Virus record (IMG/VR): IMGVR_UViG_3300045996_002224
Span: 1 to 40,402 of that record
Length of the DNA: 40,402 bases
Source: a virus
Direction: 5' to 3' (one strand)
The notes below the pieces were generated by a model, which worked only from the letters and a program-made list of their open reading frames with translations, had not been told where the DNA came from and ran no database searches. Positions 1 to 40,402 of the stretch are shown here, piece after piece. Within the stretch, counting starts at the first letter, position 1; each line of letters starts with the position of its first letter. The position numbers were made by a program, and so were the translations under genes.

Positions 1-266
1 AGCAAGGCTTTCGGTCTTTGACTTCCATCGGTCGATGATCCTGCTGACCGCTTTTGCGTTCCATTCGCAACCGCGCGCCGTCTTGATCCCGCGAGCATTG
101 AGCGCAGCCGCGATGCCTCTTAGCGTTGTCACGCCGCTTGCCTGGATCTGCTCGATGACAGGACCCACCGTCGCCGCCATTTCATCGGCAAGCCGGACCA
201 CGGCCTGTCTGGCGTGCTCGGCGGCTGCGGTTGGGTTAGGGTGACCAAGCTTCGTTATCGTCGTGC
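1..266. repeat. Direct repeat of recombinase 3' end, left copy (right copy 40137-40402)
   Basis: Bases 1-266 align without gaps to 40137-40402. By eye about 16 mismatches fall in the first 139 bases, and 140-266 is identical to 40276-40402 (127 bases). An exact terminal match of 127 bases is a k-mer length commonly used by short-read assemblers. It therefore suggests that the contig closes on itself, with 1-139 a variant branch. A true second recombinase copy just outside the window is the alternative. Confidence 0.85.
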
Positions 267-732
267 CATGCGGCGTCGTATGGCTCCCCTTCTCCTCGAT
301 CTTGCGCCGGGTGGCCTGCAATGCCGCTTTCGTCCGCTGTGAAATCATCGCTCGCTCCTTCTCCGCGAGTGCCGCGAAGAGATGGAGCAAAAACGGGTCG
401 GCATCGAAACCAAGTTCTGCCGTGACGAACGGGACACGCTGCGCCATCAATCCGCTGATGAAATGCACATCGCGCGACAAGCGGTCCAATTTGGCGACCA
501 CGACAAAGCACTTCATTTTCTTGGCCGCAGTCATCGCCGCGAGCAGCTGCGGACGGCGGTCGAGAGCGTCCGCACCCTTGCCAGTTTCAACCTCCCTATA
601 CACATCGACAAGGTCAACACCTTCGGCGGCGCAGAACGCTTCGATCGCACGTTGCTGCGCATCCAGGCCAAGGCCGGAGCGACCCTGTTGACCCGTCGAG
701 ACCCTGATGTAACCGACCGCCTGACGGGTCAT
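1..732 (-). CDS. Serine recombinase (resolvase/invertase family), 3' end outside window
   Basis: Site-specific DNA recombinase of the small serine family. The N-terminus reads [12 protein letters not shown], in which the Ser of RVST is the expected nucleophile. It is followed by a QRAIEAFC segment, the [11 protein letters not shown] motif and a long helix with [15 protein letters not shown], all typical of the catalytic domain. The C-terminal part ([27 protein letters not shown]) is the usual helix-turn-helix DNA-binding domain. The ATG at 732 has GGAGGAGG about 9 bases upstream and overlaps the stop of the preceding gene (ATGA). The frame is open to base 1, so the true end lies outside the window. 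A second version of the last 90 codons, with a stop, is at 40131-40402; joining 40402 to 267 gives an uninterrupted 245-aa protein. Likely role: resolution of multimers, or integration/excision of the element. Confidence 0.9.
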
Positions 733-1034
733 TTCAGACTACCCTCCTCCCTCTCCCTTTTGTCGCTGAATGACGCGCCGCAGAAGTGCGCCATGGTGAC
801 GTAGTCAAGTCCCGTCTCCTTGCGCATCTCTTCAATGACGCGGCTTTTGTTCGTAGAGTCAAACGCTCCTATAATAAATAGCGCGGGGTCCCTTCCTGTA
901 GCCTCTAACATCGCTATGTGAAGCGCCGCCTCTCTGGACCTGTACGCTCCGTCTATCGCTTCGATATCCGGTATCTTCTCGATTTCAAGAGCACGCATGA
1001 GAATGGGATGGTCAGAAGGGTATCGAAACAACAT
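729..1034 (-). CDS. Small hypothetical protein, paralogue of the next upstream gene
   Basis: A 101-aa protein of unknown function, mostly helical and charged. Its N-terminal part ([11 protein letters not shown] ... ATGRDPAL) resembles the neighbouring 87-aa protein at 1039-1302 (HPVINRAKEIE ... EVTGRDVI), so the two look like diverged duplicates. Its stop overlaps the recombinase start codon (ATGA), which points to translational coupling. No enzyme motif or membrane segment is visible. A role as a recombination directionality or regulatory partner is possible only from position. Confidence 0.7.
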
Positions 1035-1038
1035 GCTG

Positions 1039-1302
1039 TCACCTTTTCATTTCCATATACATATAATCAAGAGCTTCGTTTAACGTGATTCCAACCTCTC
1101 GGTACAGGTCTTCGTTCTTACCTTGGCTCACTTCCGGAATAACGTCCCTTCCCGTTACTTCTGAAATCGTCCTGTAAAGAGCCTTCATTCTTGTCATTGG
1201 GGAATCACAAAACCCCGTAAGCATCATTTCTGATTCGATTTCCTTTGCTCTGTTAATGACGGGATGGTTGTTATCTTGCTTATACTTCGTGGAACGTGTC
1301 AT
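1039..1302 (-). CDS. Small hypothetical protein, paralogue of 729-1034
   Basis: An 87-aa acidic, probably helical protein of unknown function. It shares an HPVINRAKEIE-like N-terminal segment and a TGRDVI motif with the next gene downstream. Its start overlaps the stop of the zinc-binding protein gene upstream (ATGA at 1299-1302), and only 4 bases separate it from the following gene, so it belongs to the same polycistronic unit. Confidence 0.7.
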   Translation of the reverse strand: MTRSTKYKQDNNHPVINRAKEIESEMMLTGFCDSPMTRMKALYRTISEVTGRDVIPEVSQGKNEDLYREVGITLNEALDYMYMEMKR

Positions 1303-1817
1303 GACAGACCGGCCTTGGCCTTGGCTAAAGCCAACCCTGCCATAAACTCTTCATAGGCGCGTCTGTGCTCTTCACTGACATGCCAAGGCACTGTATCGCG
1401 GTTATCTATCCACCATACCGCCGACGTTTCCGTCCTAAGCTTGTTTTCCGCAGCAAGAACGGAATCAGAAAACCGGCGGACAAGAGCCAACGCATCGTCA
1501 ACCGCGATGCCGGTTTTTTCCGCTCCATCTTTAATGCTCTCTTCCGTTGGAAGAGTGGGAAGCTTGTTGCCGTCAGACTTGACTGCCTCCGCTCTGACTT
1601 TCTCTCCCCATGCAATTTGCTTCGGTGTCCCGATCAGCGGCGGGAGGTTGAGAGCGGCGGCGGTTGCTCTCGCCTCTTCCTGTTCCTTGACGCGACGACA
1701 GTCGGGACAGGGTTTGTCTTTCATCCATTCTATTCTGCTGTAACGGTCTTCATGCTTGCCGAAAAGCCTATGCGTAACAACATGTCCGCAAGCGTGCTTA
1801 ACATCGTATTGAGCCAT
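1299..1817 (-). CDS. Zinc-ribbon-like hypothetical protein
   Basis: A 172-aa protein. Its N-terminal 45 residues contain HACGHVVTH and, about 28 residues on, CPDCR, a Cys/His arrangement that suggests a single zinc-binding ribbon. The rest is helical with a conserved-looking WWIDNRD stretch and no catalytic motif I recognise. Similar C/H-plus-CPDC proteins occur in phage and plasmid accessory regions of alphaproteobacteria (general impression, not searched). The start has no strong Shine-Dalgarno sequence; a 23-base gap separates it from the preceding small membrane-protein gene. Confidence 0.7.
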   Translation of the reverse strand: MAQYDVKHACGHVVTHRLFGKHEDRYSRIEWMKDKPCPDCRRVKEQEEARATAAALNLPPLIGTPKQIAWGEKVRAEAVKSDGNKLPTLPTEESIKDGAEKTGIAVDDALALVRRFSDSVLAAENKLRTETSAVWWIDNRDTVPWHVSEEHRRAYEEFMAGLALAKAKAGLS

Positions 1818-1840
1818 TTTCTCAGCCTATCGCATTGAGG

Positions 1841-1936
1841 TTAGATCGAACCAAAAAGACCGAACGCCATGACGGACGCCAGAGCGGCGGCAAGTATGGC
1901 CGGTATCCAAGGCTTGATTGCTGCAACGGCTTTCAT
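1841..1936 (-). CDS. 31-aa single-span membrane miniprotein
   Basis: A 31-codon frame starting at an ATG that overlaps the preceding stop (ATGA), with GGGAGG 7 bases upstream. The peptide begins MKAVAAIKPW and is then hydrophobic (Ile/Ala/Leu/Val, 17-18 residues) to a FGLFGSI end, so it should form one transmembrane helix. The combination of a strong ribosome site, an overlap of the kind used throughout this operon, and a coherent membrane segment makes it likely real despite its size. Function unknown. Confidence 0.55.
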   Translation of the reverse strand: MKAVAAIKPWIPAILAAALASVMAFGLFGSI

Positions 1937-2244
1937 CGGTCGTCCTCCCGTCCATCGGCGAGGCATGAAGCGCGGCTTGAAAGCCTTGGGTTGCTCCAAC
2001 ATTCCCCGCGATGCCAAACCTCATTGCGGTCATCGCGCAGGTAATAGTCCATGATCGCGCGATCCTCCGACAATTGCGGATATGCGATTTCAAGGCATCT
2101 GTCGCGGTGATGCCTGCCATAGTCGTTAATGCAAGCGCGATACTGGTTTTCCTGACGGTCGCGGCGGTCGGCTTCTGCGGGAGAAACGAAAGCGAAGACA
2201 GCGATGACGCCTGCCATGCGAGCCGCGATGATGCGAGGCGTCAT
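1933..2244 (-). CDS. Small secreted protein with signal peptide
   Basis: A 103-aa protein when started at the ATG overlapping the previous stop (ATGA at 2241-2244). An upstream in-frame start would add 16 residues but would destroy the coupling. Residues 1-25 (MTPRIIAARMAGV ... SPAEA) look like a Sec signal peptide with an AEA-type cleavage site. The mature part is rich in Arg, Asp, Tyr and His and has three Cys residues, consistent with a small periplasmic protein. I do not recognise the family. It lies in the recombinase operon next to two small membrane proteins. Confidence 0.65.
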   Translation of the reverse strand: MTPRIIAARMAGVIAVFAFVSPAEADRRDRQENQYRACINDYGRHHRDRCLEIAYPQLSEDRAIMDYYLRDDRNEVWHRGECWSNPRLSSRASCLADGREDDR

Positions 2245-2426
2245 TGGCACCACACCAGGTTGGTATAGGGTTTTCCTGCGTCGTGTCCGCAATCGTTGGA
2301 ATCCAGCCGCGAATAAAGCATGAAGGCCGTTAAGACGATCCCGCCAATCACTCCGGCCACGATCATCGGCTTAAGCACTGCCATGGCGGCAGACCCAAGA
2401 TCGAGCAGAAATTCAATGGTCCGCAT
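2241..2426 (-). CDS. Small membrane protein, first gene of the recombinase operon
   Basis: A 61-aa protein starting at MRTIEFLLDLG, chosen because GAGGGGG lies about 6 bases upstream; an earlier in-frame codon lacks such a site. Residues about 17-36 form one hydrophobic span, followed by a polar tail ending in NLVWCQ. It is the first gene downstream of the TGTAACA operator pair at 2478-2496 and starts a chain of seven minus-strand genes, most with overlapping ends, that finishes with the recombinase. Function unknown. Confidence 0.65.
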   Translation of the reverse strand: MRTIEFLLDLGSAAMAVLKPMIVAGVIGGIVLTAFMLYSRLDSNDCGHDAGKPYTNLVWCQ

Positions 2427-2477
2427 AACAACCCCCTCTTTCGATTTGGTTCGTCTCGACAACCGTTTGCCAATATT

Positions 2478-2496
2478 TGTAACATATCATGTAACA
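2478..2496 (-). promoter_or_regulatory. TGTAACA-N5-TGTAACA operator, recombinase operon
   Basis: Two direct TGTAACA copies (2478-2484 and 2490-2496) spaced 12 bp apart. Equivalent pairs occur at 24568-24586, 31664-31708 and 36030-36048, each upstream of a minus-strand operon. A weak minus-strand promoter (TTGCTA, 18-base spacer, TATGTT) overlaps the pair. Probable binding site for an element-encoded repressor. Confidence 0.65.
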
Positions 2497-2756
2497 AACC
2501 ATGATAGCAAGAGGAAACGTAGCATCTGAAACGGGCGTTTCGGAATGCCAAATCCAGACCCTGGCAACGAAAGTTATATGGCTATTGTGCTATCTGTATG
2601 CGGAATGGCTAAATTGACAAACAATGCAATGTAAGTTCCTCGATTTTCATGAAGAGAGAGAAAAACAGTCTATAAAGTCTATTGACTAAGCAGCGCGTTT
2701 GGTGGCACCATGAAGCCGAGGCAGACTTGCGCCCAACCCCAGAGACCCGACGTGAT

Positions 2757-2787
2757 AAACCGCCAGTGAAAACACTTGGCGGTTTTT
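2757..2787 (+). terminator. Rho-independent terminator 1
   Basis: AACCGCCA-GTG pairs with CACTTGGCGGTT across an AAAA loop, followed by a run of five T. It faces the HTH gene, with no clear gene upstream on this strand. Confidence 0.7.
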
Positions 2788-2831
2788 CTCTGTCTGCTGC
2801 CTGACCAGCCTCGACAGCACCCGTTGACCAT

Positions 2832-2864
2832 AACCGCCAGCGCTCAGCGTCTCGGCGGTTTTTT
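2832..2864 (+). terminator. Rho-independent terminator 2, same stem as terminator 1
   Basis: AACCGCC pairs with GGCGGTT, followed by TTTT. The stem is identical to that of the preceding terminator 45 bases away. Confidence 0.65.
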
Positions 2865-2886
2865 CGTGACCGGAGACAACCCGACG

Positions 2887-3081
2887 ATGACTGACACCAT
2901 GCCGCGCATGATCTCGCGTCGCGAGTACGCCGATCTAGTTGGCAAAAATGTTCGCACGATCGGCAACTGGGAACGCGAGGGACATGGACCCCAACCAATC
3001 AGGATCAATACGAGGGTCTACTACAAAGCCGACGAAGTTCGTCAATTCCTTCAGCTTGGCACGTGCCGCCGCGCATCCTGA
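2887..3081 (+). CDS. Small excisionase/MerR-like HTH protein
   Basis: A 64-aa DNA-binding protein. ISRREYADLVGKNVRTIGNWEREG is a winged-helix/HTH of the AlpA/excisionase type (MerR superfamily), followed by a wing segment RVYYKADEVRQFL. The ATG at 2887 has GGAG 11 bases upstream; a second possible start is five codons on. Preceded by two terminators and followed by a second HTH gene of the same kind. Likely a directionality factor or regulator for the recombinase or the replication genes; the target is not evident. Confidence 0.75.
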   Translation: MTDTMPRMISRREYADLVGKNVRTIGNWEREGHGPQPIRINTRVYYKADEVRQFLQLGTCRRAS

Positions 3082-3154
3082 CCGCCTTGCGCCGTTGCTT
3101 TTACTTGGCGGTAGAGCGGCGGCGGTTTACGGCACGGTATGCATGTGCGCTCAT

Positions 3155-3195
3155 TAGTGCCAATTGGTATCAAATGGTATTGACTACCATCTAGT
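3155..3195. promoter_or_regulatory. Short repeats upstream of second HTH gene
   Basis: Two TGGTAT copies 10 bases apart are followed by the inverted ACCAT, giving ATGGTAT-TGACT-ACCAT. This is a plausible operator or promoter region for the HTH gene at 3232. No confident -35/-10 pair was identified. Confidence 0.35.
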
Positions 3196-3231
3196 GAAGC
3201 GTTAGATTCATCTCCAGAACCATGAAAGGCG

Positions 3232-3426
3232 ATGGAGATGAACGACAAAATGTTGACGGACGAGGAGGTTAGTAAATTCCTCGCCGTGTCGATAAACACC
3301 GTTAGATCGTGGCGACGGAAGAAGGTCGGACCTCCCTGGCATAAGGTCCAACGATCCGTCAGGTACCGAGAGTCTGAAATTATCGAATGGGTCGAAAAGC
3401 AGCGCCAGGACGGCGACAGCGAGTAG
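3232..3426 (+). CDS. Second AlpA/excisionase-like HTH protein
   Basis: A 64-aa protein with TDEEVSKFLAVSINTVRSWRRKK, the classic helix-turn-helix seen in excisionases and MerR-like small regulators. It continues with a VRYRESEIIEWVEKQR recognition/wing segment. Start at 3232, or two codons later at 3238, which is better spaced from AAAGG at 3225-3229. It resembles the protein at 2887-3081 in size and fold, so the pair may act on two sites or antagonise each other. It sits directly before the replication genes. Confidence 0.75.
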   Translation: MEMNDKMLTDEEVSKFLAVSINTVRSWRRKKVGPPWHKVQRSVRYRESEIIEWVEKQRQDGDSE

Positions 3427-3494
3427 ACGCAAAAAAGGCCGGGACCCTCGAACCGCCAAGCTCGTGTCCCAGCCTCCTGCATAAGGCAACGCAT

Positions 3495-3560
3495 ATGAAC
3501 ACCAAAGCTAACAGGCGCACTGCGTCCAATCAACCCCAAAATGATAGGGGGATTGGCTGA
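3495..3560 (+). CDS. Possible 21-aa leader peptide before the primase-helicase
   Basis: A 21-codon frame (MNTKANRRTASNQ...) whose TGA overlaps the primase-helicase ATG (TGATG). An AAGG stands about 10 bases upstream. The overlap suggests translational coupling, but the peptide has no recognisable feature and could be chance. Confidence 0.3.
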   Translation: MNTKANRRTASNQPQNDRGIG

Positions 3561-6500
3561 TGGCGCGGTATGTCAAGACGGCGGTCGCGCGAAATGCCGT
3601 CAAGGGTCGCGAAGCCGAGATAATCCAGAAGTCCGGAGTTGACTGGAAACCCGGTCAGCGCGGACACATCACCTGTCCCTATAAGGACCACGGCGGTTCC
3701 GGAGACTGGCGGCTGGATGAGGCAAAGGGACTTTGCTTCTGTTCCAGTTCCTGCATGCCGAAGCCATCAAGTGTATTCGACCATTTGTCCAGGATGCGTG
3801 GCGACGACCCCCAGGCGGAAGACGCTTTCGAGCAGTCGAAGATCGAAGCCATGGAGTTGATTGATCGAACCGACCTGATCGAAGGCGCGGATAAAGCGGC
3901 AGGCAAGAGGAAGGAACGGCAGAAAAAGCCATGGCACGACTACTTCAAAACCAACGCCATGCTCAATCCTCCCGCCGACCTCCGCGACGATAACCTTGTT
4001 CGGACCTACCTAGCCGCTCGTCAGGGTGTTGCGCCTGAAGATGCCGCCTTACCCTCGTCACCTTGTGTCGGCCTGAAGAGACTTGATTTCCCCCATGCCT
4101 GCGAAGGCAAGGCCGCGGTGGAATGTCCCTGCGTCGTCTTCTTCATGGTCAACCCAAACGATCCCGACCAAGTGACAGGAGGAATCCGGGTCTACTTGAA
4201 CGAGGATGGAACCGCGAAAGCTGACCTCCGCCAACCGGACGGCACCCCGCACAAGGTCAAGCCGATGACGACCGGCTCTAAGCACGGCGGCGCGGTTCTT
4301 TACGGCAACCCGGCTGCGGCGAAGAAACAAGCTGTCTGCGAAGGTGTCGAAACTGGCGGGTCCATAGCGCTAGGCGCGCGGCATCGTGACGACGCCGATG
4401 TTTTGGTTGCTTGCGGCGGCACAGCCGAAAGTATGAAGAATATCCCGATAGTCTCGACGGCGGAGCGACTGTTCATCGCCTGCGACCGCGACGAGAGGCC
4501 GAGCGACAAGGGAAATGTCAGCAAGACAGGCGAAATAGCAGGTATTCATATTGCAGCCAAACACGCCGACCGTCTGCCTGTCCATCTGGCGCTGCCTCGT
4601 GCGCCTGGGTGCAAAGCCGACTGGAATGACGTGCAGCTAGAGGATGGTCCCGACGCCGTTTATGACGGGGTGTTCAACGCGCCGCAGTATAATGGTGGTG
4701 CAAATCAGCAATCGGATGCCGATACGGCGGTGCCGCCGTCGGAGCCGGCCATCGCTAAAGACCTGGGGTCGATCCTCAAGCTGTACCCGCTTCCCGACAT
4801 GCACACCGAAGAGCTTTCGTACGATGATCCCAAGGGGAACGGCGATTGGTGGATGCACCGCAAGAAGGCCAAGAAGAACGCGGATGACGAATGGGAAGAA
4901 ACCCATGTTCCAATCTGCACCCCGTTCGCAGTGACGCACCGCGTCATTCCGTTGGATGGTGGCACGGGTCCCGATTACCATCTCAGACTTGCCATCCAGG
5001 GGATGACGGGTCATCTCCACGCCGTCAACGTGCCTCGCGCCATCATCGGCAAGCCAGGATCTGCGGATATCAAGGCGGTGTTGTTCCGTGCCGGGTTGCG
5101 GACAGAGGGGGACGGCGACAGCGTTGCAGTCAACATCCTCAAGGCAGCCAACCCGACGAGGCAAATCAAGGTGGCGAGTCGTCCAGGCTGGCATAGGCTC
5201 GGCGGCACGGCGGCTCCTATATTCGTTGCGCCAACAGGACAGGTGATCGGCAACACGGAAGGTCAGGACATCGAGTTAGACGAGTCCGTGAAAATTGCTG
5301 AACCGCTCGCCAAGGCGGGGACCTTCGAGGAATGGAAGCGTATCACCAAAGTCATTGCCGGAATTGACAACGTCAATCACTGGCGCATCAGCTTGTGTGC
5401 CTCGTTTGCCGGAGTGCTGGTTGACCTCCTGCAAATGTCCACTATGGGGATATGCTTCACAGGCATGACCACGCGCGGCAAATCCACGGCGCAGCGTATC
5501 GCCACCGCGGCCTGGAGCAACCCCGACGAACAGAATGAAACCCTCAACCACTCGGCACTGACCACGCTCAATGCGGTCGAAGCCAAAGCGCAAAAGTCCA
5601 ATGGCTCCATCCTTGGCCTGGATGACTTGAAGAACCTAAAAGGGTCCGACGTGGCATCGCTGGTCTACAAGCTGGCGGGAGGTGTCGGAAAGGGTCGCAT
5701 GAAGTCTGATGCCTCTATGCGACCATCCATGAAGTGGAACACGTTCGTCCTCATGTCCATCGAGAAGACGCTTCAGCAGGCGATCGAGGAGGACGGCGGG
5801 GAATGGCTGCCTGGTGTCAGCGTCCGTATTCCGGATGTCAACGTGACCAGCGTAAGCGAAAAAGTCCCCGACCACTTCATGGATGACGTTCGGAAGATCG
5901 AACTCAATTACGGCCATGCCGCGACCGAATTCGTTCGCTGCCTGGTCGAAAGTGGACAGCATGAGGATCGGGACAAAATCCGGCAAAGCATCGCCACCTA
6001 TGCGCGCGAACTGGCGGACACTGAAAACGGCGAGACGATCCGCGCGGCAACCCCGTTCGCTACCGTCTGGTGCGCCGGGGTCATGGCTAAGGCGTTCGGC
6101 ATCCTACCGAATGAACTGAACGTAAAAGACGCCATCGCATGGGGATGGAAGCTGTTCCAGCACGGCAGCGAGGTTGGACACAACAGGCAGGAAGACGCAA
6201 TCGGAGTCCTTCGTGACTGGCTTGCAGCAAACTGGAACGTCAAGGTCGTTCACACATCGGTCTCGCATCCGAGAATTGCGCCAGAAGCTTGGTACGATGA
6301 CGAATACGTTTATATAAACGGCAAGTGCCTCTCGAACATCATACCCAACACTATACGCGTCATAGACTTCGCCGAACAGTTGAAGAAAGAAGGTATTCTC
6401 GTTCCTGACGCGAAAGCAGGCAAGAACAGCCACACGAAGGCGCGAACGGGATCGAAGAAGATCGGCTCTTGCTACTGGCTCAACAGACCTGAAATCGGCC

Positions 6501-6622
6501 AGCCTATCGATGCCGACGAGAACATGAATGAAGCCTACGAGGAGGCCAAAGCAGCCGGAGACAAGGAAGCGCTTAAGAAGCTGGAGGAGAATGTCGTCCA
6601 CCTTCGCAGCGGGAGGCGTTGA
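3560..6622 (+). CDS. Primase-helicase with CHC2-like zinc finger, Toprim and DUF927-type ATPase
   Basis: A 1020-aa replication protein. Residues 39-65 carry a Cys/His cluster (C39, H44, C59, C61, C65) like the DnaG CHC2 finger. A Toprim-like domain lies around 255-310: VCEGVETGGS supplies the catalytic Glu and IACDRDE the Asp-x-Asp. The second half matches the DUF927 helicase region, with Walker A GMTTRGKST near 634-643, Walker B-like GLDDL near 685, and GWH/RPGW and Arg-finger-like segments around them. It should synthesise primers and unwind DNA for replication of the element. AGGGGG is 8 bases before the start. It is followed by the gene that contains the iteron cluster, as expected for a replication module. 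Confidence 0.85.
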   Translation: MARYVKTAVARNAVKGREAEIIQKSGVDWKPGQRGHITCPYKDHGGSGDWRLDEAKGLCFCSSSCMPKPSSVFDHLSRMRGDDPQAEDAFEQSKIEAMELIDRTDLIEGADKAAGKRKERQKKPWHDYFKTNAMLNPPADLRDDNLVRTYLAARQGVAPEDAALPSSPCVGLKRLDFPHACEGKAAVECPCVVFFMVNPNDPDQVTGGIRVYLNEDGTAKADLRQPDGTPHKVKPMTTGSKHGGAVLYGNPAAAKKQAVCEGVETGGSIALGARHRDDADVLVACGGTAESMKNIPIVSTAERLFIACDRDERPSDKGNVSKTGEIAGIHIAAKHADRLPVHLALPRAPGCKADWNDVQLEDGPDAVYDGVFNAPQYNGGANQQSDADTAVPPSEPAIAKDLGSILKLYPLPDMHTEELSYDDPKGNGDWWMHRKKAKKNADDEWEETHVPICTPFAVTHRVIPLDGGTGPDYHLRLAIQGMTGHLHAVNVPRAIIGKPGSADIKAVLFRAGLRTEGDGDSVAVNILKAANPTRQIKVASRPGWHRLGGTAAPIFVAPTGQVIGNTEGQDIELDESVKIAEPLAKAGTFEEWKRITKVIAGIDNVNHWRISLCASFAGVLVDLLQMSTMGICFTGMTTRGKSTAQRIATAAWSNPDEQNETLNHSALTTLNAVEAKAQKSNGSILGLDDLKNLKGSDVASLVYKLAGGVGKGRMKSDASMRPSMKWNTFVLMSIEKTLQQAIEEDGGEWLPGVSVRIPDVNVTSVSEKVPDHFMDDVRKIELNYGHAATEFVRCLVESGQHEDRDKIRQSIATYARELADTENGETIRAATPFATVWCAGVMAKAFGILPNELNVKDAIAWGWKLFQHGSEVGHNRQEDAIGVLRDWLAANWNVKVVHTSVSHPRIAPEAWYDDEYVYINGKCLSNIIPNTIRVIDFAEQLKKEGILVPDAKAGKNSHTKARTGSKKIGSCYWLNRPEIGQPIDADENMNEAYEEAKAAGDKEALKKLEENVVHLRSGRR

Positions 6623-6624
6623 GC

Positions 6625-7413
6625 ATGTCCGGGAAGATCGACGTATTCGCCGCGCTTGATGCCGAACTGGCTGCATTCAGGGAATCAAAGAAGGCAAAAG
6701 CGGATATGGGGGAACAGACCGAGTCCATGGGTAGCCGGTTCCCCCACGGTTCCCCCGCCGGTTCCCCCTGCGGTTCCCCCTCTTTTTCTAATAATATCAA
6801 TGAATTAGAAGTAGGGGGAACCGGGGGAACTGAAATACACAAAACAAGAGATCATACGCGGGACAAATCAGACAATGCGGACACACCCAAATCTCACGTC
6901 ATAGATTTGTATCCATGTGTCCATCGTCTGAAAACGGTTCCCCCGGTTCCCCCAAACCGAAATCATCAATCAGATCAATCACTTGATAGGGGAACCGATA
7001 GGGGAACACGTCGGGGAACCGGACGTTTGGGGGAACCGGGTTTCCTTTTTCCTGAAGCCGCTTCTCTTGTCGGCAGTTCCCCTCTCGACCTCCAAGACTG
7101 GCGCGCCTGGATGGGTGAACGGTATCGGAGCAAGATGGCGAGTGGTCATTTCTCATCGCGCGATGCCGCTATGGTCTCCGTTTGGGAAGAAGCTCTCAGA
7201 GCTTGGCACATGATCAACGGCAAGGTGCCAGACAGGGACGGCTGCGGAGCCTGTGGGGAGGTTCTGGAGATGTGGGACAGTGCGATCACCGTCATTGACG
7301 GCGCACGCGTCCACGCGTCCCAGGACTGCCTTTACGACTACGGTGAGCGGTGCCGCGCAGCCGCTCATGAAGCGCTCGTTGCCATCGGCCTGAAACCGCC
7401 GCCGACCGAATAA
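6625..7413 (+). CDS. Origin-containing replication accessory protein with C-terminal zinc motif
   Basis: A 262-aa protein; ATG 6625 is preceded by GGGAGG and lies two bases after the helicase stop. The first 25 residues are helical. Residues about 35-135 are low complexity (Gly, Ser, Pro, Arg), because this DNA is packed with GGTTCCCC repeats in both orientations. The C-terminal domain (about 150-262) begins LQDWRAWMGERY and has CGACGE plus ...SQDCLYDYGERC, a likely zinc site of the kind seen at the end of phage primase-type proteins. Gene position and embedded iterons recall lambda O or RepC, where the origin lies inside the initiator gene. An initiator role is inference; no known initiator domain is recognised. 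Confidence 0.6.
   Translation: MSGKIDVFAALDAELAAFRESKKAKADMGEQTESMGSRFPHGSPAGSPCGSPSFSNNINELEVGGTGGTEIHKTRDHTRDKSDNADTPKSHVIDLYPCVHRLKTVPPVPPNRNHQSDQSLDRGTDRGTRRGTGRLGEPGFLFPEAASLVGSSPLDLQDWRAWMGERYRSKMASGHFSSRDAAMVSVWEEALRAWHMINGKVPDRDGCGACGEVLEMWDSAITVIDGARVHASQDCLYDYGERCRAAAHEALVAIGLKPPPTE
6737..7037. repeat. GGTTCCCC iteron cluster, candidate replication origin
   Basis: Plus-oriented GGTTCCCCC at 6737, 6748, 6760, 6772, 6936 and 6945. Reverse GGGG(G)AAC at 6814, 6823, 6989, 7001, 7013 and 7029. Spacing inside clusters is mostly 11-12 bp. An AT-rich stretch (6781-6811) separates the first inverted clusters and could serve as a melting site. The whole lies inside the coding sequence of the gene after the primase-helicase. 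Confidence 0.75.
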
Positions 7414-7450
7414 GCGCAACCCTTCCGCATAAGTGCAACATTGTGCTAGA

Positions 7451-7480
7451 ATGTTTCACAATGATACACTATGTAACACT
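7451..7480. repeat. 10-bp repeat array upstream of the portal gene
   Basis: Three consecutive 10-bp units, ATGTTTCACA, ATGATACACT and ATGTAACACT, followed by CATACAG. ATGTAACACT is the exact reverse complement of the AGTGTTACAT unit upstream of parA. The array overlaps the likely portal promoter (TTGTGC at 7441, GATACA at 7463) and ends about 20 bases before the start codon. Probable operator or partition site. Confidence 0.65.
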
Positions 7481-7501
7481 CATACAGAATTAGGAGCATG
7501 C

Positions 7502-8956
7502 ATGTTCGGGAATTATATTCACCCCGATTTCCAAAAGGCGTCGCCGGATTGGCATCGTATCCATTGCGCTATCGGTGGTAGGTCCGAGGTCCTGGCACAC
7601 ATCAGCGACTTCATGCCGATGACTGAGGCATTAAAGTCCGATCCTGGCATGCTTCGGATCTACGTCGAGCGCGCAGGCTGGTACGGTGGCGCGGCGAAAA
7701 CCTTGGATGCATGGGTCGGAGTGCTCTGCCGCAAGCCGCTGACCGTCGAGGTCCCCGCCAACTACCGCCGCCGCATGGAAGACATCGACGGGGAAGGAAC
7801 CGACATCGATGCATTCGCGCGGAAGATCGTCCGCGCTGTCTGCGGTTACGGAAGGTGCGGTATCCTGGTCGATGCTTCCAGTTCCGGGTTCAGCGCTAAC
7901 CCGAACACGCTGCCGTACCTCACAATGTACGGAGCGTCGAACATCGTATCGTGGCGGACACGCAGGTCGCCGACGCGCGGTCGCATCCTCGACCAGGTCA
8001 TCTTGCGCGAAACCAACGAAGTGCCGCATGAGTCCGGTTTCGGCGTGTCCTATCAGACGGTCTATCGCGTGCTTGAACTTGACGATCAGGAGCGCTATCG
8101 CATCCGAGTTTTCACGGAATTCGATGGCGGATTTGCGGAGGCAGATCCGATCTATCCCATCGTCCGTAACTACAACATGAACTACGTGCCGTTCGTCTTT
8201 GTTGGACCGAGTTCCACATCGCCTGCGATCGAGAAGTCTCCGCTCATGGAGGTTGTGGACGCGAACTTCTCACACTGGCTTTCGTCCGCCGATTTCCACT
8301 GGTCTCTCTTCTGGACCGCCTCACCAACGGTTGTCGTGACCGGCCTGTCGCCAGAAGACACGACACCGCTGCGGGTCGGCGGCGGCAGTTTTATAAAATT
8401 GCCAGCAGGCGCAACCGCTACCTACCTTGAGTCGATGGGTCCGGGTCTGCCATCGCTCCACGAGTCAATGCTGACAGAACAGCAGGCCATGGCAAACCTC
8501 GGCGCAAGCCTGCTGAACACGCCAAAGCGCGCGACCGAGACCGCAGAAGCTTTGACCATCAAGAGCAACGGGGAGTCTGCGTCACTGGTCACCATCGCCG
8601 ACACGGTCGGCAAGGCGCTGACACAAGCGCTCAAATTTGCCATCGACTGGGAGGGTGATCGCGGCAAGGTCTCCGTCACACTGAACAGGGACTTGGTCAA
8701 CGTGCGGCTCACCCCGGACGATATGCGGACGCTGGTTGCGATGGTCCAGGCCGGTCTGTTGAGCCTGGATGACTTCTACTACAACCTTCAAAGCGGCGAA
8801 ATTTTGCGACCCGGCGTGACTGTTGAAGACGCCAAAGCCGCCGCGCAAATGTCGCCGCCTGCGCTCTCGGTCGTACCCACGCCGCCGACCCCGATCACCG
8901 CATCCAGGCGCACTGCCAGATCCCGCGACAAGGGTCCCACCGACACCACCGAATAA
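7502..8956 (+). CDS. Phage portal protein, DUF4055 type
   Basis: A 484-aa protein started at MFGNYIHPDFQ, where AGGAG stands 5 bases upstream. It follows the DUF4055 portal pattern: an N-terminal YVERAGWYGGAAKTLDAWVGVLCRKP segment, IVRAVCGYGRCGILVD, a middle NYVPFVFVGPSS ... PLMEVVDANFSHW stretch, and ANLGASLL with helices towards the end. The length is normal for the family. Portals form the dodecameric DNA gate of a phage head and bind terminase; here no major capsid gene follows. The frame is intact, with no sign of decay. Its closest functional partners (terminase, MuF protein) lie 6-14 kb away on the other strand. Confidence 0.85.
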   Translation: MFGNYIHPDFQKASPDWHRIHCAIGGRSEVLAHISDFMPMTEALKSDPGMLRIYVERAGWYGGAAKTLDAWVGVLCRKPLTVEVPANYRRRMEDIDGEGTDIDAFARKIVRAVCGYGRCGILVDASSSGFSANPNTLPYLTMYGASNIVSWRTRRSPTRGRILDQVILRETNEVPHESGFGVSYQTVYRVLELDDQERYRIRVFTEFDGGFAEADPIYPIVRNYNMNYVPFVFVGPSSTSPAIEKSPLMEVVDANFSHWLSSADFHWSLFWTASPTVVVTGLSPEDTTPLRVGGGSFIKLPAGATATYLESMGPGLPSLHESMLTEQQAMANLGASLLNTPKRATETAEALTIKSNGESASLVTIADTVGKALTQALKFAIDWEGDRGKVSVTLNRDLVNVRLTPDDMRTLVAMVQAGLLSLDDFYYNLQSGEILRPGVTVEDAKAAAQMSPPALSVVPTPPTPITASRRTARSRDKGPTDTTE

Positions 8957-8985
8957 CCCACAACCGCCACAGCCAGGGACTACAC

Positions 8986-9576
8986 ATGTCAAACGCTGGA
9001 ATACTCCTCCTTGAAGCGAAAATTGATACCCAAAACCAGAAGATCGCCACTTTGACGAATGATCTGGAGAAGTTAAAGGCAGTATCAGCTAAGCAGCTGG
9101 ACGAAGCGAACGCCGCCGTGAAAGCAGCGAACGCCGCCGCCAAGACTGCTAATCTCCGCGTGACGATGACGGGACATCTCATCAAAGCCGGGGTCTCGCC
9201 AGACGCCATCGAAGACATGGTTCGTCGCGCGGAAGCCGCAGGCGAATGGGAAACCGATCCATCGGGACATCTTCGGCGCAGGGATGAGGCTGGACGGTGG
9301 CACGAAGACATTGCGAAATTCGTTGAACCGCTCAAGGCGACGCTGCCTGGTTACTTCGCGGACGGTGCAGGCAGTGCCTCGAACAACGACACCCCGACCG
9401 TCAGCGGCGGCACCAACGGCGGCGGCAATACCGCTGTAACTGGCCGAGCCAATCCGTGGTCGCGCGAAGGGTGGAGCGATGCGGGACAAGTTGCCGCTTG
9501 GAAAAAAGACCCTGTGGAAGCCGAGAAGTTGGCGGAAGCGGCGGGGTCCCGCATCGGAGCGCTGAACCCTCCCTGA
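8986..9576 (+). CDS. Scaffold-like phage head assembly protein
   Basis: A 196-aa protein, 29 bases after the portal gene with AGGGA upstream. Residues 1-60 form a coiled coil with Ala-rich heptads. The middle is charged and helical. A flexible Gly/Asn/Thr linker (about 125-150) leads to a C-terminal NPWSREGWSDAGQVAAWKK segment. Such an NPW...E..W...Q....L..DP tail occurs in phage scaffolding or capsid-assembly proteins (recollection, not searched). Scaffolds normally precede the major capsid gene, but here a terminator and an opposing gene follow instead. Function without a capsid partner is unclear. Confidence 0.55.
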   Translation: MSNAGILLLEAKIDTQNQKIATLTNDLEKLKAVSAKQLDEANAAVKAANAAAKTANLRVTMTGHLIKAGVSPDAIEDMVRRAEAAGEWETDPSGHLRRRDEAGRWHEDIAKFVEPLKATLPGYFADGAGSASNNDTPTVSGGTNGGGNTAVTGRANPWSREGWSDAGQVAAWKKDPVEAEKLAEAAGSRIGALNPP

Positions 9577-9609
9577 TCGCATCCAGCACCACCAGGCGCA
9601 GGCAGAAGA

Positions 9610-9650
9610 AGACCCCGGTAAGCATCCGCTCGCCGGGGTCTCTTCGTTTC
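9610..9650 (+). terminator. Terminator after portal-scaffold unit
   Basis: AGACCCCGG pairs with CCGGGGTCT across a 14-base loop, followed by a T-rich tail. It lies between convergent genes and may act on both strands. Confidence 0.7.
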
Positions 9651-9669
9651 AGGCTGGCGGGTTAAGCGT

Positions 9670-10722
9670 TCAGTCGTCGCCGCCGACAGCCGCTTTTGAC
9701 TTCTTGGTGACGGGTTCGGCGGGAATGACAGGCTTCAAGGCTTCGACCGCTTCCATGCCGCTTTTCATGTACGCATCCGCCACATTGAACAGCGTCTTGG
9801 AAACCATCGCGTGATCTTCGTCGGTCATCTTCTTTTTGGGACCGCTGCCGATATCGCTGTAGTGGGACAGAATTTGCGCGATGTCTGTGCGCTCACCTTC
9901 GTTGTCGGTGTCGCCGTCCAGAACGACGCACAGCGCAAGTTGATATGCGCTGTCTCTGCGCATGGCGTCCGCAAGCTTCTTCTTACGCTCGGCGGCGGTC
10001 TCCTTCGGTTCGTCGGCCTTGGCTTTGGCACGCGTGCTGCCGTCATCGTCTGTTGAGCCTTTGGTTGAACGCCTCTCCGCTTTGGCGCGCTCTTTGGCGT
10101 CCCTGACCGCATCAAGGATCTCGTCTTCGCTCGCGAATTCGCCATGGACGACACGATCAACGATATATGCCTGATCGTCGGGAGGAACGTGCCGGTCGCC
10201 GATTTGGTAGTTGACCGTCTGCGGCAGCGCCAGAACCTTGCTCTCGCCAGTGTGACCGAAATTCTCAAGTGCGGTATTCGCGACTGTTGCAAGAGAAATC
10301 AAATTCTGAGCGGATCGCTTCGACATGTTGAATTCGAGCGCGACCCATTTCTCCCAATTGCCGTGCCTGACCAGAGCTTTGACCCGCATCAGAGCGCGTC
10401 CCATTTCGGCGGCGGAAGTGTTGATAACTGCTTTCGCTTCCGTGACAGCCTGCCGCAATTCCTCCGCTTCTTCGGGTTCATAATCGGCGTACAGGGACTC
10501 GACCTCGTCACTGTCCCCGCCATTGATGGCAATCGCGCGGTTAGCACGGTCATCCTCGTCCGCTGACACGATCTCGCCGTGGTGGACGGTTTCGGTGTCG
10601 GTATCCTCTTCGCCGCCGCCGATCCCTTCGCCAGTGTCTTCGGCGACGTCGTCGGTAACATCCTGCTCCCGCGTGTCGGTCCGCTTACGCGCGTCGTCGT
10701 CGTGGTCCTGATTCATGCTCAT
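9670..10722 (-). CDS. DUF3102-like DNA-associated protein
   Basis: A 350-aa acidic protein. The first 75 residues are rich in Asp/Glu. Residues about 95-165 include AEMGRALMRVKALVRHGNWEKWVALEFNMS followed by KRSAQNLISLA, the DUF3102 signature with an HTH-like motif, often seen in phage and plasmid ParB-like or regulatory proteins. Lys/Arg-rich helical segments follow (about 210-260). Probably a DNA-binding regulator or partition-type factor; the exact role is unknown. The terminator at 9610-9650 separates it from the portal genes, and an XRE repressor gene lies 48 bases upstream. Confidence 0.65.
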   Translation of the reverse strand: MSMNQDHDDDARKRTDTREQDVTDDVAEDTGEGIGGGEEDTDTETVHHGEIVSADEDDRANRAIAINGGDSDEVESLYADYEPEEAEELRQAVTEAKAVINTSAAEMGRALMRVKALVRHGNWEKWVALEFNMSKRSAQNLISLATVANTALENFGHTGESKVLALPQTVNYQIGDRHVPPDDQAYIVDRVVHGEFASEDEILDAVRDAKERAKAERRSTKGSTDDDGSTRAKAKADEPKETAAERKKKLADAMRRDSAYQLALCVVLDGDTDNEGERTDIAQILSHYSDIGSGPKKKMTDEDHAMVSKTLFNVADAYMKSGMEAVEALKPVIPAEPVTKKSKAAVGGDD

Positions 10723-10770
10723 TCCTTCTCGTCAATCCGTGTTTCGCAAATCGGCAAGTTCTTGCCGAAG

Positions 10771-11007
10771 TCAGTCGGTCGGCGGGTCGTGCTCGTCAAA
10801 CCGGACCGACTCCGCGTCCGGAAAACTGATCCCCGCGCTTTCGTAGGCGTTCCGTAGTTTGATCGCCGTATCCATGATCCCACTCCCGCCATTCTCGAAC
10901 CGGGAGATTGTGTTCACGCTAACGCCGGACCTCTTGACCGCTTCGGGGAGGCTCCACCGAAGCACCGCTCTAGCGGCTCTCGACTGTCTTGGTGTCATCA
11001 ACCTCAT
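10771..11007 (-). CDS. XRE-family HTH transcriptional regulator
   Basis: A 78-aa protein starting MRLMTPRQSRAAR, with GGAG just upstream. ARAVLRWSLPEAVKRSGVSVNTISRFENG is a textbook Cro/CI-type helix-turn-helix in which SVNTISRFE is the recognition helix. The C-terminus is short and acidic, so it probably binds as a simple dimer. It is divergent from the gene at 11158, and an inverted repeat sits in the shared promoter region, which makes that repeat the likely target. Confidence 0.85.
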   Translation of the reverse strand: MRLMTPRQSRAARAVLRWSLPEAVKRSGVSVNTISRFENGGSGIMDTAIKLRNAYESAGISFPDAESVRFDEHDPPTD

Positions 11008-11091
11008 CTCCGTCTCCCCATTGGCGTTAGTTATAACATCGCCATGCCTGCGATGAAACCACAAATAATGTGATGAAACAGAAGAAAGTGT

Positions 11092-11130
11092 TTGATCCTA
11101 CCATATGACTGTGATAATCTACCAGTCATA
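11092..11130 (+). promoter_or_regulatory. Promoter with inverted-repeat operator for 11158 gene
   Basis: TTGATC (11092-11097), a 17-base spacer and TAATCT (11115-11120) form a sigma-70-like promoter. TATGACTG (11104-11111) and CAGTCATA (11123-11130) form an 8-bp inverted repeat spanning the -10 element. Likely operator of the adjacent XRE protein. Confidence 0.6.
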
Positions 11131-11157
11131 GGGAAGATCATACAGACGGAGTTAAAA

Positions 11158-11520
11158 ATGTCCGGTATCGCCATGAATGTCAATCTCGCCGCCGCCGACT
11201 CCTCCTCATACGTCCTCCCCCGTCCGCTGGTTACCCCGGCATGGATCGCAGGCGACGAGGACACATTCGTCTCCGCAGACTTCACCATCGACGGCTACAA
11301 CGTCGTTCACATCCGCGCCATGCTGACCACGGGTCACCTGACCGAGGAATTCCAGAGCATCGATTGTGACATTGAAGACGCGACCGACTTCGCAGTCGAC
11401 CTCGTCTCAGATGCCCGCGGGACCCTGTACAACATGAGCGTCAGGGTTTGGGAGCATGGCGACCTCGTTAGCGCCGTCCGGAGCCTCGTTGCCAAGGTCC
11501 AGGCGCGGCAAGTCGCCTAA
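11158..11520 (+). CDS. Hypothetical protein, XRE-controlled
   Basis: A 120-aa protein with GACGGAG before the ATG. It looks like a compact alpha/beta domain (DGYNVVHIRAML, DIEDATDFAVDLVSDARGTLYNMSVRVWE) with no Cys and no membrane span. Function unknown. It is the first gene of a plus-strand accessory run (11158-14957) and lies behind an operator that probably answers to the divergent repressor, so it may be expressed on induction or entry. Confidence 0.65.
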   Translation: MSGIAMNVNLAAADSSSYVLPRPLVTPAWIAGDEDTFVSADFTIDGYNVVHIRAMLTTGHLTEEFQSIDCDIEDATDFAVDLVSDARGTLYNMSVRVWEHGDLVSAVRSLVAKVQARQVA

Positions 11521-11592
11521 CGCCTGATTGCCGGGTAGAGCGGCACCCCGCCGCTCCCCTTCGCCGATCCATCACAGACAATGGAGCGTCCC

Positions 11593-11910
11593 ATGACATC
11601 GCGTCAGCGTCACGTCTTGGCGGAGTGCGTCCGCACCGCATCCAGAGAATGTAGCCGCTTCCCCCTGACTGCCGAACAGTTGTCCACCCTCGTCCGCAAG
11701 GTTGAAGACGGAACCGCCAACGGCGAGGAAATGGAAGCGGCGGCTGTCATCGCAGCATTCGCGCCGATGGCGCAGCCGGAAGTCTCGTCCGCCGACTGGC
11801 GCATCCTTAGCCGCGCTCTTAGCCGCTTTCAATGGGACCACTTGGAACCGCATCCGCATTGGCGGGACCTCGCACAACACCATCTCGCAATCGGGAGCTA
11901 CCAGCGATGA
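11593..11910 (+). CDS. Hypothetical small protein
   Basis: A 105-aa protein. Start chosen at MTSRQRHVLAECV, with GGAG about 7 bases upstream, rather than four codons earlier. Helical and charged in the first two thirds, with a tryptophan- and histidine-rich end (WDHLEPHPHWRDLAQHH). No recognised motif. Its stop overlaps the next start (ATGA), so the two are coupled. Confidence 0.6.
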   Translation: MTSRQRHVLAECVRTASRECSRFPLTAEQLSTLVRKVEDGTANGEEMEAAAVIAAFAPMAQPEVSSADWRILSRALSRFQWDHLEPHPHWRDLAQHHLAIGSYQR

Positions 11911-12155
11911 ACGGTTTCGCACTCACACAGACCGCCGCCAGGAACCCAAACAACGTCAACAGCAGTGCAGGTCACGCCTATTTTCCCGGATCGGGACCCT
12001 CGTTCAAAACCTGCGGCGAGTGCGAATTCGCGGCGAAGGTCGGCAAGCACACGACCTGCCGCAAGTGGAGCGACTTGAAGCGGTCAAACCGTGCGGGTCC
12101 GCCGATCAGCCGGGATTCCGACGCGTGCAAATACTTTCAACAGGTAGAGCGCTAA
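11907..12155 (+). CDS. Cys-rich small zinc-binding protein
   Basis: An 82-aa protein translationally coupled to the previous gene. A core of CGECEF, a further Cys 13 residues on (TTCRKW) and ACKYF near the end gives four Cys residues suited to one zinc ion. Short proteins of this pattern are frequent in phage genomes, usually without known function. It lies just before the DpdA-like enzyme gene. Confidence 0.65.
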   Translation: MNGFALTQTAARNPNNVNSSAGHAYFPGSGPSFKTCGECEFAAKVGKHTTCRKWSDLKRSNRAGPPISRDSDACKYFQQVER

Positions 12156-12176
12156 GCCGCTGCCGAGGTCATAGCC

Positions 12177-12923
12177 ATGCGCTTCTTTACCGGAATGCAT
12201 CAACCATCGGACGCTAACCGTGTTGATGCGGCCTTCATCTCAGTGAACCGCATCAGGAACCGCAAGTCCGGCTTTGCGGTCGGCGACTGGATCATGGATA
12301 GCGGTGCTTTCACGGAACTAGAGCGTCATGGAGCCTACCGTGAACCGCCAGAGGTTTACGCCGAACAGGTTAAACGCTGGTCGAGCAACGGCAACCTCCT
12401 AGCAGCTGTAGCGCAAGACTACATGTGCGAAAGCTGGATGCTGGCGAAAACCGGCCTGACGATACCTGATCACCAGCGACTGACGATAGAGCGGTATGAC
12501 GCTTTGACGGCCTGCGATACCGGAGGGGTTTACATCCTCCCCGTCATCCAAGGATACGCACCGCAGGATTACGTCAGCCACATTCGTCAATACGGCGCGC
12601 GGTTGGCTCCCGGCGCATGGGTCGGCGTCGGGTCGGTCTGTAAGCGCAACGGCGACCCGTCCGCTATCGAAGACGTGCTCATTGCTATCAAGCGGGAACG
12701 GCCAGACCTTCGGCTGCATCTTTTTGGTGTGAAGACTACCGCACTGAAATCCAAAGCAATTCGCGACATGGCTTTTACTGCCGACAGCATGGCCTGGTCT
12801 TTTGCCGCTCGAAGGGAAGGCCGCGACGCGAACGACTGGAAAGAAGCGGTTTCGTACGCCAACAAAATCAAGAACCAAGAGGTCAGGTTTTATCCCCGTC
12901 AACTCACGTTCACAGGGTTCTGA
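12177..12923 (+). CDS. DpdA/TGT-like 7-deazaguanine transglycosylase
   Basis: A 248-aa enzyme of the tRNA-guanine transglycosylase superfamily, closest in pattern to the short phage DpdA forms. WIMDSGAFTEL (DSGAF at 41-45) matches the TGT segment around the catalytic Asp (DSGGF). VYILPVIQGYAPQDYVSHI and GAWVGVGSVCKRNG follow the TIM-barrel phosphate/substrate strands. The zinc-binding CxCxxC tail of tRNA TGTs is absent. DpdA proteins insert preQ0 or a derivative into DNA in place of guanine, which can protect DNA from restriction; here that role is inference. No queuosine-pathway gene (queC, D, E, folE) is visible in the window, so a host-made base would be needed. GAGGT lies upstream of the ATG. 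Confidence 0.7.
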   Translation: MRFFTGMHQPSDANRVDAAFISVNRIRNRKSGFAVGDWIMDSGAFTELERHGAYREPPEVYAEQVKRWSSNGNLLAAVAQDYMCESWMLAKTGLTIPDHQRLTIERYDALTACDTGGVYILPVIQGYAPQDYVSHIRQYGARLAPGAWVGVGSVCKRNGDPSAIEDVLIAIKRERPDLRLHLFGVKTTALKSKAIRDMAFTADSMAWSFAARREGRDANDWKEAVSYANKIKNQEVRFYPRQLTFTGF

Positions 12924-12974
12924 CCTTCCGAAACAATCCAGAAATCAAACGCCATCAATCAACGGGAGACTGAA

Positions 12975-13172
12975 ATGAACGTGTCCGAACTTCATCAGGA
13001 AATCGTCAACCGCCTTGCCGATCTGGCTGACGCTATGGACTCGGTTTTGATCGCAGCCGATGCCGCAGCTGCTGCCGCCGAAGGCGTTCCGGGTATGAGG
13101 GACTACAGGAAAGCGCTCTTGCCGCTGATGAGCCTGACGGTCCCGCACCTGCCGCCGCCGCCGAACGCCTGA
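12975..13172 (+). CDS. Small helical hypothetical protein
   Basis: A 65-aa protein with GGGAG before the ATG. An Ala-rich amphipathic helix (residues about 5-40) is followed by a Pro-rich tail ending HLPPPPNA. No motif recognised. It lies between the DpdA-like and ArdC-like genes and is followed by a long perfect hairpin. Confidence 0.55.
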   Translation: MNVSELHQEIVNRLADLADAMDSVLIAADAAAAAAEGVPGMRDYRKALLPLMSLTVPHLPPPPNA

Positions 13173-13179
13173 AACGTAA

Positions 13180-13220
13180 AGGTCCCTCGCTGGCGTGCCT
13201 GTATCGACAGCGAGGGACCT
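13180..13220. terminator. Perfect 13-bp stem-loop
   Basis: AGGTCCCTCGCTG pairs exactly with CAGCGAGGGACCT across a 15-base loop. There is no T-run, so it may be an RNA-stabilising structure or a weak terminator. Confidence 0.5.
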
Positions 13221-13295
13221 CCTCGAAACCCCGCCGCACTGGCCTTTCCCGGATCGATGCGGCGGACTTCCGCAAATAGTATGAGGCAATTCGCC

Positions 13296-14111
13296 ATGAA
13301 AAACCATAGCCGTACCGTCGCCGCAAATCTGATGACATCGATTGCGACGCGATCGTCTTGGTCACGTGCCTGGATGCGCTCTCCTGCGGTCAACTGCCTG
13401 TCGAAGAAACCGTTTCGCGGGATCAATAGGCTCACTCTGACCCTGGCGGCAGCGCGCGAGGGGTGGAACTGCAACCGATGGGGGACCGATGCGCAGTGGA
13501 GCAAGAAGGGTTTCACCGTGCCTCGTGGGACCCCGGCGACGCGCATTTTAAGCATGGTCGAGGCAACCACGGCGGATACGGTTTATCTCCGGTACGGTGC
13601 CAAGCGGATAACTATGGTCAAGCCGCATGACGAGTTCGCGGCTATCCAGGCAGGGGACGATGACACGTGGCATCAGATCCAGCCGGACATGGCGCGCGTC
13701 ATCGATCTCGTCGGCGCGGCATTTGGCGGTAGGTTCAGCCTATCGGTCCCTGACCTGTCGGAAATCAAGTCCAACGATGTTGCCACCAAAAACGAACAGT
13801 ATTGCTCGCACCTGTGCCGAGCCGCGCTGCGCCTGACTATCGAAACTCAAATGCTCCCGCTTCTGCCGGAGGATATGACCGACCCTGACATCATCGGTCT
13901 CGCCGCTGAAATCGGAACAGCGTTCCTGCTCAACGATTGCGGCATGGTTCCCGAACGCATCCGAGACCAACCGACAGTGCGCCGCTGGTCCGCTCTGATG
14001 ATCGGCCAGTCGGAGGTTGCCGTGTTCGCTGCCGGACTGGCGCAACACGCGATCGACCGCATGTCGGCGGCGGCGGTAGCGGACAAGCTCCCGGCAACCA
14101 TAGCGGCTTAG
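13296..14111 (+). CDS. ArdC-like antirestriction protein with lost HExxH motif
   Basis: A 271-aa protein. Start at MKNHSRTV, with GAGG about 10 bases upstream. The N-terminal half follows the ArdC ssDNA-binding domain: KKPFRGINRLTLTLAAAREGW, W--DAQW-KKGF-VPRGT. The C-terminal half aligns with the ArdC metallopeptidase region: AAEIGTAFLLNDCG and a RRWSALMIGQSEVAVFAAGLAQHA helix. Where HELAHW is expected, YCSHLCRAA is found, so the zinc motif is missing. ArdC proteins protect incoming single-stranded plasmid DNA in the recipient. Here that function would depend on DNA binding alone. It is most likely an early-entry protection factor. Confidence 0.6.
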   Translation: MKNHSRTVAANLMTSIATRSSWSRAWMRSPAVNCLSKKPFRGINRLTLTLAAAREGWNCNRWGTDAQWSKKGFTVPRGTPATRILSMVEATTADTVYLRYGAKRITMVKPHDEFAAIQAGDDDTWHQIQPDMARVIDLVGAAFGGRFSLSVPDLSEIKSNDVATKNEQYCSHLCRAALRLTIETQMLPLLPEDMTDPDIIGLAAEIGTAFLLNDCGMVPERIRDQPTVRRWSALMIGQSEVAVFAAGLAQHAIDRMSAAAVADKLPATIAA

Positions 14112-14129
14112 TGAGAAGGAGGAACGGAA

Positions 14130-14327
14130 ATGCCGATCGCAGACGACCAACCCGCCACCAAACCGCTGACCACATGCAGCCAGGTCGAGCGCTATCCGGA
14201 CGTGATTTCCTTCTGGTTGCAATCACCGGGAAGTAACAACATATATATCAAAGACGTTCCAAGGTATGATTTCCTTGGATGGATCAGACCTCTAGTCGCT
14301 GATAAGTCTTCTGACAGCAACGACTAG
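14130..14327 (+). CDS. Small hypothetical protein
   Basis: A 65-aa protein with a strong AAGGAGG site. It has a single Cys near the N-terminus and a short aromatic segment (YIKDVPRYDFLGWIRPLV). No family recognised. It follows the ArdC-like gene by 18 bases and ends just before a GC-rich hairpin. Confidence 0.55.
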   Translation: MPIADDQPATKPLTTCSQVERYPDVISFWLQSPGSNNIYIKDVPRYDFLGWIRPLVADKSSDSND

Positions 14328-14343
14328 ACAAGACGACAAGACA

Positions 14344-14367
14344 GGGGAGGCGACTAACTGCCTCCCC
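14344..14367 (+). terminator. GC-rich hairpin (weak terminator)
   Basis: GGGGAGGC pairs with GCCTCCCC across an 8-base loop, with no T-run. Confidence 0.45.
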
Positions 14368-14387
14368 CAATAACACAAGACATCATC

Positions 14388-14957
14388 ATGGCAGCCACAG
14401 GACGGTCGAGACATGTCGTCTCGGTCTTATTACGTTATGCGGAAGGCCATGCAGTTATGAGTCAGTATGAGCGAACAGGTCGCCGAGATGCACACTACTC
14501 GGTCTGGCATAGAGCGGAGTCAACCCGGCGATTTGTCGGCCTTGAAGATGCGATGTTGCTTGGGATGGTGGACATCGACGTTGCGCTATACTCGGAATTT
14601 CGGACCGGGAGGAAGTACACCCTGGCCTTGGTCGAGACCGCGCGCGACACCGGCCAGGACTTCAAGTGCGCCAGCGTGCTTCAGGATCTGGCGGAACGCG
14701 CGAAAACCCCGGCGTACATAGCTCTCTATAAAGTCGGCACGACGCCGAGTCCGGTTGACCCAACCGTCATGGACATCGAGAGCTTTCGTGTCCGCCAGAT
14801 TTCACCGACACCAGCGACCAAGTGGCACAAGATGAGTCCCCAACAGTGGGCGGAGGCACTGCTACGTATTCGCCGCCGTGCGTCGCGTGCTCTCGACATC
14901 GAAGAGGGTATCCTGCTCGACCCCGCCGACGCAGCCAACGCAGCAAATAGCGCATGA
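14388..14957 (+). CDS. Hypothetical protein, possible nuclease-like fold
   Basis: A 189-aa soluble protein. A central segment MVDIDVALYSEF ... YTLALVETARD followed by TPAYIALYKV has the Asp / Glu-hydrophobic layout of PD-(D/E)XK-type folds, but the lysine position is not convincing. The C-terminus (FRVRQISPTPATKWHKMSPQQWAEALLRIRRRA) resembles phage-associated proteins of this size that I cannot name. It is the last gene of the plus-strand accessory run, before a 10-bp repeat array. No ribosome site stands out. Confidence 0.55.
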   Translation: MAATGRSRHVVSVLLRYAEGHAVMSQYERTGRRDAHYSVWHRAESTRRFVGLEDAMLLGMVDIDVALYSEFRTGRKYTLALVETARDTGQDFKCASVLQDLAERAKTPAYIALYKVGTTPSPVDPTVMDIESFRVRQISPTPATKWHKMSPQQWAEALLRIRRRASRALDIEEGILLDPADAANAANSA

Positions 14958-14964
14958 CTGTATG

Positions 14965-15004
14965 AGTGATACGTTCTGTTACATTGCGTTACGCTTTGTC
15001 TCAT
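14965..15004. repeat. 10-bp repeat array in convergent intergenic region
   Basis: Four contiguous 10-bp units: AGTGATACGT, TCTGTTACAT, TGCGTTACGC and TTTGTCTCAT, related to the AGTGTTACAT units upstream of parA. The array lies between the ends of two convergent genes, where no promoter is needed. This favours a partition or structural site over a simple operator. Confidence 0.6.
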
Positions 15005-15080
15005 TCATGAAGAACGGCTTAGATTAATGAATAACGCCGCCAGCCTGCGCACGATATGACGCGATGAATGTGACCGGAAG

Positions 15081-15104
15081 GCGGGGTCTGTGTATCGGAC
15101 CCCG
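15081..15104 (-). terminator. Terminator-like hairpin after MuF gene
   Basis: GGGGTC pairs with GACCCC around a 9-base loop, immediately downstream of the minus-strand MuF-type gene stop. Confidence 0.45.
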
Positions 15105-15110
15105 TCAACC

Positions 15111-16319
15111 CTATTCGGCCTGTCGCCGACCAAACCGCCGAACAAGTTCCGCGACGGTCAATGGGTTGCCGCGCTGGTCAACCAAGTCGGTCAAGTCGAG
15201 TTTTCCTTGCCGCCACAGATCGAACTTGGTTGGTCCCAAGATATCGCGCTGCTCTGACTCCGGACGGGACTTCAGCCACGTGTCATACGTCCAGCTACCC
15301 GGCACATGGCCGAACATGCTCGCCTGCGTTCCTAGTGCGTCTTCGTGCCAATGGATCAGCGGAATGATCTGGCTGCGACAGTGAAAGTGGCGAGGCGTGC
15401 CACCCGCAAACGGCAGGGAGTGACCAACGGGTTCATAATCCGGATACCGCCACCGCTTGCCTGAATATGCCATACACGTAGAAGACGTGCGGTTGTCGAG
15501 GGTGGACAACTGAGAAACGCCGACGAGCACGCTATCCCTGGCAGTCTTGTCCACGACGCCGCGACCTCCGCCGCCAGTGTCGCCGCTATCCCTAACGCCA
15601 CGATCTGACCCATCATCAGCGCCGGCTGCGTTCTCTTCGAAGAATTCGAGCTTCGCCGCTGTCGATACTGCCTGAACCGCTGTCCGGATGAGCGTTTCAG
15701 CGTTTCGCCGCGGCACCTGAAAGACACCGTCCCGCCGCTGTGCCGCTCGCGTCCCCGTCACGCTTTCGATGATCTCCGCAGTGTCCAGGTCGTTCGCCGC
15801 GCCGTTCATGACCACGCGGCGGAACCGGAACATCGCGTCCGCCTGCTGCTGGCCGAACCATTCGGGAATTGTCGCGCCGTCAAATCGCGCCTCGTCTGCG
15901 ATCGCGCGAAGGCGTTTAGTGGATAGCAGCAGCAGGCCTGCGATGAATGCCGCACCCAAGATCAAGGCGAACGCATTGACCGCCGCTCCCCCCGCCACTT
16001 CAGCGACAACCTGAAGATCCGCCGCCGTCTCTTCAATGATGTCGTCATAAGCATCGGCAACGATGTCCTCCGCGATTTCCATCAGCGCTTCGATCCGATC
16101 GGCGCGCTGCGTCTCGTTTCGCGGCGTCATGAAGTCGATGTCGATCATCGCCGCGACAAGGTCCCGCTCCATCTCGCGAAACCGCTCCATGACACGTTCG
16201 ACCATATCGACCGAAAACCGATCAAGCGCGACAGCTGCCAAGAGCAATTCGCTCGCGACCCGCTCCGTCGCGTTTTCCGCTTGGCCGAGGTCTATGTCCA
16301 TCACTGCCGCCGTCACCAT
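15111..16319 (-). CDS. Phage minor head (MuF-type) protein
   Basis: A 402-aa protein. Start at MVTAAVMDIDLG, preceded by AGGAAGG; an in-frame codon 16 residues earlier has no good site. The C-terminal third carries the Mu gpF head morphogenesis signature: VSQLSTLDNRTSSTCMAYSGKRW, then PFAGGTPRHFHCRSQIIPL, where the final H-CR binds the domain together. An LWRQGKLDLTDLVDQRGNPLTVAELV ending is common in minor head proteins. Residues about 112-140 form one hydrophobic segment, unusual for the family. MuF proteins sit inside the head near the portal. Here the gene is intact but isolated from the portal gene and on the opposite strand. Confidence 0.75.
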   Translation of the reverse strand: MVTAAVMDIDLGQAENATERVASELLLAAVALDRFSVDMVERVMERFREMERDLVAAMIDIDFMTPRNETQRADRIEALMEIAEDIVADAYDDIIEETAADLQVVAEVAGGAAVNAFALILGAAFIAGLLLLSTKRLRAIADEARFDGATIPEWFGQQQADAMFRFRRVVMNGAANDLDTAEIIESVTGTRAAQRRDGVFQVPRRNAETLIRTAVQAVSTAAKLEFFEENAAGADDGSDRGVRDSGDTGGGGRGVVDKTARDSVLVGVSQLSTLDNRTSSTCMAYSGKRWRYPDYEPVGHSLPFAGGTPRHFHCRSQIIPLIHWHEDALGTQASMFGHVPGSWTYDTWLKSRPESEQRDILGPTKFDLWRQGKLDLTDLVDQRGNPLTVAELVRRFGRRQAE

Positions 16320-16930
16320 TCCCGATAGCCTTCCTGTCGATTGAGTGAATACCGCATAGTACACCATACCTGCTGGAATTGATGGGGAGCGTCCCCGCCC
16401 GCCGCGAAGCGTCGTCCATCCCCGGAAAGATCAGCAACGCCGGGTGCCTGTCGAGGTCCCTTCAAGAGGGACCGACCAACCCGCCAGCGTTCGAGGTCAA
16501 TGGGTCATCGCAGGGACCCAAAATCTTCTTCTGATTTTGGGTGGATGATCCCATTGACTCCCACAAGTGAAAGACACCCTTGTCTTCCCCCTGTCCGATC
16601 CCATCGGACGGGGGATGCCTAAATGGCGAATGTTCTGCCTTCCTTGCTTTCCCGTTCACTTGCCGAACGAGGACGGCGGGAAACACCGTCCCCCGCCGAA
16701 CCCCGTCAAGCGTCAGGCTCCGCCAAACCCTGACCGGCGAACGTTCGCGCTCAATGCGTGGAGCCATCTCGCAGATCGCAGAACGCCACACTGCAAATGT
16801 GGAGCAATACAGCCAGCGATGCAACGCGCGGCCATCGTTCGGCATCGGCGGTTTCCGGATTGGTCTCCGCGTCAGCCTGATAAATGCCGACCCTTTTCTG
16901 TCTGCCGTCCCTGTCATTGTCATTATCCGA

Positions 16931-16959
16931 TTGACCCCGATAGTGTATGAGTGTTACAT
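16931..16959 (+). promoter_or_regulatory. Candidate parA promoter
   Basis: TTGACC (16931-16936), a 17-base spacer and TTACAT (16954-16959). The -10 element lies inside the first full 10-bp repeat, so binding at the array would block transcription. Confidence 0.5.
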
Positions 16960-16997
16960 AACGAGTGAGTGTTTCATAGTGTTACATAGCGTATCAT
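16942..16997. repeat. 10-bp repeat array upstream of parA, candidate centromere/operator
   Basis: AGTGTATG, AGTGTTACAT (16950), AACGAGTG, AGTGTTTCAT (16968), AGTGTTACAT (16978) and AGCGTATCAT (16988): units of 8 or 10 bp in the same direction. This is the arrangement bound by small ribbon-helix-helix partition proteins upstream of parA-type operons. Confidence 0.7.
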
Positions 16998-17018
16998 TCA
17001 CACAAACACGAGGTTTTC

Positions 17019-17690
17019 ATGAGCGTCGTCGTCGTCGGTGGAATCAAGGGGGGAGTGGGTAAAACCACAGTTGCCATACATCTGGCAGTCATGCGCCAGA
17101 ATGCGGGACGCGCCGTTGTCTTGCTGGACGCGGACGAACAAAGGTCTGCGACGGAATTCGCGGAGCAACGTGCATCGCTTGGAAACGGCACCCTTCCCTG
17201 TCAGAAAGTGTCTGGAGCGAAAGACACTATCGAAGCGATCATCAACCTGGCCGAACGCTATGACGATGTGATCGTTGACGTTGGTGGCCGCGACACGCAG
17301 GCGCAGCGCGCGGCATTGCTCCGTGCCGATCTCGTGCTCCTACCGATGCCGCCGGGTAATTTTGACGCGTGGACTCTGCCGCAAGCGGAAACACTCGTGC
17401 GTGAGGTCCGGCAGGCCAACCCCGACCTTGACGCGGCTGCGTTCATATCTCGTGGATATGTTCGCGGAAAGGACAATCAGGAAGTTGCGGAAATGCTTCG
17501 TGCCTCGATGGTCCTGCGCTACATCGATGCTCCATTACTTGAACGCCGGGTCTATGTCCGTGCTGCGGGGGACGGTCTCGCCGTAACGGAGTACAGCACG
17601 CCTCCCGACGAGAAGGCTAAAGCTGAAGTCATGAGCCTGTACAAGGCCGTATTCAGCGCCGACGCCGCCACCGCCACCAGCGCCGCTTAA
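17019..17690 (+). CDS. parA: ParA-family partition ATPase
   Basis: A 223-aa protein with the deviant Walker A motif KGGVGKTT at residues 10-17. LLDADEQ follows as the A' motif and VIVDVGG as the Walker B strand. The length and the lack of an N-terminal HTH place it with the short type Ib ParA/ParF group, which relies on the partner protein for DNA binding and repression. GAGG precedes the ATG. The partner gene begins 10 bases downstream, and a 10-bp repeat array covers the promoter, the classic layout of an autoregulated partition operon that keeps a low-copy plasmid. Confidence 0.88.
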   Translation: MSVVVVGGIKGGVGKTTVAIHLAVMRQNAGRAVVLLDADEQRSATEFAEQRASLGNGTLPCQKVSGAKDTIEAIINLAERYDDVIVDVGGRDTQAQRAALLRADLVLLPMPPGNFDAWTLPQAETLVREVRQANPDLDAAAFISRGYVRGKDNQEVAEMLRASMVLRYIDAPLLERRVYVRAAGDGLAVTEYSTPPDEKAKAEVMSLYKAVFSADAATATSAA

Positions 17691-17700
17691 GGAGGGTCCC

Positions 17701-18021
17701 ATGCCGAAACCCCGCGCAAAACAATTGAGCGCTGCCGAACAGGAAATCATCGGTCGCGGCGGCGAGCCTGGTGCTTCCGCACTGGTCGAGCCGGTTAGAA
17801 AAGAACCTGCTGTCCAGCCGGTTGCCGCTCCCGCTCCCGCCGCACCGGAATTGCGATCGAAGCGACCTGCATTGATCCAGGCCATGGCGCGGTTCACTCC
17901 CGACGAAATGTCCGAGATCGAAGCGTCCATCCAGCGCTTTGCCGAACGGGAAGGCGTGAAGATTAGCCTGAACAAATGGATCGTGCGCGCCTGCATGGAG
18001 TACGCGCGCAGGGACAGGTAA
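17701..18021 (+). CDS. Putative partition partner (ParB/ParG-like)
   Basis: A 106-aa basic protein with AAGGAGG before the ATG, 10 bases after parA. The first 55 residues are flexible and Pro/Ala-rich. The C-terminal half (FTPDEMSEIEASIQRFAEREGVKISLNKWIVRACMEYARR) has a helix-turn-helix or RHH-like helical pattern. A disordered N-terminal arm plus a small C-terminal DNA-binding domain is the ParG/Omega plan. The arm should stimulate ParA, and the C-terminal domain should bind the 10-bp repeats upstream. Family assignment rests on context and shape. Confidence 0.6.
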   Translation: MPKPRAKQLSAAEQEIIGRGGEPGASALVEPVRKEPAVQPVAAPAPAAPELRSKRPALIQAMARFTPDEMSEIEASIQRFAEREGVKISLNKWIVRACMEYARRDR

Positions 18022-18070
18022 CGGCAGCGGCAGACAGATAGAACGGCAATCAGTAAGAGGAATTATCCAC

Positions 18071-18838
18071 GTGACGCTAAAGCACATGGAATTGAGCCAC
18101 GAGGAATTTGTTGTCTACAGCAAGCGCGAAATCTCCAAAGCGGTCAGGGATGTCCCGAAATACTCCCGAAATTCCGCGGCGGCAAAGGTCGCATCGGGAA
18201 TGCTTGAACGCGTGATGGAACTCAACCGGATGGAGATCCCCGACTGCTCCAAGGGTTGCGCGTTCTGCTGTTACATCCAGACGGACATACATGCCGGGGA
18301 GGCTTTCGTGCTGGCCGAGGCTGTCAGGCGGATGCCAGACGATCAGCGGCAAGACGTGATGACCCGCCTTCGGTCAAATGCGGACACATTCTCCCGCATG
18401 TCCCTGACCGAACGGCAGCACGCGAAGATCCCATGTGCCTTGCTCGATCTAAAAACCAACTCCTGTTCCGTTTACGCCGACAGACCCGTGCATTGCCGCA
18501 AGTGGCATAGCTCAGACGTTCGCTGTTGCGAGATTGAATTTCACGAGCCGGGAACGGTCGGGACGCCGGTTGATGCGGTTTCGATGCGGCTTGGTTGGTC
18601 TGTCATACTTGGTTACTGGGAAGCTTCAAAGGGACCGTCAGGGGAGCTTCACCAGGGGGTTTTGATGGCGATTGATCCCGATGCTGAAAAGCGCTTTTGC
18701 CGTGGGGAGCCTGTCTTCGACGGTTGGTTGGCTTCCGATGCCAACGCGACGGAGGAAGAGCTTTCTGAAGTGAAACGGGAGAGCGCAGCACTTAACGATT
18801 TGGCAACGGGGTTGATGTCATCCAGAAAGCCGCTGTGA
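18071..18838 (+). CDS. YkgJ-type CxxxCxxCC metal-binding protein, copy 1
   Basis: A 255-aa protein, GTG start with AGAGG 10 bases upstream; an ATG five codons later is possible. CSKGCAFCCYIQTDI is the YkgJ/zinc- or iron-cluster motif (CxxxCxxCC). It is completed by C-LLDLKTNSCSVYADRPVHCRKWHS, in which CSVYADRPxxCR is the second family signature. The rest is helical, with GELHQGVLMAIDP near the C-terminus. The family chelates a metal, but its biochemical role is mostly unknown. A clear paralogue follows at 18960-19685, sharing motif order and the GELHQGVLMAIDP block. Both follow the parA operon. Confidence 0.75.
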   Translation: MTLKHMELSHEEFVVYSKREISKAVRDVPKYSRNSAAAKVASGMLERVMELNRMEIPDCSKGCAFCCYIQTDIHAGEAFVLAEAVRRMPDDQRQDVMTRLRSNADTFSRMSLTERQHAKIPCALLDLKTNSCSVYADRPVHCRKWHSSDVRCCEIEFHEPGTVGTPVDAVSMRLGWSVILGYWEASKGPSGELHQGVLMAIDPDAEKRFCRGEPVFDGWLASDANATEEELSEVKRESAALNDLATGLMSSRKPL

Positions 18839-18849
18839 GCCTGTAGCAA

Positions 18850-18920
18850 GGCCGCTGACGCGCTTCTGTGGATCATCCCGCACTCCGGGGTCCAGAAGCT
18901 AGAAGCCTCTCAGCGGCGTT
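18850..18920 (+). terminator. Large stem-loop between the two YkgJ genes
   Basis: GCCGCTGA (about 18851-18858) pairs with TCAGCGGC (about 18910-18917), with an inner GCTTCTGTGG/CCAGAAGC stem, followed by GTTTATT. Probable terminator of the first YkgJ transcript. Confidence 0.5.
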
Positions 18921-18959
18921 TATTCGTCCTTTATCGAACGGTAATAGGGATTGCTAGGA

Positions 18960-19685
18960 ATGACAGGCAAAATATTGGCTACGGCAGAGGAATATATCGG
19001 CTCCATAAAACGGAGCATTCTTCGATTTTCGAGGACCGTTCCCAAGTATTTTAGAAGCTCGGAATCCGCTAAAATTGCATCAATGTTGACGGATGATGCT
19101 ATAGACGGCAACAAAACGCATAAGTTTGCGTGCTCTAAAGGTTGCGCATTCTGTTGTTTCATGCAGACCGACATATTCGCGGGGGAGGCGTTTGTTCTCG
19201 CCGCTGCACTGAGGGACATGCCTGACGCGCAACGGCAGGACATCACGACCCGGCTTCTCGAGAACTCGGCGGCGCTTGCCGGAATGTCGAACACGGAACG
19301 CCAGCGCGCGAAGATCCCATGCGCCTTCTTGGATTTGGATAAGCAATCCTGTTCAGCGTACGAAAGCAGGCCGACCGCTTGCCGAAGGTGGCACAGCCTT
19401 GATGTGAATGCGTGCAAAAATGGGGTCGCATGTCTGGACCCCTCGGCTTTTACTACCGCTCGCATGGTTGGGATGGCCTACCGTGAAGTGTCACGGGAGC
19501 CTGTCGGCGAGCTTCATCAAGGCGTGCTGATGGCTATCGATCCCGGTTCAGAAAGGAGTTTTGCCAGAGGCGAGCCAGTTTTTGCCGGATGGACTTCCAC
19601 CGTCGTCGGGATGACCGACGAGGAGAAGCAGACATCCAGAAATCTGGTGGATGGCGTAACGAAGAAGGCTTATGGGTTGCCGTAA
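18960..19685 (+). CDS. YkgJ-type CxxxCxxCC metal-binding protein, copy 2
   Basis: A 241-aa protein from ATG 18960; a TTG three codons earlier is an alternative, and neither has an ideal ribosome site. CSKGCAFCCFMQTDIFAGEAFVL and CSAYESRPTACRRWHS repeat the motifs of the previous gene almost exactly. The overall level of similarity suggests an old tandem duplication. The separating stem-loop implies separate expression. It ends before a strong hairpin facing the convergent terminase gene. Role unknown; metal-dependent modification of a protein partner is a guess. Confidence 0.72.
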   Translation: MTGKILATAEEYIGSIKRSILRFSRTVPKYFRSSESAKIASMLTDDAIDGNKTHKFACSKGCAFCCFMQTDIFAGEAFVLAAALRDMPDAQRQDITTRLLENSAALAGMSNTERQRAKIPCAFLDLDKQSCSAYESRPTACRRWHSLDVNACKNGVACLDPSAFTTARMVGMAYREVSREPVGELHQGVLMAIDPGSERSFARGEPVFAGWTSTVVGMTDEEKQTSRNLVDGVTKKAYGLP

Positions 19686-19695
19686 CGGTCTGCGT

Positions 19696-19736
19696 TATCC
19701 AGGCGCTCTTGGGACTCACCAGAGCGCCGCTGGATA
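19696..19736. terminator. Hairpin between convergent YkgJ and terminase genes
   Basis: TATCCAG-GCGCTCT pairs with AGAGCGC-CG-CTGGATA around an 11-base loop. There is no long T-run. Confidence 0.5.
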
Positions 19737-19842
19737 GCTTCTGACCATTTTGCAGCCTCACACACCAGACAGCAAACAAGCCATTCAGCGGCGCTCCTAG
19801 ACGGTTCTGGCAATAGCGGGAATTGCATAGCGTCATGATCTC

Positions 19843-21288
19843 CTAGAAATACACCCTACCGCTTGATCCGCGTCTGTTTTGGCTCAAAATTAAATAGCGC
19901 TGCTCGTCTCCACAATGATCTTCTTGGGTAGTCTCTACATCATCCGGGTTAGCTTCGTCTCTTTGTAGCGTCGGGACCGTGCGCAGCCAGTTGGTGCAGT
20001 TCTCGAAGATCCACAAGCCTGGACGCTCGGGGTGATCCTTTGCTGATTCCTCTAGGTAATCACGCATCCGAGTCCACCCGACGACCCGATCGTTCTGTGC
20101 TCTTTCGAAATTCAGGCTTCCGCCGACCTCCGCCGCGCCACGCTGCAAATCGACATAAATGCTTTCCCTGCCGTGTTCGCTGAAAATCGACGGGTCAGCA
20201 ACGCAACCGTTCCAGTTAACCGAATGGCCTCGGTACTCGCGCGACCGCTCGACAATTCCGCGTCCGATGGCGGTGTTGCGCAACGTTAGTCCAACATTGG
20301 CTTTTGGGTTACCTGACGCATCCTTCTGGACCCCATACCACTCGCCGAAACGAATGATGCTTCCTCGAGGGAAGACGAACCCGTTCATTTCGGGGACAGG
20401 CGACCCGTTGCTAATAGCGTACATACCGAGGCTGAAAGGTGCGCTTGATCCCCAGTCGAACGCGCGACGGAACATCCAATTCATCGGGATGGGGAACGGC
20501 TTGATGACCTGACGGCTCGGCATCCAAACGTCCGAGAACATCCCGCCAAAAGTTATATCCCATTCGCCATATCTCCAAGCTTTCACAAGTTCCGGATTGC
20601 CAAGCGTAAGTAATCGTTTTTCGTACAAGGGGTCAGCTTGCATCAAAATCGGGTTATCTTCTAGCTTGGACGGTATGAAGACTCTAGATAGACCAGTTTC
20701 CTCATCGCGAATAGGGATGTAACCTTTGGGTGCTGGATCGACAAAAAACCGTTTTACTGCCGCATGTCCCGCGCCACCCGGATTAGCTGTGGCGATTAGC
20801 TGGCAATGCACTCCTTGAGATGATCGAAGCGTTCCCGTCATCCTCATGATCGCATCGAGAGACGGCCATTGTGTGAGTTCCTCGGCGTAAATCACCGAAT
20901 ACTCGTGTCCCTGGTATTCTGACGCGGCGTCCACATCCCATAGATGCCTTAACTTCAATGTCGCGCCGTTCGACATCGTCCACAGAGCTTCCCCTTTGGA
21001 ATAGACCCCGCCGATTTTTGGCAAGATCTCCATCAACTGGCGCTGCACGTCTTCCAGCTGCTTGTACCTGCGGCGCAGGAATATCCCGCGCGCCGCGCTG
21101 GCATACCTGCCGGAGTGCTTTATCCAGTGTCCGATACACGAACTGGTCTTGCCGCCGCCGCGTGCGCCTCCGGTCAGCACAATGTCGGCTGGACACGTCA
21201 GCACAGCCGTCTGCGGTCCCTTCTGCGGTTTCCATACGACTTCGTACCCGCTGCTGTACGGGTCATCGCTCAAGACGGCGGCGGTCAT
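19843..21288 (-). CDS. terL: Phage terminase large subunit
   Basis: A 481-aa packaging motor protein. ATPase domain: Walker A GGARGGGKT (40-48), an adenine-binding Q (PQKGPQ) upstream, and Walker B VIYAEE (132-137) with the catalytic Glu. Coupling motif C is TANP. Nuclease domain: AFDWGSS supplies the first Asp, VADPSIF the second and DHCGDEQRY the third, so all three metal ligands appear present. The length is normal. TerL cuts phage DNA and drives it through the portal into a head. The start codon overlaps the stop of the small-subunit gene (TGATG). The gene shows no sign of inactivation even though the window has no capsid gene. Confidence 0.9.
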   Translation of the reverse strand: MTAAVLSDDPYSSGYEVVWKPQKGPQTAVLTCPADIVLTGGARGGGKTSSCIGHWIKHSGRYASAARGIFLRRRYKQLEDVQRQLMEILPKIGGVYSKGEALWTMSNGATLKLRHLWDVDAASEYQGHEYSVIYAEELTQWPSLDAIMRMTGTLRSSQGVHCQLIATANPGGAGHAAVKRFFVDPAPKGYIPIRDEETGLSRVFIPSKLEDNPILMQADPLYEKRLLTLGNPELVKAWRYGEWDITFGGMFSDVWMPSRQVIKPFPIPMNWMFRRAFDWGSSAPFSLGMYAISNGSPVPEMNGFVFPRGSIIRFGEWYGVQKDASGNPKANVGLTLRNTAIGRGIVERSREYRGHSVNWNGCVADPSIFSEHGRESIYVDLQRGAAEVGGSLNFERAQNDRVVGWTRMRDYLEESAKDHPERPGLWIFENCTNWLRTVPTLQRDEANPDDVETTQEDHCGDEQRYLILSQNRRGSSGRVYF

Positions 21289-21755
21289 CAGTTGAGCCTC
21301 GTCCCGTCAGTATTATCGGCAGCGGCGGACGGTGCGTAGACCTGTGACCATGCGTCAAGCGATGGAGCGTCCGGAGGCACTTCGACCACGTACTTAGTCG
21401 TAACCTCGCCGTCGTGCTTGACCTCGTGTTTCGTGGTCAAGTGGCACCATGCCTGCGCGAGGAAAATCGTGGCTTTGATGCTGCCGTTCTGCATGTGCTT
21501 GAATAGATGCTGCATGACTGCTGTCTGAGACTTCATCTTGCCGCGCTCAAACGCTTCTCGAAACTCCGGTTCCTTCATGCGGTTCGCGACGGTCTTCATG
21601 TCAACGCCGACAATACCCGCGATGTGACGCCACGAGAGCGCGGCCATTCCGGCCTTTTCAAACATATCGGGGGTTAGCTCGATCTTGCGGCTGCTTTTGC
21701 GCTTCTCTGGAGCAGTATCCTCCGTTGTGTCATCTACTTCCACAGTAACCCCCAT
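21288..21755 (-). CDS. terS: Terminase small subunit-like protein
   Basis: A 155-aa protein overlapping the terL start by one base. ELTPDMFEKAGMAALSWRHIAGIVGVDMKTVANRMKE is a helix-turn-helix of the type found at the N-terminus of small terminases (GxVDMKTVANR). It is followed by helical KSQTAVMQHLFKHMQNGSIKATIFLAQAW, which closely matches the oligomerisation region of that family. ATG at 21755; the ribosome site is weak, and a TTG three codons earlier is possible. The protein should recognise the packaging start site (pac/cos) and recruit TerL. Confidence 0.78.
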   Translation of the reverse strand: MGVTVEVDDTTEDTAPEKRKSSRKIELTPDMFEKAGMAALSWRHIAGIVGVDMKTVANRMKEPEFREAFERGKMKSQTAVMQHLFKHMQNGSIKATIFLAQAWCHLTTKHEVKHDGEVTTKYVVEVPPDAPSLDAWSQVYAPSAAADNTDGTRLN

Positions 21756-21880
21756 CCAATACAAAACAGCAGTAGCATTAAATTGTATATTTGCACGCTG
21801 TCACCCGTTTATGCAAGGTGCGGGGTCTTCGCCATGCTGGCTGCGGCGGCATGCAGGAAAAGAGCGGCATGTGCTCAATG

Positions 21881-21910
21881 AAAAAGCGGACGCCGTTTCC
21901 GGAATCCGCC
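21881..21910 (-). terminator. Terminator after the trb operon
   Basis: On the minus strand GGCGGA pairs with TCCGC and is followed by TTTTT, downstream of the last gene of the trbG-I unit. Confidence 0.65.
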
Positions 21911-21945
21911 TTGACCAACGTCTTGTGTCTTGTGGCTTAAATGTA

Positions 21946-22374
21946 CTAACGCTGCTTTTGGAAGTGCCATCGGAGAGCTGCGCTTAGAACTTCGCTTTTG
22001 TTTCCATTCGGGAGTTGCTGGACGAAATCTGTGAACCGTTCGGCAATCTCTGGCCTGATCCAAATACTGACGCTGACCACTTTGTCAGGCTTGGCCTTTG
22101 ACAGGATGGTGGGAATTACGGTTCCCGCATCGACTGCGTCCATATAGCCGGTGAGGATTTCCCCGTAAATTTTGCCGCGTTTGATGCCGCTCTTGGTTCG
22201 TCGGCCTTCCTGAATAGCTCTGTCTTTTGATTCAGCGACGACAAGCTCAACAAGATCGGCGGGAATGCCGCTGAAGCGTTTCAGGGTTTCGTCGTAAGTC
22301 TCATCCCCCTCCGTTACTGTTCGGCTCGACGCCATTCCCCTGCCTTTCCATTCGTCAATGGTCGCGAAAATCAT
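21946..22374 (-). CDS. Ribbon-helix-helix regulator at the end of the trb operon
   Basis: A 142-aa protein. Start at MIFATIDEW, preceded by AGGAG 9 bases upstream and overlapping the end of trbI by 20 bases. The C-terminus (VVSVSIWIRPEIAERFTDFVQQLPNGNKSEVLSAALRWHF) is a beta strand followed by two helices, the ribbon-helix-helix pattern with NKSEVLSAAL as the second helix. The N-terminal domain is helical and of unknown function. RHH proteins bind short tandem sites as dimers, so this is a good candidate for the factor acting at the TGTAACA pairs. Its position as last gene of one of the regulated operons would give feedback control. Confidence 0.65.
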   Translation of the reverse strand: MIFATIDEWKGRGMASSRTVTEGDETYDETLKRFSGIPADLVELVVAESKDRAIQEGRRTKSGIKRGKIYGEILTGYMDAVDAGTVIPTILSKAKPDKVVSVSIWIRPEIAERFTDFVQQLPNGNKSEVLSAALRWHFQKQR

Positions 22375-23308
22375 CACCCGCAACTCCTGCACGAAGGATT
22401 AGCAACATATCTGTTCTTTCGTCCACTTGAATCACGCTTGGACGCTGCCATAGGTCGCGCGCGATCTGGTCGATTGGTCTTCCCGCGTTCTCACCGATAA
22501 TCGGACCGATTAAGGAACCTCCTGACGTGAGTGCTGCCTGAGCAAGGTCGATGCCGATTGACGCCGTCACGAGGAGCGCGGTTGACAAGAAGTTGGACTC
22601 GACATCACCTGGAACGCCTGCGGCGCCGGTTGGGTCACCAGCAACGCCGTTCAATGTTACCGTGTCGTCGGCGGGGTATGGTCTGACAATTTCCAGGTTA
22701 GTGATTGGAACGCGCTTCTCTCCCTTTGTTGTTGATCCTCCGTAATCTGCCACGAGGTCGGACCCGGCCGGAAGGACAAGGCATGTGCCGCTTGTATCCC
22801 ACACATCGGCCGTGATCTTGGCCTTGAGGATGCCTGCCTTTTCAGTGACGACGCGCGTTAGACTGCGGACGGGAATGAAGGCTCCAGGAGGCAGCCAGCA
22901 ATCGCTTCCGGATTTTTTGAAATCTGACCTGTTGGCTTTCTTTGTCATCGCCGCTTCGATGATTTGCGGGTCAGCCTTGTGTCCGCCTGCGCCTTCCTTC
23001 AGGCCGCGCTCGAAAAAATCGTTCCTGGGAGCGCGCTGAGGCTGCGTTGACACTGTTGACCTTGCTCGCCGCTCCTCTTTTTTTGCTGGTTCCTCAGTTT
23101 GCTTGGGAAGGGTTTCGGCGACCTTCTCTTCGACATATCCAGCGGTCTGACCGACTCCTGTAATGCGGGGAACCGCGCCGGTTGCCTGCGCCTCCTCCTT
23201 GCCGCCGCTCATTGCGTAAGCGGTCAGGCCAGCGGCGGCGAGTCCGCCGATAGCCACAACCCGCCACACCCTTGCACCACCCGCCATGCTCTCCGGGGTA
23301 CGCGCCAT
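22355..23308 (-). CDS. trbI: TrbI/VirB10-like conjugation channel protein
   Basis: A 317-aa protein spanning the inner membrane. Short cytoplasmic N-terminus, transmembrane segment about residues 14-33, then a Pro/Lys/Glu-rich periplasmic stretch. The C-terminal beta-barrel domain has CWLPPGAFIPVRSLTRVVTEKAG, SGTCLVLPAGSDL and IARDLWQRPSVIQVDERTDMLLIL, as in VirB10/TrbI. It links inner- and outer-membrane rings of the type IV secretion channel. Shorter than most TrbI proteins (usually more than 400 aa), with the loss in the linker. GGAG precedes the start. It occupies the canonical last place of the trb order. Confidence 0.85.
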   Translation of the reverse strand: MARTPESMAGGARVWRVVAIGGLAAAGLTAYAMSGGKEEAQATGAVPRITGVGQTAGYVEEKVAETLPKQTEEPAKKEERRARSTVSTQPQRAPRNDFFERGLKEGAGGHKADPQIIEAAMTKKANRSDFKKSGSDCWLPPGAFIPVRSLTRVVTEKAGILKAKITADVWDTSGTCLVLPAGSDLVADYGGSTTKGEKRVPITNLEIVRPYPADDTVTLNGVAGDPTGAAGVPGDVESNFLSTALLVTASIGIDLAQAALTSGGSLIGPIIGENAGRPIDQIARDLWQRPSVIQVDERTDMLLILRAGVAGDDFRDH

Positions 23309-23368
23309 GTCACAAGCTCCATTTTGAAAAGGCGTTGCTAATTTTGTGATTTGACAGTCAGGGGTGGG

Positions 23369-23542
23369 TCACATCCACGAGAAGAGGATGTCCAAGAGGC
23401 CGTCCAAGAAGATGTCAAATGGAGTGTCATACCTCAGCACAAGGAGCTGTACCCCCGCGCCACTTTCTTGCGTGGAGATGGAGACGAGAAGTGCTGCAAC
23501 GACGAAGGCCGACACCGCAAATACGCTCGTGAAAAATCTCAT
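23369..23542 (-). CDS. Small membrane protein in the trbH position
   Basis: A 57-aa protein with AGGAGG before an ATG that overlaps the trbG stop (ATGA). One hydrophobic span (residues about 5-23) is followed by a short polar part and a hydrophobic, Asp-containing end (FDIFLDGLLDILFSWM). It lies between trbG and trbI, where other P-type systems carry trbH, a small lipoprotein. No lipobox is present here. Probably an accessory component of the channel. Confidence 0.65.
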   Translation of the reverse strand: MRFFTSVFAVSAFVVAALLVSISTQESGAGVQLLVLRYDTPFDIFLDGLLDILFSWM

Positions 23543-24558
23543 TGCTGTTTTCCTCCTGCCTGATGTTTGCGTTTGATGGAGACTTCTTCGGCGCCGATGC
23601 TGAGAAGCAATTCGTCATGAAGGCCGGTTGCGATGTACGTCGAGTTGTAACGGCGGTAATCGATTGGGTGCCGAACGCCGTCAACGACCCGTTGCAGTGA
23701 AGGAGACTGGTAGGGTCCGAGGATTCCCGGCTTGAAATTGATAACGGTCATCTGGCCATCATCACACACAGGCGGCTGTTGATCGTGAGTCGGGACGGGA
23801 CGCCAAGCGGCGGTTGACCCGGTCATGTCGTAGGCGCAATTACGCTCTCTAGGGTGCATGCCTGTGGTGCGGTCCCGATTGTCTCTCTTCCGCACTTCGG
23901 GGACGATTCCGTTGATCCTGTTGACCTCGTCTTCGGGGTAGCGCCACATCACTTCCCGATGCTTGTATTTGCGCTGCTTCGAGCCATAGACACGGATATC
24001 AAGAGCGTATTTCCGGCCGGGACCGTTCTCGTCCCCGACCGTCATGATCCATCCATCATATCCCTTGTCTTGCGGGATTCCCTTCGGGAAGAGAGACACA
24101 CAGACGCGCTTGCCTTCTTCGTCCTCGTACCAATGCGTATCGTTCCCGACCCATTCCTGTTTTCCGGCGACGATGGTCTCCACATGAACCTCCCCCGGCT
24201 TGAGGCACACCAGAGTTGTGTCACCAATGGCGACATTGACGCGGTAAGGCTTGTCTGGCTGATACCAGTACCGACACGTCCCGCCGCTGAAGCAACTGAG
24301 GGTCGGGAGGACGATCCCTGCTGTCCGAGACGATGCAACGGCATTCATCGACTCTTTCTCGGTCGGCCGCTCGTCGCTCATCATGGGTACTGGAGCGGAT
24401 TGCGTCGTTGATTCCGGAATGACGACATCGCTCAAGCTAACCGGCGCGCGCGGTTGATGTTGATGTTCCACAGAAACAGAAGGCTCTGGAGGCTGCGTCG
24501 CGCAACCAGCCAGAGCCAGTAGTGCCGCCACTGCGGCGAGGGTGGTTTGTGTTCTCAT
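23539..24558 (-). CDS. trbG: TrbG/VirB9-like protein with lipoprotein signal
   Basis: A 339-aa outer-membrane ring protein. Start at MRTQTTLAAV. Residues 1-20 are a lipoprotein signal with LALAGC, so Cys20 should be lipidated. The middle domain (GGTCRYWYQPDKPYRVNVAIGDTTLVCLKPGEV ... YDGWIMTV ... RKYALDIRVYG) is the VirB9/TrbG beta domain. The C-terminus (RVVDGVRHPIDYRRYNSTYIATGLHDELLLSIG) is the cap region that binds VirB10. VirB9 is usually not itself a lipoprotein, so a VirB7-like anchoring role may be merged here. No Shine-Dalgarno is visible; the -10 element lies only 7 bases before the ATG, so the mRNA may be leaderless. Confidence 0.8.
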   Translation of the reverse strand: MRTQTTLAAVAALLALAGCATQPPEPSVSVEHQHQPRAPVSLSDVVIPESTTQSAPVPMMSDERPTEKESMNAVASSRTAGIVLPTLSCFSGGTCRYWYQPDKPYRVNVAIGDTTLVCLKPGEVHVETIVAGKQEWVGNDTHWYEDEEGKRVCVSLFPKGIPQDKGYDGWIMTVGDENGPGRKYALDIRVYGSKQRKYKHREVMWRYPEDEVNRINGIVPEVRKRDNRDRTTGMHPRERNCAYDMTGSTAAWRPVPTHDQQPPVCDDGQMTVINFKPGILGPYQSPSLQRVVDGVRHPIDYRRYNSTYIATGLHDELLLSIGAEEVSIKRKHQAGGKQQ

Positions 24559-24565
24559 GCCGCCA

Positions 24566-24594
24566 CTTGTAACACACTTTATAACAAGTGGCAA
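24566..24594 (-). promoter_or_regulatory. trbG promoter with TGTAACA/TATAACA operator
   Basis: On the minus strand TTGCCA (24594-24589), a 17-base spacer and TACAAG (24571-24566) form a promoter. The half-sites TGTAACA (24568-24574) and TATAACA (24580-24586) lie inside it, 12 bp apart as at the other operators. The distance to the start codon suggests a leaderless transcript. Confidence 0.6.
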
Positions 24595-24611
24595 CAGGAG
24601 ACGGCTGCGGA

Positions 24612-25343
24612 TTAGCGGCGGTTCATATCCCGCTGTTTGAAACTGACGGTCGGCTCGGTCAAAATCGTGATGTTGACGCCGTCCAGCGCACCCTCGCGAG
24701 GAGGTCCGGATGTGATCGTGATGTTCTGCATTAGCGTTTCATTCTTGACGATCTTGCCGTTATGCAGTGTCTTCTCTTGCCATTGCAGCGTATAGAGCCG
24801 GGAGCCTTCAGGCATGCCTGGAACCTCCTGCGCAGCAACAACGACGCCTGTAACGTCCCGGCGATACCCTTTGTCCGCGTCCACGTCAGCCGCCTGAAGC
24901 GCGTCCCAGGCGGTGATAGCGTCCGACCCCGCCAGCTTTGCGCGCGCGTTCGCACGGTTGAATTCGTTGACCGCCTTCTCACCAGAAATCCAGCGGCTCC
25001 AGGTGACGAACCACTGCAACGTTTCCATCTCCCGACCGACATTGACATCCATCGTGTTTCTGATCGCGATGACTCTATCCATCCCATCGGGACCGCGCTC
25101 CACATACCGGACAGGCTGCATCTGCGCTACTTTGACAAGCTCAAGGTTGGTCGCGGTCGATATGACGGCAGAATAGGCTCCAAGGCCGACGCCGATTACG
25201 GCGAGAATTGCGAAAAGCAGCATGAAAAATTTCCATCGCTTCTCGCGGCGGAAATCCCGCTCAACCGCCTTGGTGTAAATCGCATACGGTGATTTTGCGT
25301 CGGGAGGAGTGTCGGCGGGAATGTGTGCGGGTGTATTCAACAT
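24612..25343 (-). CDS. trbF: TrbF/VirB8-like inner-membrane protein
   Basis: A 243-aa bitopic protein with AGGAG before the ATG. Cytoplasmic N-terminus (SPYAIYTKAVERDFRREKRWK), one membrane span at about 39-60, then a periplasmic VirB8-type domain with PVRYVERGPDGMDRVIAI, the LQWFVTWSRWISG helix, and strands containing RLYTLQWQEKTLH and VNITILTEPTVSF. VirB8 nucleates the inner-membrane complex of the secretion channel. The order TrbL-TrbF-TrbG is the standard P-type one. Confidence 0.85.
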   Translation of the reverse strand: MLNTPAHIPADTPPDAKSPYAIYTKAVERDFRREKRWKFFMLLFAILAVIGVGLGAYSAVISTATNLELVKVAQMQPVRYVERGPDGMDRVIAIRNTMDVNVGREMETLQWFVTWSRWISGEKAVNEFNRANARAKLAGSDAITAWDALQAADVDADKGYRRDVTGVVVAAQEVPGMPEGSRLYTLQWQEKTLHNGKIVKNETLMQNITITSGPPREGALDGVNITILTEPTVSFKQRDMNRR

Positions 25344-25358
25344 GAGTGTGTCTCCTGA

Positions 25359-26480
25359 TTATTGGGAGGTATCGGAAGGCTGGCTGCCACGGGACCACCC
25401 GCCACGGTATCGACCTTGGGTGGACGTGGACTGACCGCCTTTACCGGCTTGACCGGACTGGCTGGAACCTGACGAGGATGAGGATGAGGAGGAACCGGCA
25501 CTCCAGGCGTTGCGCGCCATCGCGACACCTGCACTTGCCATCCCTGACGCTACTGACGCCACAGACGACACACCCCGCGCGATGCTGCCGCTCATGCCTC
25601 CCTGCGCCGTCATTTGAGACAACGCCTGCATGCCGTTCGCTGCACCGATCCTCATGGCTCGAAGCGCCATGGCTCCATCCAATATCGGGCCGGAATTGAT
25701 CAATGCCGCGGCTGCACTTGGTGCTTTGATGATAGCAACGAGAAGTCCGGCGGAAAGAGCAACCAGACCGAAAGCGCCGCCAAGACCAGTAATCTTTGCC
25801 TTCTCAAACATCAACAAGGCGACCGTGGATAGAGCGGAAAGCAGGGATAAGGCCAGCATGCGCAAGCCGACCGAAGCAATGTACCCAACGCCTTTCGTAG
25901 CTATGAAGCTGGTCTTGCTGAAGGCGGCAAATGGAAGAGTAACAAATGCCGCGATCGAAAGGAGTAGATACTCGATCTGCGCAAAGAAGATGTGCAGAGC
26001 CATCACCAGAAAGGCAAGTATGATCATGACTATGGCAAACAGGTGGAAAACGAATTCGAAAAAATGGAGGAAGATCGCCACGGGTCCGAGAAACTGCCTT
26101 GCCATAGTCATCATCGGGACAGCCGCCTGGAAGCCAAATAGCGCAATGGCTCCAGGGTCGTTGAGGTTGAATTGCATATCGGGTGCGACAATGGTCCCCG
26201 TGTTCGCCATCGCTTGAATTACCCTGTCCGCAGCGGTCGGGTAGATATCGATCATCCACCCGACGACCGCGAAGACGAGGAGCATGCGAGCAAAATCCGG
26301 ATGTGGAAACCGGCGCGTAAGCAGCATGACACCCATGACCATGCAAAACGTGAGGCTCTTTACCCAAAAAAAGAGGCTTTCCACTGTCGGCATCAGTGCC
26401 GACATCGCACCGTCACCAGCGCTATTGATGGCGTCCAGAGCGGAGGACAGAACCCCAGCATCCCAGATAGGAACCGGCAT
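25359..26480 (-). CDS. trbL: TrbL/VirB6-like polytopic channel protein
   Basis: A 373-aa polytopic inner-membrane protein; ATG 26480 overlaps the stop of the preceding gene by one base and has GGGGG upstream. About six hydrophobic spans lie between residues 35 and 270. A periplasmic loop with PTAADRVIQAMANTGTIV precedes the TrbL core. The C-terminal 50 residues are a Ser/Gly/Gln-rich hydrophilic tail with a run of Ser, as in many TrbL proteins. VirB6/TrbL helps move DNA across the inner membrane. Confidence 0.85.
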   Translation of the reverse strand: MPVPIWDAGVLSSALDAINSAGDGAMSALMPTVESLFFWVKSLTFCMVMGVMLLTRRFPHPDFARMLLVFAVVGWMIDIYPTAADRVIQAMANTGTIVAPDMQFNLNDPGAIALFGFQAAVPMMTMARQFLGPVAIFLHFFEFVFHLFAIVMIILAFLVMALHIFFAQIEYLLLSIAAFVTLPFAAFSKTSFIATKGVGYIASVGLRMLALSLLSALSTVALLMFEKAKITGLGGAFGLVALSAGLLVAIIKAPSAAAALINSGPILDGAMALRAMRIGAANGMQALSQMTAQGGMSGSIARGVSSVASVASGMASAGVAMARNAWSAGSSSSSSSSGSSQSGQAGKGGQSTSTQGRYRGGWSRGSQPSDTSQ

Positions 26481-26701
26481 CACTGACCCCCTTGGCGCAG
26501 CCGGCGAAGTGTCTCGATGTCTTCAATGGAGCCACGCGTCAGAACAGCGGACTCGACAAGATCGAGGATAACGTTCGGAAACAGCGTCACGGCCAAAGCG
26601 CACGCGAACGACAGAAGAAGCGCCGTGATGACCGTGAACTTGAGTAGCTGAACAACACCCAGGTTTTGAAACAAATACATCGCTTGAAAGAGATTACCCA
26701 A
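26480..26701 (-). CDS. Small membrane protein in the trbK position
   Basis: A 73-aa protein started at TTG 26701, where AGGAGG lies 8 bases upstream. One membrane span (about 20-43) is followed by an acidic-basic cytoplasmic tail ending LRRLRQGGQ. It occupies the place between trbJ and trbL held by trbK (entry exclusion) in P-type plasmids. It lacks the lipoprotein signal of RP4 TrbK, so entry exclusion is only a possibility. Confidence 0.6.
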   Translation of the reverse strand: MGNLFQAMYLFQNLGVVQLLKFTVITALLLSFACALAVTLFPNVILDLVESAVLTRGSIEDIETLRRLRQGGQ

Positions 26702-26713
26702 GTTCCGTACCTC

Positions 26714-28489
26714 CTAGTTTTTGCCTACATCGCGAATCATGAGGTCCCACGTGGCATCCGCCGCTTTTCTGGCTTCCCGCTCAGAGTCGATGACTGATTC
26801 CGCCACCCGGTTGTGTGCCGCCTGCATCAAAGCGGTTTTGGCAGACAGTTGAGCCATGACGATGCCGATCTGAGCGTTGATGTCCGCAACACAAGTTTGG
26901 CCTGGACACTCTCCTCGCTCCCCCTCCAGTGCTTCGAGTTGACCGGAAAGATCTTCGATGTCCTCTGCTAACTTGGCAGAGAGGCGCTTGCTTTCGACCG
27001 ATGTGGCGCGGGAGAGATTGTCCTGTGCATCGCGGAGATTGCCGAGGTCTTCAATGGTTTCGAATACCGGATTTTCCGGATACGCCGCTTCGTACTCGTC
27101 CCGGACGGCGGGTTCCTCCCAGGTGATCGCCTCACTCTCGCCGCCGAGAAGCGCAAGGAAGTCCTGCCAGCTGTCGAGAAGCCAATCGACCAACGAGAAC
27201 GGTGAGTGCGCCAGCATGTTGGCTTGGTGCGTGGTCTGCGCTATCGCTTCCTTCGTTTGAATTACCGCCTCAACCGCCGTCTTGATCGCCTGGATCTCGA
27301 CCGCGCCGGGAAAACTCTCGATGATGGGACAACCGGAAAGTTCTTTCGCAGTATCACCTGCCTCGCCTCCAACGGATGCCGCCGCGCCAATGGGACCGCC
27401 AGCAACAAGCGCGACTCCCGCATCCATGAAGCTATCGAACAACCCGCCGCCGTCCGAGCATCCTCCGCCGCCGCCGTCGCTGCCGCCGCCGAGTAGCCCG
27501 CCGATAGCTTTTCCGATACCACCGATGAAACCGAGGGTCGGAGCGCCTGTCGGACTGATAATCCGCACGTTTGCACTTTGGTTGTTGGTTCCGTTGGGGT
27601 CACCGCATTCGCGTCCTGAAATTTTGTTTCCAGAGATGCGGTTGTTTCGGGTCCCTTTCGCGTTCATGGATATCGCACATCCGGAACCGCTCGCGATCAG
27701 GTTTCCTTCAATGAGATTGTTAAAGGCAGTTAGTCCGCTTTTGTTTGCCGCTGCCGCTTTACCGGAAGACGGCGCAGACATGTCGATGCCATTCACTTCG
27801 CATCCGGAGAACCGATTTCCTTTGATGGTATTGCCTGAGCTACCATTCTTGACCATGGCACAAGCCCAGCCATTCGTCCGGACTTCGTTGCCTTGCATAA
27901 CGCTATTGGTGACTTGGACCCAATCGACGCCGCCGTCTCCATTTCTGTTTCCCGCCGAACCCGCGCGGCCGCCGCCACCCGCCATAACGATCCGGTTACC
28001 AGAAACATCAACCCTGTCCGCCTGAAAGAACTTAATACCGTCAAGGCGCGCGTATTCGGTCGTGTTGTTTGTAAACTGAATGCCGCTCACCATGCGACCG
28101 GGACTGCCGCCGATCTTGACCCCGTCGCCTCCGCGACTGGTCAGACGAAACCCGTCTATAGCGACGTTAGACTGGCCATAACTTCCGATTGCCGGTTGGT
28201 TGTGTCCTGTCGCGACAATGTGAGCGCCGCCTTTCGTGACCGACTCAATGCGTATGTTGTTCTTCGTGACATCAAACGGCGCATAGGTTCCCGGCGCAAC
28301 GCGTATCGTGCTGCCGGGACCGGCGCGATTGATGGCGCTTTGAATGCTCTGTCCCGGTCCAACCTCAATCGTCTCCCCGTAACCTTGCGCGACAGGCAGG
28401 AGAACGGTTGCCGACACAGACGCCATGAGCGCCGCACGGAGCCATTTTGAAAAGCCTTGCTGATTTGCTTTATTCCGCTGCCTGTGCAT
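26714..28489 (-). CDS. trbJ: TrbJ/VirB5-like minor pilus protein fused to an N-terminal parallel beta-helix
   Basis: A 591-aa exported protein, about twice the usual TrbJ length. Start at MHRQRNKANQ, with GGGAG 9 bases upstream and a 20-base overlap with the end of trbE. Signal peptide about 1-38. Residues about 38-315 are a right-handed parallel beta-helix of the pectate-lyase/NosD type: opening IEVGPGQSIQSAINRAGPGSTIRVAPGTY, then repeated N-x-I-x-G-N-x-I turns (NNTIEGN, NRISGNKISG, NTIKGNRFSG, DVSGNRIVM). A Gly/Ser linker (about 320-365) leads to a coiled-coil TrbJ-like part (about 385-591). VirB5/TrbJ sits at the tip of the pilus; a tailspike-like beta-helix there could bind or cleave surface glycans. 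Position between trbE and trbL supports TrbJ identity. Confidence 0.75.
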   Translation of the reverse strand: MHRQRNKANQQGFSKWLRAALMASVSATVLLPVAQGYGETIEVGPGQSIQSAINRAGPGSTIRVAPGTYAPFDVTKNNIRIESVTKGGAHIVATGHNQPAIGSYGQSNVAIDGFRLTSRGGDGVKIGGSPGRMVSGIQFTNNTTEYARLDGIKFFQADRVDVSGNRIVMAGGGGRAGSAGNRNGDGGVDWVQVTNSVMQGNEVRTNGWACAMVKNGSSGNTIKGNRFSGCEVNGIDMSAPSSGKAAAANKSGLTAFNNLIEGNLIASGSGCAISMNAKGTRNNRISGNKISGRECGDPNGTNNQSANVRIISPTGAPTLGFIGGIGKAIGGLLGGGSDGGGGGCSDGGGLFDSFMDAGVALVAGGPIGAAASVGGEAGDTAKELSGCPIIESFPGAVEIQAIKTAVEAVIQTKEAIAQTTHQANMLAHSPFSLVDWLLDSWQDFLALLGGESEAITWEEPAVRDEYEAAYPENPVFETIEDLGNLRDAQDNLSRATSVESKRLSAKLAEDIEDLSGQLEALEGERGECPGQTCVADINAQIGIVMAQLSAKTALMQAAHNRVAESVIDSEREARKAADATWDLMIRDVGKN

Positions 28490-30992
28490 ACTTTTCCACT
28501 CCCGTTCTTGCGCGAAGATCCGCCGCTTCGTCGTACAGTCCCTTGTGCTCCAGCCATGCCACGGGAAAATCGCCGCGACCGACTGTCCGGTAAATCTCCA
28601 TGGCCGCAGACTTCTCATCGGCGCCGCATCCGCAGATAGCCTTTTCCAGGTCCGTCAGTTTGATCTGGCAAACGCGCGACCCCTTAAGCGTCTTGTAGAG
28701 CAACCAGCCGGGATCGCCGCGCCTGCCTGCTTCGCCGATGCGTTGCCGTTCCGTCGGCGTGACGCCAAAATGCTCAGTCAGGATCGTGGAGTCCGGAGCG
28801 GTAGTGTCACCAAAGTACAGACTCGCTTTTGCCGTCTTCAAAATCGGGAAGATCGAGCTTCCATACAGGTCATCAACCCTGTGAGCAGCGAGGACAAGGC
28901 AAACCCTGCGCTTGGGACCACGTCGCCGTATTTCGTCAATTTCCTCATGAATGGCAGCCATTTGGCGGAACTCGTCCACCAGGAAGAGAGTCGGCCTCGC
29001 ATCGTCAATCAGGTCGTAAATGCGCCGGAACAGCGCCATGAGGACTATGGCGGTATCCTTCCCCTTTCCGGCATCGCCTGCGTTCTTCTTCTCTCCGTCA
29101 GTCAATTTAGTCAGGTCGATTGTGATCCAATCCGCGTCCTGAATTCTGTCGTGGTTCGCGTCGAGCAGGTGACCAAGGGTTGAGCCTTTCGTGTAGTGGG
29201 ACCGGAGAGCGTTGCGAAGGCGAGTGCTTTGGATGACATCGGCCAGGCCGCTTAATGTGCGCTCGCTGACCGGAGAGCGAGCCAGGATATCCAAAGCATC
29301 TTCCGTCAGGCTCGACAGGCGGTCTTCCGGCATGGACGCGTCCGGCATGCCGAGACGCGTCCATATTTCGGACATGAAGTGCTTGCACCATCGCTTGCCG
29401 TCCTCCTCGTCCACCCGCGCAAGCGGTTGAAGCGCCATGTCCCCGGACTCGAAGCTGATGAATTCCCCTCCCGCCATCCACGTGGCAATCATGGATGTTG
29501 AAAGTCTGCTGTCAGCATCAACCCAAATGACGCGGGGACGGTCGGCGGGGTTGGTGGCTTCGATGCGCGCAAGCCACTGATGACCCATGTGCGCTTCGGC
29601 CGTGGACTTGCCGACGCGAGGAGGTCCGGCGAGAATGCCGAATCCATCTTTGCCTTCGAACAGGTCAAGATTGACTCCTGCTCCACCCGGAGAGTCGAGC
29701 CGCATCAGTGCCTCATATCCGAGATGTCGGTTGGGTTCCGCGCCAGTCCATGGGGACGTTAGGAGGATCATGTCAGACATGACTGTACTCGGTAGAGGCA
29801 CCCTTCGAGCGTTCGCGCGGGTGTTGCCGTACAGGCTCCCGAGATAGGCGAGTTCGCTATTCCAGCCTTCATCTTTGATGGTGAACTTCTTGATGGTCTT
29901 TTGAATGATCCCGTAGGCATCGTTTGCGGCTTTTTGGGACCGACCCCAGGCGACTCCGGTGACGCTCAAGAAGCCGGTGACAACTCCCGGCTCAACCGCC
30001 TCTATGCGCGCCGCTTCCGCATCCATGGCCTTCATGACGCCGACAGGATCGTTCCGCAGATCGCCAAGACCCGCCACGCGATCAGCGTATGACCGCCAAT
30101 CGAGCGCGGTTTCGTCGTGGGTTCGGAATATCCACTTGAGGACGCTTTCGGCCTTGGCTTCAGACAGGCATTCGAAACGATAGTTCAGGCGGAATTCGGT
30201 ATCCGCCTCCTGTAACACAGCGAAGATGCTTGGGTCACTGACTGTCGGGTACCCGCTGACGCCAAAGACCCGGACGAAATACTCCTCATCAGGATGGCCG
30301 TTCGTTCTCCACGTTGGCTTGCCGGGAATCATGCCGAGAGTGCCGACAGCGTACTTCACGGGAAACCCAGGCAGGGTTGGAGCCTGGACGTACTCGCAAC
30401 CTTGCGGGTCTATCGCGTTGTGTATGGCGGTCACGACTTCATCGTCATTGAGCAGGCGCGCGTATCCGAGCGTGGAATTGAGATGGCGTGCCAAGGTCGA
30501 AACCAACTCGCGAAATGGTTCTACGTGCTCAGCGTAGTATTTCTGTGTCTGCTCTTCCGGAGACCTGAAGAAAAACCGGTGCAGACGCCTAGCCTTGACT
30601 GACGGAGGTGTGTAGGTGATGCCGAGACGCGTCCGAAGCCTGTACTGATTGCCGCGAATGTTCATGCGCTGCCGCCGCTTGGCGTCGAGCAGTGCGGATA
30701 CCGGATACGCGTCACTCCCATCAGGATAACCGGAGGTCAAACGCTTCTCGACTTCGCAATGCAGTACGTAATTGCCGACCCCGAGAGGGGTCAGCAGGTT
30801 TGCAACGCGTGCGCTGGTGCTGTCTATGTCCTCATCACTGAGGACGGACTGATCTCGTCCGGAATACTCAATGATGGACATCATGGCGTCATCATCGTCT
30901 AAGAGAAGAACTCCAGGAGCGATAAAATGACGATAGGGAAGGTCTGACGACAGGTCGCTGAACCCATCGTCAAGCATGTGGATGCGTGTCAT
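28470..30992 (-). CDS. trbE: TrbE/VirB4-like conjugation ATPase
   Basis: An 840-aa cytoplasmic ATPase, the largest conserved T4SS component. The N-terminal VirB4 domain (residues 1-400) includes RLRTRLGITYTPPSVKARR and the usual long alpha/beta region. The C-terminal motor has Walker A GPPRVGKST near 455-463, Walker B TLFLVDEF near 667, and CLVLAAHRVDDL as sensor strand. It powers pilus assembly and substrate transfer. Its start overlaps the end of trbD (ATGA). It is slightly longer than RP4 TrbE and intact. Confidence 0.92.
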   Translation of the reverse strand: MTRIHMLDDGFSDLSSDLPYRHFIAPGVLLLDDDDAMMSIIEYSGRDQSVLSDEDIDSTSARVANLLTPLGVGNYVLHCEVEKRLTSGYPDGSDAYPVSALLDAKRRQRMNIRGNQYRLRTRLGITYTPPSVKARRLHRFFFRSPEEQTQKYYAEHVEPFRELVSTLARHLNSTLGYARLLNDDEVVTAIHNAIDPQGCEYVQAPTLPGFPVKYAVGTLGMIPGKPTWRTNGHPDEEYFVRVFGVSGYPTVSDPSIFAVLQEADTEFRLNYRFECLSEAKAESVLKWIFRTHDETALDWRSYADRVAGLGDLRNDPVGVMKAMDAEAARIEAVEPGVVTGFLSVTGVAWGRSQKAANDAYGIIQKTIKKFTIKDEGWNSELAYLGSLYGNTRANARRVPLPSTVMSDMILLTSPWTGAEPNRHLGYEALMRLDSPGGAGVNLDLFEGKDGFGILAGPPRVGKSTAEAHMGHQWLARIEATNPADRPRVIWVDADSRLSTSMIATWMAGGEFISFESGDMALQPLARVDEEDGKRWCKHFMSEIWTRLGMPDASMPEDRLSSLTEDALDILARSPVSERTLSGLADVIQSTRLRNALRSHYTKGSTLGHLLDANHDRIQDADWITIDLTKLTDGEKKNAGDAGKGKDTAIVLMALFRRIYDLIDDARPTLFLVDEFRQMAAIHEEIDEIRRRGPKRRVCLVLAAHRVDDLYGSSIFPILKTAKASLYFGDTTAPDSTILTEHFGVTPTERQRIGEAGRRGDPGWLLYKTLKGSRVCQIKLTDLEKAICGCGADEKSAAMEIYRTVGRGDFPVAWLEHKGLYDEAADLRARTGVEKYAQAAE

Positions 30993-31306
30993 CGTGCTGC
31001 CTTATATTTGCGAAGACGGAGAGAGCGTCCGCGAGTCCGAGCCACACGGCGGAAAAATGATATGACGCGCTGCGTTCCGATCTCGCACCAGAACGCGTCA
31101 TGCATAGTCGCAAGCCACATCAAAACGAGCACAAGCAGGAAGACCGAAACGACGACGAGGAGAGTGATCCCAGCGACATGCCAAAACCAGAAGGCCAGAA
31201 CAAAGGCCAGAAAGGCGGGAAAAAACGGGAACAGTCCCGCGACCAGCTTTGGCCTGACCTGAGTTTGCCGGATTGGCCGTCCGGCGCGGACTGGCGAACG
31301 CTCCAT
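30989..31306 (-). CDS. trbD: TrbD/VirB3-like inner-membrane protein
   Basis: A 105-aa protein, 3 bases after trbC and overlapping trbE. Basic N-terminus with TQVRPKLVAGLFPFFPAF leading into two adjacent hydrophobic segments (about 24-44 and 47-66), then a basic cytoplasmic tail. This matches VirB3/TrbD in size and topology and in its place directly before the VirB4 homologue, with which it interacts. Confidence 0.8.
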   Translation of the reverse strand: MERSPVRAGRPIRQTQVRPKLVAGLFPFFPAFLAFVLAFWFWHVAGITLLVVVSVFLLVLVLMWLATMHDAFWCEIGTQRVISFFRRVARTRGRSLRLRKYKAAR

Positions 31307-31309
31307 TCG

Positions 31310-31612
31310 TCAGGACCCGAAAGCGATAATTGCTTCCCGCTGACCCCAGAGGATCGCGGCGGCGACCACACCGGCAACGGCAACGATGCCGACTTTGATG
31401 GACATGAAAACGGCGACGGCGACAGCAAGGAGCAGGCCACCGGTTACCGCGGCGGGGAACAGGTCGGCTTCAAACGTATCGATCCAGGAAAAAAATTGCT
31501 CGCCGACTGGAGCCAGGATGCTTTCCTGTGCAACGGCGGGGTCGGCCGCGAGCCAGAGAGCAACGGCGAGCAAGGCGCAGGCGACGGCCTGACTCTTGAT
31601 GGATGCCTTCAT
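31310..31612 (-). CDS. trbC: TrbC/VirB2-like major pilin
   Basis: A 100-aa pre-pilin. Start at MKASIKSQAV, with GGAG upstream. Signal peptide about 1-28 with cleavage near AVAQE. The mature part has two hydrophobic helices (about 53-72 and 75-92) separated by a short loop (SIKVG), the VirB2/TrbC hairpin. It is the first gene of its transcription unit and lies 52 bases behind the operator cluster, as expected for a pilin needed in large amounts. No TraF-type cyclising peptidase gene is seen in the window. Confidence 0.82.
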   Translation of the reverse strand: MKASIKSQAVACALLAVALWLAADPAVAQESILAPVGEQFFSWIDTFEADLFPAAVTGGLLLAVAVAVFMSIKVGIVAVAGVVAAAILWGQREAIIAFGS

Positions 31613-31663
31613 GTGGCGTGTCTCCAAAGTTTGGTGATGGATGGGTACAGCCGGACACTAACA

Positions 31664-31708
31664 TGTTATAAATCGTGTAACAAGTTGTTTGTCATACGTC
31701 ATGTTACA
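31664..31708 (-). promoter_or_regulatory. trbC operon promoter with two operator pairs
   Basis: TGTTATA (31664-31670) plus TGTAACA (31676-31682), and TGTCATA (31690-31696) plus TGTTACA (31702-31708). Each pair has the same 12-bp spacing. On the minus strand ATGACA, a 17-base spacer and TTTATA form a plausible promoter overlapping both pairs. This is the only site with two pairs. Confidence 0.6.
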
Positions 31709-31711
31709 TGC

Positions 31712-32641
31712 TTAGGAAATGGCGAATTCCCCTTTCTTGTACCCGTCAACGGTCCCGATTTTTTCCACCCAGCGGCGGTCTGTCCGGTAATCGCGCGTCA
31801 CGTGAACAACGACATCGATGTATTCAGCGATCTTTCGCCTTCCCGCCTTATCCGCCTTGACGAGGTCGGCAACTCGCATAGGAGCCTGCTTCGCGCTCCT
31901 CGCGTGAACCGTTGCCAGGATTCTGGAGACGGTGTTGAATCCATCGACCATGTACTTTGCCGCCTGCTCCGTCCTGACCTCCCCGACAACCAGTGTCTCG
32001 GTATCTTTTCGGAGAGAGTCGGAGACACAGTCCCCGAGGGTTACTGGATATTCCCCGTCTTCATCAGCCTCCATGGACAAGGCGTGTTTTCCGGGTATCG
32101 TGAATTCCGTTGGGTCCTGAGCGAGGATCGTCCGACCTTCCCGGATAGCATCCTCATAGCACAGCGCGCGGAGCAGGGTCGTCTTGCCACTCCCAGGCGC
32201 GCCGGAGACGAGTATGTTCATTCCTGCATCGATGTACCCGCGAAGCCGGTCAGACGCCTCCTGGGTCAGCATTTCCCATTTAACCAGCATCGCCAGGGTG
32301 ACCGTCCCGCGCGCTGGCTGCCGAACCGAAAAACAGGGTCCTGACGTGATCGGTGGAAAGTTTGCGTGGAGCCTTTCCCCCGACGGCAGGCGAGCATTCA
32401 GGCGCGGCTTGTGATGCCCGAACTCCTTCCCGTTCCAGCTTGCCAGCCGCGCGAGATAGTTGACCACGTCTCCGGCCAGGACGGTTCCATGGTCGGTCAT
32501 GACCCCGCGTTTCCGGGTGATGCGCAGGCAGTTTCCATCCCTGTCGGGAGGCTGGACGTGGAAGTCCGTAACGGCGGGGTCGGACAGGAAGTCCTGAAAG
32601 ATGACGCAGGTCAGGCGGTCGAGAGCGCTCGTGTCTTTCAT
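31712..32641 (-). CDS. trbB: TrbB/VirB11-like secretion ATPase
   Basis: A 309-aa hexameric traffic ATPase. ATG 32641 has GAGGAG 8 bases upstream. The N-terminal domain ends FHVQPPDRDGN...RLNARLPSGERLHANFPPIT. The RecA-like domain has Walker A SGAPGSGKTT (about 146-155), the Asp box AQDPTEF, Walker B-type DTETLVVGEVR and the His box ILATVHARS. It works with TrbE and TraG to drive pilus assembly and DNA passage. The next operon promoter begins right after its stop, so trbB belongs to the traG transcription unit. Confidence 0.9.
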   Translation of the reverse strand: MKDTSALDRLTCVIFQDFLSDPAVTDFHVQPPDRDGNCLRITRKRGVMTDHGTVLAGDVVNYLARLASWNGKEFGHHKPRLNARLPSGERLHANFPPITSGPCFSVRQPARGTVTLAMLVKWEMLTQEASDRLRGYIDAGMNILVSGAPGSGKTTLLRALCYEDAIREGRTILAQDPTEFTIPGKHALSMEADEDGEYPVTLGDCVSDSLRKDTETLVVGEVRTEQAAKYMVDGFNTVSRILATVHARSAKQAPMRVADLVKADKAGRRKIAEYIDVVVHVTRDYRTDRRWVEKIGTVDGYKKGEFAIS

Positions 32642-32643
32642 GG

Positions 32644-32967
32644 TCAAAGCTCCTCAAGGATTTCGCGGCGGTTTTCGTTTATGGCGTCGTCGTCCATGTC
32701 GGGGAACGCCGTCAGCATCATCGCCAGCTGCGTTGCGACTAACGCCTCCACCCTGCCAACCATCTTTTCCAGACGCAGCGGCTTGGCCTTCTGGCGATCG
32801 ATAAATTCGAGACCGGCTTCAAGGACATGAATGACGGCCTGTGTCTTGTGTCGGCAACGCGCGTCCGCTCCCGCCATCAAAACGCGGTCGATAACCCGCT
32901 TTGGAACGCGAACCGACAACGGTACGGTCTCTTCTGTGTCGTCGCCGTTGCAATCGATAGCGGTCAT
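32644..32967 (-). CDS. RHH-like protein between traG and trbB
   Basis: A 107-aa protein overlapping the end of traG (ATGA). Residues 15-60 (VPLSVRVPKRVIDRVLMAGADARCRHKTQAVIHVLEAGLEFI) fit a ribbon-helix-helix DNA-binding domain. The C-terminal half is a long amphipathic helix. It could be a relaxosome accessory protein or a regulator. It is a second candidate, besides the protein at 21946-22374, for binding the TGTAACA sites. Confidence 0.6.
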   Translation of the reverse strand: MTAIDCNGDDTEETVPLSVRVPKRVIDRVLMAGADARCRHKTQAVIHVLEAGLEFIDRQKAKPLRLEKMVGRVEALVATQLAMMLTAFPDMDDDAINENRREILEEL

Positions 32968-34607
32968 TTATTGATCCCCTTCAGCAGGCTTTTCGCTTTG
33001 GATGGCTTCGCTTTGGCAGGTGCTGCGGTTTCGGTTTCGGAATTGCCGTTCTCTTCCTTGGGTGCCGTCTCCTTCCGTTTCTTCGGCTTTGGTGGCGGCG
33101 GCGGCGGGACAGGGATGAACTTTCCAAGCCATGGATTTGAACTGACCGGAGACTTCCAGGCGCGCGACGCCGGTCCGTACAGATCCGGATAGCGGAGGAA
33201 GGCGAAGACACGTTGAGCGTTGATCGTCCCACCGAAACCAAAGATGAAAAGCTCATCCGGGTCCATATCCATCAAGTCGCTTGCCGGTTTCTCCGGCCTG
33301 CGCTCAATGCGGGTTGACTCGGTAATGGTCGCTGGTTCGTACCAGACGCGGCGCGTCTTCGATTGGGATGCAACGACCTCGTCACGGTCCCCGATCATGC
33401 GCGACATCAAGTCGGCCTCGAAAACGGACATAGGCGCGAACGCCACCCATGCAGCGCTGGACGCCATGACGCGCTGATACTGCTCCAAAACGCTTTCGAA
33501 TGTCTGCGCCAGGAACAACGGACGGACGTGGTACTCGCGAAGGTATTTGACCCAACTGCTTACTTCCTCGATCTTGAATTCTAGGAACTCGTCGATCCCG
33601 AGCAGCACGTCCCAACAGCGCGGCATACCGCGAACGCTCTTGATGTCCTCCGTCAACTGGTCAACGATCTGTGTCCAGATTAGGCCATAGACCCGGCGCA
33701 ACCGGCGCGCATCGGATGGCATGGTCGAGATGATGACGGTTAGCGGTTTCTCGCCGCTGACAAGGTCCGATGGGTCAAAATCGCTAACCGCCGTCTGCGT
33801 CGCCAAGACATCGTCGGCGAAGTCCGCGAGCATGGCCGACGCCGTTGTGTAGATGGCTTTGCGGTAGGCTGCCGACTTGTCGTCCATCTCCGCAAAGTCT
33901 TCCTCCTCGTCTTCTTCGGGTTCCCATACCTCGCTGATCGACCAAAGCTCTTGAGCCGCTTCGACGGCAAGCGTGTCGATCCCATCGCGCATCATTTCCT
34001 TGGACCCGGCGTCGCCGCGCAACATGTGACGGCGGACGCCTGCCAAGCACTTCTCGGAATCCGGCGCGGCGGTCAGGAGATAGGCGATGACGCCGCTCAT
34101 GTACGAAAACGTCGCGTTGATCCAGTGCGCAGACTTGCCGCTGCCGTTGGCTTCGCGCTCCGTTACCTTGGCCGCGATCAACTGGATATCGGCAACGAAC
34201 CTGTCACCCTCGCGAACCCATTGCATCGGGTTGACGCGACCGGCACCGCGCTTGGTGATATCGACAATGATGACATCCTGTCCCATCGCCTCGCGCGCCT
34301 TGCCGACCTCGTCGCACATCACGCGTTTGTAGTCCCACAGCACGGCGGAATGCGTGTAGCCGTACACCTGATCGAACAGCGTCGCGTACAGAAGCTGAGT
34401 CTTTCCCGACCCCATCGGTCCGCTTGCGATGACGGGGTTGCAGGTCCGATCGGTCAGCGGAACGCCTCCCCGCTGCGATACCGGCTTGCCGTTGCTGTCA
34501 CGCTTGACGGTGCCTCCATCCATCCCAACGATGACGCCGGGTCGGCGGTCGAGAGGCGATGACGCCTCTCCCATTCCGAGCATCCAGAGCTTTGAAATTA
34601 CGCTCAA
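32964..34607 (-). CDS. traG: TraG/VirD4-like coupling ATPase lacking its membrane domain
   Basis: A 547-aa type IV coupling protein. TTG 34607 is chosen because it overlaps the preceding stop (TTGA), follows GGGGGAGG, and sequence further upstream is simply the other frame of the neighbouring genes. Walker A GPMGSGKTQ lies at about 64-72, DYKR and the VIIVDITKRGAGRVNPMQW segment follow, Walker B LLGIDEFLEF is near 334, and the LAQTFE sensor and a GD-DEVVASQSKTRR region come after. The C-terminus is Lys/Pro-rich. Family members start with two membrane spans, which are missing here. The separate 188-aa membrane protein just upstream probably supplies them. Confidence 0.85.
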   Translation of the reverse strand: MSVISKLWMLGMGEASSPLDRRPGVIVGMDGGTVKRDSNGKPVSQRGGVPLTDRTCNPVIASGPMGSGKTQLLYATLFDQVYGYTHSAVLWDYKRVMCDEVGKAREAMGQDVIIVDITKRGAGRVNPMQWVREGDRFVADIQLIAAKVTEREANGSGKSAHWINATFSYMSGVIAYLLTAAPDSEKCLAGVRRHMLRGDAGSKEMMRDGIDTLAVEAAQELWSISEVWEPEEDEEEDFAEMDDKSAAYRKAIYTTASAMLADFADDVLATQTAVSDFDPSDLVSGEKPLTVIISTMPSDARRLRRVYGLIWTQIVDQLTEDIKSVRGMPRCWDVLLGIDEFLEFKIEEVSSWVKYLREYHVRPLFLAQTFESVLEQYQRVMASSAAWVAFAPMSVFEADLMSRMIGDRDEVVASQSKTRRVWYEPATITESTRIERRPEKPASDLMDMDPDELFIFGFGGTINAQRVFAFLRYPDLYGPASRAWKSPVSSNPWLGKFIPVPPPPPPKPKKRKETAPKEENGNSETETAAPAKAKPSKAKSLLKGINK

Positions 34608-35170
34608 CGGAGCCTCCCCCGAGCTTGACGGCTGGACGTGATGCGCGACGCATCCCCGCGCTGCGACATCGCCTGAAACTTCATGGCGCCGACGCCTGCG
34701 ACGACGAGTAGGAGCAGCAGGCAGAGATAGACGGCATAGGTCAGGACCCACACGTCGGCAGGGTGCAAATCGTCGTACCAGAGCAGGAATTGACCGGGAA
34801 GGTAGACCGGCATCGGCAGACCGACATTGAACCCGCCGAGTGCTGGATGATGTCCGAAGAAGACGCCTAGGCCGAAGGTGATCGCCTCTACGAGGACGAG
34901 CCAGCCGATAACCATGCGAGCGATTAGGACTTTCATACTGCGTTGACTCCATATCATTGCTGTGGAAATCCGACGCGACAGCGACGGACTGCAAAACGGT
35001 ATCCGGTCGGTGAACTTGACCGGCCTTCCGTGATAGAGCGGCACGAGTCCGCAGACCGGCGACACGCGATGGACGTAGCGGAGCCACGCGACGCGATTGT
35101 CCTCCAGGCGGAGAGGTTTCCACGCGAAGCAAGGCGTTCCGAACAGGACCGCGACGCCGGTTTTCATCAT
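34604..35170 (-). CDS. Membrane protein, probable split N-terminal domain of TraG
   Basis: A 188-aa protein. Its start overlaps the relaxase stop (TAATG) with GGAGGG upstream. An N-terminal soluble part (1-80) is followed by a span at about 84-104, a periplasmic loop with Pro, Gly and His of some 35 residues, a second span at about 143-163 (VLTYAVYLCLLLLLVVAG) and a short basic tail. Two spans with a small periplasmic loop is exactly the VirD4 N-terminal topology, and the ATPase gene follows with a one-codon overlap. The soluble N-terminal part has no counterpart that I know. Confidence 0.6.
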   Translation of the reverse strand: MMKTGVAVLFGTPCFAWKPLRLEDNRVAWLRYVHRVSPVCGLVPLYHGRPVKFTDRIPFCSPSLSRRISTAMIWSQRSMKVLIARMVIGWLVLVEAITFGLGVFFGHHPALGGFNVGLPMPVYLPGQFLLWYDDLHPADVWVLTYAVYLCLLLLLVVAGVGAMKFQAMSQRGDASRITSSRQARGRLR

Positions 35171-35994
35171 TATCTTTCCCTCCCATCCATGACGGTTTCG
35201 CGCTCACGGCGGCGACGGTTTTCGTCCCTGCCGTCATCCCTGCCGCTGCGATCATCGACCACGTCGCGGGACCGTACCCGCTCACGGTCGCGTTCCCTGT
35301 CGTCGCGCTCGTCGGTCTGGTCCCGACCCTGATCCCGTGCCAGTCGGTTGCGCTCATCTTCAAGGCCGCGAGCGCCACGCCACCCGAGTTGATCCGTTGT
35401 CGCCTCTTCTGCGAACGATCTGATGTGGTGCCGTTCGAAGACCGGATGGAACGTCAAGTCACGGTCATTGACGACGCCACGCACGGCAACATGGACATGC
35501 CAGGAGCCGTCCTTTTGCTCTGCTCCCGCCATCCATCGGAAGTCCGCGCGATCGTCGGCGGGAAGCTGGCGGCGGACATTCTTCATCGTCTCGCGCGTCA
35601 CTTCCTTGACCTGATCGAGCGAAAGCCGATCGCCGTCCTGCGGATTGATCATCCAATGATGGATGAGACGGTCCTTCCCCCATTCATCGGCCAGGCCGTC
35701 TTTGTCCCGTTCATCGAGGTCCCGTTCCCGGTCGAAGACGCGGCCTTCTTTAGCGACGTAGCCGAGCGTTGCCGACACGCTTGAACGGTACGCGCCGCGC
35801 GCCTTGTCATGAGTCTTGACCTTGACCCGCACCTGTCGGGACTGCGCATTCGGCGGTTTGGCTGCGCGGCCTGTGCCGACCTGTTTCGCCTTCCGGACCT
35901 TGTAGGAGCCGCTGCCGCCGCCTTCGGACGGTACAACCGCATGCATATCAATCGGGTCTTCGTCGGCGTTCAGTAGCTTAGTGTATTTCGGCAC
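35170..35994 (-). CDS. Relaxase-like mobilisation protein
   Basis: A 274-aa protein. GTG 35994 is preferred: GAGGG stands 9 bases before it, while the ATG codons at 36030/36027 overlap the promoter -10. The core has SVSATLGYVAKEGR, then HHWMINPQDGDRLSLDQVKEVTRETMKN, then WMAGAEQKDGSWHVHVAVRGV. This recalls the MobA/VirD2 relaxase fold, with the HVHV pair as metal ligands and HHW... as the preceding helix. The C-terminal 70 residues are almost pure Arg/Asp/Glu. The protein is shorter than most relaxases. It should nick oriT and lead DNA into the channel; the catalytic Tyr is not securely identified. Confidence 0.65.
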   Translation of the reverse strand: MPKYTKLLNADEDPIDMHAVVPSEGGGSGSYKVRKAKQVGTGRAAKPPNAQSRQVRVKVKTHDKARGAYRSSVSATLGYVAKEGRVFDRERDLDERDKDGLADEWGKDRLIHHWMINPQDGDRLSLDQVKEVTRETMKNVRRQLPADDRADFRWMAGAEQKDGSWHVHVAVRGVVNDRDLTFHPVFERHHIRSFAEEATTDQLGWRGARGLEDERNRLARDQGRDQTDERDDRERDRERVRSRDVVDDRSGRDDGRDENRRRRERETVMDGRER

Positions 35995-36024
35995 CTGTCG
36001 TTTCCCTCTTCCATCTGACAGCCT

Positions 36025-36055
36025 CATCATGTAACATACTTTGTAACAAGTCAAT
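36025..36055 (-). promoter_or_regulatory. Relaxase operon promoter with TGTAACA-N5-TGTAACA operator
   Basis: Half-sites at 36030-36036 and 36042-36048, a perfect pair. On the minus strand TTGACT, 17 bases and CATGAT form a strong promoter whose spacer is filled by the pair. It drives relaxase, membrane protein, traG, RHH protein and trbB. Confidence 0.72.
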
Positions 36056-36057
36056 GT

Positions 36058-36105
36058 GTATGAAGACGTAAGACAAAACCTCCTCATTTTGAGGAGTTTT
36101 CATAC
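36058..36105. terminator. Nested inverted repeat upstream of the relaxase: terminator or oriT part
   Basis: Inner stem CTCCTCA (36080-36086) with TGAGGAG (36090-36096), flanked by A and T runs. Outer arms GTATGAA (36058-36064) and TTCATAC (36099-36105). The inner hairpin is a good bidirectional terminator. The outer repeat next to a relaxase gene also fits an oriT recognition element; no nick-site consensus was identified. Confidence 0.5.
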
Positions 36106-36236
36106 GGGGGAAAGCCAGATGGGAGGCGGGTTTCGGCGGGGTTTGTATGCACCTTACTTGCTTACCCTAACCCTAAACACCCTCTAAACCCTTCTCCTTT
36201 CCCGTTCCGCCACGACAGCCAACGAGGTCGAAACCG

Positions 36237-36521
36237 ATGCGCCTTTGTGCTCTACCAATGATTGCATTTCTCTCCGCGTGTGCTGGCATGGATCAGGAAC
36301 CGCTGTATCCGATGGACCCCGGTTTCCCGTCTGGCAACACGGCGACCGACCCTGACCAATGCCGTCCGCAATTCGGCACATATCCCCGCTGCTACCAGAG
36401 ACAGACGCAATCCCGCGCTCCTCGTCAATCTGATCCACTGACTGAGGCGAGCAAGCAGACACGGTCATTCCGGACGATCATTCAGAACCTGATGAGCATC
36501 AAACGAGACATCAGCCGCTAA
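36237..36521 (+). CDS. Small lipoprotein
   Basis: A 94-aa protein with GAGGT before the ATG. MRLCALPMIAFLSACAG is a short lipoprotein signal with LSAC as lipobox, so Cys15 should be lipidated. The mature part is Pro/Gln-rich with two further Cys residues. It is divergent from the relaxase operon. A VirB7/TrbH-like or surface-exclusion role is conceivable because the trb operon itself lacks a separate small lipoprotein. Confidence 0.65.
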   Translation: MRLCALPMIAFLSACAGMDQEPLYPMDPGFPSGNTATDPDQCRPQFGTYPRCYQRQTQSRAPRQSDPLTEASKQTRSFRTIIQNLMSIKRDISR

Positions 36522-36531
36522 GGAGAATGCC

Positions 36532-36825
36532 ATGAATGAAAACGAACTTGACGAGCTATCCAGTCTGGCAACCCGCCTTCAAGTGCTGGACAACGCTCTC
36601 GCCGCTTACTGCCTGCTCGCATCAATGACGGTTGCGGCTTTCGTGTGGGTCGCTCTTTCCGGAATGCCGTTCGACCTTTCCGCCGACCATAGGCTTTGCG
36701 TTCCCCTGAACATTCTTATCGCGGCATTCCCTCCCGTCACTTGCTGCTTTGGCGAAATGACGCGCTCTCACAATCGGGTCAGCCAGATCCTTCGATCCAA
36801 CCAGGCATGGAGTCAGCCGGAATGA
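36532..36825 (+). CDS. Small membrane protein, two spans
   Basis: A 97-aa protein with AAGGAG before the ATG. After a helical N-terminus, two hydrophobic stretches (about 24-43 and 59-75) with a loop between them, then a basic end. Its stop overlaps the start of the nuclease gene (ATGA). Family not recognised; it may assist export or act in entry exclusion. Confidence 0.6.
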   Translation: MNENELDELSSLATRLQVLDNALAAYCLLASMTVAAFVWVALSGMPFDLSADHRLCVPLNILIAAFPPVTCCFGEMTRSHNRVSQILRSNQAWSQPE

Positions 36826-37331
36826 AGAAGTCAGCAATCATCACGGCCATTCTCGCCGCACTCTGCACCACTCCCGCCGTTGCCGACGAAAAGCGTATTG
36901 TCGGTCAGGTCAAGGTCATCGACGGAGACACCTTCATGATAGGCGACAACCGGATACGGCTTTGGGGAGTTGACGCGCCGGAAATCAGACAGCAATGCAG
37001 GGAGACCAACGGGATCGCTTACCCGTGCGGCATCGAAGCACGGGAACAGCTTTCCAAGATCATTTCAGGACGCATGGTCGCCTGTCGTCAAAAGGGTTTC
37101 AACAAGCAACGAGGTGGCTACAAAAGCCGCATCGTCGCGCAATGTTTCGTTGACGTTGATCGAGTCGATTTAGGACGAGCGATGGTCATGTCCGGACACG
37201 CCTTCCGGTCTGGTCATGCTCAAAACCTGTACGCAGACGCGCAACGCTTCGCACTGGAAACCGAAGCAGGTCTATGGCGTGGGTCTTTTCAAGAGCCGTG
37301 GAAATGGCGCACGGCTAACCAAAACCGCTGA
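36822..37331 (+). CDS. Secreted staphylococcal-type thermonuclease
   Basis: A 169-aa protein. Signal peptide 1-21 (AVA-DE cleavage). The mature protein has the SNase fold signature VIDGDTF and RLWGVDAPE, giving the expected Asp36, Arg46, Asp51 and Glu54. Further on, QRGGYKSRIVAQCF supplies the second Arg, and GLWRGSFQEPWKWR is the usual ending. It should cut DNA or RNA in the periplasm in a calcium-dependent way. Plasmid-borne SNase genes near conjugation loci are common. It is coupled to the membrane protein upstream. Confidence 0.85.
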   Translation: MKKSAIITAILAALCTTPAVADEKRIVGQVKVIDGDTFMIGDNRIRLWGVDAPEIRQQCRETNGIAYPCGIEAREQLSKIISGRMVACRQKGFNKQRGGYKSRIVAQCFVDVDRVDLGRAMVMSGHAFRSGHAQNLYADAQRFALETEAGLWRGSFQEPWKWRTANQNR

Positions 37332-37385
37332 CGTTTCCGAAATTGGAAAATTTTCCGAAACCAAAAATCAAGGAGGCATCGAGCT

Positions 37386-37613
37386 TTGAACCGATCGAAA
37401 TTAAATGCTGTCGGCGACAGGCATAAGGTTGTCAGGGTTGCTCATTTTTTCGGGATGATATGGCTGGAAACCGAGAGCGGAGCTTTCTACTTCCGCCGCA
37501 TCATCCGAACCGAAACCGTCGCGGGGTTGCTGAAACACTATCGCGAAATCGGCAAACCGGACGATCAATGTGTTGAGTTCAGTAGGGTAAGAAGAGAGAT
37601 CGAGGAAGTCTAA
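37386..37613 (+). CDS. Hypothetical protein, TTG start
   Basis: A 75-aa protein. TTG at 37386 is supported by AAGGAGG 9 bases upstream and no nearby ATG. Mixed strands and helices (HKVVRVAHFFGMIWLETESGAFYFRRII). No family recognised. A good terminator follows at 37638. Confidence 0.55.
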   Translation: MNRSKLNAVGDRHKVVRVAHFFGMIWLETESGAFYFRRIIRTETVAGLLKHYREIGKPDDQCVEFSRVRREIEEV

Positions 37614-37637
37614 AGGAACACAATTGCCGACACACCC

Positions 37638-37671
37638 AGGCGTCCAACTGGAAACGGTCGGACGCCTTTTT
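37638..37671 (+). terminator. Rho-independent terminator
   Basis: AGGCGTCC pairs with GGACGCCT across a 14-base loop, followed by TTTTT. Confidence 0.8.
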
Positions 37672-37771
37672 CATGTCCGGATCAAATCGGCAAGCGGTTG
37701 CCGTTTCTCCTTTACCGTAGCGCGTCACGGTGTTACGGTGCTTACCAGAGACCATCCAGCCGGAGGACGCC

Positions 37772-38119
37772 ATGAACCGAAAATTCACTGCTCGTCAGGT
37801 TATCCAGCAAGACCATAAGGTTGATGTGTTCGTTCTATGCGTCGGCGGAACCAAGTTCGGCGAATTGCATGGCTTAGGCGGCGGCGGTTATGCGTTCTTC
37901 TTCAATCCGCAATCCCGTCTCGTTGCTTGGATGGATACCGACGCGAACGCCTTCACGTGGACAAACTTGAAGGACGCGATGGAGAACGCAAAGCGGCTTT
38001 GGGAACGTCGCGAAAACTCCGCCAAGTCATCAGAGAAGGTGGACGTGAAACCGGACGCATTAGCGCCGCCACGAGGCCAGCGTGATGGTTGGGTTAAGGA
38101 ATTCGTAGCCAGCCGATAA
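37772..38119 (+). CDS. Hypothetical protein
   Basis: A 115-aa soluble protein. Start at MNRKFTARQV, with GGAGG 7 bases upstream. The N-terminal 70 residues have alternating strands (KVDVFVLCVGGTKFGEL, GYAFFFNPQSRLVAWMD), the C-terminus is helical and charged. Function unknown. Confidence 0.6.
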   Translation: MNRKFTARQVIQQDHKVDVFVLCVGGTKFGELHGLGGGGYAFFFNPQSRLVAWMDTDANAFTWTNLKDAMENAKRLWERRENSAKSSEKVDVKPDALAPPRGQRDGWVKEFVASR

Positions 38120-38127
38120 CCATAATG

Positions 38128-38153
38128 CCGCGCGGTCTTCCGGGGTCGCGCGG
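38128..38153. terminator. GC-rich hairpin
   Basis: CCGCGCG pairs with CGCGCGG across a 12-base loop; no T-run. Confidence 0.45.
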
Positions 38154-38171
38154 GAAACCTACGGAGCCGAC

Positions 38172-38876
38172 ATGTCTATTCCGGTTGATAAAGTTGTGAT
38201 TGATCAAGAAAGCGTGCTCATCCAGAGGAAGAGCGTTCCGGGTAACGATGATGCGTTCGACGTTTGCGTGACATCTATTTATGGAGACACCTATACGTAT
38301 GCGAGGCTGGATGACTTAGATCCGCTCACGGAACAGCAAGCATCAAAGCTTGCCGACCGAGTCAGGGACGCTCGCCATATAGACCCTAGCCGCTGGTCCT
38401 TCGTCCAAAAACCAGAAGAGATTTTCGCAGCGATTATTGAGATGCGATACATACGCGAATACGCAAAGCTATCTCAAATCCTTCTGTTGAAACTCAAAAG
38501 CGAAGGACAGCTGTCCCCGCAAGCTATGTCCCTGTTAGTCCTTTACGTGCAGTACGTGTCAGAAGAGACGGTTCGCAACTTGGGACGAGCGGGATTATTG
38601 CATGACCGTTGGCCTTCTGCGGAAAAAGAGAAGGCTATGGCTGACATGCATCGGACGCTGTTTGGACTTTGGAACAAAGAGGTTGAGAGAGCGGAAGCAG
38701 CGGGAACGACGCCTGAATCAATCTGCCATGCTGGCTATCGCATTGGGATTGACCATCCCGCGGAAGTCATAGGGTCCGGGGATGACGTGATTACGATTGA
38801 AGTTAGTGAAGACATCGAGGGAGAGGGTCTCCCCCTAATTTGGATAGACAATGAATACGATGGGGATGCGCAATGA
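38172..38876 (+). CDS. Hypothetical protein
   Basis: A 234-aa soluble protein. An N-terminal strand-rich part (SVLIQRKSVPGNDDAFDVCVTSIYG) is followed by helices in the middle (RYIREYAKLSQILLLKLKSEGQLSPQAMSLLVLYVQYVS) and an acidic end. No motif I recognise. Its stop overlaps the next small membrane-protein gene (ATGA). Confidence 0.6.
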   Translation: MSIPVDKVVIDQESVLIQRKSVPGNDDAFDVCVTSIYGDTYTYARLDDLDPLTEQQASKLADRVRDARHIDPSRWSFVQKPEEIFAAIIEMRYIREYAKLSQILLLKLKSEGQLSPQAMSLLVLYVQYVSEETVRNLGRAGLLHDRWPSAEKEKAMADMHRTLFGLWNKEVERAEAAGTTPESICHAGYRIGIDHPAEVIGSGDDVITIEVSEDIEGEGLPLIWIDNEYDGDAQ

Positions 38877-38995
38877 AGTCGTTCGTCAAGAATGCTGTGT
38901 TCTTCGTCATCGCGGCTGCGGTCATACTGCCGACGCCAACCCTCGTGTTCGCCTGGGTAACCGGCAAGACGTTCACGCAAATTATCTATCGGTAA
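38873..38995 (+). CDS. 40-aa membrane miniprotein
   Basis: A 40-codon frame beginning MKSFVKNAVFF, with one hydrophobic span (about 8-28) resembling a signal anchor, and ending TQIIYR. The ATGA overlap with the preceding gene supports it. Function unknown. Confidence 0.5.
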   Translation: MKSFVKNAVFFVIAAAVILPTPTLVFAWVTGKTFTQIIYR

Positions 38996-39010
38996 CAGGA
39001 AAGTCTGAAC

Positions 39011-39259
39011 GTGGCGGGTCATGATTACACATACGCGGAACGGCAGCGGCGGCGACGGCAACGGCTAAAGGCGTCCGGCCTGGCCGAAGTCCGCGAGCGC
39101 GTGCCGCCGCAATTCGTCCATGTCCTGAAGTCGATAGCGGCGGAAATGCGCGATCCCGTCAAAGCTCGAAAGTGGGAACGCTCGTCAGAACAAGAAGGTG
39201 ATCAAGTCGAGCGGACCATCGAGGGAGCGACCAATTCGCCCGCGCACGAGGTCAAGTAA
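39011..39259 (+). CDS. Small basic, RHH-like protein
   Basis: An 82-aa protein, GTG start with AGGAAAG 7 bases upstream. A very basic N-terminus (YAERQRRRRQRLKA) is followed by RVPPQFVHVLKSIAAEM, which could be part of a ribbon-helix-helix domain. A DNA-binding role is likely; target unknown. Confidence 0.5.
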   Translation: MAGHDYTYAERQRRRRQRLKASGLAEVRERVPPQFVHVLKSIAAEMRDPVKARKWERSSEQEGDQVERTIEGATNSPAHEVK

Positions 39260-39273
39260 ATTCGATGGGGTTG

Positions 39274-39300
39274 CTCCTATGCCTTCTTCCGGCATAGGAG
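39274..39300. terminator. 10-bp perfect hairpin
   Basis: CTCCTATGCC pairs with GGCATAGGAG across a 7-base loop, at the end of the plus-strand run. Confidence 0.5.
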
Positions 39301-39353
39301 TATGCCCCAGCTAATTTGCTGGACCCCCACAACCATATACATCCTGTATGCGT

Positions 39354-39384
39354 CCCTTGGTTCCGTTCTGCACGGAACCGAGGG
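39354..39384. terminator. 13-bp near-perfect hairpin between convergent genes
   Basis: CCCTTGGTTCCGT pairs with ACGGAACCGAGGG across a 5-base loop (one G-T pair). A further CCAGC/GCTGG hairpin is at 39307-39322. Confidence 0.5.
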
Positions 39385-39417
39385 AACGCCATTCTGGCGA
39401 AGAACCTTCCTTGACCT

Positions 39418-39801
39418 TCAGTGGATCGTTGCGCGAGGCGGCGAGTCATCGTCATCGCCTTTAGTCGGGAAATCCGGCGTGTCCGAGTATGAGTTGTTTT
39501 CCGTCTGAACGAAGATGACCCTCGGTGCGCCGGTCTCCTCATAGTAGTAATTCGCGATGACGCAACACCACAACCTTACTTCGCTGGCATCGTCTGCGAC
39601 ATGGCTCGTGTCTAGATCGATGTCGATTTGACCTGTTTTGCTGTCGCACGAGACGGCCTTGAACGCACCGACGCATTTCGGATGATCCCGGTAAAAACCG
39701 CGAATGAACGTCTCAATCTCCTCAATCTCGCGTGCGCTGCCGTATCTGCTCGATACGCGAACGCCGCAAATTTCTCTCTCGTAAGCCTTCTCTTCCGGCA
39801 T
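39418..39801 (-). CDS. Hypothetical protein
   Basis: A 127-aa acidic protein with GGGGA about 10 bases before the ATG. An N-terminal helix-strand unit (REIEEIETFIRGFY) is followed by beta strands (TGQIDIDLDT, EVRLWCCVIANYYYE, PRVIFVQTEN) and a disordered acidic tail. Five Cys residues. No family recognised. Confidence 0.6.
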   Translation of the reverse strand: MPEEKAYEREICGVRVSSRYGSAREIEEIETFIRGFYRDHPKCVGAFKAVSCDSKTGQIDIDLDTSHVADDASEVRLWCCVIANYYYEETGAPRVIFVQTENNSYSDTPDFPTKGDDDDSPPRATIH

Positions 39802-39835
39802 ATGTCACGGTCCCCTTAAGTGTTGTGATCGATAT

Positions 39836-40039
39836 TCATGGATCGTTACTCGGATCGTCAATCGTGCGCCTGACCCGGCGACGAGCCAGGAGCCAAGCAA
39901 GTGCCGCCGCTGTAATCCCGACGATGGCGGCTGGAACGGTCGAGACGCCGCTACCGTCTGGATCGGCAGACAGGAGAACGGCCACACCAAGAGCGACGAG
40001 TGCGATAAACCGACATGCTTTGACGAGTTGTCCGGCCAT
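39836..40039 (-). CDS. Small membrane protein
   Basis: A 67-aa protein. Start at MAGQLVKACRF, with GGGAGGAG upstream; longer in-frame versions would run into the repeat array. Two hydrophobic spans (about 8-23 and 35-51) are followed by a basic RRRVRRT end. The 10-bp repeat array at 40092-40132 lies directly upstream, suggesting shared control with parA and the portal gene. Confidence 0.6.
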   Translation of the reverse strand: MAGQLVKACRFIALVALGVAVLLSADPDGSGVSTVPAAIVGITAAALAWLLARRRVRRTIDDPSNDP

Positions 40040-40091
40040 GGGTCTGCTCCTCCCTTGCTCCTGCCGTTTCTGTTCTGCCTGCCGCCTTATG

Positions 40092-40132
40092 AGTGATGCA
40101 TAACGTAACGCAATGCAACATTCTGTAACACT
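40092..40132. repeat. 10-bp repeat array next to the recombinase 3' end
   Basis: Read on the minus strand: AGTGTTACAG, AATGTTGCAT, TGCGTTACGT and TATGCATCAC, in 10-bp register. TGCGTTACG is shared with the array at 14965-15004. It lies between the recombinase stop and the small membrane-protein gene. Confidence 0.6.
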
Positions 40133-40402
40133 ATGCAGAAAGGCTTTCTGCCTTTGACTTCCATCGGTCGATGATCCTGCTAACCGCTTTGGCGTTCCAT
40201 TCGCAACCGCGCGCCGTCTTGATCCCGCGAGCATTGAGCGCCGCCGCGATGCTGCCTAGCGACATTGCACCGCTCGCCTGGATCTGCTCGATGACAGGAC
40301 CCACCGTCGCCGCCATTTCATCGGCAAGCCGGACCACGGCCTGTCTGGCGTGCTCGGCGGCTGCGGTTGGGTTAGGGTGACCAAGCTTCGTTATCGTCGT
40401 GC
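40131..40402 (-). CDS. Serine recombinase, C-terminal part (right copy)
   Basis: Codes for the last 90 residues of a serine recombinase, including the HTH region ([29 protein letters not shown]), and ends with TAG at 40131. The 5' part lies outside the window or, if the element is circular, continues at position 267. The join keeps the frame: 466 + 272 bases = 246 codons including stop. It differs from the left copy at several residues (for example GAMSLGSI against GVTTLRGI). Confidence 0.85.
   Translation of the reverse strand, partial: TTITKLGHPNPTAAAEHARQAVVRLADEMAATVGPVIEQIQASGAMSLGSIAAALNARGIKTARGCEWNAKAVSRIIDRWKSKAESLSA
40137..40402. repeat. Direct repeat of recombinase 3' end, right copy
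   Basis: Matches 1-266. The final 127 bases are identical to 140-266 and the rest has scattered differences. Confidence 0.85.

Follow-up and report, generated by a model that had tools for sequence, protein, structure and literature searches.

The window analyzed here, a 40,402-nucleotide stretch of viral DNA, was found to encode portal, large terminase and head morphogenesis proteins (by Pfam and PHROG) as well as a ParA-like partition protein at 17019-17690. Judged by sequence, these structural genes and the ParA-like protein suggest that the element is a tailed phage, possibly a phage-plasmid. A forward-strand gene at 3560-6622 encodes a primase-helicase, and directly behind its stop codon lies a forward-strand ORF of 262 aa (6625-7413). 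The ATG of this ORF at 6625 (a TTG at 6619 is also possible) is preceded by a good ribosome-binding sequence, GGGAGG, at 6611-6616, 8 nt ahead of the start codon. Several other genes of the window were noted. A DpdA-like protein (deoxypurine in DNA, E = 4e-38) is encoded at 12177-12923 and suggests 7-deazaguanine DNA modification, by which the G-rich iterons described below might be touched. A protein with the N-terminal domain of the anti-restriction factor ArdC is encoded at 13257-14111, and two neighbouring proteins at 18071-18838 and 18951-19685 each carry a CxxCxxCC zinc/iron-chelating domain. On the reverse strand, 35170-36087 gave weak relaxase-domain and rolling-circle initiator matches, with the Pfam ones below the curated cut-offs; if real, these matches would point to an additional function in replication or mobilisation.

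The 5' half of the 262-aa ORF holds an array of short repeats (iterons) that is in frame and free of stop codons. Exact GGTTCCCC was detected in 10 copies within 6737-7037 (6 forward and 4 reverse), compared to an expectation by chance of 1.33 in the whole 40.4 kb. Only one further exact copy exists in the window, at 23167, and a total of 11 was attained in no shuffle out of 100. When the first base was left free, GTTCCCC was present in 14 copies at 6709-7082, that is, the 10 exact copies and 4 NGTTCCCC variants. The array is built of two alike modules, each with forward sites, an AT-rich stretch and reverse sites. In the first module (6737-6831), exact copies on the forward strand at 6737-6744, 6748-6755, 6760-6767 and 6772-6779 are followed by an AT-rich stretch at 6781-6811 and, on the reverse strand, by an exact copy at 6815-6822 and the variant AGTTCCCC at 6824-6831. 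The second module (6936-7037) consists of exact forward copies at 6936-6943 and 6945-6952, a second and weaker AT-rich stretch at 6957-6988 (about 70% AT), and reverse-strand sites at 6989-6996, 7013-7020 and 7030-7037 (exact) and 7001-7008 (variant TGTTCCCC). A one-mismatch search, which revealed the variants, also placed TGTTCCCC at 6709-6716 on the reverse strand and AGTTCCCC at 7075-7082 on the forward strand, the latter being the outermost and least certain site. TGTTCCCC is the consensus iteron of phage phiAH14b.

Two iteron sets were thus found to flank an AT-rich region (forward 6737-6779, reverse 6815-6831), and this arrangement is repeated at 6936-7037. The cluster lies directly 3' of the helicase gene, with its first site 87 bp past the stop codon, and is the only repeat cluster in the window; a second cluster or origin element could lie beyond it, since the linear record may be a fragment. 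The stretch at 6781-6811, the proposed DNA-unwinding element, had the lowest unwinding energy of all 31-bp windows in the 40.4 kb (rank 1 of 40,371) and reaches 83% AT across the 30 bp at 6784. These results bear out much of what a sequence-only reading of this DNA had described: at least twelve copies in both orientations (14 with a mismatch at the first base allowed, 10 exact), an AT-rich stretch amid them that is indeed less stable than any other 31 bp in the window, and the location of all copies in the gene that follows the primase-helicase. The 11-12 bp spacing which it had noted is part of the pattern, as the copy-to-copy spacings were chiefly 9, 11, 12 and 17 bp. GC skew, which it had put forward as a check, was weak across the window and was not used as evidence. 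Rfam and tRNA searches gave no matches.

The repeats occupy all three codon phases and both orientations of ORF 6625-7413, and the peptides that they encode differ (RFPH, GSPx, GGTx, xVPP and RGTx). As three phases and both orientations yield different peptides, the protein sequence cannot be the selected unit, and the repeated unit is DNA, not protein. Consistent with this, the codon signature and GC3 were normal ahead of the repeats (0.295 and 65%) and past them (0.150 and 66%, in the same frame), while across the repeats, again in the same frame, the signature was lost (-0.096 and 42%). The sequence-only reading had taken the low-complexity residues as a sign that the DNA rather than the protein is constrained, and on this point it was right. 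The coding signature outside the repeats suggests that the 262-aa protein is real, and we infer that the ORF is translated through the array. The protein had no Pfam or PHROG match and belongs to no known family; a search for relatives found none, nor did it reveal an initiator family.

The product of 3560-6622 was assigned by Pfam to DUF927 (E = 6.9e-37) and Toprim_3 (E = 6.5e-8) and by PHROG to the DNA primase/helicase class; it is predicted to combine Toprim_3, a DUF927 AAA+ helicase and a C-terminal winged-helix-like domain. Its AAA+ helicase is homologous to SaPI Rep and Cch: when compared to PDB sequences by phmmer, the protein matched SCCmec Cch (5dgk, E = 1.1e-13) and SaPI Rep (8tch, E = 6e-8), and a profile of the helicase family matched SaPIbov1 Rep (8tch, E = 1.2e-41, spanning the helicase and the C-terminus) and 5dgk (E = 1.5e-37). 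Homology extends to the dsDNA-binding domain of Rep, based on the profile match to the end of 8tch and on a Foldseek match of a low-confidence model. An AlphaFold2 model of the last 157 residues (864-1020) had a mean pLDDT of 56, with about 70 in its best part and an E-H-H-E-E order of elements; the full-length model was unusable (pLDDT 33). Among 350,542 PDB chains, the first Foldseek match of the C-terminal model was SaPIbov1 Rep 8tch (probability 1.00, TM 0.50), a match that is weak by E value (7e-3). The domain at about residues 878-980 (6191-6499, forward strand) is proposed as the iteron binder from this model and Foldseek match. By sequence and model, the upstream DUF927 primase-helicase is likely the initiator, acting through this C-terminal domain.

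The region behind the helicase gene was compared in a sample of 78 DUF927-type loci from proteobacterial genomes, plasmid pMNOD05, phiAH14b and this window. Each locus was examined for a cluster of a lineage-specific octamer within -200 to +900 of the helicase stop, with a same-sized region inside the gene as the control. By this approach, a significant cluster of the locus' own octamer was detected around or just after the helicase stop in 50 of the 78 loci, compared to 1 of 78 for the control; the other 28 loci were without a significant cluster. The 50 include at least four pairs that represent one locus twice or near-identical copies (L268/L316, L286/L317, L307/L315 and L329/L330). Pseudomonas phage phiAH14b carries GTTCCCC ten times in the non-coding gap behind its DUF927 gene, and in L252, a viral contig that encodes a DUF927 helicase, GTTCCCC occurs 11 times at the matching position. 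Viral contigs gave no match to a single-protein helicase search. Six relatives were retrieved with a two-row alignment; one of 12 rows had too much diversity to serve as a query. Among the nearest viral relatives, with a helicase identity of about 32%, 3 of 114 columns were variable in the iteron cores versus 66 of 330 in the spacers (p = 1.6e-6), with no codon-position pattern to the variation. On this sequence comparison, the iteron cores in these relatives are under purifying selection, and the layout recurs in relatives. In one locus (L297; 4041 bases, reverse strand), the iterons lie within the 3' end of the DUF927 helicase frame itself and encode a low-complexity C-terminal tail.

Embedding of the cluster in the next gene is likewise not confined to the window. 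In 17 of 46 clusters, the sites fall inside a forward ORF whose start is close to the helicase stop or a short way past it; some of these ORFs may not be real genes. Six of the embedding ORFs (L271, L272, L277, L289, L318 and L325) were linked by sequence similarity, mostly in a C-terminal motif past the iteron-coded linker, and embedding recurs among homologous ORFs in six elements or more. The linkers track the iterons, as L272 has VPP repeats with GTACCACC and L277 has VAP repeats with GTAGCACC. The ORF of the window is alike in plan to the six linked ORFs, with no detectable similarity to them. This comparative evidence lends good support to the earlier proposal that a replication origin lies within a coding sequence.

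The octamers of different loci were found to have a core in common. GTNNC was present in the octamer of 36 of 45 loci, compared to an average of 5.8 and a maximum of 15 for letter-shuffled octamers; the annotated type 1 repeats of P4, TGTTCACC, also fit this core. In a small sample of clusters at D5/VapE helicases, GTNNC was present in 3 of about 5. Iteron sequence tracked similarity of the helicase C-terminus weakly (r = 0.14, p = 0.026), and coupling of the two beyond the helicase core was not significant (partial p = 0.20). Taken together, the loci somewhat favor a general reading in which the DUF927 initiators of phages, plasmids and islands in proteobacteria recognise octamers that differ by lineage but are formed around a single degenerate core (GTNNC, most often TGTNNC(A/C)C, also in P4 TGTTCACC), with origins placed repeatedly in frame in the linker of the next gene and iteron changes rewriting the linker in concert.

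Similar sites were also observed at other helicases. DUF927 was absent from the first 44 viral contigs with GGTTCCCC, and the mixed-cluster contigs among these carry other helicases, e.g., DUF7146/Toprim and Prim-Pol/VapE. Many viral contigs (L009, L018, L022, L024, L026, L030, L037, L041, L044 and others) have 8-12 GGTTCCCC sites in both orientations. In the two of these that were tested (L022 and L030), the sites lie in the 3'-terminal part of the gene for a primase (DUF7146/Toprim_3, about 975-990 aa). Here, an identical octamer accompanies another helicase family and is once more within coding sequence. GTTCCCC clusters were noted at or just past the 3' end of DnaB N-terminal plus AAA_25 genes in L251, L254 and L257. 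Triple-tandem GGTTCCCC was rejected as a specific marker, as both orientations were present in only 5 of 119 genome loci and a control octamer was equally common.

The arrangement of the window was compared to known replicons, with the SaPI origin layout taken from published descriptions rather than from SaPI sequences. In SaPIs, the C-terminal domain of Rep recognises iterons directly downstream of the rep gene, and Cch contains DUF927 (PMC7581432). PICI origins consist of an AT-rich region flanked by two iteron sets and support plasmid maintenance (PMC6092414). The window is similar in having a helicase, here proposed to be self-loading, with a putative C-terminal DNA-binding domain and short iterons directly 3' of its gene around an AT-rich region. 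It differs in that the element carries portal, terminase and head genes and thus is not a PICI satellite, the helicase is fused to a Toprim-type primase, and the proposed origin is in frame in the next gene. The helicase family is that of SCCmec Cch (5dgk). For SCC elements, origins had not been identified, and one was proposed only for Cch2, which is of a different helicase family (PMC7581432).

P4 resembles the window in its octamers TGTTCACC, which occur in both orientations, agree with GGTTCCCC at 6 of 8 bases and have GTNNC in common, and in its crr region, which immediately follows the alpha gene on the 3' side and overlaps with a predicted CDS. P4 alpha is a primase-helicase of the D5-like family, not DUF927. 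No Pfam match to D5_N or Pox_D5 was found in the helicase of the window, which has DUF927 instead, and the window is without the D5/P4-alpha-type helicase of a P4-type replicon. In lambda O / ori and RepC plasmids, origin repeats are also inside coding sequence, and the sequence-only reading had likened this locus to them with a different protein. The likeness stands as to an origin inside a gene; as to the initiator it probably does not, since in lambda and RepC the gene that holds the origin encodes the initiator, whereas here the product of the preceding gene is most likely responsible. By analogy, P4 crr and the SaPI/PICI origins appear to be the closer parallels.

The repeats are very probably where this phage (perhaps phage-plasmid) starts DNA copying. 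With high confidence, we interpret the array as an iteron-type origin in a tailed phage that may be a phage-plasmid, an origin which the DUF927 primase-helicase of 3560-6622 would bind and melt and onto which it would load itself. The primase-helicase is predicted from sequence and model to bind the NGTTCCCC iterons by its winged-helix-like C-terminal domain. It would then assemble, probably as hexamers, on the iterons that flank 6781-6811, melt this stretch, and load itself as the replicative helicase, with the Toprim part priming synthesis; replication would thus start at the array. As the origin is in frame and stop-free in the next gene, the same DNA would supply binding sites and also encode a low-complexity peptide linker. 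In kind, this origin belongs to the SaPI/PICI/P4 type already known, with a setting and layout that are new and a mechanism that is inferred.

An unlikely alternative is that the cluster is needed in cis for copy control or loading, with the start point elsewhere. This is the arrangement of P4, where crr, with its similar octamers, is distinct from ori: by annotation, crr is required in cis, while the start of replication is at an ori of its own, some 4.5 kb distant. By contrast, the single cluster of the window contains the least stable 31 bp, and in PICI and SaPI the downstream cluster is itself the origin. It is very unlikely that the 262-aa protein is an initiator that binds repeats in its own gene, in the manner of lambda O or plasmid RepC. 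Although the position of the repeats and the coding signature outside them fit such a protein, its lack of Pfam, PHROG or other relatives speaks against it, as do the recurrence of the cluster after many DUF927 helicases with no such ORF (intergenic in phiAH14b) and the SaPI-Rep-like C-terminal domain of the helicase. A partition centromere or operator array in place of an origin is most improbable: tandem repeats serve also as centromeres and a ParA-like protein is encoded, but the cluster lies directly behind the helicase, as in 50 of the 78 DUF927 loci, and some 10 kb away from parA, and no promoter-like site was found in 6400-7600. The chance that the array is a fortuitous or protein-level low-complexity repeat is negligible, for although triple tandem octamers are common (73 viral matches for the control octamer), the differing peptides from three phases and both orientations contradict it, both-orientation clusters were present at 21 of 44 GGTTCCCC loci versus 2 of 73 control loci, and the mixed-orientation pattern was found in 28 contigs versus 5 for the control octamer.

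Assignment of the array as the origin of this element would mean that a layout said to be unique to PICIs also occurs in an element carrying phage structural genes, and would provide natural cases of one DNA stretch that serves as both an origin and a protein-coding linker. With GTNNC as a shared core, recognition by the C-terminal domain of the helicase can be tested directly. For many phages, plasmids and islands that are poorly annotated, the origin may be predictable from sequence alone, just behind the DUF927 gene.

Follow-up and report, generated by a model that had tools for sequence, protein, structure and literature searches.

A parallel beta-helix inserted in a TrbJ/VirB5-type minor pilin, found in a conjugation operon of a virus record and on Skermanella plasmids

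Apart from TraN-type stabilisation, little is known, to our knowledge, of recipient choice by Gram-negative conjugation systems; capsules are a known obstacle to conjugation. The TrbJ/VirB5 minor pilins (TrbJ of RP4-type systems, TraC of pKM101, TrwJ of R388) have in common with the protein described here the gene slot between trbE and trbL, a signal peptide, long helices and a profile match of 97.5-98%; the present protein differs in an insert of ~280 residues after the signal peptide and in scores far under the curated TrbJ cut-off. VirB5 forms a pentamer at the pilus tip that is carried outward from VirB6, and it has been called the main adhesin (PMC12624023, PMC12857230). In VirB5-type adhesins with host specificity, CagL of Helicobacter and the TrwJ variants of Bartonella, the tip protein picks the target cell; their variation lies within the VirB5 fold, whereas the window and Skermanella proteins add a separate domain, in a system with conjugation genes. 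Capsules were not found as pilus receptors in Klebsiella (PMC10918111), so the principle of a capsule as pilus receptor is unproven elsewhere.

The window, that is, the whole stretch of 40,402 nucleotides that was analysed, contains at 26714-28489 a single open frame of 591 aa, which occupies the trbJ slot; the trb operon around it is complete. The first-pass annotation had given this length, interval and trbJ position correctly; the gene lies on the minus strand, and the plus strand of the same interval is packed with stops. The frame overlaps the end of trbE by 20 nt and is the one copy of the fusion in the window's own record. The genes follow one another in the order listed here, which is the one usual for trb operons, with the parts of the fusion set out after it.

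35170..36087, minus strand, relaxase-like protein (weak match to phrog_3419, E=4e-4; adjoins traG; no Pfam or NCBIfam match)
32964..35378, minus strand, TraG/VirD4 coupling protein (PF02534, E=2.7e-29; start of the open frame likely too early)
31712..32647, minus strand, TrbB/VirB11 ATPase (TrbB_P, E=1.3e-35)
31310..31627, minus strand, TrbC/VirB2 pilin (weak match to Pfam TrbC, E=0.018, and position)
30989..31306, minus strand, small membrane protein in the TrbD/VirB3 position (called from position and hydrophobicity only; the TrbD and VirB3 families gave no match)
28470..30992, minus strand, TrbE/VirB4 ATPase, 840 aa (40% identity to Azospirillum TrbE)
26714..28489, minus strand, fusion gene of signal peptide, beta-helix and TrbJ/VirB5-type part (open frame; PF13229, E=2e-13; NF010448, E=1.9e-5)
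28379..28489, minus strand, predicted signal peptide, residues 1-37 of the fusion (KW.LR n-region and hydrophobic core; called by eye from the translation, without a predictor)
27560..28378, minus strand, right-handed parallel beta-helix, about residues 38-310 (Pfam, AlphaFold2, Foldseek)
26714..27535, minus strand, mature TrbJ/VirB5-type part, residues 319-591, with a Gly-rich start and then long helices (match to Azospirillum TrbJ; profile-profile comparison)
26480..26701, minus strand, small membrane protein in the TrbK position, between trbJ and trbL (open frame and position)
25359..26483, minus strand, TrbL/VirB6 (NF010449, E=4e-28)
24612..25343, minus strand, TrbF/VirB8 (without a library match; profile link to Azospirillum TrbF, E=1e-115)
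23539..24594, minus strand, TrbG/VirB9 (CagX, E=2.8e-18)
22355..23308, minus strand, TrbI/VirB10 (TrbI, E=4.3e-17)

The TrbJ/VirB5 identity of the C-terminal part is borne out by several measures. The gene lies between trbE and trbL in the window, as in the Skermanella systems L001, L003 and L006, and the NCBIfam TrbJ model NF010448 matches residues 399-574 (E=1.9e-5). The scores are below the curated TrbJ cut-offs (NF010448, 23.9 versus 225 bits; PF07996, 14.1 versus 24.7), a shortfall that measures the divergence of the clade, because the helix-less Azospirillum TrbJ falls short too. Azospirillum proteins in the same operon slot are 30% identical to the window TrbJ part (E=6e-26), and the window protein retains, at 344, 387, 528 and 533, the four Cys that occur in the Azospirillum motifs GGGGGC, GCPI and C.GQTC. 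In profile-profile comparison with canonical TrbJ (hhalign), the window and Azospirillum group reached 97.5% (E=5e-12) and the Skermanella group 98.0% (E=2e-13); reversed and block-shuffled controls reached at most 5.4%, and the helix alone scored 0.

The helix-less TrbJ of Azospirillum lipoferum (299 aa, same slot) was used as the reference for the anatomy of the protein. Its match to the window protein starts near residue 319 and runs to the C-terminus, and the ~280-residue insert is placed exactly where the signal peptide of the Azospirillum protein ends. This confirms that the beta-helix sits between a signal peptide and a complete mature TrbJ/VirB5-type protein. The first-pass annotation was thus right in calling a C-terminal TrbJ but began it too late, at residue 385, as the whole part from ~319 is TrbJ; most of its "Gly/Ser linker" belongs to mature TrbJ as the native N-terminus, whose GGGGGC and GCPI.ES motifs also occur in the helix-less Azospirillum protein. 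The GC content of the helix part (0.56) is similar to that of the operon (0.57-0.60), so by that measure the helix is not a fresh import.

The beta-helix is a generic fold that serves many purposes. Pfam PF13229 covers residues 97-238 (E=2e-13), and AlphaFold2, run on three aligned sequences, gave stacked short strands at residues 40-170 (pLDDT mostly 72-93) and long helices from residue 396 on; between these strands and about residue 290 confidence was weaker, and hence low for the latter half of the beta-helix. A run on the helix only was no better than the full-length model. Foldseek matches in the PDB were AlgE mannuronan C-5 epimerase, alginate lyases, PL6 lyases, RbmB, the non-enzymatic adhesin PfbA and tailspikes, all with weak scores (best E about 1e-4, TM below 0.5). 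The predicted beta-helix of about 280 residues was recovered by PF13229, AlphaFold2 and Foldseek, the model being confident over residues 40-170 only. The label "pectate-lyase-like" and the suggestion that the domain degrades polysaccharide are not supported, since the nearest folds are those just named and no catalytic set could be assigned. With the alginate lyases, AlgE epimerases, PL6 lyases and RbmB the window helix has the fold in common, at ~9-16% identity, and it differs from them in being tied to a conjugation system. Six residues, D122, K125, D150, K153, D189 and K214 (window numbering), are invariant, at helix-turn spacing, in the five transfer-associated helices described below. 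By eye, no known catalytic motif was matched in the helix, and a PL6-like Lys stands without its Arg partner.

The tailspikes of P22 and Det7 and TSP2 of CBA120 offer another comparison: there too a beta-helix is mounted on a delivery machine and domains are swapped between relatives. The window helix resembles them in fold only. No sequence homology to them was found and no trimerisation part was detected; the helix sits on a type IV secretion pilus, and its glycan role is a prediction. The fusion protein had no match in PHROGs and none among 50,697 phage records. Stand-alone relatives of the helix are encoded in Arenibaculum (L011 7782-10421, L010 7908-9245), one of them with RTX calcium-binding repeats, like AlgE epimerases.

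The fusion recurs on plasmids. A tblastn search found it in the same slot on Skermanella rosea pSR-1, pSR-2 and pSR-5 (641, 631 and 641 aa), and a copy on Skermanella mucosa pSM-1 is cut by an IS5 element. On pSR-7 the parts are split into an ordinary TrbJ of 254 aa (TIGR02780, E=2e-9) and a helix protein of 398 aa that has a signal peptide of its own and whose gene lies beyond trbI, just downstream of the trb genes in the same transfer region. With the window, this makes four intact fusion loci and one split pair, each in frame and each in that same slot; pSR-4, of the same S. rosea strain, carries a Vir-type system with a plain VirB5. Among the genomes, plasmids and viral contigs surveyed, the fusion was found only in Skermanella and the window. 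About 30 TrbJ in 385 alphaproteobacterial genomes outside Skermanella all lacked the helix, as did about 35 VirB5 in 398 Pseudomonadota genomes, and 82 genomes of the family yielded no further fusion; these genome surveys were judged by match extents and by inspection of some long frames. No relatives of the fusion protein, the fusion alignment, the window TrbE, the TrbE alignment, Azospirillum TrbJ or Pandoraea TrbJ turned up in the viral contigs scanned, and scans of genome contigs gave stand-alone helices in Arenibaculum, one short archaeal match and nothing more. None of the long frames at other TrbJ/VirB5 matches (685, 482, 402, 483 and 595 aa, and 904 aa on pSR-4) proved on inspection to be a fusion; they were either spurious frames lying upstream or an adjacent gene.

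All four Skermanella systems also encode a small protein after trbJ (L001 13879-14049, L003 7933-8112, L006 7870-8043, L009 984-1214), in which a tail near the end resembles the C-terminal tail of the system's own TrbJ. The tails vary between systems, the pSR-5 pair being EFMSTLTTCSNCTITRPFLGN with EFMSNLTKCDNCKITKPFLGG. On pSR-5 and pSR-2 the small protein is lipoprotein-like and in the TrbK position. The matching tails possibly reflect a link to entry exclusion or sorting.

The TrbE tree nests the window with helix-less Azospirillum (100/100), puts pSR-2 and pSR-5 together and pSR-1 elsewhere, and requires at least 3 changes of state; several deep branches are weak and the window and pSR-7 branches are long, while the window-Azospirillum grouping is firm. 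BLAST ranking agrees with the tree (window TrbE 40% identical to Azospirillum TrbE), and the AU test rejects a single clade of helix-bearing TrbE systems (p=1.5e-59). In this phylogeny, the fusion is present on three TrbE lineages. Helix identity between pSR-1 and pSR-5 is 73%, against 21-43% for the rest of the transfer proteins that were compared; at the DNA level the two plasmids resemble each other only over residues 8-458 of the fusion gene, its helix-linker part, and in one 116-bp patch. pSR-1 and pSR-7 have the helix alone in common. For pSR-2 versus pSR-5 the relation is reversed, with 67-76% identity in the transfer proteins and 55% in the helix. These comparisons show the helix, as judged from sequence relationships, as a module exchanged between plasmids, with a history of its own.

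The four S. rosea helices, all within one strain, form a clade apart from the stand-alone helices of the genus (98/99). The window helix forms a very long branch in the helix tree, which leaves its relationship to the Skermanella helices uncertain, and one clade of all five transfer-associated helices is not rejected by the AU test (p=0.23). Separate recruitments of different helices may have occurred.

The reading that we prefer, with a probability of about 60%, is that the protein is a TrbJ/VirB5 minor pilin of a conjugative type IV secretion system in which a carbohydrate-interacting beta-helix has been inserted between the signal peptide and the mature pilin, to be displayed at the pilus tip and bind recipient polysaccharide. 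By analogy with VirB5, the TrbJ part would form a pentamer on VirB6 and then be carried out at the pilus tip; since VirB5 is at the tip, a helix that opens the mature protein would be exposed there, and several beta-helices would be displayed together. The helices would bind polysaccharide of the recipient surface or capsule, which they might also cleave or modify, and this may promote or select mating contacts in the way that tailspikes serve phages. In phages, receptor-binding parts are exchanged as modules independently of the machinery that bears them, and it is from the resemblance of the helix exchange to this pattern that we infer the binding of surface polysaccharide. Binding in mating is the likeliest role on these grounds and cleaving a less likely one, with recipient choice probably the most plausible use. 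The occurrence on three unrelated operon lineages, the swapping of the module and the existence of a split version favour a real surface function. More tentatively, conjugative elements may have evolved a counterpart of the tailspike, a swappable polysaccharide-acting tip helix that sets which recipients are mated and that was recruited more than once.

Other explanations account for part of the same evidence. An active polysaccharide lyase or epimerase at the tip, clearing a path through recipient (or donor) exopolysaccharide, would agree with the nearest folds (alginate lyases, RbmB, PL6 lyases, AlgE epimerases), with the six invariant Asp and Lys residues and with the RTX repeats, as in AlgE enzymes, of one helix relative. 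We consider it unlikely: the invariance may stem from the fold or from ligand binding, the known catalytic motifs are not matched and the PL6-like Lys stands without its Arg, and pectate lyase is only one among many beta-helix classes. Action in the donor envelope, where the helix would bind or remodel the donor's periplasmic or capsular polysaccharide for pilus exit or hold the tip complex, is also unlikely. Donor adaptation alone leaves the fusion to a tip subunit on distinct lineages unexplained, and the Vir-type system of pSR-4 in the same strain has a plain VirB5, though the signal peptide and the separate secreted protein of pSR-7, the many related helices encoded in Skermanella genomes and the single clade of four rosea helices in one strain, the pattern that adaptation to the surface of the donor itself would produce, all speak for it. 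The divergence and swapping of the helix would equally fit an arms race with phages, in which the helix is a passive tip shield or spacer that, for example, masks the tip from pilus-specific phages; as the conserved Asp and Lys positions suggest more than a spacer, this is quite improbable. An annotation artefact or a chance gene fusion without function could be suspected from the single copy in the window's own record, and is contradicted by recurrence in four intact loci and a split pair, in frame and in the same slot, which makes it highly improbable.

A tip protein with a discrete, exchangeable and probably sugar-binding domain would make recipient choice directly testable. One cultivable soil strain, with three systems that carry the fusion and a fourth with a separate helix gene, provides ready material. 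The VirB5 tip adhesin is a kind already known; its helix-bearing variant, confirmed in architecture and inferred in function, appears to be new. No description of a TrbJ and beta-helix fusion was found in the open-access PMC literature, consistent with the earlier remark that no case had been described.

In the window, the helix-bearing gene lies on an element that also has phage portal, terminase and head genes. The packaging genes (portal, phrog_145, E=1e-96; head morphogenesis, phrog_241, E=9e-69; large and small terminase; a possible scaffold) lie at 7433-8956, 8986-9576, 15111-16367, 19843-21288 and 21288-21764, and the trb operon at 22355-35378; no tail gene was present among the ORFs searched in the window. 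The record represents either a hybrid of phage and conjugative element or a plasmid that has captured phage genes. A 55-kb phage-plasmid of Rhodovastum atsumiense (L106) has a portal of the same family (DUF4055, 26% identity) together with an annotated baseplate, and no conjugation genes among the 50 kb annotated. The ends of the window, 1-266 and 40137-40402, form a direct repeat of 266 bp with 94% identity, to be explained either by true terminal repeats or by a circular element whose variants were assembled together. The window also encodes, at 12177-12923 and 13257-14111, a queuine tRNA-ribosyltransferase-like protein of phage type (phrog_1279, E=1e-61) and an anti-restriction-like protein (phrog_7245, E=5e-12).
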